64,000 nucleotides of DNA from Carboxylicivirga marina (GTDB taxonomy: Bacteria; Bacteroidota; Bacteroidia; Bacteroidales; Marinilabiliaceae). Under the pieces are notes generated by a model that saw only the letters and a program-made list of their open reading frames with translations, did not search any database and was not told where the DNA came from. The first letter of the stretch is position 1. Each line of letters starts with the position of its first letter. Positions 1 to 64,000 of this stretch are shown in pieces. The position numbers were made by a program, and so were the translations under genes. The stretch is from the NCBI RefSeq assembly GCF_016612505.1, contig NZ_JAENRR010000022.1, forward strand, positions 1 to 64,000, written 5' to 3'.

Positions 1-132
1 GTATTTGGGGTTCCTGATTTTAAATTTTATGCCCTTGGTGATGGTTTGTACAATATCTTTTCTCGTCACCCAGGTAACCCCAAGGCATATAAGCAAAGAA
101 AGGAATCTCAGCTAACTTTTGGATTTACTTAA
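1..132 (+). CDS. C-terminal end of an unknown protein (cut by window edge)
   Basis: An open frame enters from the left edge and stops at a TAA at 130-132, giving 43 residues. It ends in an alternating hydrophobic/polar stretch (LTFGFT) that could be the last strand of an outer-membrane beta-barrel, which would fit the barrel-rich neighbourhood, but this is too short to assign. The 241 bases between it and the next gene are AT-rich and contain no other open frame that I can support. Confidence 0.5.
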   Translation, partial: VFGVPDFKFYALGDGLYNIFSRHPGNPKAYKQRKESQLTFGFT

Positions 133-323
133 AAAAATGGGGTAACTCCAAAATTAAGTACTCATCCGGTCATACGATTAAGTATAGTCAGTTTTAACTC
201 TTAAACGTTATGGGTGCCAAATGTTATGAAGGGATGTTTAATAAATAAACGAACAAAAGACTCAAATGTTTAAAAGGGTTGATTGTCAATTATTTAAATG
301 TTTAGATATTTAAAAAATTAGGC

Positions 324-331
324 TATATTCG
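324..331 (+). promoter_or_regulatory. Possible -7 promoter element of the FadL-like gene
   Basis: TATATTCG lies 43 bases upstream of the start and resembles the Bacteroidota -7 element TAnnTTTG, with one mismatch. I see no convincing -33 TTTG at the usual spacing, so this is a weak call. Confidence 0.3.
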
Positions 332-373
332 CGTGTTAAAAATTCTTAAATAACATTCACTAATCATTCTTAC

Positions 374-1609
374 ATGAAGAGAATAGGTTTATTCTTTGGT
401 TTATTTGTGCTTGGATTTCAGTTATTTGCTGAAGGATATCAAGTAAACCTGCAAGGCAATCGGCAGACTGGTATGGGACATACTGGTGCTGGTTTATTAA
501 TGGGAGCTTCGAGCATGCATTTTAATCCTGGCGCCTTAGGCTTAATGGATAAAAAGTATGATTTTTCATTTGGAGGAAGTTTAATTTTCTCAAATAACAC
601 CTTTCAAAAGCAAGCACCTTCAACTTATGAAGCTCAATCGGATAACCCTATGGGAACGCCGTTTTATTTTTATGGTGCTACAAAGATAAGCGATAAATTA
701 GCTGTTGGTTTAGCTATCACAACGCCTTATGGTAACTCTTTAAAATGGGGTGATGATTGGGATGGTAAATATTTAATCCAGGATATTTCATTACGTGCTA
801 TCTTTATACAACCTACAGTTTCGTATAAAATAAATGATAAGTTAGGATTTGGTGTTGGATTTATGGCTGTTAATGGTAATGTTGATTTAAATAAAGCTTT
901 ACCACTGCAGGATATGAATGGTGATGGAAGTACAAATATCTCTGGAAATACTTGGGCCTATGGATTTAATGCAGGTTTAAGTTATAAACCATCTGATAAA
1001 TTATCGTTTGGAATAAGTTATCGTTCTGAGGTAAAGGTAAAATTAGATGAAGGTGAAGCAACGTTTAACGTACCAAAGGACTTGTATGATGATGAAACTT
1101 CTTTTCCTGCTAAAACAAAGTTTAAAGCAGAATTGCCTATGCCTACCAATATTACATTTGGGGTAGGTTATCAGATTAATGATAAATTACTCTTAGCAGC
1201 CGATTTGCAATATGTTGGCTGGTCAGCATACGAAAGTCTTGACTTTGATTTTGAGAATAATACACCTATTTTAGAAGATTCTCAAAATCAGCGCGATTTT
1301 GAAAATACAATGGTGTATCGTTTGGGAGCCGAATATGCCATGAATGAAAAGTTTCAGTTCAGAGCAGGTATTTACTATGACACTACACCAATTCCGGAAG
1401 ATTTATTGACGCCAGAAACACCAGGTACTGATAAGATTGGGATGTCATTGGGATGTGGTTATCAAATCAATGACAAACTATCACTTGATGCATCATTATT
1501 ATACATTCACGGAACAAAGCGTGAAGATGGTTATGCCCCAACGAACTTTTACGGAACTTACTATTCAAATGCTGTAATTCCAGGTATTGGTTTAAATTAT
1601 TCATTTTAA
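374..1609 (+). CDS. OmpP1/FadL/TodX-family outer-membrane transport protein
   Basis: A 411-residue beta-barrel precursor. The N-terminus is a signal peptide (about residues 1-19, cleaved near AEG). Next comes the family's N-terminal hatch signature: an NRQTGMGHTGAG stretch, then MHFNPGALG, the usual 'NPA' motif of FadL proteins. Many alternating strands follow, with repeated 'INDKL' turns, and the protein ends in an aromatic residue (NYSF) as barrels do. Family members move hydrophobic molecules such as fatty acids or aromatics across the outer membrane. The next gene, an SGNH hydrolase lipoprotein, starts within 12 bases, so the two are probably co-transcribed; a barrel importing the lipophilic product of the hydrolase is an inference. 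The substrate cannot be read from the sequence. Confidence 0.88.
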   Translation: MKRIGLFFGLFVLGFQLFAEGYQVNLQGNRQTGMGHTGAGLLMGASSMHFNPGALGLMDKKYDFSFGGSLIFSNNTFQKQAPSTYEAQSDNPMGTPFYFYGATKISDKLAVGLAITTPYGNSLKWGDDWDGKYLIQDISLRAIFIQPTVSYKINDKLGFGVGFMAVNGNVDLNKALPLQDMNGDGSTNISGNTWAYGFNAGLSYKPSDKLSFGISYRSEVKVKLDEGEATFNVPKDLYDDETSFPAKTKFKAELPMPTNITFGVGYQINDKLLLAADLQYVGWSAYESLDFDFENNTPILEDSQNQRDFENTMVYRLGAEYAMNEKFQFRAGIYYDTTPIPEDLLTPETPGTDKIGMSLGCGYQINDKLSLDASLLYIHGTKREDGYAPTNFYGTYYSNAVIPGIGLNYSF

Positions 1610-1621
1610 TAAATGATACTG

Positions 1622-2974
1622 ATGAAACAATATATATTTAAATATGCACTATTGTTAGGTGCAGTAGCATTATGGTCATGTGAACCTAAGGTAGATGAAT
1701 TTACACCTTCAACAGGAACGGCTGACTTTTCAAAATTTATTGCCATTGGTGATTCATATACAGCTGGTTATACCGATGGAGCTTTAGGGCGACGAGGTCA
1801 GGAAGAAAGCTTTAGTGCTATTCTTGGAAAACAGTTAATGTACGTGGGAAGTGATTCTTATAACCAACCTTTCGTTCTTTCAGAAAGTAGTGTTGGTTCA
1901 ACTCAGTTACAACCTGGTGTTTTTAATGGTTATTATGAATTAAATATTGTCGATGGTTCACTGAAACCGCAACCTACTGTTGGAGATGCAAATATATTTG
2001 GAGAACAAGTAGCGAGTGCAGAGAATCAGAATTATGGTGTTCCTGGAGCAAAACTAATTCACTTGTTAGCAGAAGGTTTTGGTAATCCAGCAGCTGGTTT
2101 TGGTAATTACAATCCATTTTACACAAGGTTTATGAGCCAACCAATGGCTTCTGTTTTAGGTGATGCACTTGCTGCACAAGCTAGTTTTATTTCGTTATGG
2201 GCAGGTAATAACGATGTATTAGCTTATGCTATGGCAGGAGGAGAAGGTGATGCTATCACTGATCCTGCAATTTTCGCTGGTGCATATAGTCAGGCTCTTA
2301 CGGCGCTGGTAGCAAATGGAGCCAAAGGTGTATTAGGAAATATTCCTGCTGTAGAAACCATTCCATTCTTCAATACAGTTCCTTACAATGCACTACCACT
2401 TGATCAGGCAACTGCTGATATGCTTAATGCAGCTTATACTGATTACAATGCTGCAGCTGATGCAAATGGTCTTCCACGTATTGAGTTTAGTGCCGGAGCA
2501 AATGCTTTAGTTATTGCTGATGAGAGCTGGCCATTAATGGGAATTCGCCAGATAAAAGCCGACGAAAAATTCTTATTGACATTACCAACCGACAAAATTG
2601 CAAATGAAGGATGGGGAACACAGGTGCCTGTACCTGCTGAATATGTGCTTGATGCAACTGAATTAGCGGCTATTGCAACTGCAACTGCAGAATACAATGT
2701 GACAATTAAGTCGCTTAGTGAGCAACATGGTTTTGCACATGCAGATTTAAATATGAAAATGAAAGAACTTAGTACGACAGGAATAATCATTGATGGTCAT
2801 ACTTATACTGGTGCATTTGTAACTGGTGGTGTCTTTTCATTGGATGGAATACACGCAACAGGTCGTGGTTCTGCTATTATTGCGAACGCCTTTATTGATG
2901 CCATTAATGCCAAATTTGACGCATCAATTCCGCGTGCTAATATAAACGATTATAATATGGTTGAATTTCCTTAA
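1622..2974 (+). CDS. SGNH/GDSL-type hydrolase lipoprotein
   Basis: About 450 residues. I place the start at the second ATG (1622), because it gives a clean lipoprotein signal of 20 residues ending LWSC (lipidated Cys20); an in-frame ATG at 1613 would add three residues. SGNH motifs are visible: block I IAIGDSYTAGY with nucleophile Ser45, block III AGNND, and block V DGIHATGRG carrying the Asp-x-x-His pair near the C-terminus. These enzymes are esterases, lipases or acyl hydrolases; here it would be anchored to the outer membrane, facing the periplasm or exposed on the surface. It is transcribed directly behind a FadL-like barrel, suggesting ester or lipid hydrolysis coupled to uptake. Confidence 0.85.
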   Translation: MKQYIFKYALLLGAVALWSCEPKVDEFTPSTGTADFSKFIAIGDSYTAGYTDGALGRRGQEESFSAILGKQLMYVGSDSYNQPFVLSESSVGSTQLQPGVFNGYYELNIVDGSLKPQPTVGDANIFGEQVASAENQNYGVPGAKLIHLLAEGFGNPAAGFGNYNPFYTRFMSQPMASVLGDALAAQASFISLWAGNNDVLAYAMAGGEGDAITDPAIFAGAYSQALTALVANGAKGVLGNIPAVETIPFFNTVPYNALPLDQATADMLNAAYTDYNAAADANGLPRIEFSAGANALVIADESWPLMGIRQIKADEKFLLTLPTDKIANEGWGTQVPVPAEYVLDATELAAIATATAEYNVTIKSLSEQHGFAHADLNMKMKELSTTGIIIDGHTYTGAFVTGGVFSLDGIHATGRGSAIIANAFIDAINAKFDASIPRANINDYNMVEFP

Positions 2975-2995
2975 TGGGATTGACATATGAGTGGT

Positions 2996-3019
2996 AAAAG
3001 GAGGGGTGACCCTCCTTTT
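2996..3019. terminator. Bidirectional terminator between convergent genes
   Basis: A perfect hairpin (AAAAGGAGGG, loop GTGA, CCCTCCTTTT) is followed by further T residues on the plus strand and preceded by A residues, so it can serve both the hydrolase gene ending at 2974 and the aminotransferase gene ending at 3028 on the other strand. Confidence 0.8.
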
Positions 3020-3027
3020 TTTATGTC

Positions 3028-3843
3028 TTATATCTGGGCGAGAATCAGTTCTTCGACTTCTTTAATCATCTGTAATAATATCGGATGCTCAACTTTAAAT
3101 GTCACTTTATCGAGCTGCTTAATCGGTAGTAATCGTGGAGAAGTTCCAGTTATAAATGCGGCCTCCATTGTCTCCATTTCCTCTAGCATTACAGCACGAA
3201 AAACAACTTGGATTTTTAATTTGTCAGCTATTAAAAGCATTTGTTTTCGCATAATGCCAGGTAAAACCAGTGAGTCATCGGCTGTAAACAATGTATTATC
3301 TTTTATAAAAAACAGGTTGCTACGACTGCCCTCTGTCAGGCAATTATTCGAATTAACCAATATTGTTTCATAGGTCTGACCCTGTTCAATAATCGAATTG
3401 GCCTTACCACGTACATCTGGATTATAGATTTTGGCTTGCGGATGATGCCGTTCAGAAAACTGCAAACTGCACCTGATACCTTCCCTTTTTTCTAACTCCC
3501 CCGGGTATTTGACAGGAATAAAATAAGCCATAAAAATAGCTTCCCCATCGTTTTTAATTCGATAATCCAGCTTTACATTTCCATTTTGAATATCGTTGGC
3601 TGAAAACAGGAGCTTTAGTCTATTGGATATCTGTTTTGTATTAAAGTTAATTTCTTTTCCGCTAATAGCTAGGCTGTTATCAAATCGTTCCAGATGAGCT
3701 TGTAAAAACAGTGGTTTGCCGTTTTCGATGCGAAATACCTCATAAATACAGGTTTCATCATTCTCAATTGAACCATTAAAAAAGTTCACTGATTTTAATG
3801 TCCTATCCATTAGAAAGTATTGTCCTTGAATAACAGACTGCAT
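3028..3843 (-). CDS. Class IV aminotransferase family protein (aminodeoxychorismate lyase or BCAT-like)
   Basis: A 271-residue PLP-dependent fold-type IV enzyme. Seen: the N-terminal 'F-NG' strand with HLERF (Arg53), the probable Schiff-base lysine in VRGKANS (Lys147), the conserved LTEGSRSNLFF (Glu171, which contacts the PLP ring), and the C-terminal TGTSPRLLPI loop. The length fits 4-amino-4-deoxychorismate lyase (PabC), D-amino-acid aminotransferase and short branched-chain aminotransferases; sequence motifs alone do not separate them. No pabA/pabB or ilv gene is nearby. The gene is monocistronic, convergent with the hydrolase gene and divergent from the barrel run at 4248. Confidence 0.8.
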   Translation of the reverse strand: MQSVIQGQYFLMDRTLKSVNFFNGSIENDETCIYEVFRIENGKPLFLQAHLERFDNSLAISGKEINFNTKQISNRLKLLFSANDIQNGNVKLDYRIKNDGEAIFMAYFIPVKYPGELEKREGIRCSLQFSERHHPQAKIYNPDVRGKANSIIEQGQTYETILVNSNNCLTEGSRSNLFFIKDNTLFTADDSLVLPGIMRKQMLLIADKLKIQVVFRAVMLEEMETMEAAFITGTSPRLLPIKQLDKVTFKVEHPILLQMIKEVEELILAQI

Positions 3844-4247
3844 TATAATGAGGTATGGTTAATTTTGAGTTTTGAAGATAGCTATTTTTCTTTTACCACC
3901 AAAAGTTACCATTAGCTGTAGAATCTGTTATTGTTATAATTGGCAGCCTATTTAGAAGACTGTTTTTTAACTCTAATCAAATAGGCTTGATAACCAATAT
4001 CGAAAGATGTAAATTATATGGGTATAAGCTAACTGCATTCCTTAATGCCATAAGCATATTAATATTTGAAGTAGAATTATATCCAATAATTAAGATGTTA
4101 ATGTGTAGCAGATGAAATGCATAAGTATGTAAAGAGTAATAATGAAATTTATCATATTCGTCGTATTGGTTTATTCAGTTGACCATAAGGGCAAAAAGTA
4201 TTGGTTTTTATTATAATTTTAAAGAAGTATTTTAATTTAACCACCAT
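3844..4247. other. 404-bp divergent intergenic region
   Basis: AT-rich spacer holding the promoters of both flanking genes. The only structure I see is an 8-bp perfect inverted repeat, GCCTATTT at 3946-3953 and AAATAGGC at 3979-3986. No open frame, tRNA or clear promoter pair is recognisable. Confidence 0.4.
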
Positions 4248-5312
4248 ATGATTTATACCCGTTTATTAGTTGCAAAACTAATTGCTTTATACTTGGTTCA
4301 GTTTGTATGTACAACTGCTATTGCTGCAGAAAAAAGAGATTCAACGGAAAAAAAGGTGAATTTTGTTCCTGTACCATATATTAATTACAACCGAACAGGA
4401 GGTTTCGAATTTGGAGGAGTGCCTATGGCAAGCTACCGTTTAAGTTTAAATGATACTATCTCACCACGATCAATGACCGGTTTTGTAGGAAAATATTCTA
4501 CAGAAGGTAATTGGGTGACCCTAATTTTTCAGCGCATGTACTGGAACGAAGATAACTGGCGTTTGACATTTGCTGGCGGTTTGGCATCCAATGGATTTCA
4601 GTTTTTTCCAGATGTGCCAGGTGGAATGCCCATCGACTACAACACTTCAGTGGCGTTTGGCTATATCCAAGTTCAGCGACGTGTTTACCGGTTTTTGTAC
4701 GGTGGTTTGTCTTATGTGATGAGCAAAACTGATACAGAAATAGAAGGGCAAAGTAATAAAGAAACCAGTTTCAATGCTATCGGTGTAAAAATAACTGCTG
4801 ATACTCGTTCAAATGTATATTATCCCTATTCTGGTTTTAACGATAACATAAGTATGTCATTTACTCCGGAATTTCTGGATAATGAATTTGTCGGGCAACG
4901 GATTGAAGTGGATCACAATCAGTATTTTGCTGTTATAGATAAGCGCGATGTTATTGCCTATCGTGTTAAAGGCGGATTCGGACTGGGAGATGTAGCTTTT
5001 GAACAACAATTCATCGTTGGTCGCAACGATATACGGGGCTATACGCAGGGTGAATACCGAGGTGAAAGTATCATGACAGTTCAGGGAGAATACCGGTGGA
5101 ATCTATATGATAAACTTGGATTTGTTGGATTTGCTGGTATGGCTACAGTCTGGAAGTCAAATATTGAAAGCAATGATGGCAAACTATTTCCATCAATTGG
5201 TGGAGGTTTCCGTTACACGGTTTTTCCAAAAACAGGAATGAACGTGGGGATGGAAGCAGCAGTTGGGCTTGATGATTGGGGTATTTATTTCAGAATTGGA
5301 GAAGCTTTTTAA
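4248..5312 (+). CDS. D15/BamA-TamA-like 16-strand outer-membrane barrel without POTRA domains
   Basis: A 354-residue precursor with a signal peptide ending near residue 27 (AIAAEKR). After about 20 residues it enters a beta-barrel resembling the C-terminal half of Omp85/surface-antigen D15 proteins: VPYINYNRTGGFEFGG at the first strand, the VGRNDIRGY motif (equivalent of the conserved VRGF/Y loop motif in strand 12), then EYRW and a final FRIGEAF strand. There is no room for POTRA domains (full BamA is about 800 residues), so a role in barrel assembly is unlikely; short members may act as lipid or small-molecule channels. It has the same architecture as the frameshifted gene at 8695 and starts a same-strand run of envelope genes. 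Confidence 0.78.
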   Translation: MIYTRLLVAKLIALYLVQFVCTTAIAAEKRDSTEKKVNFVPVPYINYNRTGGFEFGGVPMASYRLSLNDTISPRSMTGFVGKYSTEGNWVTLIFQRMYWNEDNWRLTFAGGLASNGFQFFPDVPGGMPIDYNTSVAFGYIQVQRRVYRFLYGGLSYVMSKTDTEIEGQSNKETSFNAIGVKITADTRSNVYYPYSGFNDNISMSFTPEFLDNEFVGQRIEVDHNQYFAVIDKRDVIAYRVKGGFGLGDVAFEQQFIVGRNDIRGYTQGEYRGESIMTVQGEYRWNLYDKLGFVGFAGMATVWKSNIESNDGKLFPSIGGGFRYTVFPKTGMNVGMEAAVGLDDWGIYFRIGEAF

Positions 5313-5345
5313 TAGAAATGATATATAACCTAAAATCTACCTCAA

Positions 5346-6764
5346 ATGAGAAAGTTCTCACTTTTTATTATTATCATGACTTTACTTGTGCAAAATGTTG
5401 TTGCACAAGATGCTCATTACTGGACCGAACAATATGGTACCAAATCAATGTTATTAAGTAATTCAGTAGTGGGTAGTGTAAGCGACTTAGGGGCTGTGTT
5501 TTATAATCCGGCACGATTAGGTCAAATTGAAAAACCAGCTTTTGTAATTAGTGCAAAGGTTTACCAATTGAGTAATACCAATTTTGAAAATGGTGCTGGT
5601 GATGACATTGATTTAAAAAAATCTAAATTTGGTGGAGCACCAAGCCTTGTAGCCGGTACTTTTAAGATAAAATGGTTGCCAGAGCATAAATTTGCCTATG
5701 CCTTTCTTACACGTTATACATCCGATATTAATTTTTCAACAAGAAGTCAGGTTTATGGTGATGTGATAGAGTCATTACCTGGTGAGGAATATTTTAGTGG
5801 CCGAATTGAACTGAATAAGAAAGTTAAAGAGGAATGGATGGGAGTTAGCTGGAGTAAATCATTGTCAGAGAAGCTTAGCATTGGTGTGTCTACATTTATT
5901 ACAGCACGAGAGCAGAGTTCACTGATTGAGAGCAATCTTCAGGCTTATCCTGAAGATGAGCGCTTAGAAATGTTTACTCAAAAGAATAGCTATTCTTACG
6001 ACCAGTTTGGTTTATTATGGAAGATTGGTTTATCTTATCAGCTGAAGCGTATGACAGCTGGTATAACTGTGACAACTCCAAATTTACGCTTATTTGGCGA
6101 AGGCGATATGCAATACGAATATTTCAGTACAGCTTATGAATCAAATTCAAGTGTTTATGAATTAGATACACAAGATGGTCTGGAAGCGATTCATAAAACA
6201 CCTTGGTCGGTTGCAGTAGGCGCTGGTTTTAAAATTTTAAAGGGCACGTTTCATGTTAGTTCTGAATACTTCAGTGCAGTTGACCGACATACAATTATGC
6301 AATCAGAACCTTTCACGGGTCAAAGTACAGGAGAAGAAAAATATGGACAACTCGTTAATAGACTTAATTCAGTCTTCAATTTTGGTGTTGGTTACAACAT
6401 TAATGTCAATGAAAAAGTTGGGGCTTACGTAAGTTATTCTACCGATTTTTCAGCTGCAATTCCGAATTCTTATGGTATTGACCCGCGAGAAGATTTAGTA
6501 TATATAGGTTCAACTTTTCGCTCTGATATATCTCATTTTGGTGCCGGTGTCATCTTAGATCTTAGCTGGGCCGATTTAACGTTGGGTGCAACTAATGCAT
6601 CAGCTAAATATGCTATTAAAAGGCCAATTGATTTCCCAAATGATGATGCAAGTGTGGCCTCTGTTGATGAGCAGGAATCACAAATTGATTGGTCAAGATG
6701 GCGTTTTATTGTGGGTATATCTGTGCCATTATTTAAACAAATGGCAGATAAGCTTAATTTATAA
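5346..6764 (+). CDS. FadL/OmpP1-like outer-membrane protein
   Basis: 472 residues with a signal peptide ending at about residue 20 (VVAQDAHYW). The N-terminal SNSVVGSVSDLGAVFYNPARL matches the hatch region of FadL-type proteins ('NPA' motif), followed by a strand-rich barrel. It lies 33 bases behind the D15-like gene and 37 bases before the DcaP-like porin, so it is probably in one transcript with them. The protein ends ADKLNL, not in the usual aromatic residue, so the barrel end is atypical. Hydrophobic compound transport is the family expectation; no substrate can be inferred. Confidence 0.7.
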   Translation: MRKFSLFIIIMTLLVQNVVAQDAHYWTEQYGTKSMLLSNSVVGSVSDLGAVFYNPARLGQIEKPAFVISAKVYQLSNTNFENGAGDDIDLKKSKFGGAPSLVAGTFKIKWLPEHKFAYAFLTRYTSDINFSTRSQVYGDVIESLPGEEYFSGRIELNKKVKEEWMGVSWSKSLSEKLSIGVSTFITAREQSSLIESNLQAYPEDERLEMFTQKNSYSYDQFGLLWKIGLSYQLKRMTAGITVTTPNLRLFGEGDMQYEYFSTAYESNSSVYELDTQDGLEAIHKTPWSVAVGAGFKILKGTFHVSSEYFSAVDRHTIMQSEPFTGQSTGEEKYGQLVNRLNSVFNFGVGYNINVNEKVGAYVSYSTDFSAAIPNSYGIDPREDLVYIGSTFRSDISHFGAGVILDLSWADLTLGATNASAKYAIKRPIDFPNDDASVASVDEQESQIDWSRWRFIVGISVPLFKQMADKLNL

Positions 6765-6801
6765 TTCGAAACTCTAACAACCTAATTCAAGATTAATAAA
6801 C

Positions 6802-7974
6802 ATGAAAAAGCTATTTTACCCATTATTACTATTTATGACGATAGGTGTTTGTGCTCAGGAAAACGAGAGTCAAACCACATTTAAATTTGGTGGATATATC
6901 AAGGCTGATTTTATCAATACCTGGTATGAGAATGGAGATGTTGGAGAATCAAGTCCATTGCGTGATTTCCACCTGCCAAGTCAAATACCTGTTGGAGCAA
7001 AAGATGAACATATTGATCTTGATTACCATGTAAAGGAATCACGATTTAATTTTGATGTAAAGACTAATCTGTTAGGGAAAGAAATTCACGGATTTATTGA
7101 ATTGGATTTTATGATGTCAAAAGCTGGAGATGAGAAAGTGACTAATTCTTACAATCCGCGTATCAGGCATGCTTATTTTGAGTGGGATAAATTATTGATT
7201 GGACAAACTTGGTCGACTTTTATGGTTGTTGTTGTACCTGATGAAATTGATTTTGCAGGTGCAATGGATGGATTAGTTTTTGTGCGTCAGCCACAAATCA
7301 GATTTAAACTTGGCAACTGGTGGTTAGCTCTGGAGAATCCGGAAACAACCATTACGCCATATCAGGAGAGTCATACGGAAGTAACCGAATCAGAAGTCTC
7401 CCCTGATATAATATTCAGAAATAATTTCTCCGGCGATTGGGGAAACTGGGCTGTGGCAATTATGGGACGAACCTTGCACAAAAAAGATTCCATCAAGCAT
7501 TATGCTATGGGGGTAGGAATCACCACTGGTGGTAAAATCAAAGTTGGTAGACGAGGTGATGATATCCGTATGATGGCGACATATGGTACCGGACTCGGGC
7601 GATATCTGTCTGCCGGTTTCAGTGCTGGTGCTGTCGTTGATAATGAAGGTGCACTAAATACCATTGATGTGGTAAATGCTTACATTGCTTATAATCACTT
7701 TTGGAAACCCAAAGTTTGGAGTTCAAGCTTTAGTGTGGCAGTATATAACGCCATGCATGACGACAATCTTGTTGTGCCAGAGATAAATAAATCGAGTTAT
7801 AGCATATCTGGCAATATCAAATGGGATATAGCGCCGCAATTGCGTTTTGGTGCAGAGTATATGTATGGCTATAGAGAATTACAAGGTGGTGTTAATGGGG
7901 CATTTCATCGATTGCAGTTGGCTGCCAAATATACATTTGGTTACAACAATACGGTAGCAGATGAAAAAAGATAA
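6802..7974 (+). CDS. DcaP-like trimeric porin
   Basis: 390 residues: signal peptide (about 1-18, cleaved after CAQ), then FKFGGYIKADFINTWY, the typical first strand of DcaP-type porins, followed by RFNFDVKT, GFIELDF, IRHAYFEW and IGQTWSTFM, the usual order of strands and the 'GQTWS' turn in this family. DcaP proteins form trimeric channels, in characterised cases for dicarboxylates or negatively charged small molecules; the Bacteroidota versions are uncharacterised. Part of the 4248-9790 same-strand run. A C-terminal short tail (NTVADEKR) follows the last strand. Confidence 0.75.
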   Translation: MKKLFYPLLLFMTIGVCAQENESQTTFKFGGYIKADFINTWYENGDVGESSPLRDFHLPSQIPVGAKDEHIDLDYHVKESRFNFDVKTNLLGKEIHGFIELDFMMSKAGDEKVTNSYNPRIRHAYFEWDKLLIGQTWSTFMVVVVPDEIDFAGAMDGLVFVRQPQIRFKLGNWWLALENPETTITPYQESHTEVTESEVSPDIIFRNNFSGDWGNWAVAIMGRTLHKKDSIKHYAMGVGITTGGKIKVGRRGDDIRMMATYGTGLGRYLSAGFSAGAVVDNEGALNTIDVVNAYIAYNHFWKPKVWSSSFSVAVYNAMHDDNLVVPEINKSSYSISGNIKWDIAPQLRFGAEYMYGYRELQGGVNGAFHRLQLAAKYTFGYNNTVADEKR

Positions 7975-8041
7975 ATGATACATTTTTAAGAACAGTATAT
8001 GCTAAACGCTGTTATATAATTACATTTTAATCAATAGCCAT

Positions 8042-8644
8042 ATGTCAATAATCAATAGAGTATCCGGTGTCTTAATATTTGTATTTGTTGTTCAGTTTTT
8101 GTGTGCCAATAATTACAACCAAAGTATATCACAACCAGATAGTATAATTAAGACTGTGGAACTCGATACATTGAAGAACCAACAGATTATTGATTCATTA
8201 AAGCTCAAGTTGGCACCAACTGACGAAATGGAGATTAAAGAACTGGTGCACAAACTTCATAAATCGTGGCAGAAATTTGCTATTAATACGGAAGAAGAAG
8301 AAATATTACAATACTTTACACCAATGTTTGTTGTTAGTCAGGTAGCTGTCTATACCGAAGACAAAGGAAAAATCATGGCTTATACAAACAAAGAATTTCG
8401 AAAATTCTTAAAGAGTTTCAAGAAAGCTGAAAAAATAAGTATAGAATTTTCTGATATTGACTTCTTAGATATTGAGGTAAAGAATCATAAGTACTTTAAT
8501 ACTGTTTATAAGTGTATTCTTTCACGTAAGGATCATAATGGAGAATTACATACAAGCTCAGCAATCATTACAATTACAGGACGACGAATAGGTGATGAAT
8601 GGAAAATTGGTAATTATTCATGGGTTAATTTCGAATATCATTAA
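8042..8644 (+). CDS. Secreted NTF2-like domain protein (hypothetical)
   Basis: 200 residues with a hydrophobic N-terminal signal segment (about 8-22, ending CANNYNQ), a 40-residue low-complexity linker, then from about residue 60 a helix-rich start (IKELVHKLHKSWQKFA) followed by a curved-sheet pattern ending in the 'GDEWKIGNYSW' strand. That order (helices, then sheets closing with a W-K-I-x-x-xxW strand) is typical of NTF2/SnoaL-like small barrels. No catalytic residues can be assigned. It sits between two porin-type genes and is likely periplasmic. Function unknown. Confidence 0.55.
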   Translation: MSIINRVSGVLIFVFVVQFLCANNYNQSISQPDSIIKTVELDTLKNQQIIDSLKLKLAPTDEMEIKELVHKLHKSWQKFAINTEEEEILQYFTPMFVVSQVAVYTEDKGKIMAYTNKEFRKFLKSFKKAEKISIEFSDIDFLDIEVKNHKYFNTVYKCILSRKDHNGELHTSSAIITITGRRIGDEWKIGNYSWVNFEYH

Positions 8645-8694
8645 TTAAGCAACTCATTAAAACCAATAACTTATACTAACCTTATAATATTTCA

Positions 8695-9790
8695 ATGAAA
8701 CTCATCCTTTCGCTGTTTATCCTAACTATTCTGAGTGCCAAAATCTGCGCTCAAGATAAATTGTCGGTTTTCCGTGATAGTGCAGATTTAGCTTTTGATG
8801 TCAGTGATTTTTTAATATCCAAAAAAGGCTTGTTGCCTGTTCCGATGTTAATTACTGAGCCATCAGTTGGCTATGGTGGAGCTATGGCTTTACTGTACTT
8901 CCACGATTCGTATGAAAATAAAAAGCGACCACCGAGTATCACCGGAGGTTTTGGCGGGTATACCGAAAATGGAACATGGATGGCTGGTGCACTACATGCG
9001 GGCTTCTGGAACGAAGATAAGATACGATACCTGGGTGTCATTGGAAAGATCAATGTTAATATCGATTACTATGGCCGGCTTCCTAAACCGGTTGAAATGA
9101 ATATGAATACATGGATAATTCTGCAACAAATACAGTTTCGTTTGGCAGAAACTAATTTTTTTAGTGGACTTAAATATACACTAGCTCCAATCACAAATAC
9201 TTTTAAGCTGCCTATTGATATTCCTGAGTTCTCGGGTATTGAAATTGAAACGAGCGTTAGCGAGTTGTCGGCTATGTTTATTTATGACTCACGAAATAAT
9301 GTTATATCACCTACGAATGGTATTTGGGCGCAGGTATTAGGTATTTATAGTGATACATGGATGGGAGGAGAAGACCTGTATGGAAAAATTAACTCAAGTT
9401 TTATTGGAATTAAAGACGTCAATAGAAAATTGGTTATTGGAGGCAAACTTGTGGCCAATAGTAAGTTGGGCGATGTGCCATTTTATACCAGACCCTTTGT
9501 ACAACTGCGCAGTGCCATTTTTAAAGTATCAAGATAATAATGTACTGGCTTTTGAGGGAGAGGTGGACTGGAACGCGTATAAACGATGGCATCTCATTGG
9601 ATTTGCCGGCATGGGAACTGCTTTTAAAGATTATAGCGATATAAGTGATGGCAATAATGTTGTGAGTGGAGGCGGTGGTTTTCGCTATTTAATAGCCCGT
9701 AAGTTTGGAATGAAAATGGGAATGGACTTCGCCTTCAGTAAGGATGATTTCACCTTTTACATAACAATGGGGCATGCCTGGGCTTTTTAG
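8695..9790 (+). pseudogene. Frameshifted D15/BamA-like outer-membrane barrel
   Basis: Two overlapping frames make one protein. The first (8695-9537) has a signal peptide (ending CAQDK) and the first part of a POTRA-less D15-type barrel (VPMLITEPSVGYGGAMA), and runs to PFYTRPFVQLR before leaving frame and stopping. The +1 frame then continues with PFLKYQDNNVLAFEGEVDW and a complete barrel end (ITMGHAWAF) at 9790. The break lies near 9505-9515; one extra base or two missing bases explain it, and two added bases would restore the usual R-G-[IV]-P motif there. The paralogue at 4248 is intact. It may be a real inactivation or a sequencing error, since both parts are otherwise well preserved. Confidence 0.75.
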
Positions 9791-10109
9791 GCACCTTAAT
9801 TATATGATGAGCTCAGTTTGACTGAGCTTTTTTTATGGGCTGCTGGGTTTTAACCGAGTGTTTTACTGTGCCAAACATCTGTTTTATACGCTCTAAAATG
9901 AATGATTAATACTCATTTATAGGATGTAATAGGTGTATTTGTATGTCTACATCCGGTGTATTTTAAATTATATAAAGTGCACATATTCATAATGTTATGG
10001 TTTAGTGGTTGATTGGCTTCATGTTTACGAATAAAGATTTTCAGTTTGTGGCAATTGATTTGCAATGCTTAGGGCGTAAACAAGTTTCGAAAATCTAAAA
10101 ACAAAAACA
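9791..10109. other. 319-bp intergenic region before the lipoprotein cluster
   Basis: Contains the terminator at 9810-9828 and a 7-bp inverted repeat (GGATGTA at 9922-9928, TACATCC at 9948-9954) separated by 19 bases. The start region before 10110 is A-rich as usual in this phylum. I see no open frame and no good -33/-7 pair. Confidence 0.35.
9810..9828 (+). terminator. Rho-independent terminator
   Basis: AGCTCAGT, loop TTG, ACTGAGCT followed by seven T residues. It closes the envelope-gene run that starts at 4248. Confidence 0.88.
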
Positions 10110-10868
10110 ATGAAGACAATTAAATTTGGTTTGTTATTGAGTTTAGCCGTTATATTATTTACTAGTTGTAATGAAGATGATGGTGGAATTAGTGCTCCGG
10201 GTAGTGAAGGACCACACGAAGGTGAAATAGTAAGTGTAGATTTATCGTATACCGATTTTATTGGTAACAATTTAAAGTCGGCAAGTACATATGATCCTGC
10301 AGCTGTTACTCATAATTATTTATCAACGGGCTATACAGTTGTTATCAAAGAATTATATGATTCTTCAACAGGACAGTTTGTAAATGAAACATGGACAGAT
10401 GTTGACTTAGCCAATCCGGGAATATCATTTGAGGCCATCGGATGGTTTGGTATTGAGGTGTCGCACCCTGATTATGCTGCAGTAGGAACAACGGCTTACT
10501 ATGGGGTAAATACACCAAGAGTTGATGTTGTAAGTGGCGGTAATGTAACAATTCCATTAGAGTTGTCGCAAGTATCTGTTCACCTGGCAAATGGCACAGG
10601 ACAAGAATTTAGTTCACAGATTCAATCAGCTACCATACAGGATGTTCCTGTAACGGCGTTTAATAGTCCCGTTTATGTAGAAGCCGAGGTTGACTATACT
10701 GTAAGTGTTACTTTCCAACACGACGGAGGTACAGATACTGCCACAAATTCAGGTTTAGCCGGAGAGGCATTTTACCATACAGTGCATGAACAAGAAGTGG
10801 GTCATGGTATCATCTTTGATTTACCAGTTTTTGACACACCAACTGATGGTGGTGGCATTGGACTATAA
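10110..10868 (+). CDS. Tandem paralogous lipoprotein 1, unknown family
   Basis: 252 residues. Lipoprotein signal ending FTSC (lipidated Cys20). The mature part shares a layout with the genes at 11721 and, more weakly, 10960: PGSEGPHEGE, a VDLSYTDF strand, HNYLSTGYTV, a 'DVDLANPGISFEAIGWFGIEV(S/T)HP' block, then VSVHLANGTGQEF, a PVYVEAEVDYTVSV strand, the N-SGLAGEAFYH-VHEQ block and a Gly-rich end (GGGIGL). It looks like two beta-sandwich-like halves. I do not recognise a named family. The cluster is on the plus strand, convergent with a MalT-like regulator. Likely exported to the outer membrane; possibly a surface-binding or sensing protein. Confidence 0.7.
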   Translation: MKTIKFGLLLSLAVILFTSCNEDDGGISAPGSEGPHEGEIVSVDLSYTDFIGNNLKSASTYDPAAVTHNYLSTGYTVVIKELYDSSTGQFVNETWTDVDLANPGISFEAIGWFGIEVSHPDYAAVGTTAYYGVNTPRVDVVSGGNVTIPLELSQVSVHLANGTGQEFSSQIQSATIQDVPVTAFNSPVYVEAEVDYTVSVTFQHDGGTDTATNSGLAGEAFYHTVHEQEVGHGIIFDLPVFDTPTDGGGIGL

Positions 10869-10959
10869 AATGTCAAAATGATAGGGATTTAGCCACTGTC
10901 ATTGCATAAAAAACAATGGTGGTGGTACCTAAAGATTAAACAATCAAACACTTAATAAA

Positions 10960-11700
10960 ATGAAAACAATAATTGCATATAGTCTTTTAGTGCTTAGTTT
11001 GTTGAGTGTTAGTTGCACGCAATCTGATGATGGCTGGCAACAAGAGCTTACATTAACAAAGCCTATTGAGCCAATTACAAAGCGCTCAATTATACTGAGT
11101 TCCAACAATGGCTTAAAAGGTGAAAGTTTAGGCTTGTTTTCAATGCAAAACTGGTATGAATATGAATTTGATGAAGATAAACTGGTTCATAGTTATGAGA
11201 CTTCAGGTTATACAGTAAAAGTGTTTAACGCGTGGATAGTTAGTGCAGAAAACCCGCAAGAAGGTTATTATGATGATATTGAATTTGAAAACATAAACCT
11301 GAACGACCAGAGCATTGAATTTGAAACTGCAGGGCCATTTAGTATTGAAGTAATACATCCCGATTACGTTCAAAATAAAGCAAGTCAAGTAGCTTATTAT
11401 GGTTTCGAAGTGAATGAATTTGATGATTGGCCAGGGGGCCAGGAATTGATTATTCCTATGGAATTAAGGCAATTTGCCACACTATTAGTGTTCCGCTCAG
11501 TTGATGTACGATTTACCATTGAGAAAATGGAGATTGAGAAGATAGAAGTTGAAGAATACCAACCCATTTACATTGAAATGGAGAAAGATTTTACAATAGA
11601 AGTAGAACACAGAAATGGAGGGAAAGAAAAGGTTCAAATAAAAGCTGGTAATTCAGGAGAGTGTAAATATTACTGGGTTGAGAGCGTCATTTTCGAATAG
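10960..11700 (+). CDS. Tandem paralogous lipoprotein 2, divergent copy
   Basis: 246 residues with a lipoprotein signal ending SVSC (Cys19). It keeps the central part of the family seen in its neighbours (ETSGYTVKV, then 'FENINLNDQSIEFETAGPFSIEVIHPDY' in the place of 'VDLANPGISFEAIGWFGIEVSHPDY', and AYYGFEV), and the late PIYIEMEKDFTIEV strand and GNSGE motif. It lacks the PHEG start block and the Gly-rich end, and it is rich in charged residues. It sits 91 bases behind copy 1 and 20 bases before copy 3, so this is a tandem amplification with divergence. Function unknown. Confidence 0.65.
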   Translation: MKTIIAYSLLVLSLLSVSCTQSDDGWQQELTLTKPIEPITKRSIILSSNNGLKGESLGLFSMQNWYEYEFDEDKLVHSYETSGYTVKVFNAWIVSAENPQEGYYDDIEFENINLNDQSIEFETAGPFSIEVIHPDYVQNKASQVAYYGFEVNEFDDWPGGQELIIPMELRQFATLLVFRSVDVRFTIEKMEIEKIEVEEYQPIYIEMEKDFTIEVEHRNGGKEKVQIKAGNSGECKYYWVESVIFE

Positions 11701-11720
11701 GGTTTAGTAAGATGTGTATC

Positions 11721-12482
11721 ATGAAAAAGACATATAAAATATTCGTTAGCTTGTTGGTCATAATTTCTTTTTATGCCTGTCAAGAGGAATTAATGGAAAG
11801 GCCTGGTAGTGAATTACCCCATGAAGGTAATGTATGTGAAGTGGACCTGACTTATACCAACTTTTCAGAACCAGTAGAGGTGCCTTTAAAGAGTACAACA
11901 AATGAAGATGAAATTCAGCATAACTACATCACTACGGGATATATAGTTGATATCCATGAACTTTATAATCCTGAAACGGGCATGTTTGAGGATAAGCGAT
12001 TTGAAAATGTAGATTTAACTGATCCGCAAATTACCTTCTCAGCCATTGGCTGGTTTGGTATTGAGGTAACTCATCCTGAATATGATGACAGAGCTTCTGG
12101 TAAAAAGGCTTATTATATAGTGAATAGAAAAGATATGCCGGTAGTTGAAGTAGGTGAGTATGAAATACCACTTGAGCTAGATCAGGTATCTGTTCATTTA
12201 GCAAACGGAACAGGACAAATATTCGATTCTCAAATATATAACGCTTCAATAAACGGTGTTAAGGTTGAAGATTATAATGTTCCGGTTTATGTTCCCAAGG
12301 AACTGGATTATGTTGTTTCTGTTTTATTCAGGCATAGTTATGAGGATGTGATGGTTCATAATAATGGACTAGCCGGACAAGCTTTTTATCACTTGGTGCA
12401 TGACCAAACTGTAGATAGTGGAATTGAATTTGAATTATCAACTTTTAAATTACCTGAAAAAGGGGAAGGAATAGGAAATTAA
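11721..12482 (+). CDS. Tandem paralogous lipoprotein 3
   Basis: About 253 residues. I use the ATG at 11721 (an in-frame ATG at 11712 is possible) because it gives a 20-residue lipoprotein signal ending FYAC. It is clearly homologous to the copy at 10110 along its whole length: PGSELPHEGN, VDLTYTNF, HNYITTGYIV, 'NVDLTDPQITFSAIGWFGIEV', VSVHLANGTGQIF, VPVYVPKELDYVVSV, NNGLAGQAFYHLVHDQ, GIGN. The terminator shared with the regulator gene follows directly. Unknown function; the conserved His residues (PHEG, VTHP, FYHLVHD) could bind metal, but that is speculation. Confidence 0.7.
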   Translation: MKKTYKIFVSLLVIISFYACQEELMERPGSELPHEGNVCEVDLTYTNFSEPVEVPLKSTTNEDEIQHNYITTGYIVDIHELYNPETGMFEDKRFENVDLTDPQITFSAIGWFGIEVTHPEYDDRASGKKAYYIVNRKDMPVVEVGEYEIPLELDQVSVHLANGTGQIFDSQIYNASINGVKVEDYNVPVYVPKELDYVVSVLFRHSYEDVMVHNNGLAGQAFYHLVHDQTVDSGIEFELSTFKLPEKGEGIGN

Positions 12483-12539
12483 GATTTAGGTTATTATTGT
12501 GGTTTAATGCGAAAGCGTTAGTGTTTATGTGTTGTGTTT

Positions 12540-12565
12540 AGGGTTTGACAGTTTGGTCAAACCCT
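12540..12565. terminator. Terminator overlapping the end of the regulator gene
   Basis: AGGGTTTGAC, loop AGTTTG, GTCAAACCCT, followed by seven T residues on the plus strand. The TGA stop of the minus-strand MalT-like gene lies inside the right arm (12557-12559), so the two convergent genes share this end. Confidence 0.85.
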
Positions 12566-15163
12566 TTTTTTATAAGCTTTAAGCAATGGTTTTGTATGCT
12601 TGATAGCTTCCTCACGATTATTAACCTGAAGTTTTTTGTATAGGTTGGCGATGTGGCGTTTAACCGTTTTTTCAGAAATAAAAAGTTTGTCGGCTATTTG
12701 ATTGTTATTGAAATTATGGTGAATCATTAGCACAATTTCAATTTCTCGTTTAGTCAACGCCTTTTTATCTTCTTCATTTAAGTTCGAATCGTTTGAACTT
12801 AAATAAATTGTTTTCAGTGATTTGTTTAAATGTATTATATCCAGATTATTGTTTACTAATTCAATTAATTCACCTTTTAATTCATCAAAGAAGTAGTATA
12901 AGCTATTGGATTCTGCTAGTTGAGCAGCCCCGTTAAAATAGTCAATCGCCTTTTGATGATTCCCAACCTTATATTCTGCAATAGTTCCAGTTATTAGCGC
13001 TAAAATTCGCTGATGGATATTATAATATTTTTCTGGATTTTCTATTATAGGTCTTATAAGGTTCAATCCAATTTTCACATGGTTTAAATCCTCAGAACTT
13101 ATCAGTATTTGGGCACGGATGTTTTGCTTTGAAATAACATGTATTAAAGGACTAACGGAAATGGATGTATCATTAATGGCCCAGTTTATGGCTGATTCTT
13201 TTTTATTTCGAAACCATGAAATGTAATAGGTGATGAGCTTTATGTATTCGATTAATAACTGTTCGCCTCTTTGCTGGGCCCATTCACTAAGTTCTAATAT
13301 TCGTTCATTGACTTCTTCTGATGATAATTCCCTGAATAGCATTCTTAAATACAACACTTTACCCCAAAAAGGAAAAACTGATGTATGAACGAGTTTTTCA
13401 TTCTTAAAATAATCCAGCTCTAACACTGCTTTTTCTTTATTGTGACTGAAGATATAAGCCAAGGCAGAAAAATACCTCGAACGTGCTATATTATCACTTA
13501 ATATACCTGTTGAACTAATATTTTCGATGTGTTTAGCACTCAAAAGCAAATCAAGTGAATGTCCATTAAGCCATTGGATGAGACAAAGTGCCGTTTGAAT
13601 AAGTACTTGTGATTGTGTTTTTCGACCTTCTTCCATGGCACTAGTCAGCAGAATTTTTGCTTCTTTGGCTTCTCCTAATGCTTGCATTGATAATGCATAA
13701 TACATCCACCCCAAACCAAATAAATAATCCTGGTTTGCGTCGATCGTATCAATTGCTTTTATTGAAGAGTTACTTGCTTGTTTGTAGTCACCCTCCAGAT
13801 AATAATAAATAAAAGCTTTAATAAGGTGAAATTCACCAATTATACTAGGGTCTGTGTGCTTCTGTTCTTCTTGAAAAAGTGCTTCCTCAATCGCAGTTAT
13901 TTCATCTTTAATATGTAGGAATTTACCGGTATATATTTTAATCCATATGGTACTTAATTTAAAAGCAAGTGTATTGTTATCTGGCAATTTCTTAATGTAT
14001 TGATTTAAGGCATTAAGGTTTCCCTCACTCATTAACTGAGTTCTCAAACGATTGAAAATTTTGCTTGCCAATTCACTTTTGCCAGCCAAAATAAAGTATT
14101 GAAACGCTTCGTCAAAGAAGTCATTATTATTGCAATATTCGGCCAGTTCAATCAGTGTTTCTTTTTGATATTCAGTGATTTTTCTATTGTTTCTACGTTT
14201 GTTTATTCTGGAAACGATAGCAAGTGGCTTATAAATGTTTTTTGAAGATTTTGTTATAGGAACTCCAGAATTATAAATCGTGCTTAAAAGACTATCGGCA
14301 GTATAATCTGTATCTAACTTTTGTGAGATAATGAGGTGTTGCAACATGTCAAAATTGAACCAGTTTACTTTAAAAACGAACAACTCTACTACATCTCTCA
14401 TATTATTTGGTAGTGAAGCGATGTTTTCATCCAAGAGGTTTAATAAATGATTTTCCCATTCCGAAACAACATTCGCAAATCGATTAAAATTAGGAGCCAG
14501 GTTAAATAAGGTCATAACACCAAGTGGCCAACCTTGAGTATGGGCGTATACTTCTTTAGGATTTATAAATGAAGGAATATGGCGATTCACTTTCAGGTAA
14601 TTAGATAAGTCTTCTTGGGTAAGTCTAAGTTGCTCATCGCCCAATTGGGTAATAATACCCTTTGTTGATAATGCTCTATTGCTATATTTCACGCACTCTC
14701 CTGCGATAATTAGCTTAAGCTTTTGTTGGGGATAAGCAAAGAGTGAGTTGATAAATGAAAAAATACTTGCATCATTAATTGTGTGAAAACTATCAAGTAT
14801 AATACTTACAGGCTTTTCAAGTTGATTAATTTCATTGAGTAATGTCGCCAGGTTTTCTTCTGTTGAAACTTCCTTATTCAGTTTCATCCCAAAGTTGGGA
14901 TTCACTTGCTGAATGGCCTTTATAAAATAAATCACAAAACTATTTAATACATTATCTCTTTCATCAAGACTGACCCATGCCGTTTGTTCATTTGTGCTTG
15001 CATAGTATGCAAGTTGGCTTGTTTTTCCATAGCCAACAGGCGCATCCAATATAGTGATAGTCCCAAAAGTAGTTTGAGATAGCTTATCTTGAATTAGTTG
15101 GTTGCTAATGAAGTGTCGTGCTATTGCGGGGAGAGATAGTTTGGCTTGGTTAATTTGCTGCAT
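12557..15163 (-). CDS. MalT-like (STAND ATPase) LuxR-family transcriptional regulator
   Basis: 868 residues. N-terminal STAND-type NTPase with Walker A APVGYGKTS (41-49) and a Walker B region IILDSFHTIN (121-130; MalT-type proteins usually have a second acidic residue where this has Ser). A long helical repeat region follows (about 330-780), resembling TPR-like helices that bind an inducer. The C-terminal LuxR helix-turn-helix spans about 803-855 (LTKREIEIVL, NNNQIADKLFISEKTVKRH, LYKKL). Known MalT-type proteins oligomerise on ATP and a small molecule and activate transcription. Its targets are not evident; it is convergent with the three lipoprotein genes and divergent from the genes at 15361-18877, which share its 197-bp upstream region. 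Confidence 0.88.
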   Translation of the reverse strand: MQQINQAKLSLPAIARHFISNQLIQDKLSQTTFGTITILDAPVGYGKTSQLAYYASTNEQTAWVSLDERDNVLNSFVIYFIKAIQQVNPNFGMKLNKEVSTEENLATLLNEINQLEKPVSIILDSFHTINDASIFSFINSLFAYPQQKLKLIIAGECVKYSNRALSTKGIITQLGDEQLRLTQEDLSNYLKVNRHIPSFINPKEVYAHTQGWPLGVMTLFNLAPNFNRFANVVSEWENHLLNLLDENIASLPNNMRDVVELFVFKVNWFNFDMLQHLIISQKLDTDYTADSLLSTIYNSGVPITKSSKNIYKPLAIVSRINKRRNNRKITEYQKETLIELAEYCNNNDFFDEAFQYFILAGKSELASKIFNRLRTQLMSEGNLNALNQYIKKLPDNNTLAFKLSTIWIKIYTGKFLHIKDEITAIEEALFQEEQKHTDPSIIGEFHLIKAFIYYYLEGDYKQASNSSIKAIDTIDANQDYLFGLGWMYYALSMQALGEAKEAKILLTSAMEEGRKTQSQVLIQTALCLIQWLNGHSLDLLLSAKHIENISSTGILSDNIARSRYFSALAYIFSHNKEKAVLELDYFKNEKLVHTSVFPFWGKVLYLRMLFRELSSEEVNERILELSEWAQQRGEQLLIEYIKLITYYISWFRNKKESAINWAINDTSISVSPLIHVISKQNIRAQILISSEDLNHVKIGLNLIRPIIENPEKYYNIHQRILALITGTIAEYKVGNHQKAIDYFNGAAQLAESNSLYYFFDELKGELIELVNNNLDIIHLNKSLKTIYLSSNDSNLNEEDKKALTKREIEIVLMIHHNFNNNQIADKLFISEKTVKRHIANLYKKLQVNNREEAIKHTKPLLKAYKKRV

Positions 15164-15360
15164 GTTTGATTTAGATGAACAGTTAAAAATGCAAGTTCTA
15201 ATTATTTAACAATTGATTGATATCAATGTTTTAAGCCTCATTCTGAGTATGAAATTAAGATATAGATAGTCGCCATTATTTATTGAACAAACACTTGATT
15301 TGGAACTAATTTGAACGTAATTTGTTTTGTTTGAAAACTATTGGATTAATCAATAAACAA

Positions 15361-16899
15361 ATGGTAAAGAATCTATATATCTTAAAATTTATACTACTTC
15401 TATTGGTATTCTATTCATGCACCGGTGATTTGTTTAATACCGATAAGCTTGATGGTGATATTGAAATAACACCTGGCGTAGCAATGCCTTTGATGCATGC
15501 ACAGGTAACGATGAAAGATATCTTTAATGATGATACTGATTATATTCGTTACTATAAGGATGACAACGATTTTGAACGCATTATTCTTTATCAGAAAGAG
15601 GATTCAGTTTCAAACTTAACTTTAGATGACTTGTTTGAATTTTCCATGGAGCAACAGGAAGTAGATGTGGTTTATTCTGAATTAAATCGTGGAAGTGAGT
15701 TTAGCATCCCAATAAATATTCCAATTATTACCGAGAATGGAACATTAAGTGCCTTTGAGGCTAGCTATCGAATGGCCATATCTGGCGAAGAACTGACATC
15801 GCCACTATATTTAAAAATTGAACTGCCAACTATAAATGCGCAGGATGGCGGTAAGATTATTGAAACAGAGTTGAGTAATAGTCAGTCATACGAGGCATTT
15901 TTTGAAAATGACTTTTTTGAATTAGTTGATCAGAATTTACCAGCCATATTAACTTTTAGTTCGCAGGATGCGAGTCGTAACTATGATCTTGAAATTGGCA
16001 AAATACTGTTTGTGGTAGATGAGTTAGACTATGATTACATCAAAGGTACCATGACTGAGAATTCCCTTAGGTTTGAATCAGGTAGTATAGAAATGAATTA
16101 CGATAACCTTGAGAAATTTCCTGAAGGTGTTGAGTTCGACACGCCAGTAGTTAATTTATTAATCACTAATTCAACACCTTTCATTGGAATTATCGATCCT
16201 TATTTTAAAAGTGAAATTGCACCTGAGGATTCTCTCGAATTGATATTCCCTAATATTGTTGTACCTGCATCGCCCGAGGGTGAGTATATACAGGATACAT
16301 TGGTAGTCGATAAGAATAATTCAAATATTATTGACTTTATGAGTTATATGCCTGAAACGATTGAGTATGAGGCAGACCTGTTACTTAACCCTGGATATGC
16401 ATTGTTTGATGAGGTAGAATTAACCGACGAAAGCGCCGTTAACCTAGGTTATCTGGTTGAAGTGCCAACCGTATTTAGAGCCAATAGTGGCATGGCTATC
16501 GATACCTTGTTTATGGATGATTATGAAGTACTGCAAGACTTGGTTGAAGGTTCGATGGAGGTTGCAGGAAGTAGTAGTTTCCCTTTTCAGACAGAAATGT
16601 TTATTGATATTTATGATGAAGAGCAAGATATGATTTTAAGCACAATTAGGGCATTATTATTAGAGGCCGCACCTGTAAATTCTGATGGCTATCATGAGAA
16701 AACGATTGAGCAATATAATAGAGTAGTCTTAACAAGTGAGCATATTGAACACCTGAAAATGGCAGAAGAGTTGCGGCTTAGAATGCATTTGACAAGAAGC
16801 AATTATGAAGATGAGTCTCAAATGGTTGTTCTTACAACCGATCAGGCACTGGATATGAGTGTGAATATTAAAGGTGTTTTTGATAATCCGGAACTATAG
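15361..16899 (+). CDS. Large lipoprotein, unknown family
   Basis: About 512 residues from the ATG at 15361, chosen because it gives a standard lipoprotein signal (LLLVFYSC, Cys21); the open frame extends 39 bases upstream. The mature protein is acidic, rich in beta strands and contains no enzyme motif that I recognise. It is followed after 4 bases by a DUF5723 protein, and then by a DUF4136 lipoprotein, which points to an envelope-associated transcript. It is divergent from the MalT-like regulator. Function unknown. Confidence 0.65.
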   Translation: MVKNLYILKFILLLLVFYSCTGDLFNTDKLDGDIEITPGVAMPLMHAQVTMKDIFNDDTDYIRYYKDDNDFERIILYQKEDSVSNLTLDDLFEFSMEQQEVDVVYSELNRGSEFSIPINIPIITENGTLSAFEASYRMAISGEELTSPLYLKIELPTINAQDGGKIIETELSNSQSYEAFFENDFFELVDQNLPAILTFSSQDASRNYDLEIGKILFVVDELDYDYIKGTMTENSLRFESGSIEMNYDNLEKFPEGVEFDTPVVNLLITNSTPFIGIIDPYFKSEIAPEDSLELIFPNIVVPASPEGEYIQDTLVVDKNNSNIIDFMSYMPETIEYEADLLLNPGYALFDEVELTDESAVNLGYLVEVPTVFRANSGMAIDTLFMDDYEVLQDLVEGSMEVAGSSSFPFQTEMFIDIYDEEQDMILSTIRALLLEAAPVNSDGYHEKTIEQYNRVVLTSEHIEHLKMAEELRLRMHLTRSNYEDESQMVVLTTDQALDMSVNIKGVFDNPEL

Positions 16900-16903
16900 C
16901 AAC

Positions 16904-18274
16904 ATGATATCATATAGAAATTACATATTTTTAATAGTTATTCTTATTGCTTCGTCAATTAGTCGATTGGAGGCACAGGATAATACAAATATTTTTCTCC
17001 GGGGTGTTCCTCAACGAACCATTATGAATCCAGCTTTAAAGCCAACAAGTGGATGGTATATTGCGTTCCCGGCTCTTGGAGGAGTGCAAATTAATGGTTC
17101 AAATTCAGGTTTTAGCTGGAATGATATCATTCGCCCAAGTGGAAAAGGCGATTCTTTAATGGTTGATTTGGATTATGTATCAACCCAAATACAGGATAAT
17201 AATTTTTTTACAACCGAGGCTACACTTCAATTGCTTGGTTTTGGATTTGAACGTGGGCGCTCTTTCTTTTCATTGGATATCAATCATAAATTAAAGGCAA
17301 GGGCTAATTACCCCAAGGCTTTATTTGATTTAAGGCTTGGTAACTGGAATTATAATGGAGATATGCCAATTAATCATGACTTATCGGACATGTATGTGAA
17401 AGGTATTGATTACACAGAAATAGCCTTAGGCTGGTCATATGAAATAAATGAAAAAGTAAGAATAGGAACACGTATTAAAGCTCTTTTAGGCGTAGCTATG
17501 GTCGAATCAGAATCGATAGATATGCAATTTATTACTTCTCAAAATAGTTTATTATCCCTATCAGGTAATGCAAGTATTCGTACTAACCTTCCAATGGATA
17601 TTTATTACGATGAGGATGGATATGTCAAAGATGTTGACTTTACAAACGAGTTTGGAGCTGAAGATTTTTTGGCAACAGATAATTTAGGTTTTGGTATTGA
17701 TTTCGGTGGAAGTTTTCAGATAACAGATAAGCTACATGTTGGTGCTTCTTTAATTGATATTGGTAGTATTACTTTTAGCACAGATGTAACTGAGTTTTCA
17801 ACCACTGGAACGTATTCATATTTAGGGGCCGATGTGAGTGATGAAATTGCAGGTGATGATGATGATAGTGATGATTACTGGGATGAAGTTGAAGAGGAGT
17901 TTAAAGATGCTTTTAAAGTTACGGATTCCGAAGGGGACTATACGACTAATTTGATGGGAAGTTTTATACTGAATGCTGATTATCAACTGAAAGACTGGTG
18001 GAGCATTGGTTTGTTATCACGTAACTATAATATCAACGAGTTTTTTGTGCCTGAAGTATCAATAGCTACCGGATTTACGCATAAGAAATGGCTTTCTTCG
18101 GTATTGAGCTATTCAATGAAAAAAAATGCACCAGCCAATATAGGTTTTGGCCTGGCATTTAATGCCGGACCTTTTCAGATTTATGGTGTTACTGACAATT
18201 TTGATGCGTTGTTTAACCTTGAAAGTGCAAAGTATATTAATGGAAGAATAGGAGTCAATTTGATTTTTGATTAA
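16904..18274 (+). CDS. DUF5723 family protein, predicted outer-membrane barrel
   Basis: About 456 residues from the ATG at 16904 (an upstream ATG at 16874 would overlap the previous gene). Signal peptide ends at EAQDN. The N-terminal FLRGVPQRTIMNPALKP followed by WYIAFPALGGV is characteristic of DUF5723 proteins of Bacteroidota, a FadL/PorV-like group of unknown function. The middle has an Asp-rich segment (DDDDSDDYWDE), possibly a calcium-binding or surface-exposed loop. Barrel-like alternation continues to the end (IGVNLIFD). Confidence 0.72.
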   Translation: MISYRNYIFLIVILIASSISRLEAQDNTNIFLRGVPQRTIMNPALKPTSGWYIAFPALGGVQINGSNSGFSWNDIIRPSGKGDSLMVDLDYVSTQIQDNNFFTTEATLQLLGFGFERGRSFFSLDINHKLKARANYPKALFDLRLGNWNYNGDMPINHDLSDMYVKGIDYTEIALGWSYEINEKVRIGTRIKALLGVAMVESESIDMQFITSQNSLLSLSGNASIRTNLPMDIYYDEDGYVKDVDFTNEFGAEDFLATDNLGFGIDFGGSFQITDKLHVGASLIDIGSITFSTDVTEFSTTGTYSYLGADVSDEIAGDDDDSDDYWDEVEEEFKDAFKVTDSEGDYTTNLMGSFILNADYQLKDWWSIGLLSRNYNINEFFVPEVSIATGFTHKKWLSSVLSYSMKKNAPANIGFGLAFNAGPFQIYGVTDNFDALFNLESAKYINGRIGVNLIFD

Positions 18275-18298
18275 TTCAATTGCTCAACATTATTTATT

Positions 18299-18877
18299 AT
18301 GAGAAGTTTGCTGATTGTTTTATTAGTTGTACTTAATTCCGCCTGCAGTGTGATTGAATATAGCACGCTTTATGAAGCTGATGTAGATTTCTCGAAGTAT
18401 AAAACTTTCAATGTCCTATTATTTGCAGAAGATGGTGCTTTCGATAACGAAAATTCGATTATAAGTACCGCGAACTTGCCGCAAATACGTAAAAGTTTCA
18501 CAAGCCAAGCTGAACTACGAGGGCTCGTTTTCAAAGAGCATAAACCAGATATTTATATTTTATATTCTATCTGCGATGACTATAATAAAGCGTATAAGAA
18601 CAGACGAAGATATTCATCTGGTGACATCATGTGGTATCGTTCACTTAGAGGGTTTCAGATGTTCGGGATGAAATTTAATCGGGCTAACGAAGATGTTATT
18701 CCTCCCGATCCGCATATTGGCCAGTTGAAATTGATGTTTGTCGATCGTAAATCTAAAAAAATCATATGGGTGGGTGAGGCCGAAGGAGAAAGATCCGATA
18801 GTCCTGAAGAAGCAGAAAAACGAATTAACACCATAACCAAAAATCTTTTTGAGCAATGTCCTTATCCAATTAAATGA
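18299..18877 (+). CDS. DUF4136 domain lipoprotein
   Basis: 192 residues: lipoprotein signal ending NSAC (Cys16), then YEADVDFSKYKTFNVL, the standard start of DUF4136 ('v..d...dFs.YkTf.w'), and the later LMFVDRKSKKIIWVGEAEG, matching the family's 'l.vdl.d..t.kliWrG.a.g' strand. It lies 24 bases behind the DUF5723 gene. The function of DUF4136 is not known; the proteins are periplasmic or outer-membrane lipoproteins. Confidence 0.8.
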   Translation: MRSLLIVLLVVLNSACSVIEYSTLYEADVDFSKYKTFNVLLFAEDGAFDNENSIISTANLPQIRKSFTSQAELRGLVFKEHKPDIYILYSICDDYNKAYKNRRRYSSGDIMWYRSLRGFQMFGMKFNRANEDVIPPDPHIGQLKLMFVDRKSKKIIWVGEAEGERSDSPEEAEKRINTITKNLFEQCPYPIK

Positions 18878-19115
18878 TTGGTGATATCTAACTAGGAAAT
18901 TAATATAACCTTCTTTAAAAAAAAGTTTGGAAAGAATTTAGGGAATAAATACGCCTCAAATAATTGCTAATTTAAAAGGCATATAGAAAATGAGCTTCTG
19001 CTATATTATTGTGCAACAGGGTAAAGGAATATTTAGCTCAAATGAATGGTCCGAAATGCTTGTTATATTGCAGAAATTGCATTGTTTTGTGCCGTAAATT
19101 ATAAACTGATAGACC

Positions 19116-19631
19116 ATGTTAGGAAAATACATTCGATTAATATTAGCCATACTTATTACTGCATTATCCGTTTTTCTTTTTATCAATAGCTTTGTAGGCT
19201 TAGGCGTTGTTGCGGTTATAATCTCTTCTTTATTAATTCTTTTTCACTTCAAAAATGAAATGAACCTGTTGGCCTTCATTTTTATCAGGAAAAGCAAGTT
19301 CTCAACTGTTGAGGGGATACTTAATAAAGTAAAGCACCCAGAGCGCATGATAAAGAGCCAGGAAGCCTATTATTACTACCTATTAGGTTTAACTCAGGCT
19401 CAAACACACCAACCTGCTTTGGCCGAAAAGAGTTTTAAGAAAGCTTTATCGACCGGTCTTCGCTTGAAAAGTGATCAAGCAATGGCAAAGCTAAATCTTG
19501 CAGGTTTCTATTTGGCCAAACGTAATAAAAAGTTGGCAAAAATTCATATACAGGAGGCGAAGAAACTAGACAAACAGAAGATGCTAACAGCTCAAATAAG
19601 AGAAGTAGAACATATGATGAAACGCATCTAA
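19116..19631 (+). CDS. Small membrane protein with TPR-like C-terminus
   Basis: 171 residues: two transmembrane helices (about 7-26 and 29-46) followed by a basic, helical region in which at least two TPR-like repeats can be seen (YYYLLGLTQAQTHQPALAEKSFKKAL and AKLNLAGFYLAKRNKKLAKIHIQEA, shown here in parts: LGLTQAQ...AEKSFKKA; LNLAGFYLAK...IHIQEAKK). Probably an inner-membrane scaffold with a cytoplasmic TPR. It is monocistronic, with a hairpin terminator after it. Function unknown. Confidence 0.62.
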   Translation: MLGKYIRLILAILITALSVFLFINSFVGLGVVAVIISSLLILFHFKNEMNLLAFIFIRKSKFSTVEGILNKVKHPERMIKSQEAYYYYLLGLTQAQTHQPALAEKSFKKALSTGLRLKSDQAMAKLNLAGFYLAKRNKKLAKIHIQEAKKLDKQKMLTAQIREVEHMMKRI

Positions 19632-19997
19632 TACGATTTCAGCATTTATTTATAATTCAATTGCATACAGCGGCCACTTCTTTTAAAGAGGTGGCCGCTT
19701 TGGTATATAAAAGTATCTCTTTGCTTTTATGTTTTTTTTAAAGTCCTGTATTCCGCGTATCTGCAAAGTTATCTTGAGATATTTAAGTGCACTTATCATG
19801 AGTGTACATTGGATTATAAACAACCCGATGATTGATGAGAAGTGCTTTTTAAGGAAAGGCTGCAAAACTTTTCAAAACAAATAGTGGGAATTAATTGCTA
19901 TTTAGTATAGATTTGGTAATAAGCTTTTACGGACCAGGAAGCTACTTTTAATTGACCAAACTAATTGTAGCTACCAAAGCAAAGACCTAACATCAAC
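19632..19997. other. 366-bp region upstream of the metal operon
   Basis: Holds the hairpin at 19669-19699 and a match to the -7 element, TAGATTTG, at 19908-19915 (no good -33 partner seen). Between that and the first gene lies a 6-bp inverted repeat, AGCTAC at 19940-19945 and GTAGCT at 19967-19972, which could be a leader hairpin or operator. I do not recognise a Zur box by eye. Confidence 0.35.
19669..19699 (+). terminator. Hairpin terminator
   Basis: AGCGGCCAC at 19669-19677 pairs with GTGGCCGCT at 19691-19699, and the pairing can extend inward. Only a short T run follows, so termination may be partial. Confidence 0.65.
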
Positions 19998-20951
19998 ATG
20001 TACGAAACTTTTAACCTGTTTGCAGCTATTGCTCTTGCTATTTTCATAGAGGCCATGCCATTTCTGGTAATTGGAGCCCTCTTTTCATCGTTTATTGAAG
20101 TCTTTGTTTCAACCCAACGTCTATTGGGGATGGTACCAAAAAATATCGCTGGAGGCCTGGCACTGGGTATTGGCTCAGGCTTTGTTTTGCCAACTTGCGA
20201 ATGTGGTGTTGTACCTATTGTTCGTCGTTTAATGAGTAAAGGTGTACCACCTTATATTGCCATTGCTTATATGTTGGCTGCTCCAATTGTTAATCCGGTG
20301 GTATTGGCGTCCACTTATATCGCCTTTAGAGGGAGTTTTTCAATGGTATTCGCGCGCATAGGTTTGGCAGTTATAGTAGCTGCTATTGTTGCGCTTATAT
20401 CGCGCCAAATGGCTTCGGTTGTCAAGCCGTTGAAAGTCCGGTCCGACAAACATGATTGTGATAATCCGAATCATACACACATCCATCAACATGAGCATTC
20501 GCATGATCATACTCATAACCATACACATGAGCCACTGGGAAAAAAAATAGTATCTACTTTTCGGCATGCGGCTGTTGAGTTTATGGATATGGGTAAATAT
20601 CTTATTTTAGGTGCTTTAATTGCTGCCGCTTTTAAAACCTTTTTGCCTGAGAATGCAATGGCGTATTTTAGTGGTAATCTGGCTCTCTCTATTGCGGGCA
20701 TGATGTTGTTAGCTATACTCTTATCTATCTGTTCAGAGGCTGATGCCTTTGTGGCGGCTTCTTTTGTTGGATTTCCGGTTGCTGCCCAATTAGCGTTTAT
20801 TGGCATAGGACCAATGGTTGACTTAAAACTTATTGGTATGTATGGTATCACTTTTAAACGCTTAATGGTAGTAAGCTTGTTAGTTGTTCCTTTTATAATC
20901 ATTTATCTGGCCTCCTTATTAATCGGAAGTTTGGATTTATTAAGCTTTTAA
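19998..20951 (+). CDS. SO_0444-like Cu/Zn permease (PF03773 permease family) with His-rich loop
   Basis: 317 residues with about eight membrane helices in two bundles. The first bundle carries LPTCECGVVP (Cys67, Cys69), the hallmark of the SO_0444/ArsP-type permease family, and the second bundle has SICSEADAF. The loop between them is very rich in His (about residues 152-177, some ten His alternating with Thr, Asn and Asp, preceded by a Cys), a typical zinc or copper collecting segment in the cytosol. Relatives are described as copper/zinc efflux permeases. It is the first gene of a co-directional metal-related series and lies 15 bases ahead of a TIGR03943-like protein, its usual partner. Confidence 0.82.
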   Translation: MYETFNLFAAIALAIFIEAMPFLVIGALFSSFIEVFVSTQRLLGMVPKNIAGGLALGIGSGFVLPTCECGVVPIVRRLMSKGVPPYIAIAYMLAAPIVNPVVLASTYIAFRGSFSMVFARIGLAVIVAAIVALISRQMASVVKPLKVRSDKHDCDNPNHTHIHQHEHSHDHTHNHTHEPLGKKIVSTFRHAAVEFMDMGKYLILGALIAAAFKTFLPENAMAYFSGNLALSIAGMMLLAILLSICSEADAFVAASFVGFPVAAQLAFIGIGPMVDLKLIGMYGITFKRLMVVSLLVVPFIIIYLASLLIGSLDLLSF

Positions 20952-20966
20952 AGTATGCAAGTAACT

Positions 20967-22064
20967 ATGCGAAAAATATATGGGATAATAGAGACGGGTT
21001 TCTTACTGTTGGTTGGTGTCTTTACGCTTTGGTTGTCCTTATCCGAAAAGTATGCATTGTTGATGAATGAAAACTTCCGGTGGCTAACTTTTGCCGGTTC
21101 CATATTAATTCTCATTATAGGTATCACTTCATTGTTTAAGTCACCCAAAAGTAACATTGTCAATATTTTGTTTTTTGGTGTACTATTACTCGTTGTTTTA
21201 ATTGGCAAACCCTATGTACCAAATGAGAGTACAATCAATCCTTCAGAACACTTTATGCAGGCTGGTTTATGGGATCAAATAGACCAATCACGCTTTCCAA
21301 AAGAAGAGTTACGCACTTTGTCTACTACAGAGGCTGATAAGGTATACAATAAAGGAAGGTCATTTACAACTGTTGGTGTTGTTAAGCGACTTGATGAATT
21401 AGATGGACATGGTAGCTTTGCACTTATGTCCACCTTTATGTACTGCTGTGTGGCTGATATGTTCGGTACAGGTTTCAGAGTCCCAAGTGAGAAGTTTGCT
21501 GATCTTGAAGATGGACAAATGGTAATGATAAGTGGAGAGTTAATAAATGAAGAAATGCCCATTGAACTGCCTAACTTCAGGTTTGGCAGAGCGATGATCT
21601 CCTCTATCAACCAAAACTATTACCTTAAAGCTGAGAATATAATGACTTATAATCGATTGGATCAACTACCTCTGCTATCGGAATTAATTAGTAAGGGTGA
21701 AAGGATACAATTGTTTAATGCAGCACTTGAAAAAACGGGCCTGATCGAAGAATTGGCTGGTAGTGAAAGTTTTACATTGTTTATTCCGGTTGATAAAGCC
21801 ATTGAGAACTTAGAAACTCCACTAGATCAATTATCGGTCAGGAACTTAAAGAAGTTTTTGAAGGCACACATTGTTGAAGGGAAGTTATTTAGTAAGGATT
21901 TAAAAGAATTTGATCAATTAGAGACGATAAGCGGTAAGGATATATCGATTAGTTTTAAACCTGCCCGGCATAAAGTGAACGAGTCACGTGTTCTCTTTGA
22001 GGATACCGAAGCCCAAAATGGAGTGATTCACTATATCTATCCGGCTTTAACGGAATCAAACTAA
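20967..22064 (+). CDS. TIGR03943-like permease partner fused to a fasciclin (FAS1) domain
   Basis: About 365 residues (start at 20967; an ATG at 20955 is also in frame). N-terminus: two to three membrane helices (about 6-26, 40-58 and 65-80). Then comes the DUF1980/TIGR03943 C-domain, with TVGVVKRLDE and the conserved STFMYCCVADMFG (Cys160-Cys161) and GFRVPSEKF. From about residue 234 to the end there is a FAS1 domain: LFNAALEKTGLIEEL, FTLFIPVDKAIENL, NLKKFLKAHIVEGK and the closing NGVIHYIYPAL. TIGR03943 proteins normally stop before this, so the fusion is unusual. FAS1 domains mediate adhesion or protein contacts outside the cytosol. The family occurs with PF03773 permeases, as it does here. 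Confidence 0.78.
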   Translation: MRKIYGIIETGFLLLVGVFTLWLSLSEKYALLMNENFRWLTFAGSILILIIGITSLFKSPKSNIVNILFFGVLLLVVLIGKPYVPNESTINPSEHFMQAGLWDQIDQSRFPKEELRTLSTTEADKVYNKGRSFTTVGVVKRLDELDGHGSFALMSTFMYCCVADMFGTGFRVPSEKFADLEDGQMVMISGELINEEMPIELPNFRFGRAMISSINQNYYLKAENIMTYNRLDQLPLLSELISKGERIQLFNAALEKTGLIEELAGSESFTLFIPVDKAIENLETPLDQLSVRNLKKFLKAHIVEGKLFSKDLKEFDQLETISGKDISISFKPARHKVNESRVLFEDTEAQNGVIHYIYPALTESN

Positions 22065-22097
22065 AATGGAGAATTGAAACCAAACAATCTTAAATAT

Positions 22098-22943
22098 ATG
22101 AATTACGTCAGACGTATATTAAAGCATCCCCTTTTCATCTTTATAATATGTGGCACAGCCTTGTATTTTATTTATGAGGCAGTTGGGCAATTTGTTGAGA
22201 ATACTAATAAAAAGGTAGTTGTTACCAATGCACAAATTGACTTGTTACGTGAAGACTACTTGCGTACCTGGAATCGTTATCCTACTGAAGAAGAAATGCA
22301 GAACCAGATTTACGGTCATGTGATGGATGAAATCTTCTACAAAGAGGCGGTGAATATGGGACTTGATAAATCGGATGTAGCAGTCAAGAAACGTTTGCGT
22401 CAGTTAATGGAAATGATGCTTGACGATTATTCAACTGTTTATGCCACTGAGCAGCAGTTGCGCGATTACCTGACGGCTAATCCTGATAAATTCAGAGATG
22501 ATTCCAGGATCACTTTTTCTCAATTATATTTCGATAAGGACGACAAGGAAACTGCAATTGAGGTGTTGGAAAAGCTTAAGAAAGGTGCTGGAATTGAGCA
22601 ACATCAAAAGTATAGCTTAATGATGCTACCCATTGATTTTGCATCAGAAACAATGACGAATGTGGCTCGTAAAACTGGAAGGGAGTTTGCCGATCAGGTG
22701 TTTAAACTTAAAGAACAAGAGTGGGTAGGACCTGTAGCATCGGTTTATGGCTGGCATTTAGTTCGTATTGAAAAGATACAAAAAGGAGAGGTGCCTGATT
22801 TAAACGAGGTATGGGACATTGTTGAGCGCGAATGGACGGCTAAACAAAAAGCGCTGAAGAAGAAGGAAGAGTATGCCTTAATGCGCAAGCAGTATAAGGT
22901 TGTTTTTGAAGATTCAAAAATAACTCCCCGAGATGATAGCTAA
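22098..22943 (+). CDS. Membrane-anchored parvulin-type peptidyl-prolyl isomerase
   Basis: About 281 residues from the ATG at 22098; a TTG at 22074 would only lengthen the cytosolic end. One N-terminal membrane anchor (about 10-30, LFIFIICGTALYFIY). A SurA-N-like helical segment follows (YPTEEEMQNQ, DEIFYKEAVNMGLDKSD, VKKRLRQLMEMML), then a parvulin-like domain whose end is recognisable: EFADQVFKL...WVGPVASVYGWHLVRIEK. The enzyme would act in the periplasm on folding of exported proteins. In this operon it probably serves the neighbouring membrane or exported proteins; PPIases next to HupE/UreJ-like genes are something I recall from other genomes but cannot verify here. Confidence 0.78.
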   Translation: MNYVRRILKHPLFIFIICGTALYFIYEAVGQFVENTNKKVVVTNAQIDLLREDYLRTWNRYPTEEEMQNQIYGHVMDEIFYKEAVNMGLDKSDVAVKKRLRQLMEMMLDDYSTVYATEQQLRDYLTANPDKFRDDSRITFSQLYFDKDDKETAIEVLEKLKKGAGIEQHQKYSLMMLPIDFASETMTNVARKTGREFADQVFKLKEQEWVGPVASVYGWHLVRIEKIQKGEVPDLNEVWDIVEREWTAKQKALKKKEEYALMRKQYKVVFEDSKITPRDDS

Positions 22944-22969
22944 TTGTTAACGACCTAAATGTACCGAAG

Positions 22970-25243
22970 ATGACAAAACTGTTGGCCAACTTCTTAACAC
23001 TACACTTATTCGATAATGCATACCTAAAGTCCTTGAATAATGGTTTGCGACCAATACTTTTATTAATTGTGATTTTTTGCTTTAGTTCACCTGAACTATA
23101 TGCCGATGATCCAGGTATTGCTAAAGTACGACTGATTCAAAAAAGCGATACCACTTATATATTTGAAGTCGATATACCTCAGGTATTTCTAGGTTCATTT
23201 AAAGAGCCGATATTGCCGCAAGGATTTAACATTTCTACGCCTTCGAGGGAGTTTCAATCAGAATGGGTTACACTAAAAGCTGAGATAAGTTCGTCTAACC
23301 GTGGTTTTGAAGCAGAAGATGTATTGCTTTTGCCTTGGGCCAGAAATGCTGTAGATATCACTGCACAATGGTTAGATGGCAAAACTTTTAAAGGTTTTTT
23401 CACACGCACGCTTAATGGCATTCATGTGCCGCTTAATCAGATTATGGAGGTGCAATATAGTACCACCGACTTGCTAAAAACATATTTTGTAACGGGTTTG
23501 AAACATTATGGATTTAAATGGATTCATGTACTATTTGTATTGTGTTTGGTCTTAGCCATGCCAAATCGTAAAGCCTACCGCATGTTGCTTTATTTTGCAC
23601 TGGGACAAATGACTGCCATGCTTTTGGCCGAAATGCGCATCATTGGTTTTGAACTGCTGTTTGGTGATTTGGTTGTTTTATTATTAGTTATTTATACTTC
23701 ATATCATTTATATCGGGCAAAGAAGGCTCCTTATCTTCCAGCTTTAATCTTTTTTACGGCTTTGATTCATGGTTTGTCATTTGGTAATGAATTACAAACT
23801 GAGAACCTCTTGATGACACAAAGAATACAGGCGATGTTTGCTTTTAACTTAGCCATTGATTTAGGTAACTATAGCCTTGGTAGCTTGTTGCTTATTGTTG
23901 TTTATAGAATTAAAAGAATTTCCTTAAGAAGCACTTATTTACCAATGATAACAGGCAGTTTGGCGGTTTTTTGTATCCTGTTTCTTTTTGAGGATAATAT
24001 TTTGGCGGATAAAAAGCAAACGCTTGATTTTCAGAACTCAGGACAAGAGGTGATGGTTCAAACCTCGACAAATAACCCCATTGAAGGCGCAACAGGTGTA
24101 TCAAAAAGCAAAGGTTTTATGACATCACCAATCATGGTTTTCCTCTCGGTAGAGCCTTATGAAGCTCGTAAAGAAATCCTGATTAAAGGGAGTGAACTTG
24201 TCCGGATTCTTAAGTTAAAAACCAAAAAAAATATGATTCCTGCTGAGCAACAAGAAGAAATTAAAGCAAGGCTGGAGCAACTCATAAGTACATCGGATAC
24301 CACCTATATCAATAATCATCAAATTAAAGCTGAAAAGGTTAATGTTAATTTTGTGACACTGGGCAGGGGCGGAGTTAGCATCAAAGAAACGGCAGTTGAC
24401 GAAGATATAAATGAAGCCATTATTGGCATTTCGCTTAATTATCTGATGGATGATTATCCTGATTCAATTCGTTTTGCATGGCATCTGTTTCCTGATAATC
24501 ATGAGATAGATTTGTCAATGGTAGATCCTCATGCAACTTCTGCAGATATACTATGTCCCGATAATAATATGGTAACATGGGAAAGCCGCATCAAAGGCTT
24601 TAAGGTTCCTGCCATTGAACCTATTGAAGTAAAGAACAGACCCATACCCATCGTGTCCTATGGCTTATGGTTGATTTTGGCGATTGTGTTCATCATCCTT
24701 TGGTACTATCGAAGAGAAAAATTAGAAGGAACAAAAAATCGTATATGCCTTTTATCACTACTCATACTTGGCTTTGCTTTATTCCCTTTTGCCAGACCAG
24801 TATTGGCAATGAATGCCATTTCTCATGGAAAACCTTCCGTAGAGAAGGGTGAGAGATTATTGGGTGACTTGCTCACCAATGTGTATCGTGCTTTTGATCG
24901 AAAGCAGGAAGATGTGGTATATGACCGTTTAGCTATGAGTGTTACAAACGAACAGTTGGTAGAAATTTACTTGCAGAATCGAGAGTCAATGGCTTTGGAA
25001 AATAGAGGAGGAGCTAGGGCTACTGTGGATGAGGTGAATATAACCGAGTTACATAAATTAAGTAAACTGGAAACCAATATTTATAAGGTCGATATCGAAT
25101 GGAAAGTCCGAGGTTCAGTGAATCATTTTGGACATACACATTATCGACAAAATAAATACAGGGCATTAGTCACTTTTATCATTGAGAAGAACGTATGGAA
25201 AATAAGTGATATAGAAATTCTGGATGCCAGACGTTTGTATTAA
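22970..25243 (+). CDS. HupE/UreJ-like membrane protein with large extra-membrane domains
   Basis: 757 residues. A signal-like segment (about 28-45, ending LYADDPG) leads an exported domain (about 50-165), then a HupE/UreJ-like bundle of six or more helices (about 170-345) with the family features GLKHYGFKWIHVLFVL at its start and ALIHGLSFG later. A second exported region (about 350-560) and two more helices (about 565-620) precede a C-terminal domain of about 130 residues rich in charged and aromatic residues. HupE and UreJ are nickel permeases of about 200 residues; this extended form is a different subgroup, so metal specificity is uncertain. The position between metal-handling genes supports a transport or metal-sensing role. 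Confidence 0.7.
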   Translation: MTKLLANFLTLHLFDNAYLKSLNNGLRPILLLIVIFCFSSPELYADDPGIAKVRLIQKSDTTYIFEVDIPQVFLGSFKEPILPQGFNISTPSREFQSEWVTLKAEISSSNRGFEAEDVLLLPWARNAVDITAQWLDGKTFKGFFTRTLNGIHVPLNQIMEVQYSTTDLLKTYFVTGLKHYGFKWIHVLFVLCLVLAMPNRKAYRMLLYFALGQMTAMLLAEMRIIGFELLFGDLVVLLLVIYTSYHLYRAKKAPYLPALIFFTALIHGLSFGNELQTENLLMTQRIQAMFAFNLAIDLGNYSLGSLLLIVVYRIKRISLRSTYLPMITGSLAVFCILFLFEDNILADKKQTLDFQNSGQEVMVQTSTNNPIEGATGVSKSKGFMTSPIMVFLSVEPYEARKEILIKGSELVRILKLKTKKNMIPAEQQEEIKARLEQLISTSDTTYINNHQIKAEKVNVNFVTLGRGGVSIKETAVDEDINEAIIGISLNYLMDDYPDSIRFAWHLFPDNHEIDLSMVDPHATSADILCPDNNMVTWESRIKGFKVPAIEPIEVKNRPIPIVSYGLWLILAIVFIILWYYRREKLEGTKNRICLLSLLILGFALFPFARPVLAMNAISHGKPSVEKGERLLGDLLTNVYRAFDRKQEDVVYDRLAMSVTNEQLVEIYLQNRESMALENRGGARATVDEVNITELHKLSKLETNIYKVDIEWKVRGSVNHFGHTHYRQNKYRALVTFIIEKNVWKISDIEILDARRLY

Positions 25244-25300
25244 AATGATTAAAGCGATTATATCTGTTAATAGATAAACTAAAACGAAACCTAAACCAAC

Positions 25301-25966
25301 ATGATAGAACTTAGCAATCTGGAATTCCATTACCCTGGGTCTGATTTCAAGCTGAAAATTGATGCACTTAACATATCAAGGGGGAGTACTACTGCTGTTA
25401 TCGGACAAAGCGGTTCGGGTAAAACAACACTTTTAAACCTGATTGCTGGCATTTTGGAGCCTTTTAGTGGGAGTGTAAAAGTGGGTAATACCGATGTATG
25501 TCTTCTATCTGATAAAGCCAGGCGCAACTTTAGAATTAAAGATATTGGGTTTGTTTTTCAGGATTTTAGACTGATATCTTATTTAAATGGTTTAGATAAT
25601 ATTCTTTTACCTTTCAAAATAAACGATAGTATCCAGTTAAATGGCGAAACGAATATCTGGATTAAAAATATTGCCCACGAAATGGGAATAGAAAATAAAC
25701 TTGGAAAATACCCTCATCAGCTGTCACATGGCGAAAAGCAGCGATTAGCCATTTGCAGAGCATTGGTTGCAAGGCCATCCATTATTCTTGCCGACGAACC
25801 AACAGGTAACCTTGATCCGAATAACAAAACGAACATCATGAACCTGCTCTTCGCATATGCCAGAAAAAACAACGCTACCCTTGTTACTGTAACGCATGAT
25901 TACGATATGTTAAAGGACTTTGATTCCATAATTGATTTTAACGATTTAACAATTGATAAGGTATGA
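25301..25966 (+). CDS. ABC transporter ATP-binding protein, MacB/LolD type
   Basis: 221 residues, the size of LolD/MacB/FtsE ATPases. Walker A GQSGSGKTT (35-43), Q-loop FVFQDFRL, signature LSHGEKQR (His replaces the usual second Gly of LSGGE), Walker B ILADEPTGNLD and H-loop VTHD. The stop codon overlaps the start of the permease gene (25963-25966, ATGA), indicating translational coupling. This ATPase class drives FtsX-type permeases, which are mostly mechanotransmission or lipoprotein-moving systems, but a related pair takes part in zinc uptake in Vibrio (ZrgABCDE, from memory). Confidence 0.88.
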   Translation: MIELSNLEFHYPGSDFKLKIDALNISRGSTTAVIGQSGSGKTTLLNLIAGILEPFSGSVKVGNTDVCLLSDKARRNFRIKDIGFVFQDFRLISYLNGLDNILLPFKINDSIQLNGETNIWIKNIAHEMGIENKLGKYPHQLSHGEKQRLAICRALVARPSIILADEPTGNLDPNNKTNIMNLLFAYARKNNATLVTVTHDYDMLKDFDSIIDFNDLTIDKV

Positions 25967-27141
25967 TTCAGAGTTTGTATTTGGGACTAAAATATTTACA
26001 ATACCACATCTATCGTACAATCATACTGATAGGAGCAATAGGTGTGATATTATATTTGCCTCTGGGTCTTGGGAGACTTATAAGCGAAAGTGAAACACAG
26101 ATGATGGCACGTGCCGATGCCACTCCCTTAATAATCGGGGCAAAAGACAATGCTACTGATTTAGTGATTAATAGTATTTATTTTGAGCAATGCAATGTAG
26201 AGCAAATTACTTTTAGCAAAGCAAATGAACTCGATAGGCTTGGCTTTGGTTATTCCATTCCGTTTATATCTGTTTTTAATGCTAGAAACTATCCGATTGT
26301 TGGTACTACCCTAGATTATTTTAGATTCAGAAATTTAGATATTGAAGAGGGGCATAATTTACAGTTTGTTGGCGAATGTGTTTTAGGGGCATTGGTTGCA
26401 GAAAGCCTCAATCTAGGCCCGGGAGATAGTCTGGTTTCTTCACCTGACAATTTCCTTGATTTAGCTGGTTCCTACCCATTGCAGATGAAAGTGGTAGGAG
26501 TATTAAAAACATCAAATACTCCAGATGACCGGGCGGTTTTTACCGATTTGAAAACGAACTGGGTAATTATGGGACTGGGACATGGGCATGAAGATATGAC
26601 TGAGGTTAAAGATCCTACTTTAATTCTCGAACAAGATAGTACAAGTATTACGGCAAGTGCCAAGTTGTTTATTTACAACAAGATTGATGGTGAGAAATTG
26701 GAGAGCTTCCATTTTCATGGCGATAAAAGTAATTTTCCGATCACCTCGATACTATTTATACCCGATAATCATAAAGCTGCCACACTTCTACGGGGGCGCT
26801 ATAAAACAGATATTATACAAGAGCAGATATTAATTCCGTCTGAAGTTATTGCTAACTTACTTGAAAATATATTCAGAATAAAGCACATCTTCAATACTGT
26901 ATTTATTCTTGTTGGGTTTGCAACATTATTGATATTAAGCTTGATAATCGTATTGACGCTTCGATTGAGAAAGAAGGAGTTGTATACTATGTTTACCATA
27001 GGTTCGAGTAAAACCAAAACCTTCGAAATTGTAGTGTCCGAGCTGTTAGTCATTATAGTCGGAAGCCTTATGCTTGCAGCTGCATTGTATGCTATATCAG
27101 GCTACTTTGTAGAGAGTTTTATTCAACAATTTATTTTATAA
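25963..27141 (+). CDS. FtsX/MacB-type ABC transporter permease
   Basis: 392 residues with the MacB/FtsX topology: one N-terminal membrane helix (about 15-35), a large periplasmic domain (about 40-295) and three C-terminal helices (about 305-335, 350-365 and 370-388). The last part has LRLRKKELYTMFTIGSSKTKTFEIVVSE, the usual coupling segment of FtsX-like permeases (stretches: RKKELYTMFTIGSS). It overlaps the ATPase gene by four bases and precedes a ZnuA-like lipoprotein by 35 bases, so the three probably form one transporter. Confidence 0.82.
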   Translation: MIQSLYLGLKYLQYHIYRTIILIGAIGVILYLPLGLGRLISESETQMMARADATPLIIGAKDNATDLVINSIYFEQCNVEQITFSKANELDRLGFGYSIPFISVFNARNYPIVGTTLDYFRFRNLDIEEGHNLQFVGECVLGALVAESLNLGPGDSLVSSPDNFLDLAGSYPLQMKVVGVLKTSNTPDDRAVFTDLKTNWVIMGLGHGHEDMTEVKDPTLILEQDSTSITASAKLFIYNKIDGEKLESFHFHGDKSNFPITSILFIPDNHKAATLLRGRYKTDIIQEQILIPSEVIANLLENIFRIKHIFNTVFILVGFATLLILSLIIVLTLRLRKKELYTMFTIGSSKTKTFEIVVSELLVIIVGSLMLAAALYAISGYFVESFIQQFIL

Positions 27142-27176
27142 ACTATTGAATTATAACCAAACTTAAATATAAACAA

Positions 27177-28073
27177 ATGAAGAATTTACTACTCGTGTTA
27201 TTGGCATGTAGTTTTTTTGCCTGTAATGTCAAAAAAGAAAACAAACAAAGTGAACAGCCTTCTAAACCGGTTGTTTCAGTCGTTAACTATCCACTCTACT
27301 ATTTTACCGAACGTATTGGTGGAGCCTATATCGACCTGAAGTACCCTATTTCAGAAGGAGTTGATCCGGCATATTGGATGCCTGACTCTGAGAGTCTAAG
27401 CATTTTGCAGCGGAGTGATGTTCTATTCACCAATGGGGCTAATTATGCCAAATGGCTAAGTAATGTTAGTCTACCTGAACGCATCAAGTTTAATACAACT
27501 GAAGCAGTCAAGGATAGATACATTGAAGTTCAGGAAGGGACGGCTCATAGTCATGGTGAAGGTGAGGAGCATGTGCATACCGGTCTAGCATTTACAACAT
27601 GGTTAGACTTATCAATTGCAGTTAAACAAGCTGATGCTATTAAAGATAAATTGATAGAATTAGTACCAAATAAGAAAGCTGAACTCATTAGTAATCATAA
27701 ACAATTAGTTGCTGAATTATCGAAGTTGGATATGAAATTGAAAAGCATCTCATCTGAGAAAGTTATTATCGGTTCACATCCCGTGTATCAGTATCTAGCA
27801 TCAGCCTATCAATTGCATATTCATAGTGTTCACTTTGAGCCAGATATGATGCCATCGCATAAACAATGGCATGAGCTCGAACACCTGCTTCACCATCACC
27901 CATCGGGTTTAATGATTTGGGAAGGTGAACCAAGCGATGAAATTAAAGACGAATTAAAGAAAAGGAATATAGACGTGCTGGTTTTTGACCCGTGTGGAAA
28001 TGTACCATCTGAAGGCGATTTCTTAAGCGTAATGCAGGCTAATGCTAATAGCTTGAATGCTAAACTTAATTAA
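27177..28073 (+). CDS. ZnuA-like metal-binding lipoprotein (cluster A-I solute-binding protein)
   Basis: 298 residues; lipoprotein signal ending FFAC (Cys16). The fold of zinc/manganese solute-binding proteins is recognisable: VSVVNYPLYYFTERIGG at the start, DPAYWMPDSES in place of the usual D-P-H-x-Y/W motif (the first metal His is replaced by Ala in this spot), a short His-rich loop HSHGEGEEHVH (about 124-134), the IGSHPVYQYLASAY motif with its metal His, and VFDPCGN near the end. No ZnuB/ZnuC permease is adjacent; the upstream FtsX-type ABC pair is the only candidate partner. A scavenging or chaperone role rather than classic import is possible. Confidence 0.8.
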   Translation: MKNLLLVLLACSFFACNVKKENKQSEQPSKPVVSVVNYPLYYFTERIGGAYIDLKYPISEGVDPAYWMPDSESLSILQRSDVLFTNGANYAKWLSNVSLPERIKFNTTEAVKDRYIEVQEGTAHSHGEGEEHVHTGLAFTTWLDLSIAVKQADAIKDKLIELVPNKKAELISNHKQLVAELSKLDMKLKSISSEKVIIGSHPVYQYLASAYQLHIHSVHFEPDMMPSHKQWHELEHLLHHHPSGLMIWEGEPSDEIKDELKKRNIDVLVFDPCGNVPSEGDFLSVMQANANSLNAKLN

Positions 28074-28249
28074 TCACTTGCTATGAAAGTTTTATAAAGC
28101 AGTGCTCTTTTATATTAAAGTGATGGAATACCTGTAATGGATGTATTTGAAATATTTAATAAAAATTGACTATTGCTTTTATTAGTTGTAATTTTTCAAA
28201 TCACAGAATCATAATAATTGATAATCAAATCTTATAAAAATAATTACCT

Positions 28250-30181
28250 ATGAAAAATTTAATTATTCTTTTTTGTGCCGCTTTCTTTTTGTCAGGATGG
28301 GCGAGTGCACAAGATATCGGCTCTCCGGATATGAAAAATATCAAAGGATTATATCCGGGAAAAACCTATTCGCCATACGCTAAAAGAAATTTCCCGAATA
28401 ATGTTTATTGGGGCGAAACACACTTGCATACAGGTGTTTCATTGGATGCCGGATTGTTCGGTAATGTGCTGGGGCACGAAGATGCGTATCGCTTATGTAA
28501 AGGTGAGGAAATTACTTCTTCAACCGGATTATCTGTAAAACTAGGTCGTCCTTTAGATTGGGTGGTGATTACTGACCATTCCGATTTAATGGGATTGGCT
28601 GTTGGTATTCAGGAAGGGGCGCCGAATGTGGTTGCAGAACCACTTGGAAAAAAATGGCACGAGGCTTTTGAAAGGGGAGGTGCCGATGCAGGTGAAGCAG
28701 CCTTTGAGTTAATTCAGAATTTCGCACAAGGAACGCTTCCAAAAGCCATGTTGAACGATTACAGTCCTGGATCAAAAGTGTATACCAGTTTATGGGAAGA
28801 CATTATCAGAACAGCTGATAAATACAATGAACCAGGTAAGTTTACGGCTCTAATTGGCTATGAATGGACATCCGTACCTAAAGGATTTAATTTGCACAGG
28901 AACGTAATTCTTCGAGACGACAAGACAAGAGCCGGGCAGGTAGTCCCTATGGTCACATTGCCTCCATTAGGTTCTCAAGACCCACTTGATTTGTACGAAT
29001 GGTTGGAAATGTACGAAGAAAAAACAGGTGGACAGGCCTTAGCATTATCGCATAACGGTAACCTGTCCAATGGTTGGATGTTTCCTGTTGATAAAACATA
29101 TGCAGGAGGCGTCGTTGACAAGAATTACGTAGAACAGCGTGCTAAATGGGAACCATTGTATGAGGTAACCCAAATTAAAGGGGATGGTGAAACACACCCA
29201 TTCCTTTCTCCAGATGATGAATTTGCAGATTATGAAACCTGGGATGTTGGTAATCTTGATATTTCTGAATTAAAGAAAACTGAAATGTTGGCTGGAGAGT
29301 ATGCGAGGGAAGCTTTGAAAAACGGCTTGATGTTGGAATCGAAATTTGGGACGAATCCATATAAATTTGGTATGGTGGGAGCAACTGATAGTCATACCTC
29401 GCTATCGACTGCAGAAGAAGATAATTTCTTTGGTAAATCAGTAAGTGTGGAGCCGTCGAAGCATAGGGTGGAACACCCCTTTATTAAGTCAGAATTAGGC
29501 GAGATTAGTGGGGATATGATCGTAGCTTCCGGGTATCAGGGAGTGTGGGCAACCGAAAATACCAGAGAGGCCATATTTGATGCCATGGAACGCAAAGAAA
29601 CTTATGCTACAACAGGACCACGTATCCCTGTTCGCTTCTTTGGTGGTTGGGATTTTGTAGATGATGATTTGAGAAGTCGTTCTCCTGCTTTTGTTGGTTA
29701 TGATAAAGGTGTTCCGATGGGTGGAGATCTAAGGAAAAGCAAGGGTTCTGAAGCGCCTAACTTTATGGTATATGCGTTACGTGATCCGGTTGGTGCTAAT
29801 CTTGACCGAATTCAGATAATAAAAGGATGGGAAGATGCCAATGGTAAATTACATGAACGTGTTTATGATGTTGCTGTTTCAGATGGTCGAAAGATTAATA
29901 AAGAAGGAAGGTGTAAAAAAGCAGTTGGTAATACAGTAGATTTAGAATCAGCCAGCTGGACTAATACAATTGGTGCTTCGGAACTAATGGCAGTTTGGAG
30001 AGATCCTGATTTCAATCCAAATGAAAAAGCATTTTACTATGCACGTGTTATTGAAATACCAACACCACGTTGGTTAGTATATGACAAAGTACGTATGGGT
30101 GCTCATATCCCTGAAGGTGCTGAATTAATTGGTCAGGAGCGCGCTTATACATCTCCAATTTGGTATAATCCTTCTGAATAG
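28250..30181 (+). CDS. DUF3604 protein with PHP-like metal-binding motifs
   Basis: 643 residues: signal peptide (about 1-20, ASAQD), then [12 protein letters not shown] (His58, His60) and [10 protein letters not shown] (Asp109, His110), which mimic motifs I and II of the PHP metallo-hydrolase fold, and later GATDSHTSL, a third metal-binding type motif. DUF3604 proteins are exported, abundant in marine bacteria and of unknown activity; a phosphoesterase-like or other hydrolytic role is an inference. It follows the metal operon at a distance of 176 bases and ends just before a terminator, so it may be in the same regulon. Confidence 0.82.
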
Positions 30182-30210
30182 AGTATAAAAATCATAATAA
30201 TTTAAAACAC

Positions 30211-30243
30211 GAAACCCTCATTGTAATTGACAATGAGGGTTTC
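30211..30243. terminator. Strong hairpin terminator between DUF3604 gene and tRNA-Arg
   Basis: A perfect 14-bp stem (GAAACCCTCATTGT with ACAATGAGGGTTTC, loop AATTG). It serves the DUF3604 gene on the plus strand and can also end the tRNA transcript on the minus strand. Confidence 0.82.
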
Positions 30244-30245
30244 TT

Positions 30246-30322
30246 TGGTGATCCAGGCGGGATTCGAACCCACGACCCATAGCTTAGAAGGCTATTGCTC
30301 TATCCAACTGAGCTACTGGACC
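30246..30322 (-). tRNA. tRNA-Arg (anticodon TCT)
   Basis: A 77-base gene on the minus strand with an encoded 3' CCA. The acceptor stem GGTCCAG pairs with CTGGATC (one G-T pair), the T arm contains GGTTCGAATCC, the D arm is AGCTC...GAGC, and the anticodon stem ATAGC/GCTAT holds the loop CTTCTAA, giving anticodon TCT, which reads AGA/AGG arginine codons. Confidence 0.96.
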
Positions 30323-30377
30323 ATCCTTAGTGCTTTTTCTCAAAAGCGATGCAAAGATAGTTATTCAACTATTTTTA

Positions 30378-30659
30378 TCAAATAAATTGTAACCTTTTTA
30401 TCACTTTATTTATCTCATCAAATATAGCGTTCATGCTAAATGGCACAAGATCAACTTGTAGCAATTTATATGAAATATATCGCCGGATGAATTTATTTAT
30501 CTCGTCTAAGTGAGAGTGATAGATAGTTTTAATTATTTCTAGTTGTCCGCTTATGAACAGTAATGATGGAAGAATGGCTATATTTAAATTATGAATAATA
30601 AATTGATGGAGTGTATGTACGATATAGAACATGTTGTATCGAATACGAACAGTTATCAA
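30378..30659 (-). pseudogene. Possible remnant of a TetR-type regulator C-terminus
   Basis: A 93-codon open frame on the minus strand in the gap between tRNA-Arg and the efflux cluster. It is helix-like and has LHQFIIHN, LPSLLFISG and then charged helices (HLDEINKFIRRYI), faintly resembling the ligand-binding half of TetR-family regulators, which often sit next to RND pump genes. No DNA-binding half is present: only 60 bases separate its start from the region of the ABC gene. It may be a decayed regulator or a chance frame in AT-rich DNA. The rest of this 539-bp gap holds the terminator and tRNA. Confidence 0.25.
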
Positions 30660-30750
30660 GTTGGCTAATGTGTTTAATTAATTTATACTAAGCGAAGTAA
30701 GTCTATTGGTATATTTTTAGTTGATAAGTAGCGACCTAAACTCATATATT

Positions 30751-31647
30751 TTGAAAATTAAGATTAATGACCTTAGTCAGGTATATAAAAATGACTTCAG
30801 AGCACTTAATAAAGTAAATCTCGAAATTGATTCAGGCATGTTTGGCTTACTAGGTCCCAACGGAGCAGGTAAGTCTACATTAATGCGAATATTAGTTACT
30901 TTACTTCAGCCTAGTCATGGCGAAGTAATGGTAAATGATATGAAGCTATCAAAAAATCGCTCTGAAGTACGCTCGATGCTCGGGTATTTGCCTCAGGACT
31001 TTCGGTTTTTTGCGAAGTTAAGAACCTGGGAATTTCTCGATTACGCAGCATCATTGGCCGGTATCAGTAAGAAGAAAGAGCGCTTGGCTGCGGTAGATGA
31101 CTTATTAGAGCAAGTTGGTTTATTTGATGTTCGAAATCGTTATGCCAACAAATTATCCGGAGGTATGAAAAGGCGTTTAGGAATTGCTCAGGCTTTAATT
31201 GGCGATCCTAAAATTGTGATTGTAGATGAACCCACAACAGGTCTGGATCCTGAAGAACGTATACGTTTTCGTAATATTTTATCAAATCTGAGTCAAAAGG
31301 AAGTTATCATTATTCTTTCGACACATATTGTGGGAGATATTTCATCAACCTGCCGACAGATGGCCCTTCTTAATCGCGGGCAAGTTCATTTTAAAGGATC
31401 GCCTGAGCAGTTTATAAAACAATCTGAAGGTCATGTGTTTAAAACGAATGTATCGTTTGAGCAGATGAAAGTAATCAGTGAACAGTTTCCTGTGATTACA
31501 TCTGTGCCAGGCGTTGGTGGCTACGAGATTGAATTTGTAGCTAATGAGGTAGATGGGTGGGATACTACTTTGGTTGAGCCTAACCTTGAGCATGCCTACG
31601 TGTATTTTATGGAATATGTTGCTAACGAAAAATTCAAATACCAATGA
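30751..31647 (+). CDS. ABC transporter ATP-binding protein, first gene of the hybrid ABC-RND cluster
   Basis: About 298 residues. No ATG is usable; the TTG at 30751 gives MKIKINDLSQVYKN, a typical ATPase first strand with the A-loop Tyr12, whereas the frame also opens at a TTG at 30721. Walker A GPNGAGKST (35-43), Q-loop PQDF (81-84), signature LSGGM (135-139), Walker B IVIVDE (155-160), H-loop STHI. The tail after residue 215 is a small accessory domain like that of ABC-2-type export ATPases. It overlaps the permease gene at 31644 by four bases (translational coupling). The ATPase domain of the fusion protein encoded at 40887 is its closest relative in this window. Confidence 0.88.
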   Translation: MKIKINDLSQVYKNDFRALNKVNLEIDSGMFGLLGPNGAGKSTLMRILVTLLQPSHGEVMVNDMKLSKNRSEVRSMLGYLPQDFRFFAKLRTWEFLDYAASLAGISKKKERLAAVDDLLEQVGLFDVRNRYANKLSGGMKRRLGIAQALIGDPKIVIVDEPTTGLDPEERIRFRNILSNLSQKEVIIILSTHIVGDISSTCRQMALLNRGQVHFKGSPEQFIKQSEGHVFKTNVSFEQMKVISEQFPVITSVPGVGGYEIEFVANEVDGWDTTLVEPNLEHAYVYFMEYVANEKFKYQ

Positions 31648-34600
31648 TATCCCTATTTAATATTCGTACAGTCGCCCGTTTCGAGTCCAAAACACTTTTC
31701 AGAAGTTGGTTCTTTAGAATTTTTGCAATCATCATAATTGGTTTCATACTCATGTTTAACCTCTTTGGTTTAACAAGTATTGCCGACGGTGGATGGCCTG
31801 GAAGACTGCTACCTTCTGGTGCGCCATATTTTAATATGTGGATACTTAATATTGCTCAAGCTATTATTGCCGTTTTCTTGTCAGCAGATTTTCTGGGACG
31901 TGATAAAAAATTAGATACTACCGAAGCATTCTATGTTCGTAGCATGGCAAATTTTGACTATGTAATCGGTAAAACGATAGGAGTTTTAAAAGTTTTTATT
32001 ATTCTCAACATTTTCGTGTTGATGAGTGGCATATTATTCACCTTAATTGCCAATGAGGTAGCTGTTCCCTGGTTGTCGTATGTAATTTATCCTTTACTAA
32101 TTTCTTTACCGACTCTAATATTTGTTTTAGGCTTGTCATTCTTTACGATGACATTGGTTCGTAATCAGGCTGTTACCTTTGTGCTTTTGCTTGGTTTTAT
32201 AGCCTTGTCTTTATTTTATTTAGGAAACAAGCATTGGGGCTTGTTTGATATACTTGGGTTTTATACACCATTTATGCGCTCTGATTTTACTGGCTTTGAC
32301 GATTTATTGGGCTTAATATTACATCGCTCGGTATATTTGATTTTAGGGCTCATGTTTATCTTGGCCACCGTTTGGCGATTACCACGTTTAGAGCAACAAA
32401 AACTTAGTAAGCCCTTTTTGATTTCTTTCATGCTTCTAATGTTCTCTGGCGCTTGTTTTGGTGTGTTTAAAATAATTGCCAATGACACCACTAAGTCTAA
32501 TTTGCAAGTACATATAAAGGAACTAAATCAGAAACTAGTTAATTCGTCATATCGAATTGACAACTACGATGTGGCTCTTTTTCATCAAAATAAAGGCATC
32601 GATTGTAAGTTTTCAATGCAAATGTCAAAAAATGGTGTTGGGAATGACACTAAACTTGTATTAGCCTTGAATCCTGGATTGAAAGTTACGTCTTGTTCCA
32701 TTGACTCGGAATTAGTTAATTATACCCGTGAGGCACACTTGCTCAGCATTGAGCTTAATAGTAATGTAATAAGTAGTTTTCAGCTCGATTTATCTTACAG
32801 TGGTGTTATTATGGATGAGGCACTTTATCCTGATATTTCTGCTGAGACAAGAGATGCAGAGAATCGCTTAGACCCTTTGTTAGCTGGCAAGCAATATAGT
32901 TTTGTATTGCCTGATTATCTGCTTTTAACACGCGAAACCAACTGGTATCCGGTTGTTGCCAATAAACAATATTGGGTAAGTTACCCGTTTAATGAAATGA
33001 ACTTAACTGTTCATACGAAGCCAAGTTTAGAGGTTATTTCGCAGGGAGTGAAAGATAGTTTAGACGCTGGTAAATATCAATTTACATCAGAACACCCATT
33101 TAATGCCTATAGTGTAATTATTGGGGACTACGAGCGACATACAACCATGGTTGATAGCATTGAGTTTAGTCTATATCATCATAAAGAACACGACTTTTAC
33201 AAAGAGTATTTTACAGAGCTTAATGACACGGTATCCTTTGTTATAAAGGACATAAAAGATGATTTGGAACGTAAACTTGGTGTTAATTATCCATTTGATA
33301 GGTTTTCGGTTGTTGAAGCACCTATTAATATGTATTCCTATTTACGTAACTGGTCATTATCAACTGAGAGTGTCATGCCCGAAATGGTTTTGTTTCCTGA
33401 AAATGGTGGCGGAACATGGCAAAATGATTTAGATAATGTTCGCGGCCGCATCGATAGAAGAATGGATAGATCAAATGAAGAACGTTCTGAAAAGGAATTG
33501 CAGGTTGAGCTAATGAAAAACTATTTGGGTGATAACTTCATAAAGCCATCACGGTTCTTTTTTGGAAGACGACAAGAAGGTGAACGTCATGTCGAAAACT
33601 GGGGACGTTATCAGGTTTTTCCATTATACTTTACGTATGCCAACCGAATTGTGGAAGATGAATATCCACTCTTAACCATAGCACTTGAAAACTATTTGCA
33701 TCAGCGAATGAATGAAACCCGAATGCGTGATTTAGGAGGTCTGTCTAGTAATGATGAAGTGATACTCAAATTACGAAATAATAGCCTCAAAGAATTAATA
33801 GACAAGGAAGATGTTAATACACTTGGAAATGTATTTGCATCAAAAGGCAGTCAGTTATTCTCTAATTTAAAGGTTAATGTGGGGCATAGTTCTTTTGACA
33901 AACAGTTAGATGAGTTAATTCAGAGTAATCGTTTTGCTAATACCAGTATCAACGATTTTAATCGTTCAATAAGTAATATTAGTCAATCCGAATTCTCAAC
34001 AGTGTATTCTAACTGGCTCAATGAGGCTTATAGTCCGGCATTTTTATTTAGTTCGGCTGATGTATATGAAATTAAGGAAGGTAACCGTATGCGTTATTTT
34101 CTAAGAGTAAAAGTCGCTAATAGTGGTGATGCTGATGGAATAATGGCATTTACCATACGCGAAGGAATGCAAAGAGGAGGTCGCGGCCGCTTCCGTTCGC
34201 GCTTTCAAATGGATGCTAATGAGGATAATGAGCAAAGCTTTGTATTAAAAGCAGGACAAACCTATGAAATTGGCTTCTTGCTGGATGATGAACCACGTGA
34301 GGTATCTGTTAACACCTTTTTAGCAGCTAATATTCCTTCTAATCAGACCTTAATCATCAATAATGTGATTCGAAATAATAAAAAGGTTAAGTATTTTGAA
34401 GGGCTTAATGAAATCACCAGAGCTATAAAATTCAGCAGCGCAAATGAAATAATTGTTGATAACGAAGATGAAGGATTTTCTTTTGTCAACACCGGCGAAA
34501 GTCGTACGGTTAAAGACTGGTGGGTATCAATGCAGAATGAAGAGGAAGAAGAGAACGATACTTATGGTATGATACGTTTCTGGTCGCCTCCGGTAAGCTG

Positions 34601-34982
34601 GAAACCTATAGCTGGTGATAAATTCTTTGGCGAGTACTTAAAATCAGCAGTTTATAAAAGAAGTGGTAGCGGTGAAGGCTACGTGAATTGGAAAGCTGAC
34701 TTAACACAATCTGGCATGTACGAAGTTCATGCCTACATTCCTAATATTGCATCCAGATTTGGAAGAGGACGCAACTCTGGTAACAAGGATAATAACTATC
34801 GTTTTACTGTTTATCATGATGATGGTGAAGAACAGGTTGAAGTGACGGTTAATAACGATAATAATGGTTGGATATATCTTGGTGAGTATTATTTCTCAGA
34901 TGGAATGGCCAATGTAAAATTATCAGATGTTTCCACCAGTAGGTATGTGATTGGTGATGCTGTTAAATGGGTAAAAAAATAA
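31644..34982 (+). CDS. ABC-2-type permease fused to a degenerate M1-peptidase-like region and a golvesin-like domain
   Basis: 1112 residues. Residues 1-280 form an ABC-2-type membrane part with about seven helices. From about 290 to 810 an extracytoplasmic region resembles M1 aminopeptidases fused to ABC permeases: RETNWYPV (430-437), YPFDRFSVVEAP (549-560) and STESVMPEMVLFPE (573-586), where M1 enzymes continue into HExxH. No HExxH exists in the protein; the corresponding segment reads ENWGRYQVFPLYF, so it is probably not an active zinc peptidase. The end (about 1000-1112) is a golvesin-like beta domain (GMYEVHAYIP, GWIYLGEYYFSDG, VIGDAVKWV), expected to bind polymers or protein surfaces. 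It partners the ATPase gene that it overlaps. Confidence 0.8.
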   Translation: MISLFNIRTVARFESKTLFRSWFFRIFAIIIIGFILMFNLFGLTSIADGGWPGRLLPSGAPYFNMWILNIAQAIIAVFLSADFLGRDKKLDTTEAFYVRSMANFDYVIGKTIGVLKVFIILNIFVLMSGILFTLIANEVAVPWLSYVIYPLLISLPTLIFVLGLSFFTMTLVRNQAVTFVLLLGFIALSLFYLGNKHWGLFDILGFYTPFMRSDFTGFDDLLGLILHRSVYLILGLMFILATVWRLPRLEQQKLSKPFLISFMLLMFSGACFGVFKIIANDTTKSNLQVHIKELNQKLVNSSYRIDNYDVALFHQNKGIDCKFSMQMSKNGVGNDTKLVLALNPGLKVTSCSIDSELVNYTREAHLLSIELNSNVISSFQLDLSYSGVIMDEALYPDISAETRDAENRLDPLLAGKQYSFVLPDYLLLTRETNWYPVVANKQYWVSYPFNEMNLTVHTKPSLEVISQGVKDSLDAGKYQFTSEHPFNAYSVIIGDYERHTTMVDSIEFSLYHHKEHDFYKEYFTELNDTVSFVIKDIKDDLERKLGVNYPFDRFSVVEAPINMYSYLRNWSLSTESVMPEMVLFPENGGGTWQNDLDNVRGRIDRRMDRSNEERSEKELQVELMKNYLGDNFIKPSRFFFGRRQEGERHVENWGRYQVFPLYFTYANRIVEDEYPLLTIALENYLHQRMNETRMRDLGGLSSNDEVILKLRNNSLKELIDKEDVNTLGNVFASKGSQLFSNLKVNVGHSSFDKQLDELIQSNRFANTSINDFNRSISNISQSEFSTVYSNWLNEAYSPAFLFSSADVYEIKEGNRMRYFLRVKVANSGDADGIMAFTIREGMQRGGRGRFRSRFQMDANEDNEQSFVLKAGQTYEIGFLLDDEPREVSVNTFLAANIPSNQTLIINNVIRNNKKVKYFEGLNEITRAIKFSSANEIIVDNEDEGFSFVNTGESRTVKDWWVSMQNEEEEENDTYGMIRFWSPPVSWKPIAGDKFFGEYLKSAVYKRSGSGEGYVNWKADLTQSGMYEVHAYIPNIASRFGRGRNSGNKDNNYRFTVYHDDGEEQVEVTVNNDNNGWIYLGEYYFSDGMANVKLSDVSTSRYVIGDAVKWVKK

Positions 34983-35005
34983 TAGAGTAAAAAGACAATA
35001 TATCT

Positions 35006-36481
35006 ATGAAGAAAATGATTGTGGTAACGACCATGTTACTAATTACAAGTGTAGCATTCGTTCAGGGACAGCGGTTAATGACACTGAATCAATCGGTGGA
35101 AGAAGCCTTAAAAAGCAGTCCGCAAATTGTACGAATGCGTTTAGGGCTTGAACGAACACGAGAATTGTTAAACGCACAGAGGGCGTCGCTACGTTCGAAT
35201 TTCAGATTAAACCTTAATCCATATGTCTATTCCAATAACCGACAGTATGATGAGTTTAACCAGCAATGGTTTACTTCGGAAAGTACTCAGAGTAACGGAA
35301 CATTAAGTATTACGCAACCTGTAATTTGGACAGATGGTACGATTTCCTTAGAAAATACTTTTGGTTATCGTGATAACTACAGTACATCCTCTGCTAATTC
35401 ATTTGAGGGCTTCAGTAATAACCTTCGCCTCACGGTTAATCAGCCGCTTTTTACATATAATCGTACAAAAATGACGCTGAAAGAGCTGGAGTTTGATCAT
35501 GAAAATGCCAAACTTAATTATGCTTTAGAAGCCCTTAATGTAGAGCAACAAATTACACAATATTTTTACCAGATATATCAGAAACAGATGGAACTCATCA
35601 CTTCGCGCGAGGAGTGGGAAAATCGTAAAAAGAGTTATGATATAATCAGCAATAAGGTAGAAGCCGGTTTAACCGCCAAGGAAGAACAGTTACAGGCCGA
35701 ATTGGACATGATGACCAGCCAGTCTACCGTGCAAAATAATGAAGTAGAATTGGAGAATATCAAAGATAATTTTAAGCAAATGCTTGGATTATCGCTCTCT
35801 GAAGAGATTATGGTAATTGCTGAGGTATCTGTTCTGCCGGTTGACATTGATTTAGGCATGGCCACAAATTTTGCGCTAAGTAATCGCATGGAAATACGTC
35901 AACGCCAGATAGATATTGAGACCGGAAAATTTGATATCATTAAAACCAATGCCACCAATGAGTTTAAAGGAAATGTTAATGTGTCGGTAGGTTTATTTGG
36001 TGAAAATGAGTCGATAAAAGGCATTTATGATAATCCGAATGATAATGAGGATGTACGCTTTAGCCTGGAAGTACCTTTATTCGATTGGGGCGAAAAGAAA
36101 GCACGAATGCGAGCGGCCGAAGCATCCTTAAAAACCAGCGAGTACAATTTACAGGATGAGCAGAAGACCATCCGTTTAAATATTCGCAAAATTAATCGTG
36201 GTATTGATAATACACTTATTCAAATAGATATTGCGCGAAAAAATGAGGAGAATGCACAGCTTACTTATGAAATTAACCTTGAGAAATACCGCAATGGTGA
36301 TTTAACAAGTATGGATCTTAACCTCTTTCAAAATCAGCTGACACAAAAGAAAAACGCATTAACCAACGCATTAATTAATTATAAACTGGAGCTTCTTAAT
36401 ATGAAGTTACAGACCTTGTATGACTTTGAAATGCACCGCAGTATAATTGACGATGTAATGAAATATGAAATGATTCAATAA
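35006..36481 (+). CDS. TolC-family outer-membrane efflux protein
   Basis: 491 residues with a signal peptide (about 1-21, FVQGQ). It shows the duplicated TolC pattern of long helices and strands: LNQSVEEALKSSPQI at the first half start, a FSLEVPLFDWGEKKARMRAAEASL block in the second half (key parts: EVPLFDWG, AEASLKTSE) and long amphipathic helices with many Gln/Asn/Glu. It forms the trimeric outer-membrane duct of tripartite pumps. Its position between the ABC module and the adaptor/RND genes indicates that both may feed the same duct. Confidence 0.9.
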   Translation: MKKMIVVTTMLLITSVAFVQGQRLMTLNQSVEEALKSSPQIVRMRLGLERTRELLNAQRASLRSNFRLNLNPYVYSNNRQYDEFNQQWFTSESTQSNGTLSITQPVIWTDGTISLENTFGYRDNYSTSSANSFEGFSNNLRLTVNQPLFTYNRTKMTLKELEFDHENAKLNYALEALNVEQQITQYFYQIYQKQMELITSREEWENRKKSYDIISNKVEAGLTAKEEQLQAELDMMTSQSTVQNNEVELENIKDNFKQMLGLSLSEEIMVIAEVSVLPVDIDLGMATNFALSNRMEIRQRQIDIETGKFDIIKTNATNEFKGNVNVSVGLFGENESIKGIYDNPNDNEDVRFSLEVPLFDWGEKKARMRAAEASLKTSEYNLQDEQKTIRLNIRKINRGIDNTLIQIDIARKNEENAQLTYEINLEKYRNGDLTSMDLNLFQNQLTQKKNALTNALINYKLELLNMKLQTLYDFEMHRSIIDDVMKYEMIQ

Positions 36482-36512
36482 GCCAAATACTAACTGATAA
36501 TACTCTCATACC

Positions 36513-37589
36513 ATGATAAATAAAAATTCAATACTTCGATATAGCTCAATCATTCTTCTCGCATTGATTGTGACACTGATGGTTTCATGTAAAAATGAAG
36601 CTTCAAGTTTTAATACCGATGTTGCGGTTAATGTGTCTGTTCAAGAGGTGAAGAAGAAGCCCATTGAACAAACCCTGATTACTACAGGGTCGATAAAACC
36701 TCAGTTGGAAGCCAATCTTAAAACGGAGCTTACTGCTCACTATTATTTACAAACTAACCCAAAAACGGGTAAGCCTTTTAAAATGGGCGATAGAGTAAAA
36801 AAAGGACAGCTCATCATTCTTTTGGAAGACCAGGAATATACCAATAATGCCAACCTCGATGGAGCACATCTGGACATGGAGATTTCAGAAATGGAATATG
36901 AAAAACAACAAGCCTTATTTGAAAAAGGTGGTGTTACAAAGCGTGAGTTGGTGAATTCTGAAAAAACATTGCTAACATCAAAGCAAACATACCAAAATGC
37001 TGAGCTTAGTATTGAAAAGCTGAATATTCGTTCTCCTTTTGACGGCGTGATAACTGATTTGCCTTATTTTTCTCCGGGTATCCGTGTTGACAATGCCACA
37101 GCAGTGTTGAGTTTAATGAACTATTCAACCATGATGATGGATTTGAGCATGCCGGAAAACCTGCTAGGTCAGGTACGCATTGATCAGCAAGCCAACATTA
37201 TGAATTATGCCTTACCCAATGATACCTTAAAAGGTCGTATCACTGAATTGTCGCCTGCTATCGACATGGAGGCGCGCACATTCAAAGGACGATTAAAAGT
37301 TGATAATCATAGTGCATTATTGAAACCAGGAATGTTTGTTAAGGCCGAAATTGTGGTTGATCAGCGCGATAGTGCATTGGTCATACCTAAAGATGTGATC
37401 TTATCCGAAGGTAACCGAAGAATGGTATTTGTAGCTAAAAACTCTGCAGCTCAAAAACGTTATATCCGCACAGGGCTGGAAACGCTAACTGAAATTGAAG
37501 TGTTGGAAGGTTTGAAACCCGATGAACGCCTGATTATTAAAGGCTTTGAAACATTAAAGGATCGTTCGAAAGTGAAAGTCGTAAAGTAA
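36513..37589 (+). CDS. RND efflux periplasmic adaptor subunit (membrane fusion lipoprotein)
   Basis: 358 residues, lipoprotein signal ending MVSC (Cys26). The order is standard for HlyD/AcrA adaptors: first half of the lipoyl (biotinyl-like) domain (LKTELTAHYY, GDRVKKGQLIILLED), a short helical hairpin (about 115-160), the second lipoyl half (IRSPFDGVI), then beta-barrel and membrane-proximal domains ending GFETLKDRSKVKV. It bridges an inner-membrane RND pump to TolC. It lies 31 bases behind tolC and 184 bases before the RND gene. Confidence 0.9.
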   Translation: MINKNSILRYSSIILLALIVTLMVSCKNEASSFNTDVAVNVSVQEVKKKPIEQTLITTGSIKPQLEANLKTELTAHYYLQTNPKTGKPFKMGDRVKKGQLIILLEDQEYTNNANLDGAHLDMEISEMEYEKQQALFEKGGVTKRELVNSEKTLLTSKQTYQNAELSIEKLNIRSPFDGVITDLPYFSPGIRVDNATAVLSLMNYSTMMMDLSMPENLLGQVRIDQQANIMNYALPNDTLKGRITELSPAIDMEARTFKGRLKVDNHSALLKPGMFVKAEIVVDQRDSALVIPKDVILSEGNRRMVFVAKNSAAQKRYIRTGLETLTEIEVLEGLKPDERLIIKGFETLKDRSKVKVVK

Positions 37590-37638
37590 ATAATGCTTAG
37601 ATGAAAAGATTGACCTGTAATAGTTAATTACCGATGCT

Positions 37639-37704
37639 TATCGGATCGTAAACGGATAACTATCGGATCGCAAACTGATAACTATTCGTTGTAAAACAGG
37701 TAAG
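37639..37704 (+). repeat. Three 22-bp tandem repeats upstream of the RND gene
   Basis: Units at 37639-37660, 37661-37682 and 37683-37704. Units 1 and 2 differ at two positions (TATCGGATCG[T/C]AAAC[G/T]GATAAC); unit 3 is degenerate (TATTCGTTGTAAAACAGG...). A small perfect hairpin, CCGAT-GCTT-ATCGG (37631-37644), overlaps the first unit. The 22-bp period equals two helical turns, so these may be stacked binding sites for a regulator of the second half of the cluster, or an RNA structure that tunes expression between adaptor and pump. Confidence 0.75.
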
Positions 37705-37773
37705 CATGTGTTGTAAGCTAGTTAAATCAGTCTTTTATCTAATGTCAATTTGTAAAAATCTAACAACAATAAT

Positions 37774-40700
37774 ATGAGATCAATTTCTCGTTTTTCGGTT
37801 AATTACCCGGTTACAGTGTTGATGATTGTTTTAGGTATCATCTTATTGGGTGGTATCTCACTTTCACGACTAGGAACTGATTTGTTTCCCGATCTTCAAA
37901 ATCCAAGGATTTATGCCGAAATCATTTCAGGAGAGCGTTCGCCCGAAGAAATAGAAAAACGCTTTGTTGAACAGGTTGAAGCATTAGCGGTGCGTCAAAG
38001 TGGAGTTTTGAATGTTTCATCGGTAAGCCGGGTAGGTGCGGCCATTGTTACTGTTGAGTACGATTGGGGGAAAGATATTGATGAGGCTTTCCTTGACCTT
38101 CAGAAAGCTTTAACACCTGTTAGCCAGAATGAAGATGTAGAAGAACTTAATATTTCTCGTTTTGATCCGAATGCATCGCCTGTTATAAAAGCAGCTTTTA
38201 GTCATAATGAGGTCGATGACATGAATGCCCTGCGTAAAGTAGCAGAGAATTACATTCGTAACGAACTGATTCGCATTGAAGGTATTGCTGATATTCGTAT
38301 CTCGGGTGAAGAAAATGCCGAAGTAATGGTTGTCGCCGATCCGCATTTGCTTGATGTGAATAACCTGACCACCACATCCTTATTGAATACCATTAATAAT
38401 TTCAATCAGAATGTGTCTGGTGGCTCTATTGAAGAAATGGGCCAACGTTATATTATTAAAGGTTTAAGCTCATTATCGGCTCTTCATGATGTTGAAAACC
38501 TGGTGGTTAAATTGAATCAGAATGGTACGGAAGATATCCAACAGGGGGCAAGTCAGGCAACTTCAACTGAAACATCGCCAGTGCTTTTGAAGGATGTAGC
38601 TGTTGTTAAGCTGCAAAATAGAGAACCGGAAAGCATTGTCCGTATAAACGGACAAAGGTGTTTAGGTATTTCCATTTATAAAGAAACCCGATTTAATACG
38701 GTTGCGGCCGTAGAGAAATTAGAAGAAGCATTTACCGGCATTCAACAACGTTTGCCAGGATATCAATTGCAAGTAGTCAATAATCAGGGAGCTTTTATCC
38801 AAAGTGCCATAGGTGAGGTACAGGAGAGTGCACTACTGGGTATTATTCTCGCGGTTTTTGTATTGTTTATTTTCTTGCGTCGTTTTGGCGTTACGCTGAT
38901 TATTAGTCTGGCGATTCCGGTATCCATTATTGCTACTTTTAATTTAATGTACTTTAATGGTTTAACACTCAATATAATGACCTTGGGTGGTTTGGCTCTG
39001 GGAGCTGGTATGTTAGTTGATAATGCCATTGTGGTAGTTGAAAACATTGTCAGGAAAATTGAAGAAGGACTTCCGGTTAAGCAAGCAGCCATTGAGGGCA
39101 CATCAGAAGTAGGTGGGGCTCTAACAGCATCAACACTAACCACCATTGTTGTATTTCTTCCCATCGTATATTTGCACGGTGCTTCGGGTGAATTATTTAA
39201 GGATCAGGCCTGGACAGTGGCGTTCTCCTTGTTATCATCTTTAGTGGTGGCGCTGCTGGTTATACCGGTGTTAAGCAAATATGTATTTAAAGGTAGTGAA
39301 AGAAAAACTCCGGTGAATAAGCCAACAGAGACAGGGTTTAAAGCTTATCATCGTTTCTTAACAAGGGTCTTGAATAACAGAGCATATATTTTAGTTGGAG
39401 CATTATGTATTATCGCTGTTACAGCATGGATATTGCCCCGTGTTGGAAGTGAGTTTATGCCTGAGATACAATCCAATGAAGTAACCATTGAAACTGTTTT
39501 TCCTGCTGGTACATCACTTAATAAAACGGATGTTACGCTTATTCAAATGGAGCAAATGGTTATGGATGCTTTTGGTGATAAGCTGAAATGGATATACACA
39601 CATGCCGGACCAGAAACTTCTGGCGAAACAGCTTCAACATCAGAGCAGGGCGAAAATACGGGCTTTATAAAGCTGGTATTAAAAGATGAAGTGCATGCGT
39701 CATTTACTCAGGTTGTAGCGGTCTTAAACGAGCTTTTTGGAAGTGTAAGCGGACTTGAAATGCGCTTTGTGCAAGAACAATCGGCCATTCAAACATTACT
39801 TGGGAACGACGAAGCTCCTTTAGTAATCGAAATTGAAGATAATAATTCCGATAATTTGGAGGAGTCAGCTATTTTGGTAACCGAGAGTATCCGACAAAAT
39901 ACTGAGATATACAATGTTAAAAGTTCATTTGAAGATGGTGCGCCTGAGGTAAACGTAGTGATTGATCGTATAAGGGCTGGTATCTTTAACCTGGATGTAT
40001 CAAGCATTATGAGCAACCTGTCTAACTACCTTTCCTCAAAGGATGGCGGAAGCATGGAGATCAATGGCGATTTAACCGACATAACTCTTGAAACGCCTGA
40101 TGTCAGACTTAATGAATTGGCCGATTTGAAAATTTCACAAGGCGATAAGGATGTCCTATTATCAGAAGTAGCAACAATATCAATTGGTCAGGCACCACGA
40201 GAAGTATTACGAAACAATCAAAAACGAGTGATTCGTATATCGGCTATGGTAACTGATAACAGACCTTTTGATCATTTTGCAGCCGATTTAGAACAGTCAA
40301 TTCAACAACTAAATATTAACCCAACATCAACAGTAAGTATTTTGGGTGAAGAAGAGAAGCGTAAAGAAGCTTTTGGAAGCCTTCAGTTTGCGCTTATTTT
40401 GTCAATCATTTTGGTATACATGGTAATGGCTTCGCAGTTTGAATCATTGTTACATCCGTTTACCATATTGTTAACCATTCCTTTGGCAGGAGTTGGTGCT
40501 GTTTGGGCTTTTTACATCTTAGGTCATACTTTTAATATTATGGCCTACATTGGTATTGTAATGTTAGCTGGTATTGCGGTTAACGACTCCATTATACTGG
40601 TGGATGCTATCAATCAGTATAAAAAGGGAGGAATGTCCTTAAAAGATGCTGTTATTGCTGCAGGTCAGCAACGTGTCAGGCCAATATTAATGACCAGTTT

Positions 40701-40875
40701 AACCACTATTTTAGCTCTGGTGCCCTTGACGTTCGGATTTGGTGATAGTGCCTCATTACGTGCGCCAATGGCCATTGCAGTTATTGGAGGTCTGGTTACA
40801 TCGACGCTATTAACGTTGGTGGTGATACCTTGTGTGTATTTTGTGTTTGACCACTTATTTAACCGAACCAAATAG
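37774..40875 (+). CDS. RND efflux transporter permease (AcrB-like)
   Basis: 1033 residues, the usual length. It has the RND layout: first helix (SVNYPVTVLMIVLGIILLGG-like start at residues 8-28), porter domain, six helices with LGAGMLVDNAIVVVENI near residues 405-425 (Asp of the proton relay, with Asn in place of the second Asp), a second porter domain, and a second bundle ending GGLVTSTLLTLVVIPCVYF. It uses proton import to export hydrophobic or amphiphilic compounds through the adaptor and TolC. The next gene starts 11 bases later and encodes another RND protein, so the two may form a hetero-trimer, as in some other pumps with two permeases. Confidence 0.92.
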   Translation: MRSISRFSVNYPVTVLMIVLGIILLGGISLSRLGTDLFPDLQNPRIYAEIISGERSPEEIEKRFVEQVEALAVRQSGVLNVSSVSRVGAAIVTVEYDWGKDIDEAFLDLQKALTPVSQNEDVEELNISRFDPNASPVIKAAFSHNEVDDMNALRKVAENYIRNELIRIEGIADIRISGEENAEVMVVADPHLLDVNNLTTTSLLNTINNFNQNVSGGSIEEMGQRYIIKGLSSLSALHDVENLVVKLNQNGTEDIQQGASQATSTETSPVLLKDVAVVKLQNREPESIVRINGQRCLGISIYKETRFNTVAAVEKLEEAFTGIQQRLPGYQLQVVNNQGAFIQSAIGEVQESALLGIILAVFVLFIFLRRFGVTLIISLAIPVSIIATFNLMYFNGLTLNIMTLGGLALGAGMLVDNAIVVVENIVRKIEEGLPVKQAAIEGTSEVGGALTASTLTTIVVFLPIVYLHGASGELFKDQAWTVAFSLLSSLVVALLVIPVLSKYVFKGSERKTPVNKPTETGFKAYHRFLTRVLNNRAYILVGALCIIAVTAWILPRVGSEFMPEIQSNEVTIETVFPAGTSLNKTDVTLIQMEQMVMDAFGDKLKWIYTHAGPETSGETASTSEQGENTGFIKLVLKDEVHASFTQVVAVLNELFGSVSGLEMRFVQEQSAIQTLLGNDEAPLVIEIEDNNSDNLEESAILVTESIRQNTEIYNVKSSFEDGAPEVNVVIDRIRAGIFNLDVSSIMSNLSNYLSSKDGGSMEINGDLTDITLETPDVRLNELADLKISQGDKDVLLSEVATISIGQAPREVLRNNQKRVIRISAMVTDNRPFDHFAADLEQSIQQLNINPTSTVSILGEEEKRKEAFGSLQFALILSIILVYMVMASQFESLLHPFTILLTIPLAGVGAVWAFYILGHTFNIMAYIGIVMLAGIAVNDSIILVDAINQYKKGGMSLKDAVIAAGQQRVRPILMTSLTTILALVPLTFGFGDSASLRAPMAIAVIGGLVTSTLLTLVVIPCVYFVFDHLFNRTK

Positions 40876-40886
40876 AGTTGGCAGGT

Positions 40887-43800
40887 ATGAGAGAATTAAT
40901 AAATCGAAAAGTACTTGTCAGCATGTTGTTTGTGGCACTCACCATGTTGGGTGTTATTTCATACAGACAATTGTCCTTTGAATTGTTGCCCAATACTGAA
41001 TATCCTCTACTGTTTGTGCAGGTAAGAGCTAGTACCGAATTGGATCCTTTGCACATGGAACAAGAAGGAGCCATACCTGTTGAAGGCATCATAAGTACTT
41101 TGGAAGGCATTGAGAAAATAGAAACACGGGTGCGACCAGGGCAAGCCATGATTTTGGTATACCTTTCGCGTAATGCTGACGTCAAATACAGTTATCTCAA
41201 ACTTGTTGAGAAGATCGAGGGTGCGTCAAACGTTCTACCTGAAACAATGATGGCTCAAGTGTTTAAAGCTGATGTGGAGCAAGTTAATAGTCAGTTTATG
41301 ACTGTTCAGGTCAGGGGTGAAGGTGGTGTTGACCGTATTAGAAATGTCATCGAGCAAGATATAAAAAGTAAACTCGAAAGTGTTGATGGTGTTTCATCGA
41401 TTCAGGTTTCTGGTGGTCGGCAAAAATCAGTTGAAATCATTTGTCGTCAGGATGTATTGGATAGTTATGGCTTAACATCCGGCCGCATTCGCCAATTGAT
41501 TACTTCCGGACAGAATGAGAAAGTTTTCGCCGGGAAAGTAGTGAAAGGTCAAATGCAATATTATGTCACTGCTGAGGCTGACTATAATCGCATTAGTGAT
41601 GTGGAGAATATTGTGGTGAAGGCTGATGGACCAGTACTGTTAAAAGATGTAGCGCAAGTAAACTTTAGTGTTAAAGAAGATGATTCATACAGTCGTGTGA
41701 ATGGTATGGAATCGGTGTCAATTTCTATTGCGAAAGATGCCCAGGTCAACATGATTGATTTATCAGAGAATACCATTCATTTGATTGATCAGATAAACGA
41801 CGAATATAAAGCCAATGGAATTGAGCTGGTTGTAGTTAGTAATCAGGCTGAAACAATGGAAAGTAATCTCGATTCAATTATTGAGTTAGCTTTTGTAGGT
41901 GGCATATTGGCCATATTTGTTTTATGGATATTCTTAAACAATATTCCGTTAGTAGGAATGGTAATGCTATCTGTTCCACTTTCGGTATATGGAGCATTTA
42001 ACTTTTTCTTTGCCAGCGATATTTCAATTAATGTGTTAACCTTGGTTGGATTGGCATTAGCCATTGGTATGTTGCTCGATAATAGTGTGGTAGTGATGGA
42101 GAATATCTATCGCGTTGCATCAACTGGCAGGCATTCAGGAGAGGATAGTGTGGTTAAGGGAACCAAAGAAGTGTGGCGCTCGGTAACAGCTGCCACCTTA
42201 ACAACAATCTCTGTATTTCTACCATTTGTTTTCTCAGAGCAGATGATTTTCAGAGAAATAGCGAAACACATTAGTGTATCCATAATTTCAACTTTGGTGG
42301 TGTCATTGCTAGTGGCATTAATCCTTATTCCAATGCTTTCCCATTTATTCCTGTCAGGGATAGTACGAAATCGCATTGAAGCTCTGGAGAAGCTGGATTT
42401 ACACAATAAACTGGTGCAGTACTATATTTTGCTGTTAAAAGCTACATTACGTCGACCTGCAGTAACCATTATTGGTATTTTGCTTGTGTTTTTTGTAGTT
42501 CTCATTGTTAGTATTGGTGTTAGTGTAACAACACAACAAGAGGCCGAAACCAAAGAGTTTAACATTAGCGTTGAGATGTCAGCAGGCTCCATGTTATCTA
42601 ATACTGACAAGGTGGTGCGTGAAATTGAGAACCGATTGGCAGATATTGAAGAGAAGGAGGATGTAGTGGCTCAGGTTTACGAAGATGAGGCCAGCATTTC
42701 TGTTATTCTGAAAGAAGACTATCAAAAAATTGCCAAACGCTCCATTCCTGAAATTCGGGCTGACATACAAGAGCGCATTGATGAAGTGGAGGGCGGGGAG
42801 ATTAGTCTTTCACAAAGTTCAACATCGGCCATGGGTGGCAATGGTGCTTTTGGTTCAAACCCTGGTTTAGGTATGATGATGTTTCTTGGTTTGGGTGAAC
42901 AGGAAGAAAAGGTGGTAATCAAAGGGGAGGACTATGACCAAATGCTCATGGTGGCCAATGATATTAAATACTATTTAGAGAACAATATTGATAACCTGCA
43001 GCGTGCCCGTATATCTAGCTCCAATAAACGACCGGAAGTTCATTTAGATATGGATGGTTATTTAATGGGGCTTATGAATATTTCACCTAATAACGTGGCA
43101 TCTGAATTATTTACTTTTCGTTCAGAAGTGAGTTCAGGCGGGCAATTGAAAGTTGATAATGAGACCTATGACATCATCATGAAGACGGTGGATGATGACC
43201 GTTTAGATGAAATACCGGCCAAAACAATGGATGACTTGCAAAAGTTAAACATCACCAATAATCAGGATGCTATTGTGCCACTGCGAGATTTCTCAGAAAT
43301 AAACTACGCATCCGGGCGTACGGAGATAATGCGTGTTAATCAGGAGAAAGAGATAGAAGTAACTTACCGCTTCTCTGATGAAGTAAATAACTCAAAAACC
43401 ATATTGGAAGATGCTCGTTTGCAAGTGGATGAACTAGTGGCTTCAATTCCGGTTTCTTCAAAGGTATCCTTAAAGGTGATACATGAAGAAGACATGTTTG
43501 CCGAGTTTAAGTTTTTAGGCTTAATTGGCTTGCTGTTAGTATTTATGATATTAGCATCGGTGTTTGAATCTTTAACTGCGCCGGTAGTGATGCTCTTTTC
43601 TGTTCCTTTGGCTGCTATAGGCTCATTATTAGCCTTGGTGCTAACAGGTAATTCACTGCTCAATATCAACACATTCATTGGTTTCCTGATTTTACTCGGA
43701 GTGGTGGTCAATAATGGGATTTTGCTGATTGACTATTCGCGACAGCTTAGACGAGAAGGTTATAATCATGCCCGTGCATTGATGCAAGCAGGTATCTCTC

Positions 43801-45614
43801 GTATTCGACCTATAACCATTACAGCCATAACCACAATTATAGCTATGATGCCATTGGCTATGGGGAAATCGGAATACGTAGGTGTTTTAGGGGCGCCCTT
43901 TGCCATTACAGTAGTTGGCGGATTAAGTTTTAGTACCCTGTTAACGTTGGTATTTATGCCAACATTTGCCTTTGGTCTAGACAGTGCATTGGGGTGGATT
44001 CGTAGCCTTCAATTTTGGCTGAAAATGCTCATTTATGTATTATGGACGGGCGGATTAGCTTTGGTTTATTTTTATTCAGATGCCTCATTTGCCTGGCAAA
44101 TGCTTTATGGAGTGTTGATAATTAGTGGTGTTCCGTCTATCGTGTATTTTGTGAAATCATCATTGCGAATGGCAAGTGCTAATTTATTGAAGCCTGAGGA
44201 AGAAGTGAATATCACCATTCGTAATCTGGTGAAAGTATACGACAGAGATACCCAGTTTATTCGTGAATATAAAGCACGTTTGAAAAAGCAAAGGGACATC
44301 GATTCTTCAAAAAATAAATCGAAAAGACAGTTTATTAAGCAATTGGTTTGGCAAGTGCCATTATTTGGTTTTGCCATCTACTTTACCTGGTGGTACCTCG
44401 ATACCGTTTTATGGGGGTTGGTGTTCACCATCCTTAATTATTTCTTTTTCAAACAGGTTTATAATGATTGGTTTAGGTCAAATGAAAAACAAAACCGTTT
44501 TGTAAATCTGCTTGGCAAATTAATAAACCTTGGTTATCCGGCCATTGGAATGGTGATACTTGCAATGCATTGGAGTGCCCTTTCTCTTGCCATAGTTGTG
44601 GGTGTTTTATGGTATTTATTATTAATACTAGTTCACTCTGGCAAGAAATTGAAAAGTGAAAAAGTAAACATTGAACGTATTACCGGACGATTTGCTGGCT
44701 GGCGACGTTCATATTACCGCTTATTAAGAAGTATGCCTGGTATAGGTAAACAAAAGACACCATTCAAGGCGCTTAAAGGCATTTCATTGGAGTTTAAAAC
44801 GGGTATGATTGGTTTGCTCGGCCCCAATGGTGCTGGTAAAACGACTTTAATGCGAATTATCTGTGGCGTATTGGAACAAAGCTATGGTAAAGTATATATC
44901 AATGGCTATGATACAGCAGAAAAGCGTGAAGAACTGCAAGGGATTATTGGTTATTTGCCGCAGGAGTTTGGAACTTATGAAAATATGTCTGCATTTGAGT
45001 TTCTGGATTATCAGGCTATTGTAAGAGGAATTACTGAAGCTGCACTTAGAGAAGAACGTTTAGAGTATGTGTTAAAATCAGTGCATATGTGGGAGCGAAA
45101 GGACGATAAAATTGGCTCGTTCTCAGGTGGTATGAAACAGCGAATTGGTATTGCTATGATTTTGCTTCATCTGCCAAAAATATTGGTTGTTGATGAACCA
45201 ACGGCAGGTTTGGATCCACGCGAACGTATTCGTTTTCGAAATTTATTGGTTGAGTTAAGTCGCGAGCGTATTGTTTTATTCTCAACACATATTATTGAAG
45301 ATATATCAAGTTCGTGTAATCAGGTAGCGGTAATGAGCAAAGGAGACCTGAAATATTGGGGCGAGCCAAGTCAAATGGTTAATATAGCCAACAATAAAGT
45401 ATGGCAATTTGATATTAAAGCCGAGGATTTTGAATCGGTTAATAAGCAACATTTGGTAGTACATCATATGCGAGACAGAGAAAATATCAGAGTACGTTGT
45501 ATTGCTAATAGTAAACCGGTGGAGGATGCTGTTGGCGTAAGTGCCGTTTTAGAAGATGCCTATATCTGGTTATTAAAAAACAATTTAAGGAAACACTCAG
45601 ATGACAAACATTAA
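40887..45614 (+). CDS. RND permease fused to a membrane-split ABC ATPase domain
   Basis: 1575 residues from the ATG at 40887 (the frame opens at a TTG at 40878). Residues 1 to about 1030 are a complete RND permease (LALAIGMLLDNSVVVMENIYR motif, final LVFMPTFAF). Then two helices (about 1040-1085) precede NITIRNLVKVY (1108-1118), which looks like the first strand and A-loop Tyr of an ABC domain. It is followed by about 175 residues with a charged stretch and four to five membrane helices. The ABC domain resumes at KALKGISLEF (1294), with Walker A GPNGAGKTT (1312-1320), signature SFSGGMKQR (1411-1419), Walker B ILVVDEPTAGLD (1432-1443) and H-loop STHII. All catalytic motifs are intact. The frame is continuous over 4.7 kb. 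The gene overlaps the next permease gene by 14 bases. Confidence 0.9.
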   Translation: MRELINRKVLVSMLFVALTMLGVISYRQLSFELLPNTEYPLLFVQVRASTELDPLHMEQEGAIPVEGIISTLEGIEKIETRVRPGQAMILVYLSRNADVKYSYLKLVEKIEGASNVLPETMMAQVFKADVEQVNSQFMTVQVRGEGGVDRIRNVIEQDIKSKLESVDGVSSIQVSGGRQKSVEIICRQDVLDSYGLTSGRIRQLITSGQNEKVFAGKVVKGQMQYYVTAEADYNRISDVENIVVKADGPVLLKDVAQVNFSVKEDDSYSRVNGMESVSISIAKDAQVNMIDLSENTIHLIDQINDEYKANGIELVVVSNQAETMESNLDSIIELAFVGGILAIFVLWIFLNNIPLVGMVMLSVPLSVYGAFNFFFASDISINVLTLVGLALAIGMLLDNSVVVMENIYRVASTGRHSGEDSVVKGTKEVWRSVTAATLTTISVFLPFVFSEQMIFREIAKHISVSIISTLVVSLLVALILIPMLSHLFLSGIVRNRIEALEKLDLHNKLVQYYILLLKATLRRPAVTIIGILLVFFVVLIVSIGVSVTTQQEAETKEFNISVEMSAGSMLSNTDKVVREIENRLADIEEKEDVVAQVYEDEASISVILKEDYQKIAKRSIPEIRADIQERIDEVEGGEISLSQSSTSAMGGNGAFGSNPGLGMMMFLGLGEQEEKVVIKGEDYDQMLMVANDIKYYLENNIDNLQRARISSSNKRPEVHLDMDGYLMGLMNISPNNVASELFTFRSEVSSGGQLKVDNETYDIIMKTVDDDRLDEIPAKTMDDLQKLNITNNQDAIVPLRDFSEINYASGRTEIMRVNQEKEIEVTYRFSDEVNNSKTILEDARLQVDELVASIPVSSKVSLKVIHEEDMFAEFKFLGLIGLLLVFMILASVFESLTAPVVMLFSVPLAAIGSLLALVLTGNSLLNINTFIGFLILLGVVVNNGILLIDYSRQLRREGYNHARALMQAGISRIRPITITAITTIIAMMPLAMGKSEYVGVLGAPFAITVVGGLSFSTLLTLVFMPTFAFGLDSALGWIRSLQFWLKMLIYVLWTGGLALVYFYSDASFAWQMLYGVLIISGVPSIVYFVKSSLRMASANLLKPEEEVNITIRNLVKVYDRDTQFIREYKARLKKQRDIDSSKNKSKRQFIKQLVWQVPLFGFAIYFTWWYLDTVLWGLVFTILNYFFFKQVYNDWFRSNEKQNRFVNLLGKLINLGYPAIGMVILAMHWSALSLAIVVGVLWYLLLILVHSGKKLKSEKVNIERITGRFAGWRRSYYRLLRSMPGIGKQKTPFKALKGISLEFKTGMIGLLGPNGAGKTTLMRIICGVLEQSYGKVYINGYDTAEKREELQGIIGYLPQEFGTYENMSAFEFLDYQAIVRGITEAALREERLEYVLKSVHMWERKDDKIGSFSGGMKQRIGIAMILLHLPKILVVDEPTAGLDPRERIRFRNLLVELSRERIVLFSTHIIEDISSSCNQVAVMSKGDLKYWGEPSQMVNIANNKVWQFDIKAEDFESVNKQHLVVHHMRDRENIRVRCIANSKPVEDAVGVSAVLEDAYIWLLKNNLRKHSDDKH

Positions 45615-46320
45615 AAGCATAGCCAGCCTTAAATTACTTCTTAAGTTTATCAAGTATAACCTTAAGATAGTTTTCGGAAACAAATTTGTGTATTTCTTAG
45701 GAGCATCACTTATATTCTACCTTTTAATTACTTCCATTAGCTTGTTTGCAGCCGATTCAGTTAGTGTCGAAGGAGTATATTATCAGTTAATGTTCCCTGC
45801 TTTTTTGCTCATCTTTTTTCCGACTACTTATGGCATTCAAAACGATGAAGATGCACGTATTCTCGAAATCTTATTTGGTATACCTAATTATCGCTATAAA
45901 ATATGGTTGGTCAGACTGGTGATGGCCTTTTTTATGGTCTTTTGGTTTATCTTTTTAATGACTAACCTTAGTAGTTTTTTGCTCATTAATATTCCAGTTT
46001 GGGAAATGACTTTACGCCTTATGGTTCCAGTGCTACTATTCGGTATGTTAGGATTCTTTTTTAGCACCGTGGTAAAAAATGGTAACGGAACGGCTGTTGT
46101 GGTGGTAATAATTGGTTTGCTGGTATGGCTGTTTACCGAATTCATGGAAGGAAGTCCCTGGAATGTGTTTTTAAATCCGTTTGATTTGCCATCAGGTATG
46201 AGTGAGATAGTATGGGATAGTGTTGTGTTAAAACATATGCGAACATGGCTTATAGTTGCATCTGTAGCATCTCTTTGGGGATTGCTTAACCTTCAGAACA
46301 GAGAGAAGTTTATAAAATAA
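45601..46320 (+). CDS. ABC-2-type transporter permease
   Basis: 239 residues with six predicted membrane helices (about 25-50, 62-78, 98-122, 130-155, 160-180 and 212-230) and short loops, the topology of ABC-2 permeases. The segment DEDARILEILFGIPNYRYKI is charged and probably cytosolic, where the coupling helix to an ATPase would sit. It starts 14 bases inside the preceding RND-ABC fusion gene, which argues that it is the membrane partner of that fusion's ATPase domain. A terminator follows and ends the cluster. Confidence 0.78.
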   Translation: MTNIKSIASLKLLLKFIKYNLKIVFGNKFVYFLGASLIFYLLITSISLFAADSVSVEGVYYQLMFPAFLLIFFPTTYGIQNDEDARILEILFGIPNYRYKIWLVRLVMAFFMVFWFIFLMTNLSSFLLINIPVWEMTLRLMVPVLLFGMLGFFFSTVVKNGNGTAVVVVIIGLLVWLFTEFMEGSPWNVFLNPFDLPSGMSEIVWDSVVLKHMRTWLIVASVASLWGLLNLQNREKFIK

Positions 46321-46387
46321 ACTGTTGAAGAGTTTAAAACTAAAGTTTTTGCCTATTCGAGTACTAACTTTGACTAACAAGCATAAA

Positions 46388-46409
46388 AAAAGCGCCAATA
46401 GGCGCTTTT
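46388..46409. terminator. Bidirectional terminator
   Basis: AAAAGCGCC, loop AATA, GGCGCTTTT. It is preceded by A residues and followed by CTTTT, so it ends both the ABC-RND cluster (plus strand, stop at 46320) and the small HTH gene (minus strand, stop at 46430). Confidence 0.88.
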
Positions 46410-46429
46410 CTTTTATCTGATGTAAAACG

Positions 46430-46699
46430 TTAACTTTGAGCAACAGGCGTTTTGCCTTCGATAATGTTGCGGGCCATTTCCAGGATAGTTGTGTCATCTA
46501 ATTCTACAATACCGCCGTCGGGTCCTTGTTCAAGATGTATCCCTACACTCTTACCTCGATCATAGTTGGCACCGCCAAAGTAATTTCTTACTGTTTCTAC
46601 GTCGAGGTTTAACTCTTCAGCAATTGTGTGAATGCTTCCATCAGGCAGACTATCCTTAATCTTCCTTAGCTGATTAAATGTGATTGTTGTTGTACTCAT
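46430..46699 (-). CDS. Small predicted DNA-binding (HTH) protein
   Basis: 89 residues. The N-terminal half contains a helix-turn-helix pattern (IHTIAEELNLDVETVRNYFGG, about residues 23-43; key parts TIAEEL and ETVRNYF). The C-terminal half has an acidic strand region and a helix (TTILEMARNIIEG). Short proteins like this are seen in Bacteroidota and are annotated as DNA-binding; no target is known. It is monocistronic and convergent with the efflux cluster, so a link to it is possible but unsupported. Confidence 0.65.
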   Translation of the reverse strand: MSTTTITFNQLRKIKDSLPDGSIHTIAEELNLDVETVRNYFGGANYDRGKSVGIHLEQGPDGGIVELDDTTILEMARNIIEGKTPVAQS

Positions 46700-46947
46700 A
46701 TTGAAATGGTTTAATAGTAAATATAAGTCTGTAATAAAAATAGAAAATTTATTCGAATATTAAAATTTAGTGGGCACTCATTATCGATAATTCACCGTGT
46801 TTTAATGTTTTATTAACCTCTGTTTTGATAAATTTACTATGAATTAAAAACCGTGTCAACTGCTAGTGGTACATAAGTCATCAAATTGGAATATTACTGA
46901 TATTATTCTTATTTTTATTCTTTCTAAATAATTTAAAAGTATACGTT

Positions 46948-47373
46948 ATGGCAACAGTAAATCCATACATTACTTATGAAGGTAATTGCGAAGAGGCTTT
47001 TAACTTTTATAAAACGATTTTTGGTGGTGAATTTGAAAACCTGAGTCGTTTTAAGGAAATGCCATCAGAACATCCGATTCCTGATTCGGAGGCTGATAAA
47101 ATAATGCATGTATCTCTGCAGATAAGTAAAGAAACTGTATTGATGGGTAGTGATTCATCACCAGCGTTTGGCCCGCCTTGTATAGTTGGTAACAATATTT
47201 CAGTTTCAATTAATGCTGATACTGAAGATGAAGCAAAACGGCTATTTGAAGGATTATCAGAAGGAGGTCAGGTTAATATGCCACTTGAAAAAACCTTTTG
47301 GGGTTCTTTGTTTGGCATGTTTACTGATAAATATGGTATTAACTGGATGGTGAGTTATAATTACGAGCAGTAA
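46948..47373 (+). CDS. VOC family (PhnB/glyoxalase-like) protein
   Basis: 141 residues with the PhnB-like form of the vicinal-oxygen-chelate fold: NPYITYEGNCEEAFNFYKTIFGGEF at the start (parts: YEGNCEEAF, FYKTIFGGEF), HVSLQISKETVLMGSD in the middle, and MFTDKYGINWMVSY at the end, a closing motif typical of this family. Many such proteins have no known substrate; fosfomycin-type resistance or a glyoxalase reaction cannot be inferred. It ends five bases before the converging histidine kinase gene. Confidence 0.82.
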   Translation: MATVNPYITYEGNCEEAFNFYKTIFGGEFENLSRFKEMPSEHPIPDSEADKIMHVSLQISKETVLMGSDSSPAFGPPCIVGNNISVSINADTEDEAKRLFEGLSEGGQVNMPLEKTFWGSLFGMFTDKYGINWMVSYNYEQ

Positions 47374-47378
47374 TCAAA

Positions 47379-48764
47379 TTAAGCTGTCAAAGCATTTTCG
47401 CTGTTAGAAGATGGAAGTGTTTTGGCAGTTTGTAATGGTAATGTAACTGTAAATACCGACCCTTTAGATAATTCTGAACTCACGGCTAGTTCCCCACCCA
47501 GTGTTTCTATGATGCTTTTTGAAATGGCCAATCCTAAACCAGTACCATCTTTTACCGTGTTTTCACCCTCAATCTTTACAAAGCGTTCAAATATCGTTTC
47601 AATGTTATCAGGGTGTATTCCTACTCCTGTGTCACTAACTCTAAAAATTACATGTGAGGCATTTGTATTATAATCAACTTTTACACTGCCTTTTTCGGTA
47701 TATTTAATCGCGTTGTTAATGAGGTTAATCAATACTTGCTTCAGGCGTGTTTCATCGCTTGTTATTAATAGCTCTTCTTTATGACTGGTATTGGCAAAGC
47801 TTATCTCCAAATCTGTTTTTTTGAGTTGATATACTTCTTTTAGTTCATTTATAATGCTTAATACACCAACTTCATGGATACTATACTTAAATTGATTCGA
47901 TTCAATCATAGAGATATCAAGGATGTTTTCAATCACATTAAGCAGATAATGGCCGTTAATACTAATTGTTCGAAGAAATTGATTTCTTTCCGCTTTATCA
48001 TTGTACATACCATTTTGTACAATTTCTGAAAAACCCATGATAACGTTTAAAGGCGTGCGAACTTCATGGCTCATATTGGCCAGAAACTTTGTTTTTAAAT
48101 CATTTGCTTTTTCGGCTTCATTCTTGGCACTGTTTAATTGTATTATCTTCTCTTTCAGTACTTTTTCTAGCACATTGTGTTTTTTGATATAATCGCCAAG
48201 TCCTTTTATTAAAATAGATAGTGGTATTGAGGTAATAGAACAAACAACAAGAGAATTAATAGCTATAGTAAGCCAATCCATAGTGCTGTAAAGGTTTACA
48301 CCTAAATTTGGAAACCATCCATAATATAGGCCAAATGCAACTATAGAGGTGAAACAGATATGTAAGCTAAGGCCATATATTACACCTCGTATACCCATTA
48401 AAATGGATGTCAGTATCATAAAACCGATAAAGTAGCTGAATCCTGCTCCTTTAGGGCCTAAAATTAGAATAAGAGAACATCCAACGATAAGAGGTAGACA
48501 AATAAGTATGTGTACTTTTGTGCGAAGCTTAAAAGGGTTCTTAAGCCATAAGTATAAAAGTGAAGCATAAACGACTGTATCAATTATAGCAACTGAATAC
48601 ACTTTATGTACTATACTCATATACATGCCAAAGGCATATGCTGGTAATCCAACAATGGATACTATTAGTATTATACTCTTGTAAATCTTCTCGCGCCAAT
48701 AGTTCAATCCATCATCTAACTGAAACTCGCTGGCTGCCAGATTATTTTTAACCCAACTCTTCAT
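47379..48764 (-). CDS. Membrane-bound sensor histidine kinase (orphan)
   Basis: 461 residues: six or seven helices in the first 190 residues with short loops (a MASE-like integral sensor, unnamed), a coiled coil (about 190-225), the HisKA domain with KFLANMSHEVRTPLN (His233) and an HATPase domain with N-box LINNAIKYTEKG, G1 DTGVGI and G2 GTGLGLAISK. There is no receiver domain and no response regulator nearby, so its partner is elsewhere. The short C-terminal tail is low in structure. The sensed signal is unknown; a membrane-embedded sensor suggests a membrane or lipid-soluble cue. Confidence 0.88.
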   Translation of the reverse strand: MKSWVKNNLAASEFQLDDGLNYWREKIYKSIILIVSIVGLPAYAFGMYMSIVHKVYSVAIIDTVVYASLLYLWLKNPFKLRTKVHILICLPLIVGCSLILILGPKGAGFSYFIGFMILTSILMGIRGVIYGLSLHICFTSIVAFGLYYGWFPNLGVNLYSTMDWLTIAINSLVVCSITSIPLSILIKGLGDYIKKHNVLEKVLKEKIIQLNSAKNEAEKANDLKTKFLANMSHEVRTPLNVIMGFSEIVQNGMYNDKAERNQFLRTISINGHYLLNVIENILDISMIESNQFKYSIHEVGVLSIINELKEVYQLKKTDLEISFANTSHKEELLITSDETRLKQVLINLINNAIKYTEKGSVKVDYNTNASHVIFRVSDTGVGIHPDNIETIFERFVKIEGENTVKDGTGLGLAISKSIIETLGGELAVSSELSKGSVFTVTLPLQTAKTLPSSNSENALTA

Positions 48765-48926
48765 CAGAAAAGTATTACGAAAGTATGTGTAAAAGGTTAT
48801 CTCAAAATGTGTTAAAAAAATAAACGTGATGACACAGAAAAATCATTTGTTGGCAAAATGATTGTTTTCGGCAATAATTAGTTAATAATTCATTATTGAA
48901 ATATCGGATTAGTTATATAAAGCCAT

Positions 48927-48934
48927 TACTTTTG
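48927..48934 (+). promoter_or_regulatory. -7 promoter element of the helicase gene
   Basis: TACTTTTG matches TAnnTTTG and lies 22 bases before the TTG start of the helicase gene, so transcription would start only a few bases upstream of the coding region. A good -33 TTTG was not found. Confidence 0.4.
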
Positions 48935-48956
48935 CAACAAACTAAATTATTGGACA

Positions 48957-50288
48957 TTGAAGTTTACAGACTTAAATATTAATACCGTTCTTCTAAATGC
49001 CTTGGAAGATATTGGTTTAACTGATGCAACGCCCATTCAGGAAAAAGCTTTTCCGGTAATTATGTCGGGAAAAGATGTGGTAGGAATTGCGCAAACAGGA
49101 ACTGGTAAAACCTTTGCTTATATATTACCTATTCTACGTCAATTAAAGTATTCAGAAAAAAAACATCCGCGTGTGCTGGTATTGGTTCCAACGAGGGAGC
49201 TGGTAGAGCAAGTCGCAGGTGAGTTTCGTAAGATGACCGAATACATGAGCGTTAGAGTTGGTGGGGTGTATGGTGGTACGAATATAAATACGCAGAAAGA
49301 ACTTGTGTATGCAGGTTTGGATATTCTGGTTGCTACACCAGGACGCTTGATTGACCTGTGCTTAACGGGTGTACTAAGACTTAAAACTATCCAGAAACTG
49401 GTAATTGATGAAGTGGATGAAATGCTCAACCTTGGCTTTAGAGCACAATTAGAGCAAATTCAGGAGTTATTACCTGATAAACGTCAAAACCTGATGTTTT
49501 CAGCCACAGTTACCGACGATGTGGAGACCTTAATTAATCAATGGTTTTATAACCCAATCAGGGTTGAAGTAGCGGCAACAGGAACGCCATTGGAGAAAAT
49601 ATTTCAGACTGGTTATATCGTTCCGAATTTTTATACCAAACGCAATTTGTTGGTTCACTTGCTGGGGAGTGATAAAACGATGGAAAAGGTATTGGTTTTC
49701 GTTCAGAATAAAAGCCTTGCCGATTTGCTATTTGATGAATTAAATGCCGAATATCCAGAACAAATTGGTGTCATACATTCTAATAAATCGCAAAATTTCC
49801 GATTTCGTATGGTTGAGGAGTTTTTGGAAGGTAAAAGCCGTGTATTGATTGCCACAGATTTGATTGCACGTGGTATGGATATCTCACAAGTAAGCCATGT
49901 AGTGAACTATGACTTACCCGAAACAGCCGAATCTTATATTCACCGAATTGGCCGTACAGGTCGTGCTGAATCTGATGGTATGTCAATTGCTTTTGTTACT
50001 GAAAATGATGAAGAGATTTGGGCTTCTATTCAGCGTTTAATGAAGAAAGAGGTGGTGTTGCATCCCATGCCTGTGGAGGTTAATGAAAGCGAACGTTTGT
50101 TAGAATCGGAGAAAGAAATTCTGGCAGGAATGAAGTTGGTTAAAACGCCAAAAATTACTGTCCAGAAGGGTGCGGCTTTCCACGAAAAGAAAGATAAAAA
50201 CAACAAGACTAATCAGGGAGGTTCTTATCGCAGGAAACTTGCAGCCAAATATAAGAAGCCAAAAACAAGAGGTCAGAAGCGTAAATAA
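48957..50288 (+). CDS. DEAD-box RNA helicase with a DEVD motif
   Basis: 443 residues from a TTG start (no in-frame ATG upstream; MKFTDLNIN begins like other family members). Q motif TPIQ (25-28), motif I AQTGTGKT (45-52), Ia PTREL, Ib TPGR, motif II DEVD (151-154) in place of DEAD, motif III SAT (182-184), motif V ARGMDIS and motif VI HRIGRTGR. The C-terminal tail is Lys/Arg-rich (KKDKNNKTNQGGSYRRK), typical of RNA binding. It unwinds RNA in ribosome assembly or mRNA decay. The lipid kinase gene follows after 32 bases. Confidence 0.9.
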   Translation: MKFTDLNINTVLLNALEDIGLTDATPIQEKAFPVIMSGKDVVGIAQTGTGKTFAYILPILRQLKYSEKKHPRVLVLVPTRELVEQVAGEFRKMTEYMSVRVGGVYGGTNINTQKELVYAGLDILVATPGRLIDLCLTGVLRLKTIQKLVIDEVDEMLNLGFRAQLEQIQELLPDKRQNLMFSATVTDDVETLINQWFYNPIRVEVAATGTPLEKIFQTGYIVPNFYTKRNLLVHLLGSDKTMEKVLVFVQNKSLADLLFDELNAEYPEQIGVIHSNKSQNFRFRMVEEFLEGKSRVLIATDLIARGMDISQVSHVVNYDLPETAESYIHRIGRTGRAESDGMSIAFVTENDEEIWASIQRLMKKEVVLHPMPVEVNESERLLESEKEILAGMKLVKTPKITVQKGAAFHEKKDKNNKTNQGGSYRRKLAAKYKKPKTRGQKRK

Positions 50289-50320
50289 CAGTTCGCTATA
50301 AAGCTAATTCATAAGTTGAA

Positions 50321-51319
50321 ATGAAAAATCGCGTACTATTTCTTATCAATCCAATTTCAGGAATTGGAAAGCAGAAAACAGTTGAGCAAGCTGTTGAGAG
50401 TGAAATTGCACACGATAGGATAGAGGTAGAAATAGCCTATACCGAATATGCTGGTCATGCCAGGGAGTTGGCTCAGAAAGCCATTGATAAATTTGATGTC
50501 GTTGTTGCAGTTGGTGGTGATGGAACTGTTAATGAGGTTGGTTCGGCCTTAATCAATACAACTACTGCCTTAGCAATAATTCCAACAGGTTCGGGAAATG
50601 GCCTGGCGCGGTATTTAGATATTCCATTAAAGGTTAATAGAGCTATTCAGGTGATTAACCACATGGAGATAAAAAAAATTGACACTCTAAAAGTCAATGA
50701 TCAGGTTTCATTGAATGTTACCGGTATCGGTTTTGATGCCCATATAAGCCATAAGTTTGCCAAACAAAAGAATCGCGGGCCTGCAGGATATGTAAAGTTA
50801 ATTGCTCTTGAATACGCAAAATACAAGGCGTCAGTTTATCGTATTTCTATCGATGGAAAAACATTTGAGCTACCTGCTTTTATGATCACATTTGCTAATT
50901 CATCGCAGTGGGGTAATAATATTCATATTGCACCGCAGGCCAAAATCGATGATGGCTTAATTGATGTTTGTATTATCAAGGAATTTCCGTTTTATGACGG
51001 GCCTTCTTTGTTAATAAGTATTCTGGACCAAAGTGTTGATCAGCGGCGATATGATGTGGTGACGAAAGCTAAGGATATTATCATTGAAAGTGATAATACG
51101 CTATTAGGTCATTTAGATGGCGAACCTGTAGAGCTTGGTAAAAAGGCTGAAATAAGGATTCATCCGCTTTCGTTACGTGTGATTGTTCCACCTGCTGATT
51201 TTCGCAAGAATTTCTTAGACCCTTTGATGGAATTAAAGGAGCTATTACCTCCAATTCCGAATATGCCTCATTTGCCTAAAAGCTTGCGCCAGGGCAACAA
51301 GAATAATGCTTCAGAATAA
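50321..51319 (+). CDS. Diacylglycerol kinase-family lipid kinase (YegS/BmrU-like)
   Basis: 332 residues. DAGK catalytic domain: FLINPISGIGK at the start, GGDGTVNEV (65-73) and IPTGSGNGLARYL (87-99), the ATP/lipid-binding signatures. The C-terminal domain has the DGLIDVCII and LGHLDGEP motifs that bind metal in YegS-like kinases. It phosphorylates a lipid (diacylglycerol or a similar long-chain lipid) at the inner membrane. It shares its terminator with yidC. Confidence 0.9.
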   Translation: MKNRVLFLINPISGIGKQKTVEQAVESEIAHDRIEVEIAYTEYAGHARELAQKAIDKFDVVVAVGGDGTVNEVGSALINTTTALAIIPTGSGNGLARYLDIPLKVNRAIQVINHMEIKKIDTLKVNDQVSLNVTGIGFDAHISHKFAKQKNRGPAGYVKLIALEYAKYKASVYRISIDGKTFELPAFMITFANSSQWGNNIHIAPQAKIDDGLIDVCIIKEFPFYDGPSLLISILDQSVDQRRYDVVTKAKDIIIESDNTLLGHLDGEPVELGKKAEIRIHPLSLRVIVPPADFRKNFLDPLMELKELLPPIPNMPHLPKSLRQGNKNNASE

Positions 51320-51333
51320 ATAAAACATATAAT

Positions 51334-51369
51334 AATAAAGCCGTTTGATGATTATCAAACGGCTTTATT
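51334..51369. terminator. Bidirectional terminator, 16-bp stem
   Basis: AATAAAGCCGTTTGAT, loop GATT, then its exact complement; T-rich on both sides. It is shared by the lipid kinase gene (ends 51319) and yidC (minus strand, ends 51389). Confidence 0.92.
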
Positions 51370-51388
51370 TTATCATACACATTAAGTG

Positions 51389-53233
51389 TTATTTTCTCTT
51401 ACCTTTTTTACCAGCTTGTGCTTGTTGCTTTTGCATATCTTCTAGTCGCTGCTGGAATTTCGATTTCTTGCTTGGCTTCTTCTTATTGGCATTTAGTTTT
51501 GCCAATAGTGCATCCTCATCAACAAATCGACGGATTAATAAAGTCTGTCCGATAGTGATTAATGTTGAGATAAAGTAATAGTAACTTAATCCCGATGCAT
51601 AATTATTAAAGAAGAACAAGAACATCACTGGCATCATGTACATCATACCTTTCATACCAGGCATTTGCTGACTGCTTTGAGTCATTTCCTGATTGATACG
51701 AGTATACACAATATTAGTGATGGACATTAATAAACAGAATAAACTAACATGGTCGCCATAAAATGGGATTTCAAATGGAAGTTGGAAGATTGAATCATAC
51801 GATGATAAATCATCTGCCCATAAAAATGCTTCGCCACGTAACTCAATAGATGCCGGGAAGAATTGGAACATCGCAAACAGGATTGGCATCTGCAATAACA
51901 TAGGTAAACATCCACCCATAGGGTTTACACCTGCCTTACGATATAGCGCCATAGTCGCTTGCTGGCGCTCCATTGCTTTATCCTTCGGTATCTTATTATT
52001 TATCTCTTCAATCTGTGGCTTTAACACTTTCATTTTAGCCGTAGAAACATATGATTTATATGTAAGAGGGAAGAGGAGTAGTTTAATCAGAATGGTTAAT
52101 AACAGAATAATTAAACCATAGTTGCTAATAAAACCTTCGAAGAAATGGAAGACCTCAATAACACCTAAATTAATGATGCGTAATGGTCCCCAACCCAGAT
52201 AAACTAATTTACGAAGTTGATATTCCTCTTCGAATGGTTTTAAGGTTTTAAAGTCATTAGGTCCGAAATAAAACTGAAACGCCAAATTGTCATTACCTGA
52301 GTAAGGTACATTCACCAATGCTTTGGCATTCATAATTAATTCATCACTTTTTTCTTCAGGTGCTTCAGTTGATACTTCTCCGCTTAAGAAGTTATCTTTT
52401 GAAATAAACACGGATGAGAAAAACTGGTCTTTAAAAGCTACCCATTGTACTTTGGTACTTAATTTCTCACTATCTGAGCTGGCTGCATTAATATGGTCAA
52501 CATCTTCCTGATCATATTTGAAATAAACACCCGAACGCTGACGCTCAAAATCAGGAGCTTTCTCTTGCGCATCCATACGCATATTCCACTCAATACCTAA
52601 AGAACCGGTATTGGTTGACATGATACTGGCCATATTACGAGTTGTAATATTGAAATCGGCCATGTAGCTGTTATCTGGTAGGGTGTATGAGAAGGTCATT
52701 TGTCCTTCTTCTGCATTCACCACAAAATCAGCTTTGTCAGACGAGGTTGAGGCTACATCAAAATATAAATTATTGGTATGGAAATTACGGTTACTATGTG
52801 TAAAGTAAAAACCAAACTTATTTTGGTCACCATGCATTAAGACAACCGGGTTGCCTTCGTGATTATTGTATTCTTTTAATTCAACCGAATAGATGCGAGC
52901 ACCTTTGGTTGATATTTTCATTTTAATCAGATTGTTTTCAAGCGTCACAAATGACTGCTGACCATCCGCTGCTGAAGCGAAGAAACCATATTTGCTTGCT
53001 TTTTCAGCTGCAATGGTAGCAGGGTCTTTCTCAACAACTTCCTGTTCTGCTTCTACTTTTCTGGCAGCATCGGCTTGGGCTTCAGCTTCGAGCCTAACTT
53101 TTTCTACCAAAGCGATAGAGTCACGTCGACGCTGCTGTTCGGCTTGTTGTTCTTCCGATGGTTTGTTTATCCACCAGAAGAAACCCAGAATAACGGTGAT
53201 AAGTACAATTCCGGTTATCGAATTTCTATCCAT
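51389..53233 (-). CDS. yidC: YidC membrane protein insertase
   Basis: 614 residues, the long two-domain form of Gram-negative bacteria. MDRNSITGIVLITVILGFFWW is the first membrane helix (parts: MDRNSITGIVLI); a Glu/Ala-rich linker and a periplasmic beta domain (about 75-350) follow. The conserved insertase core (about 365-580) has the NYGLIILLLTILIKLLLFPLTYKSY segment (parts: GLIILLLTILIK, FPLTYKSY), with the later MPVMFLFFFNNYASGL helix. A Lys-rich tail (KKPSKKSKFQQR, ending GKKGKRK) favours ribosome contact. It inserts inner-membrane proteins. It lies 21 bases behind pyrG on the same strand. Confidence 0.96.
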   Translation of the reverse strand: MDRNSITGIVLITVILGFFWWINKPSEEQQAEQQRRRDSIALVEKVRLEAEAQADAARKVEAEQEVVEKDPATIAAEKASKYGFFASAADGQQSFVTLENNLIKMKISTKGARIYSVELKEYNNHEGNPVVLMHGDQNKFGFYFTHSNRNFHTNNLYFDVASTSSDKADFVVNAEEGQMTFSYTLPDNSYMADFNITTRNMASIMSTNTGSLGIEWNMRMDAQEKAPDFERQRSGVYFKYDQEDVDHINAASSDSEKLSTKVQWVAFKDQFFSSVFISKDNFLSGEVSTEAPEEKSDELIMNAKALVNVPYSGNDNLAFQFYFGPNDFKTLKPFEEEYQLRKLVYLGWGPLRIINLGVIEVFHFFEGFISNYGLIILLLTILIKLLLFPLTYKSYVSTAKMKVLKPQIEEINNKIPKDKAMERQQATMALYRKAGVNPMGGCLPMLLQMPILFAMFQFFPASIELRGEAFLWADDLSSYDSIFQLPFEIPFYGDHVSLFCLLMSITNIVYTRINQEMTQSSQQMPGMKGMMYMMPVMFLFFFNNYASGLSYYYFISTLITIGQTLLIRRFVDEDALLAKLNANKKKPSKKSKFQQRLEDMQKQQAQAGKKGKRK

Positions 53234-53254
53234 TTTATTTCTTTGTGTGTTAGT

Positions 53255-54856
53255 TTATTCTTGAATTGCGGCTTTTATAAAGGCCATAAAAATAGGATGT
53301 GGCTTTAAGACTGTACTGCTGTATTCAGGATGGAACTGAACACCAACAAACCATTTGTGTTCTGGTAATTCCATGATTTCAACCAGTCCTGTTTCCGGAT
53401 TGCATCCAGCAGCTTTCATACCTGCCTTTTCGTATTGGTCGAGGTATTCGTTATTAAATTCATAACGATGACGGTGACGCTCCTTAACATCATCTTTGCC
53501 ATATGCTTCAAATGACTTTGTGCCTTTTTTAAGATTGCAATCGTAAGCTCCTAATCGCATGGTTCCACCCATGTCGGTCACATTCTTTTGATCTTCCATC
53601 AAGTCGATAACTGCATTTGGCGTGCGTTCATTCATTTCGCGTGAGTTAGCTTCACCTAACTTTAATACATTGCGGGCATATTCAATAACGGCACATTGCA
53701 TTCCCAAGCAAATTCCTAAGAAAGGAATGTTGTTCTCGCGAACATATTTAATGGCTGATAACTTTCCTTCAATACCACGATGACCAAAGCCTGGAGCCAC
53801 TAATACACCATCTAAGCCTTTAAGTTTTTCTGCAGCATTATTATCGTTGATTTCTTCAGAATGAATTAACTCAACTTTAGCTTTACGGTTGTTGTAGGTT
53901 CCTGCATGATGCAAGGCTTCAATAATTGATTTGTAGGCATCAGCTAATTCTACATATTTACCAACCAATCCAATTTTAACCGTTTTTTCAGCCTTGTATA
54001 GTTTGTTCAAAAAGCCTTTCCAGTCTTTTAAAGCAGGTTTTTCATCGATTGGCAAATCAACTTTCTTCAGCACAATTTCATCTAATCCTTCTTCCTGCAT
54101 TTTAACAGGAACTTCATAGATTGTTTTAACATCAATTGACTGAATAACGGCTTTACTGTCAACATTACAAAACAAAGCCACCTTGCGACGAATATCTTGC
54201 GATAATTCTTTTTCAGTTCGTAAGACCAATACATCTGGCTGAATACCATTTTCAAGCAATTGCTTTACTGAATGCTGTGTTGGTTTCGTTTTTAATTCGC
54301 CCGATGCACTTAAGAAAGGTACCAAAGTTAAGTGTACAACTGCTGCATGATTTCCTAATTCCCATTTTAACTGACGAACAGCCTCAACATAAGGTAAGGA
54401 TTCAATGTCGCCAACAGTACCACCTATCTCTGTAATTACAAAGTCATATTTATTCTTGGTACCAAGTAGCTTTATATTGCGTTTGATTTCATCGGTAATA
54501 TGTGGGATAATCTGAACAGTTTTACCAAGGTAATCTCCTTTACGCTCCTTATTAATAACGTTTTGGTAAATGCGTCCTGTAGTAACATTATTAGCTTGTG
54601 ATGTAGGAACATTCAAAAAACGCTCGTAATGCCCTAGATCTAAATCTGTTTCTGCACCATCTTCGGTTACATAACATTCACCATGCTCATACGGATTTAG
54701 TGTTCCCGGGTCAACATTTAAATAAGGATCAAGCTTTTGAATGGTTACTTTATAGCCTCTTGCCTGTAATAATTTTGCTAATGAAGCTGATATAATTCCT
54801 TTTCCCAATGAGGAGGCAACACCTCCGGTTACAAATACATATCTTGTTTCCGGCAC
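53255..54856 (-). CDS. pyrG: CTP synthase
   Basis: 533 residues, the normal length. N-terminal synthetase domain with FVTGGVASSLGKGI (P-loop) and the DPYLNVDPGTLNPYEHGE segment (parts: DPYLNVDPG, PYEHGE). C-terminal class I glutamine amidotransferase with the nucleophile in GICLGMQ (Cys383) and the HPEYSST motif. It converts UTP to CTP using ATP and glutamine. The start at 54856 is followed by ETRYVFVTGG, as in family members. Co-transcribed with yidC. Confidence 0.97.
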   Translation of the reverse strand: MPETRYVFVTGGVASSLGKGIISASLAKLLQARGYKVTIQKLDPYLNVDPGTLNPYEHGECYVTEDGAETDLDLGHYERFLNVPTSQANNVTTGRIYQNVINKERKGDYLGKTVQIIPHITDEIKRNIKLLGTKNKYDFVITEIGGTVGDIESLPYVEAVRQLKWELGNHAAVVHLTLVPFLSASGELKTKPTQHSVKQLLENGIQPDVLVLRTEKELSQDIRRKVALFCNVDSKAVIQSIDVKTIYEVPVKMQEEGLDEIVLKKVDLPIDEKPALKDWKGFLNKLYKAEKTVKIGLVGKYVELADAYKSIIEALHHAGTYNNRKAKVELIHSEEINDNNAAEKLKGLDGVLVAPGFGHRGIEGKLSAIKYVRENNIPFLGICLGMQCAVIEYARNVLKLGEANSREMNERTPNAVIDLMEDQKNVTDMGGTMRLGAYDCNLKKGTKSFEAYGKDDVKERHRHRYEFNNEYLDQYEKAGMKAAGCNPETGLVEIMELPEHKWFVGVQFHPEYSSTVLKPHPIFMAFIKAAIQE

Positions 54857-54912
54857 AACAATAATTTTATAAGTTTTTTCAATTGCTCAATACGAGCGAA
54901 AATTACAAGCTA

Positions 54913-54920
54913 CAAAGGTA
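54913..54920 (-). promoter_or_regulatory. -7 promoter element of pyrG-yidC
   Basis: TACCTTTG on the minus strand (CAAAGGTA on the plus strand) is a perfect TAnnTTTG match 57 bases before pyrG. The expected -33 spot holds TTAACT, only a partial match to TTTG. Confidence 0.5.
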
Positions 54921-55033
54921 GAAAAATACCATAATAATCAGTTAACTTCTTTTTAAATTAATATCTCATTGTTCTTAAACCTTCAACTTGAGTAAAAGCT
55001 TAAAAAATATTAAAGAAATATTTCGTTATAGTA

Positions 55034-55059
55034 TTGCTTTTAAAAACATCTTATCTTTG
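55034..55059 (+). promoter_or_regulatory. Possible promoter of ppc
   Basis: TATCTTTG at 55052-55059 matches TAnnTTTG, and a TTG at 55034-55036 lies upstream, a little closer than usual for the -33 box. This leaves a leader of about 75 bases before ppc. Confidence 0.5.
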
Positions 55060-55142
55060 TATTTGTTATAAAGAAGAGGTTATTGCTTTTGATTTATAAG
55101 CTAATCTTTTTCAATAGTTAACAATACACAAATATATTTCGA

Positions 55143-57710
55143 ATGAACCAAATTGAGAGGTCTTATCGTGAGTTGGTTGAGCTTAAGTACCAGCTTTATA
55201 ATAGTTTATTTCTCACACTTCCATTGGATGCAGTACAACAAACCGGATTATTGTTGCCATTGTTAAAAGAAGCCTGTGAGAATGGATTCGACAGCGGAGA
55301 ATCACCTTCGGCCATCATTAATAGTTTTTTTAAAGAACATAAACCAGATTTAACCGAAAGAGAACGTATTTCTTTTTTGTTTAAAATCATTCAATACGTC
55401 GAACGTCAGATTGTATTGATTGATGCACTTGAAGAAGCAGCCTATACTAAAATACATCGTATTAATGATTCAGATTCGTGGGGGAGAATAAAGCAAAAGG
55501 TTGAAAATCGCAACCTGGAAGAACAAATGGAAGAGCTCCTCGACACATTTGGAATCCGGGTGGTTCTTACAGCTCACCCAACACAGTTTTACCCGGGGCG
55601 CGTACTGGCTATCTCAACAGATTTAACTGAGGCTATCACGAATGATGAAGTAGGGTATGCACGCGATTTGCTGCAGCAATTGGGTAAAACACCTTTTTAT
55701 CGCAAGAAAAAACCATCGGCCTATGATGAGGCCATGGCGCTCACCTGGTATTTAGGTAATATTTTTTATTCGGCAGTTGGGCAGTTACTGGATCGAATTG
55801 ATGAGTTTTTCCCCGGTAAAATAGATCACAACAAAGAATTAGTCACCATGGGTTTTTGGCCTGGAGGCGATCGTGATGGTAATCCGTTTGTGAAGGTCGA
55901 TACGACATTAAAAGTAGCCCGAAAGCTACGTTTTACATTGGCTACCTGTTACCATAACGAGCTAAAAGCCATCAAGCGTCGAATGAGCTTTGAAGGTGTT
56001 TATGATATTTTAAACGAATTGGATGAGCAATTTAGCGAAGAGCTGACCAATGCTAATGGTGAGAAGAATATTGATGTAAATCACTTATTATCGCAGCTAG
56101 ATAAGGTTGAGAAATTGCTTAAAGATGAACATCAAAGCTTGTTTATAGATAAAGTAAAATCATTTAAACGGAAGATAAAGCAATTTGGCTTTTTCTTTGC
56201 TAGTATTGATATTCGACAGGATAGCCGAATAATTGGCAAGGCTTTTAATGAGGTGATGCGTGTTAATCCGGGGTTATTTCCGGATAACATGTGGGAATTA
56301 ACCGAAAAAGAGCAATTAAACTTATTGTTGAAAGTTAAAGGTCGCATTGATACCAGTGTATTTGAAGATGATTTAGTGCGTGACACTTTAGAATCGATGA
56401 AAGCGATTCGTAGCATTCAAAACGAAAACGGACAGCGTGCTGCGCATCGTTATATTATCAGTAATTGCCGCGGGGCCATTGATATTGCCAAAGTAGTTTC
56501 CCTGGCACGATTATGCAGCTGGGGCGATGAGCCATTGTCATTAGATGTGGTGCCATTATTTGAAACGGTTGATGATCTTAAGGGAGCAGGTCAATCCATG
56601 AAGACGCTCTATAATCATCCAAAGTATAAAACGCATTTAGCCAATCGTAAAAACCGTCAGACGGTTATGCTTGGATTCTCAGACGGTACAAAGGATGGTG
56701 GATATCTGATGGCTAACTGGGGTATCTATCGTGCAAAAGAAGATATTTCAATGATTTCACGTGAATGTGATATTGAAGTTGTTTTCTTCGATGGGCGAGG
56801 AGGCCCCCCGGCACGTGGTGGTGGTAATACGCATTTGTTTTATTCGGCATTAGGAAAAACAATTGATAGTCACCAGATACAGCTGACTATTCAGGGGCAA
56901 ACCATTAGCTCTCATTACGGCATTAAAGAGGCTGCTACACATAACCTGGGGCACCTGATGACAGCAGGCTTTGAGAATAATTTATTTAACCGTACAGATT
57001 CTGATTTAAGCGAAAGTCAAAGAGGGCTGATTCAACAAATGTCGGAAAGTGGCTATGACAAGTATGCTGCCTTAAAAGCCCATCCTTTATTTATTCCTTT
57101 CCTGGAAGAGCGAAGTACATTGAAATACTATGGACTGGCAAATATTGGTAGTCGACCATCAAAGAGAGGTGCAAGTGATAAGCTTGAATTTGATGATTTA
57201 AGGGCGATTCCTTTTGTGGGAGCCTGGAGTCAATTGAAGCAGAATGTGCCTGGTTTCTACGGTTTAGGAACAGCACTAAAAGAGCAGGAAGAAGCAGGTA
57301 ATCTGGATGATTGTAAGGAGTTACATAATTCATCAATATTCTTTAAGGCTTTGATATCGAATAGTATGCAGAGTATGAGTAAAACAAACTTTGCATTGAC
57401 TAAGTATATGGAGAATGATGAGAAGTTTGGTGATTTCTGGAAAATCATCTACAATGAATATTTGTTGACAAGAGAGATGGTGTTAAAGGTATCTGGCGAT
57501 AAAGAGTTATTGGAAGATAATGCCAGAAGCCGAAATAGTATTAAACTGCGTGAAAGCGTTGTACTTCCATTGTTGGCCATTCAGCAATATGCACTCATTG
57601 AAATTCAAAAATATCAGGATAAACCTGAAGATGAGCACCTGGCTTTATATGAACGAATGGTGATGCGTTCATTATTTGGTAATATTAATGCCAGTAGAAA
57701 TTCAGTTTGA
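55143..57710 (+). CDS. ppc: Phosphoenolpyruvate carboxylase, divergent type
   Basis: 855 residues, slightly short for the family. VLTAHPTQFYPGR (catalytic His145) replaces the usual TAHPTEVxRR; GFWPGGDRDGNPF is intact; GFSDGTKDGGYLMANW replaces GYSDSNKDAG. At the loop with the conserved FHGRGG this protein has FDGRGG (Asp550), followed by PPARGGGNTH. The C-terminus ends NASRNSV without the usual QNTG. These features suggest a Bacteroidota-specific form, still expected to make oxaloacetate from PEP and bicarbonate. Monocistronic with its own terminator. Confidence 0.9.
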   Translation: MNQIERSYRELVELKYQLYNSLFLTLPLDAVQQTGLLLPLLKEACENGFDSGESPSAIINSFFKEHKPDLTERERISFLFKIIQYVERQIVLIDALEEAAYTKIHRINDSDSWGRIKQKVENRNLEEQMEELLDTFGIRVVLTAHPTQFYPGRVLAISTDLTEAITNDEVGYARDLLQQLGKTPFYRKKKPSAYDEAMALTWYLGNIFYSAVGQLLDRIDEFFPGKIDHNKELVTMGFWPGGDRDGNPFVKVDTTLKVARKLRFTLATCYHNELKAIKRRMSFEGVYDILNELDEQFSEELTNANGEKNIDVNHLLSQLDKVEKLLKDEHQSLFIDKVKSFKRKIKQFGFFFASIDIRQDSRIIGKAFNEVMRVNPGLFPDNMWELTEKEQLNLLLKVKGRIDTSVFEDDLVRDTLESMKAIRSIQNENGQRAAHRYIISNCRGAIDIAKVVSLARLCSWGDEPLSLDVVPLFETVDDLKGAGQSMKTLYNHPKYKTHLANRKNRQTVMLGFSDGTKDGGYLMANWGIYRAKEDISMISRECDIEVVFFDGRGGPPARGGGNTHLFYSALGKTIDSHQIQLTIQGQTISSHYGIKEAATHNLGHLMTAGFENNLFNRTDSDLSESQRGLIQQMSESGYDKYAALKAHPLFIPFLEERSTLKYYGLANIGSRPSKRGASDKLEFDDLRAIPFVGAWSQLKQNVPGFYGLGTALKEQEEAGNLDDCKELHNSSIFFKALISNSMQSMSKTNFALTKYMENDEKFGDFWKIIYNEYLLTREMVLKVSGDKELLEDNARSRNSIKLRESVVLPLLAIQQYALIEIQKYQDKPEDEHLALYERMVMRSLFGNINASRNSV

Positions 57711-57733
57711 TTACATTAATCTATTTATAAGCA

Positions 57734-57764
57734 AAGAGCCGCTTTCATAATGAGAGTGGCTCTT
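57734..57764 (+). terminator. Terminator of ppc
   Basis: AAGAGCC (57734-57740) pairs with GGCTCTT (57758-57764), and pairing continues inward with G-T pairs; GTTTTAT follows. Confidence 0.78.
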
Positions 57765-57847
57765 GTTTTATAGTCAGAATTATGCACTTATAAGTCTTTG
57801 AAGAGGAGTTTGTTTAATAATTGAGTAAACTACAAGTTGTTGTAAGC

Positions 57848-58099
57848 ACTTTTTGTAAAAAGTAAGCTTCGCTAATTTGTTTAAACCTTTCCAGTTGCAA
57901 AAAACAAACTTTGCTTAATGAAGTGAAGGCTCCCTGACGGAAAAAGAAGGTTTTGCTTTGTTAAGCGAAAGCTTCTCCATACAAAAAGGAACGTTTGCTT
58001 ATGTAAGCGAAGCTTGCCCAATGAAAAAAACTGACTTTGCTTAAATGAGCGAAACCTGTCTTTTGAACAAGGTAGCATTCGCTTGCTTAAGCAAAGTCT
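57848..58099. repeat. Six tandem copies of a 42-bp repeat
   Basis: Units start every 42 bases: 57848, 57890, 57932, 57974, 58016 and 58058. On the minus strand each of the five better units carries [TC]TTCGCTTA-NNN-AAGCAAA followed by a T-rich half; on the plus strand this reads TTTGCTT-NNN-TAAGCGAA, a small hairpin with G-T pairs. The first unit (57848) is degenerate. Because 42 is a multiple of three, the minus strand stays open for 65 codons over four to five units with a 14-residue periodicity, but the composition is not protein-like. The rest of the 453-bp gap between ppc and the barrel gene holds only the ppc terminator. Confidence 0.85.
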
Positions 58100-58163
58100 G
58101 TTTTTTATAAAATAGGTTTATACCAAAAAATACAATGTTTAGCATTGCATAATCCTTGCAAAA

Positions 58164-59447
58164 TTAGTCTTTCTTAGACTCAAATAAGGTTGGCTTGAAT
58201 GTTAACTGAACCCAAGCCCAGTTGTTACCAGTGTTATTTTCTACGACACCTTTGATAGCGTATAATGCATCTGTAGCAAACATATGTGAGTAACCAAAAT
58301 CTAATTGTACCTGACCATTATGTGAGTAACCGCACCATAGATCAATTTCAGTACCTAAGCCTTGGTCAAAGTTGTCAATTTTGCCATCAGCACTAAAAAA
58401 GTGAATAGCACCATTAAATTTTACTTTGCCTGGTTTAAAATTACCATTCACATATAAGTCATTCAAACCAACATTATTACCATGGTTGCCTACATAAAAA
58501 TAGTCCATAAATCCATTGAATTTGTGATTGGTGCCGTAAAGAGGAGTAAAAGAGTTGAGTTTATCAGCGCCAGTTTGATCCGTACCTGAAAGCAATTCAT
58601 AACCTGCTCCAATGTTTACTTTATCGCCAAGGGGCATTGTCGCATCAACGGAGAAGTTATAGGCTGATAAATCTACTTTGTCATCTGGTGTACCGAAGTT
58701 GTTCTTAAGCACTTCCTCACCGAATTGATAGTAGAAATTTCCAGCGAGTTTTACGCCTCCTAATGTTGTTTTGATATGTGTTCCTAATGTACGGCTACAA
58801 ATAATATCCTGCTTTGTAATAGAACCATTAGCAAATTCTAAGTTTTGAGGTTTACCATTGTTAAGCAATAATACGCTTGCTGAATAAGATTTTCCTTTGT
58901 GATTTAACCAAATGAATTGCATCCGTTTGTACGCATCGGGTCCTGTATAGATATTGTTATTTAGATTTTGATTGTGATAGGCGAAACCAAAATGAACATT
59001 AATTTTGCTAGTATACTTTAAAAGGGCAACATCATGGGAGCGTGCTTGCTGAGCCCATCCTACACTGCCAAGTATGCGGTGATCATCATATACCAGTTGT
59101 TGGCGACCAGCTTTTAATGATAATTTATCATTCATAAACCATTCGGCCCAAGCCTGATGTAGATATACAACATTATTTCCATTCGTTGTTAATTGCTTCT
59201 CTTCACCCCATTTGCGAACATCTTGTAGAACGACCCCTACAGCAAAGGATTCATTTTTAAAATCGAGGTTTAATCGTGTTCTCTGGCTGGTGATTATAGA
59301 TGCATCTTGATTTTCAAATGCAGGTGTTTTAACTCCGTGATTGTATTCTGTTCGCGGTCTGACTTCAGCCGAAAATTTCACCTGAGCATCTAGAGTGCTG
59401 CTCGCCAGCAATAAAACTGCAAGTAATAATATATTTCTAATCTTCAT
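58164..59447 (-). CDS. Alginate-export-type outer-membrane barrel near nrf genes
   Basis: 427 residues: signal peptide ending about residue 21 (LDAQVKF), then FSAEVRPRTEYNHGV and SQRTRLNLDFKN, the usual start of the alginate_exp (PF13372) barrels, followed by LHQAWAEW, LKAGRQQLVYDDHRILG and later strands; the end is VQLTFKPTLFESKKD. In spite of the family name, Bacteroidota members next to nitrite reductase genes could be channels for other small anions. It follows nrfA on the same strand after a 78-base gap containing a terminator, so it may be expressed partly with it. Confidence 0.75.
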   Translation of the reverse strand: MKIRNILLLAVLLLASSTLDAQVKFSAEVRPRTEYNHGVKTPAFENQDASIITSQRTRLNLDFKNESFAVGVVLQDVRKWGEEKQLTTNGNNVVYLHQAWAEWFMNDKLSLKAGRQQLVYDDHRILGSVGWAQQARSHDVALLKYTSKINVHFGFAYHNQNLNNNIYTGPDAYKRMQFIWLNHKGKSYSASVLLLNNGKPQNLEFANGSITKQDIICSRTLGTHIKTTLGGVKLAGNFYYQFGEEVLKNNFGTPDDKVDLSAYNFSVDATMPLGDKVNIGAGYELLSGTDQTGADKLNSFTPLYGTNHKFNGFMDYFYVGNHGNNVGLNDLYVNGNFKPGKVKFNGAIHFFSADGKIDNFDQGLGTEIDLWCGYSHNGQVQLDFGYSHMFATDALYAIKGVVENNTGNNWAWVQLTFKPTLFESKKD

Positions 59448-59477
59448 GATTTTTGATTTAGGATGATAAAAAAAAGT

Positions 59478-59512
59478 CCATCCGGCCTTGTTAGGAGTAT
59501 GGCACCGGATGG
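59478..59512 (-). terminator. Terminator after nrfA
   Basis: CCATCCGG and CCGGATGG (59478-59485, 59505-59512) form a stem, and an A run on the plus strand (59468-59475) becomes a U tract on the minus-strand transcript. It lies between nrfA and the barrel gene. Confidence 0.78.
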
Positions 59513-59525
59513 AGTTTTTATGTAA

Positions 59526-61040
59526 TTATTTCATGGAAGTCGTGTAACCAGCTTCTCGCTGCTTAGCTTCTTCTTGCCATTTTGGTAATAGCGTCTTCAA
59601 AAATTCATCTTTCTCAGCCTGAAGTTGTTCTACTGGTAAGCCAATGAATTCCTGTGCTTTTGTTTTGGTTGAGATATCCGGATAAGGTACTTCTTCATTA
59701 TGACCCAGGTCAGCTAATAAGCGTGCCAATTTAATACGACCTTCTTGTGCAACAGTAATACCAGTCGCTATTACACGGCTTGTTTCTACAGGTGAATGGA
59801 ATGAACCACCATGGCTGGCTGCTGCATAATCCCAACGCCATTGTGCATGACGGATATCGGTTAAAATGTCATCCATCTGCTCTTCAGTAGCACCAAGATC
59901 CCAGGCCGTTTTCGCTTCAACATGCATGCGAACAACCAGTTCTTCTAATTTGTCGCGGTTTTCAATAATGCGATCCTGACGCTCGTAAACATCTTCTATT
60001 AAGCTTGCTGTTTCTTCGCGGTGACAAACCTGACATGAGTTAGCAACATTATTTAGAGGGCTCTGGATGTGGTGATCGGTGAATTTAGTTCCGCCTTCGC
60101 TCTTATAAGGCATGTGACAATCGGCACAAGATACACCACGCTTAGCATGAACACCCGTTAAATATACTTCGTAACCAGGATGTTGAGCTTTAAGCATTGG
60201 CGCTTTACTCAATTTGTGTGTCCAGTCGGCAAACTCAATTTCATCATAATACTCTTCCATTGCTTCAGCCGACATACCCTTATCCCATGGGAAAGTTAGG
60301 TATGGAGAGCCTGGATGTGATTTTTTATTGAAGTAATACTCAACGTGACACTGAGCACAAACTAAAGAACGCATTTCCTGATGAGAAGCATCGTTGATAT
60401 CTTTTCCCATTCTTTCAAAAGCCTCAACAAGAGCAGGGCGTGTAATCTTTAGGTTCATTGTTTCTGAATCATGACAATCGGCACAACCGATGTTATTCAT
60501 TACTTCATGACCTTTTTCATCCCATTTGCCTTTGTAAAATTCAGCAGGACCCATTTCTGCCATTAAACGTGGTACGTCAGGGCTTTTGCATGTCCAGCAA
60601 GTGTTTGGCATTCCACTATGTTTTTCTTCCGTTGGACCACCTGTACGTAAAGTCTTCTGAATGTCTTCGATAGCATACATATGACCGCGGCCCTGATTGT
60701 AATCTTTGGCAAATCCGTATCCGGCCCAAAGTACAACTAATCGAGGATCAACCTCTAACATATCAATCATAGCAGCACCATTGTATTTGCTGGCAAAAGT
60801 GGTGTCTTTGGTATTCATATACGACTGATATTGCTTTGGGAAGTTTTGACCCCAAACTTCATTACGAGGTTCAGTTGGTGCATGTTTTACCTTTGGAGTA
60901 TATGCAAAAACAGCCTCGGCACGACGTTCTATGACAGAAGAAGCTAGCAGGCCAAGTAAAAATACAACAACTATAGTCAATAAAAATATAGCCCAGCCTA
61001 GCCAGGGTTTGTCTTTTATTTGTTCACGTATTGGTTTCAT
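59526..61040 (-). CDS. nrfA: Ammonia-forming cytochrome c nitrite reductase
   Basis: 504 residues with an N-terminal membrane or signal segment (about 13-36). Five heme sites: CWTCK (148-152, the catalytic heme with Lys as ligand), CADCH (186-190), CAQCH (228-232), CADCH (305-309) and CQVCH (336-340). RSLVCAQCHVEYYF supplies the active-site Arg and the Tyr near the calcium site, and WTHKLSKAPMLKAQHPGYE continues the usual core (parts: WTHKLSKAPML, KAQHPGYE). It reduces nitrite to ammonium with six electrons in the periplasm, drawing on NrfH. nrfH lies 21 bases upstream. Confidence 0.97.
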   Translation of the reverse strand: MKPIREQIKDKPWLGWAIFLLTIVVVFLLGLLASSVIERRAEAVFAYTPKVKHAPTEPRNEVWGQNFPKQYQSYMNTKDTTFASKYNGAAMIDMLEVDPRLVVLWAGYGFAKDYNQGRGHMYAIEDIQKTLRTGGPTEEKHSGMPNTCWTCKSPDVPRLMAEMGPAEFYKGKWDEKGHEVMNNIGCADCHDSETMNLKITRPALVEAFERMGKDINDASHQEMRSLVCAQCHVEYYFNKKSHPGSPYLTFPWDKGMSAEAMEEYYDEIEFADWTHKLSKAPMLKAQHPGYEVYLTGVHAKRGVSCADCHMPYKSEGGTKFTDHHIQSPLNNVANSCQVCHREETASLIEDVYERQDRIIENRDKLEELVVRMHVEAKTAWDLGATEEQMDDILTDIRHAQWRWDYAAASHGGSFHSPVETSRVIATGITVAQEGRIKLARLLADLGHNEEVPYPDISTKTKAQEFIGLPVEQLQAEKDEFLKTLLPKWQEEAKQREAGYTTSMK

Positions 61041-61061
61041 AATATTTTCTTGATTTAGGTT

Positions 61062-61643
61062 TTATTCATTTAATTTTTGAAGCCAGTCGGGTAGAGGGCT
61101 CTCTGGAACCGGCACCCTGGCATGTGGTACGCTTGATAAGCTATTGACACGTCCGTGAGGTGTCTCGCGATGACACTCCCAACAAAAACGATCGCCAATA
61201 TTCTGATGAACATCTGGTGTTTGCACCAAAAGCTTATCATCAGTAATGAGTTGTTCATGACAACGCACGCAATTTTGCTGTACCACTTTCTGGCCTTCTT
61301 CTTTTATGAAGATAACCTGAGGCTCAGCTCGCATCGTAAAAACAGATGCATGACGCATTCCGTCTTTTGCCTTGAAATAATAAGTATTAAATACATTGTC
61401 ATGAGGTACATGACAATCACTGCAAGTGGCAACTTCGCGGTGCGCACTATGGCTCCATGTGGCATATTGCGGTGCCATAATGTGGCAATTAACGCATGTT
61501 TTAGGATCATCTGATAAATAGGAATGAGCCCTGGAAACATAAAACACATAGAAGCCTAAACCAACAAACACACCAGCTGCTAAAAGAACCGGTACATTCC
61601 AGTGTTCAGGAGGTTTGAGGAAATCAATCAATTTTTTACTCAT
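61062..61643 (-). CDS. nrfH: Cytochrome c nitrite reductase small subunit (tetraheme quinol dehydrogenase)
   Basis: 193 residues, NapC/NirT family. One membrane helix (about 18-36) and four heme motifs: CVNCH (50-54), CSDCH (74-78), CVRCH (125-129) and CWECH (154-158). It oxidises menaquinol and passes electrons to NrfA, forming the NrfHA complex on the periplasmic side. The arrangement nrfH then nrfA is standard in Bacteroidota and Deltaproteobacteria. I see no FNR-like palindrome upstream. Confidence 0.96.
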   Translation of the reverse strand: MSKKLIDFLKPPEHWNVPVLLAAGVFVGLGFYVFYVSRAHSYLSDDPKTCVNCHIMAPQYATWSHSAHREVATCSDCHVPHDNVFNTYYFKAKDGMRHASVFTMRAEPQVIFIKEEGQKVVQQNCVRCHEQLITDDKLLVQTPDVHQNIGDRFCWECHRETPHGRVNSLSSVPHARVPVPESPLPDWLQKLNE

Positions 61644-61775
61644 AAAATATTTGATTTAGATTAGTGATATTAAGATAGTGGTTTTCAGAGTGTTTTAACA
61701 AATATTTAAGCATTTAAATACTTATTAATATTTATTCTAAATAACTGACGAATAAGGGAATGATATACCTAAAAG

Positions 61776-61802
61776 CCTGCATCTTTAAAATGAAGATGCA
61801 GG
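61776..61802 (-). terminator. Terminator of hcp
   Basis: CCTGCATCTT (61776-61785) and AAGATGCAGG (61793-61802) form a 10-bp stem flanked by A and T runs. It follows the hcp stop (61835) on the minus strand and separates it from nrfH. Confidence 0.88.
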
Positions 61803-61834
61803 TTTTTAAAATTCTATACTGTATAGATTATTTA

Positions 61835-63466
61835 CTAGTTAATCCACTTTTCAATGTCTTCTTTCACGGTGCTGATTCCACCAATTCCGAAGGTTTCAAT
61901 TAATATTTTTGCAACATTTGGAGATAAGAATGCTGGCAATGTTGGCCCAAGGTTGATGTTTTTAACACCTAAGTGTAGTAATGCAAGTAATACAATTACT
62001 GCTTTTTGCTCATACCATGCAATGTTATAGACTATTGGAAGGTCATTGATGTCTTCCAATTCAAATACTTCTTTTAATTTAAGTGCTGTAACAGCTAAGC
62101 TGTATGAGTCATTACATTGACCGGCATCCAATACACGAGGTATGCCACCGATATCACCCAAAGGCAATTTGTTGTAACGGTATTTAGCACAGCCAGCAGT
62201 TAGGATGACAGTATCTTGAGGTAATTCATTAGCGAAATCAGTATAGTAGTTACGGTCATTCATACGTCCGTCACATCCTGCCATAACAACAAATTTCTTG
62301 ATGGCACCGCCTTTAACAGCTTCTACTACTTTGTCAGCTAATTGTAATACCTGATTATGTGCAAATCCACCTACGATCTCACCAGTTTCGATTTCTGTTG
62401 GTGCGGCACATTTTTTAGCATGCTCAATGATAGCAGAGAAATCTTTCGCTTTCCCATCTACGCGGTCTGCAAAGTGTACACATCCGTCAAAACCTGATGC
62501 TCCGGTTGTGTATACGCGATCTTTATATGATGCCTTTGGCGGAACAATACAGTTAGTGGTGAATAGAATAGGGCCATTGAAAGATTCAAATTCAGTGGTT
62601 TGTTTCCACCATGCACTACCGTAGTTACCAACGAAGTTTTCGTACTTCTTAAATTTAGGATAGTAGTGAGCAGGTAACATTTCGCTATGTGTGTATACAT
62701 CAACACCAGTACCTTGTGTTTGCTCCAATAATTCTTCTAAATCTTTTAAGTCGTGACCACTAATTAAGATTGCCGGGTTATTTTTAACACCAATGTTTAC
62801 TGAAGTAATTTCAGGATTGCCAAACGACTCAGTGTTAGCTTTGTCTAGCAATGCCATTACATCAACACCAAACTTACCGCATTCAAGCACTAAGCCTACC
62901 AATTCATCAGCAGAAATTTCTTCTGAAATAGTCGCTACCAATGCTTTCTTTGCAAAACTGTAAATTTCTTCATTTTCGTAACCTAGGTTCCAGGCGTGCT
63001 CACCATAAGCAGCCATGCCTTTTAATCCATAGGTTAATAATTCTTTTAATGAGCGGATATCTTCATTTTCAATTGATAGAATACCAATTAGTAAAGCTTT
63101 TGATTCCATCTCATTTTCGTTTGCTGCACGGTAAACGGCACAGTCGTGAAGCTCAGCAGTTGCTCCAAGTTGAGATTTGATTTCATCCTGAATGGCATAA
63201 CCTTCATTTACTTTCGCAGCAATTTTGTTACGATCAAAATTAGCGTTAGTAATGGTAATAAACATCGAATCGATGATGTATTTATTAGCCTTAGCCTGCT
63301 CAATGCCTTTTTCATCAGCTAATTGGCTTAAAACAGCAACACCTTTAGCGGTGTATAATAGTAAATCCTGTAGATTAGCTACATCGGAGGTTTTTCCGCA
63401 AACTCCTTTAATTTCACAGCCAGTTCCTTTTGCTGCTTCTTGACATTGGTAACAAAACATACTCAT
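61835..63466 (-). CDS. hcp: Hydroxylamine reductase / hybrid cluster protein
   Basis: 543 residues. The N-terminal motif [21 protein letters not shown] (Cys5, Cys8, Cys17 and Cys23; parts CYQCQEA and CEIKGVC) binds the cubane cluster, class I spacing C-x2-C-x8-C-x5-C. Later Cys/Glu/His residues for the hybrid 4Fe-2S-2O cluster are present (e.g. [38 protein letters not shown]). The enzyme reduces nitric oxide to nitrous oxide or hydroxylamine to ammonia, protecting against nitrosative stress produced by nitrite reduction. It is next to nrfHA and a ferredoxin-like gene. Confidence 0.97.
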
Positions 63467-63516
63467 GATTATCGGTCTTTTAGTTATTGATTGTGATTAA
63501 ATTTTCTTTAGTAAAA

Positions 63517-63580
63517 AAGTGAGAAATGTCTCGAATGAGGTGACTACCCCTAAGTTGGACGGTTAAGACATCCCTCACTT
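63517..63580. promoter_or_regulatory. Long inverted repeat upstream of hcp
   Basis: AAGTGAGAAATGTCT at 63517-63531 and AGACATCCCTCACTT at 63566-63580 pair with two mismatches over 15 bases around a 34-base loop. It is 50-115 bases before the hcp start, in the position of an operator or leader structure. It does not look like the FNR-type TTGA-N6-TCAA site. Confidence 0.5.
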
Positions 63581-63620
63581 ACTACCTAACCCAATATTTT
63601 AATGTGTAAATGCCTGGCAG

Positions 63621-63650
63621 AAGCAGGAATGACAATTGTAATCCCTGCTT
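63621..63650. repeat. 30-bp near-palindrome after the ferredoxin-like gene
   Basis: AAGCAGGAATGACAA followed directly by TTGTAATCCCTGCTT; the halves are complementary except at two positions. It starts 17 bases behind the stop of the Fe-S gene on the minus strand. No T tract follows on that strand, so it is either a weak terminator/processing hairpin or a protein-binding palindrome. Confidence 0.55.
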
Positions 63651-63667
63651 ATTTTCCCTTGCCCAAT

Positions 63668-64000
63668 TTACACCCACTCTTCCTTTAATATTTCTCCTTC
63701 GATTGAAATCATTGCCAGCTTCAAAGGAATTTTTCTGCTCGCTTTTTCGACAGCCATTTTGGCTTGTTGCAATAATCCGCCGCAACATGGAACCTGCATA
63801 ATAGCCACTGTCATAGTGTTTATTTTGGCCTGGTCAATCATCTGTACCAGCTTATCGACATAAACTTCCTGGTTATTATCTAACTTAGGGCAGGCTATTC
63901 CTACACTTCGTCCTTTAAGGAATTTACTGTGGAAGTTACCCATGGCAAATGCCACACAGTCGGCTGCTAATACCATATCAGAATCTCTAAAATATGGTGC
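63668..64000 (-). CDS. Hcp-associated 4Fe-4S ferredoxin-like protein (N-terminus outside window)
   Basis: Only the last 110 codons are inside the window; an open frame continues past position 64000 (APYFRDSD precedes the ATG at 63976, so that ATG is internal). Seen: AADCVAFAMGNFH, GRSVGIACPKLDNNQE, INTMTVAIMQVPCCGGLL and GEILKEEW. These match the C-terminal domain of the roughly 230-residue Fe-S proteins found next to hcp in Bacteroidota and other anaerobes, thought to donate electrons to Hcp. The N-terminal part with the 4Fe-4S Cys motifs lies outside the window. It is transcribed towards hcp. Confidence 0.82.
   Translation of the reverse strand, partial: APYFRDSDMVLAADCVAFAMGNFHSKFLKGRSVGIACPKLDNNQEVYVDKLVQMIDQAKINTMTVAIMQVPCCGGLLQQAKMAVEKASRKIPLKLAMISIEGEILKEEWV

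Follow-up and report, generated by a model that had tools for sequence, protein, structure and literature searches.

An RND permease fused to an ABC ATPase with a putatively split nucleotide-binding domain, encoded in a conserved seven-gene cluster of Carboxylicivirga marina

A single reading frame in Carboxylicivirga marina raises the question of whether an RND pump and an ABC ATPase can be genuinely combined in one polypeptide and, if so, which transporter the ATPase would drive. The frame lies at 40887-45614 on the forward strand of the window, i.e. the whole 64,000-nucleotide stretch analysed from contig NZ_JAENRR010000022.1, and is open over 1575 codons from an ATG start, with an in-frame TTG 9 bases upstream of that ATG. 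An initial annotation had proposed that it encodes both an RND permease and an ABC ATPase, and this was borne out by Pfam domain calls at a cut-off of E <= 0.001: ACR_tran spans residues 4-1027 (E 4.8e-151), i.e. a full-length RND permease domain of the HAE-1 type, ABC_tran covers residues 1296-1440 (E 2.6e-28), and all the ATPase motifs are present. The 262-residue linker between the two domains (residues 1031-1292) matched no Pfam family at this cut-off when searched alone. The parts and motifs of the fusion are as follows.

40887..43976, + strand: RND part, residues 1-1030 (frame and Pfam)
44013..44177, + strand: pair of additional membrane helices following the RND fold, residues 1043-1063 and 1068-1097 (AF2 model and hydropathy)
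44211..44240, + strand: putative first ATPase strand with the A-loop Tyr, residues 1109-1118 (conservation, profile scan and AF2 model)
44241..44762, + strand: predicted insert within the ATPase domain, residues 1119-1292, consisting of a helix, four long helices and a helix (AF2 model)
44763..45611, + strand: ATPase core, residues 1293-1575 (Pfam, NCBIfam and motifs)
Residue 1113: segment NLVKVY
Residue 1294: segment KALKGISLEF
From residue 1312: GPNGAGKT (Walker A)
Residue 1356: YLPQ (Q-loop)
Residue 1413: SGGMKQR (signature)
Residue 1433: LVVDEPT (Walker B)
Residue 1466: STH (H-loop)

The patterns for the Walker A, Q-loop, signature, Walker B with its Glu, D-loop and H-loop were intact in all 44 fused ATPases compared. 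A separate internal start for the ATPase was considered and rejected, as within positions 1262-1299 only 1269 and 1279 hold a plausible start Met in at least three of the 44 members (3/44 and 9/44, respectively).

A search of other genomes for the same RND-insert-ABC order, which had been suggested with the initial annotation, recovered homologues both within the order and in two further phyla, supporting a genuine fusion. Within the order, a search with the linker found it in 23 of 198 sampled genomes, its own included, the other 22 matches being 26-38% identical to the query; the fused frame was open over 1536-1640 residues in 18 of these 22, and over a shorter 567-1252 residues in the remaining four (G022, G011, G088 and G137). 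Among 395 genomes drawn broadly from the phylum, a linker profile found matches in 7, or in six, the genome under study included, once G265 is dropped, whose match (52 residues with three stops) was not counted as a fused member. Records carrying the linker included, among the matches listed, Carboxylicivirga, Prolixibacter, Draconibacterium, Marivirga, Parabacteroides, Bacteroides sp. 224, Proteiniphilum and Odoribacter, along with records titled Zixiibacteriota and Latescibacterota; in the phyla of these last two relatives the linker was found in 9/132 and 2/16 genomes, respectively. The fused members among the matches listed (L033-L060) overlap in part with a second set of fused loci, the pairs L122/L034, L123/L051 and L133/L050 lying on contigs of equal length. 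Because the same fused frames are open in many independent genomes, in one case on a 3.4 Mb contig, an assembly join can be excluded, and an artefact of assembly or annotation in any form, for which no evidence emerged, appears vanishingly improbable. Carriage on plasmids was also rejected, the linker having no match in the plasmid collection searched.

The second claim of the initial annotation, that the nucleotide-binding domain is split by a membrane insert, was supported by conservation, profile scanning and structure prediction. The segment at 1109-1118 carries a first strand and A-loop Tyr as in 28 ordinary ABC ATPases compared, and I1109, K1116 and Y1118 are invariant in 53 of 53 aligned fused members. 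The A-loop aromatic, present in every one of these 53, does not lie with its strand directly before the ATPase core, the position used to define an ABC domain; the stretch between them has a median length of 177 residues and a minimum of 111 (measured in 42 of 44 members). When a 12-residue first-strand profile built from the 28 ordinary ATPases was scanned over 44 members, its top position in the linker was the 1109-1118 site in 40, and its top position over the whole protein was this site in 37. An AF2 model of residues 1031-1575, the structure prediction that had been suggested at the outset (27 sequences, pLDDT 81.6, pTM 0.66), placed helices at 1043-1063 and 1068-1097, then the strand 1109-1118, then insert helices at 1123-1141, 1146-1170, 1174-1196, 1204-1229, 1232-1257 and 1270-1282, followed by a strand at 1293-1303 and the ATPase fold. 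Since 1109-1118 is the only strand within 1031-1292 of this model, it should pair with the ATPase core, and its packing there would follow from the predicted strand assignment. The alternative that the 1109-1118 motif is coincidental, with the ATPase complete from 1293 onward, draws on the four members in which the profile's top linker position lies elsewhere (L122, L123, L053 and L058) and on seven of the other 40 in which 12 to 39 of 200 shuffled linkers reached the profile score. However, at most two of 200 shuffled linkers did so in 28 of the 40, and with the invariant residues and the sole model strand also against it, this alternative is highly improbable.

The membrane helices claimed for the insert were likewise recovered, with four helices long enough to cross the membrane in the AF2 model and three of them clear by hydropathy. 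Both insert ends would be cytoplasmic, as would the loop joining helices 2 and 3; this predicted topology fits the distribution of charge: the loops placed in the cytoplasm hold on average 10.5, 3.5 and 9.6 Lys and Arg in 48, 15 and 37 residues, and those placed outside, which are only 6 to 7 residues long, hold 0.5, 0.5 and 1.1. A Pfam search of the insert relaxed to E <= 1 gave nothing usable. At one locus (L135, genome G078) the insert is 111 residues long against the median of 177, with a complete gene cluster around it; this shortened insert amounts to a natural deletion experiment.

What matters most for the context of the fusion is a gene cluster that was absent from the initial annotation. 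The fusion is the sixth of seven genes, in the order ABC308, PermM1, TolC, MFP, RND1, fusion and ABC2p, and the start of ABC2p overlaps the end of the fusion gene. The other six are listed below.

30721..31647, + strand: ABC308, stand-alone ABC ATPase, first gene, with an unsplit first strand (ABC_tran E 2.6e-31)
31644..34982, + strand: PermM1, with seven hydrophobic segments followed by an M1-like domain that has no HEXXH and by a terminal Golvesin_C domain (Pfam and hydropathy)
35006..36481, + strand: TolC-type outer membrane factor (OEP E 9.2e-36)
36513..37589, + strand: MFP, membrane fusion protein (periplasmic adaptor; HlyD_D23 E 8.7e-21)
37774..40875, + strand: RND1, RND permease without extra domains (ACR_tran E 2e-212)
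45601..46320, + strand: ABC2p, 239-residue permease resembling ABC-2 / type V exporters (Foldseek of model)

The stand-alone ATPase had been cited earlier as an adjacent 308-codon protein in which the two pieces of the domain are directly joined; the joined pieces are as described, but the gene is not adjacent, being the first of the run and approximately 9 kb upstream. All seven genes occurred in this order in 19 of 20 loci with wide flanks, the exception (L132) having a contig end in the second gene. In the 28-locus set, where contig ends truncate L036 and L060, ABC2p followed the fusion in 27 loci and RND1 preceded it in 26. Of seven regions fetched from the two further phyla, five are wide, come from the phylum of the Zixiibacteriota-titled relative and all hold the seven genes; ABC2p also follows the fusion in G607, from the phylum of the Latescibacterota-titled relative. 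The cluster contains TolC and MFP partner genes for RND docking and, as in MdtBC-like systems, a single MFP gene accompanied by two distinct RND genes. No MacB-type family was matched at E <= 0.001 in the eight proteins examined. A role in anti-phage defence was rejected, as PADLOC matches were confined to the ATPase parts with none in PermM1 or ABC2p.

Elsewhere in the window, two overlapping forward-strand frames (8695-9537 and 9350-9790) appear to be the pieces of a single broken gene, spanning 8695-9790, for a barrel-type outer membrane protein whose end resembles 4248-5312, and the forward-strand frames 10110-10868 and 11712-12482 are similar and lipoprotein-like, probably paralogues.

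Two proteins of the cluster are candidate partners for the ATPases. PermM1 matched Golvesin_C (E 1.8e-14) and, below the family cut-off, Peptidase_M1 (E 2e-4), with HEXXH absent from all 19 PermM1 proteins; it has no ABC-2 match in Pfam, and its seven hydrophobic segments are presumed here to be ABC-2-like. The ABC2p model (pLDDT 87.7) has more helices than the four segments given by hydropathy, and 41 of the 50 Foldseek matches listed for it were ABC exporters or permeases, the other nine being unrelated. Among the matches listed, PmtCD came first, NosY had the top TM-score (0.62), and ABCG25, ABCG2 and ABCG5/8 were also present; the top matches had probabilities of approximately 1, with a best E-value of 0.076 and none reaching 0.001. 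No confident Pfam ABC-2 match was obtained in six ABC2p proteins, also at E <= 1, and a conserved stretch at approximately 78-105 is taken by us to resemble the ABC-2 motif. Comparison of ABC2p with the N-terminus of PermM1 by HHalign gave a probability of 0.16% (E 0.36).

The ABC2p profile and the linker picked out an identical set of 23 among the 198 genomes, with a single ABC2p match in each; the two share a contig in 22 of them and lie on different contigs in G098. Four genomes (G182, G014, G136 and G187) hold full-length PermM1 relatives without a linker or ABC2p. In each the start of the cluster is present and the contig ends inside it, so these are probably incomplete assemblies rather than real absences of the linker and ABC2p. 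Extra copies of PermM1 without the cluster neighbours were observed twice in G178 and once in G088 (with a stop), and PermM1 fragments occur in G190; the PermM1 copies at L149, L150 and L152, the last with a stop, have neither the first-gene ATPase nor RND genes beside them.

Because ABC2p always accompanies the linker, the fused ATPase may well drive ABC2p rather than its own RND half. In the alternative reading, the ATPase would act on the RND half to which it is joined, with ATP powering or gating the RND cycle and either replacing or adding to the proton drive. Beyond the covalent fusion itself, this reading draws on the proton-relay residues, which are given here in AcrB numbering, with the register set by an alignment to MexB; among solved structures, MdtB gave the lowest E-value for the RND half, and MexB was the other leading match. 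The position of D408, the second TM4 Asp, is Asn in 25, Ser in two and Thr in one of 28 members, and that of K940, the TM10 Lys, is Asn in all 28, such that neither is ever Asp or Lys. However, the equivalents of D407 (D398 in the fusion, the first TM4 proton-relay Asp) and R971 are kept in 28/28. Further, five additional RND proteins encoded in the genome were compared: Asn occupies the D408 and K940 positions alike in RND1 and L008, and the K940 position in L004, whereas L005 and L006 have Asp and Arg at the two positions; substitutions of this kind therefore occur without a fusion. Together with the presence of ABC2p whenever the linker is found, this leaves direct action on the RND half unlikely.

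Among solved structures, the lowest E-values of the fused ATPase were to ABCA transporters, with TM_1403, NosF and LptB further down, and Foldseek of the ATPase model returned the same groups with TM_1403 first. GldA and DrrA are the nearest NCBIfam families, yet the fused ATPase falls far under both cut-offs (170.5 vs 402.6 and 166.2 vs 312.45 bits, respectively). In the first-gene ATPase, the motif patterns were present in 20 of 20 ABC308 orthologues. The idea that the fused ATPase arose from the first-gene one was considered and dropped: a tree taking 23 of the 44 fused rows recovered the fused (23/23) and first-gene (20/20) ATPases each as one clade and gave no resolved branching between the two. 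In this tree the row from the genome under study (L007) is a faulty translation, with an end branch of 4.96.

Several known systems share part of this arrangement. The type V (ABC-2) exporters NosDFY, PmtCD, ABCA and ABCG are like the fused ATPase and ABC2p in sequence or fold, but their ATPases are not known to be joined to an RND permease or interrupted by membrane helices. MdtABC and MuxABC likewise have a single MFP and, side by side, two distinct RND genes, and neither is known to include an ATPase fusion, permeases of the ABC class or additional helices. The passages of PMC12802153 in which MdtB2C is reported as the active MdtABC heterotrimer mention none of these. Passages of PMC8277102 describe MacAB-TolC as an ABC-driven system that exports through a TolC duct and has its ATPase fused to the permease; unlike the fusion cluster, it has no RND part.

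With a rough probability of 0.6, the cluster encodes a hybrid trans-envelope exporter in which the fused ATPase drives an ABC-2-like permease tethered to the RND pair. The ATPase would be anchored at the membrane by the inserted helices together with the additional helix pair that precedes its first strand, and its partner would be either the first-gene ATPase or another fused ATPase. The cluster holds two ATPases and, on this interpretation, the same number of ABC-2-like permeases, so that a single mixed pair or two matched pairs could form. Hydrolysis of ATP by the fused ATPase would drive ABC2p, and perhaps also the permease part of PermM1. Through the covalent tie, the ABC unit would sit next to an RND1/RND2 assembly that docks on MFP and TolC, and substrate leaving the inner membrane would enter a single duct across the envelope. 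The formation of such a complex, its hydrolysis of ATP, the hand-over step and the direction of transport are parts of this reading that we infer.

A more elaborate version, tentative and based on analogy, is a doubly powered exporter in which an ATP step over the inner membrane would precede a proton-driven RND step through TolC, with the insert coupling the two cycles. In this version, one RND1 and two fusion chains would place paired ATPases under two ABC-2-like permeases; the hypothetical 1:2 ratio, as in MdtB2C, would bring exactly two fused ATPases together. Another possibility is that the fusion is only a tether, holding two independent transporters of one substrate together in equal numbers. 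Each unit does have its parts, the RND proteins with MFP and TolC and the ATPases with permeases, but both the fusion and its insert persist in aligned members drawn from the phyla of three groups with different titles, and no unfused version of the cluster was found in the loci examined, so a mere tether appears decidedly improbable. The hybrid exporter, in which the fused ATPase acts on ABC2p, is the preferred reading.

No description of an RND-ABC fusion was found in the literature searched (titles and the starts of abstracts of published papers), although protein databases may list the domain order. Within tripartite export, RND pumps are regarded as one energy class and ABC transporters as another; the conserved fusion joins the two. 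The split domain would be a new example of a nucleotide-binding domain taking a large insert, and the fusion would provide a natural system in which the coupling of proton-driven and ATP-driven steps could be tested. As the fusion is carried by records of Parabacteroides, Bacteroides sp. 224, Proteiniphilum, Prolixibacter and Carboxylicivirga, its study in cultured species is possible.
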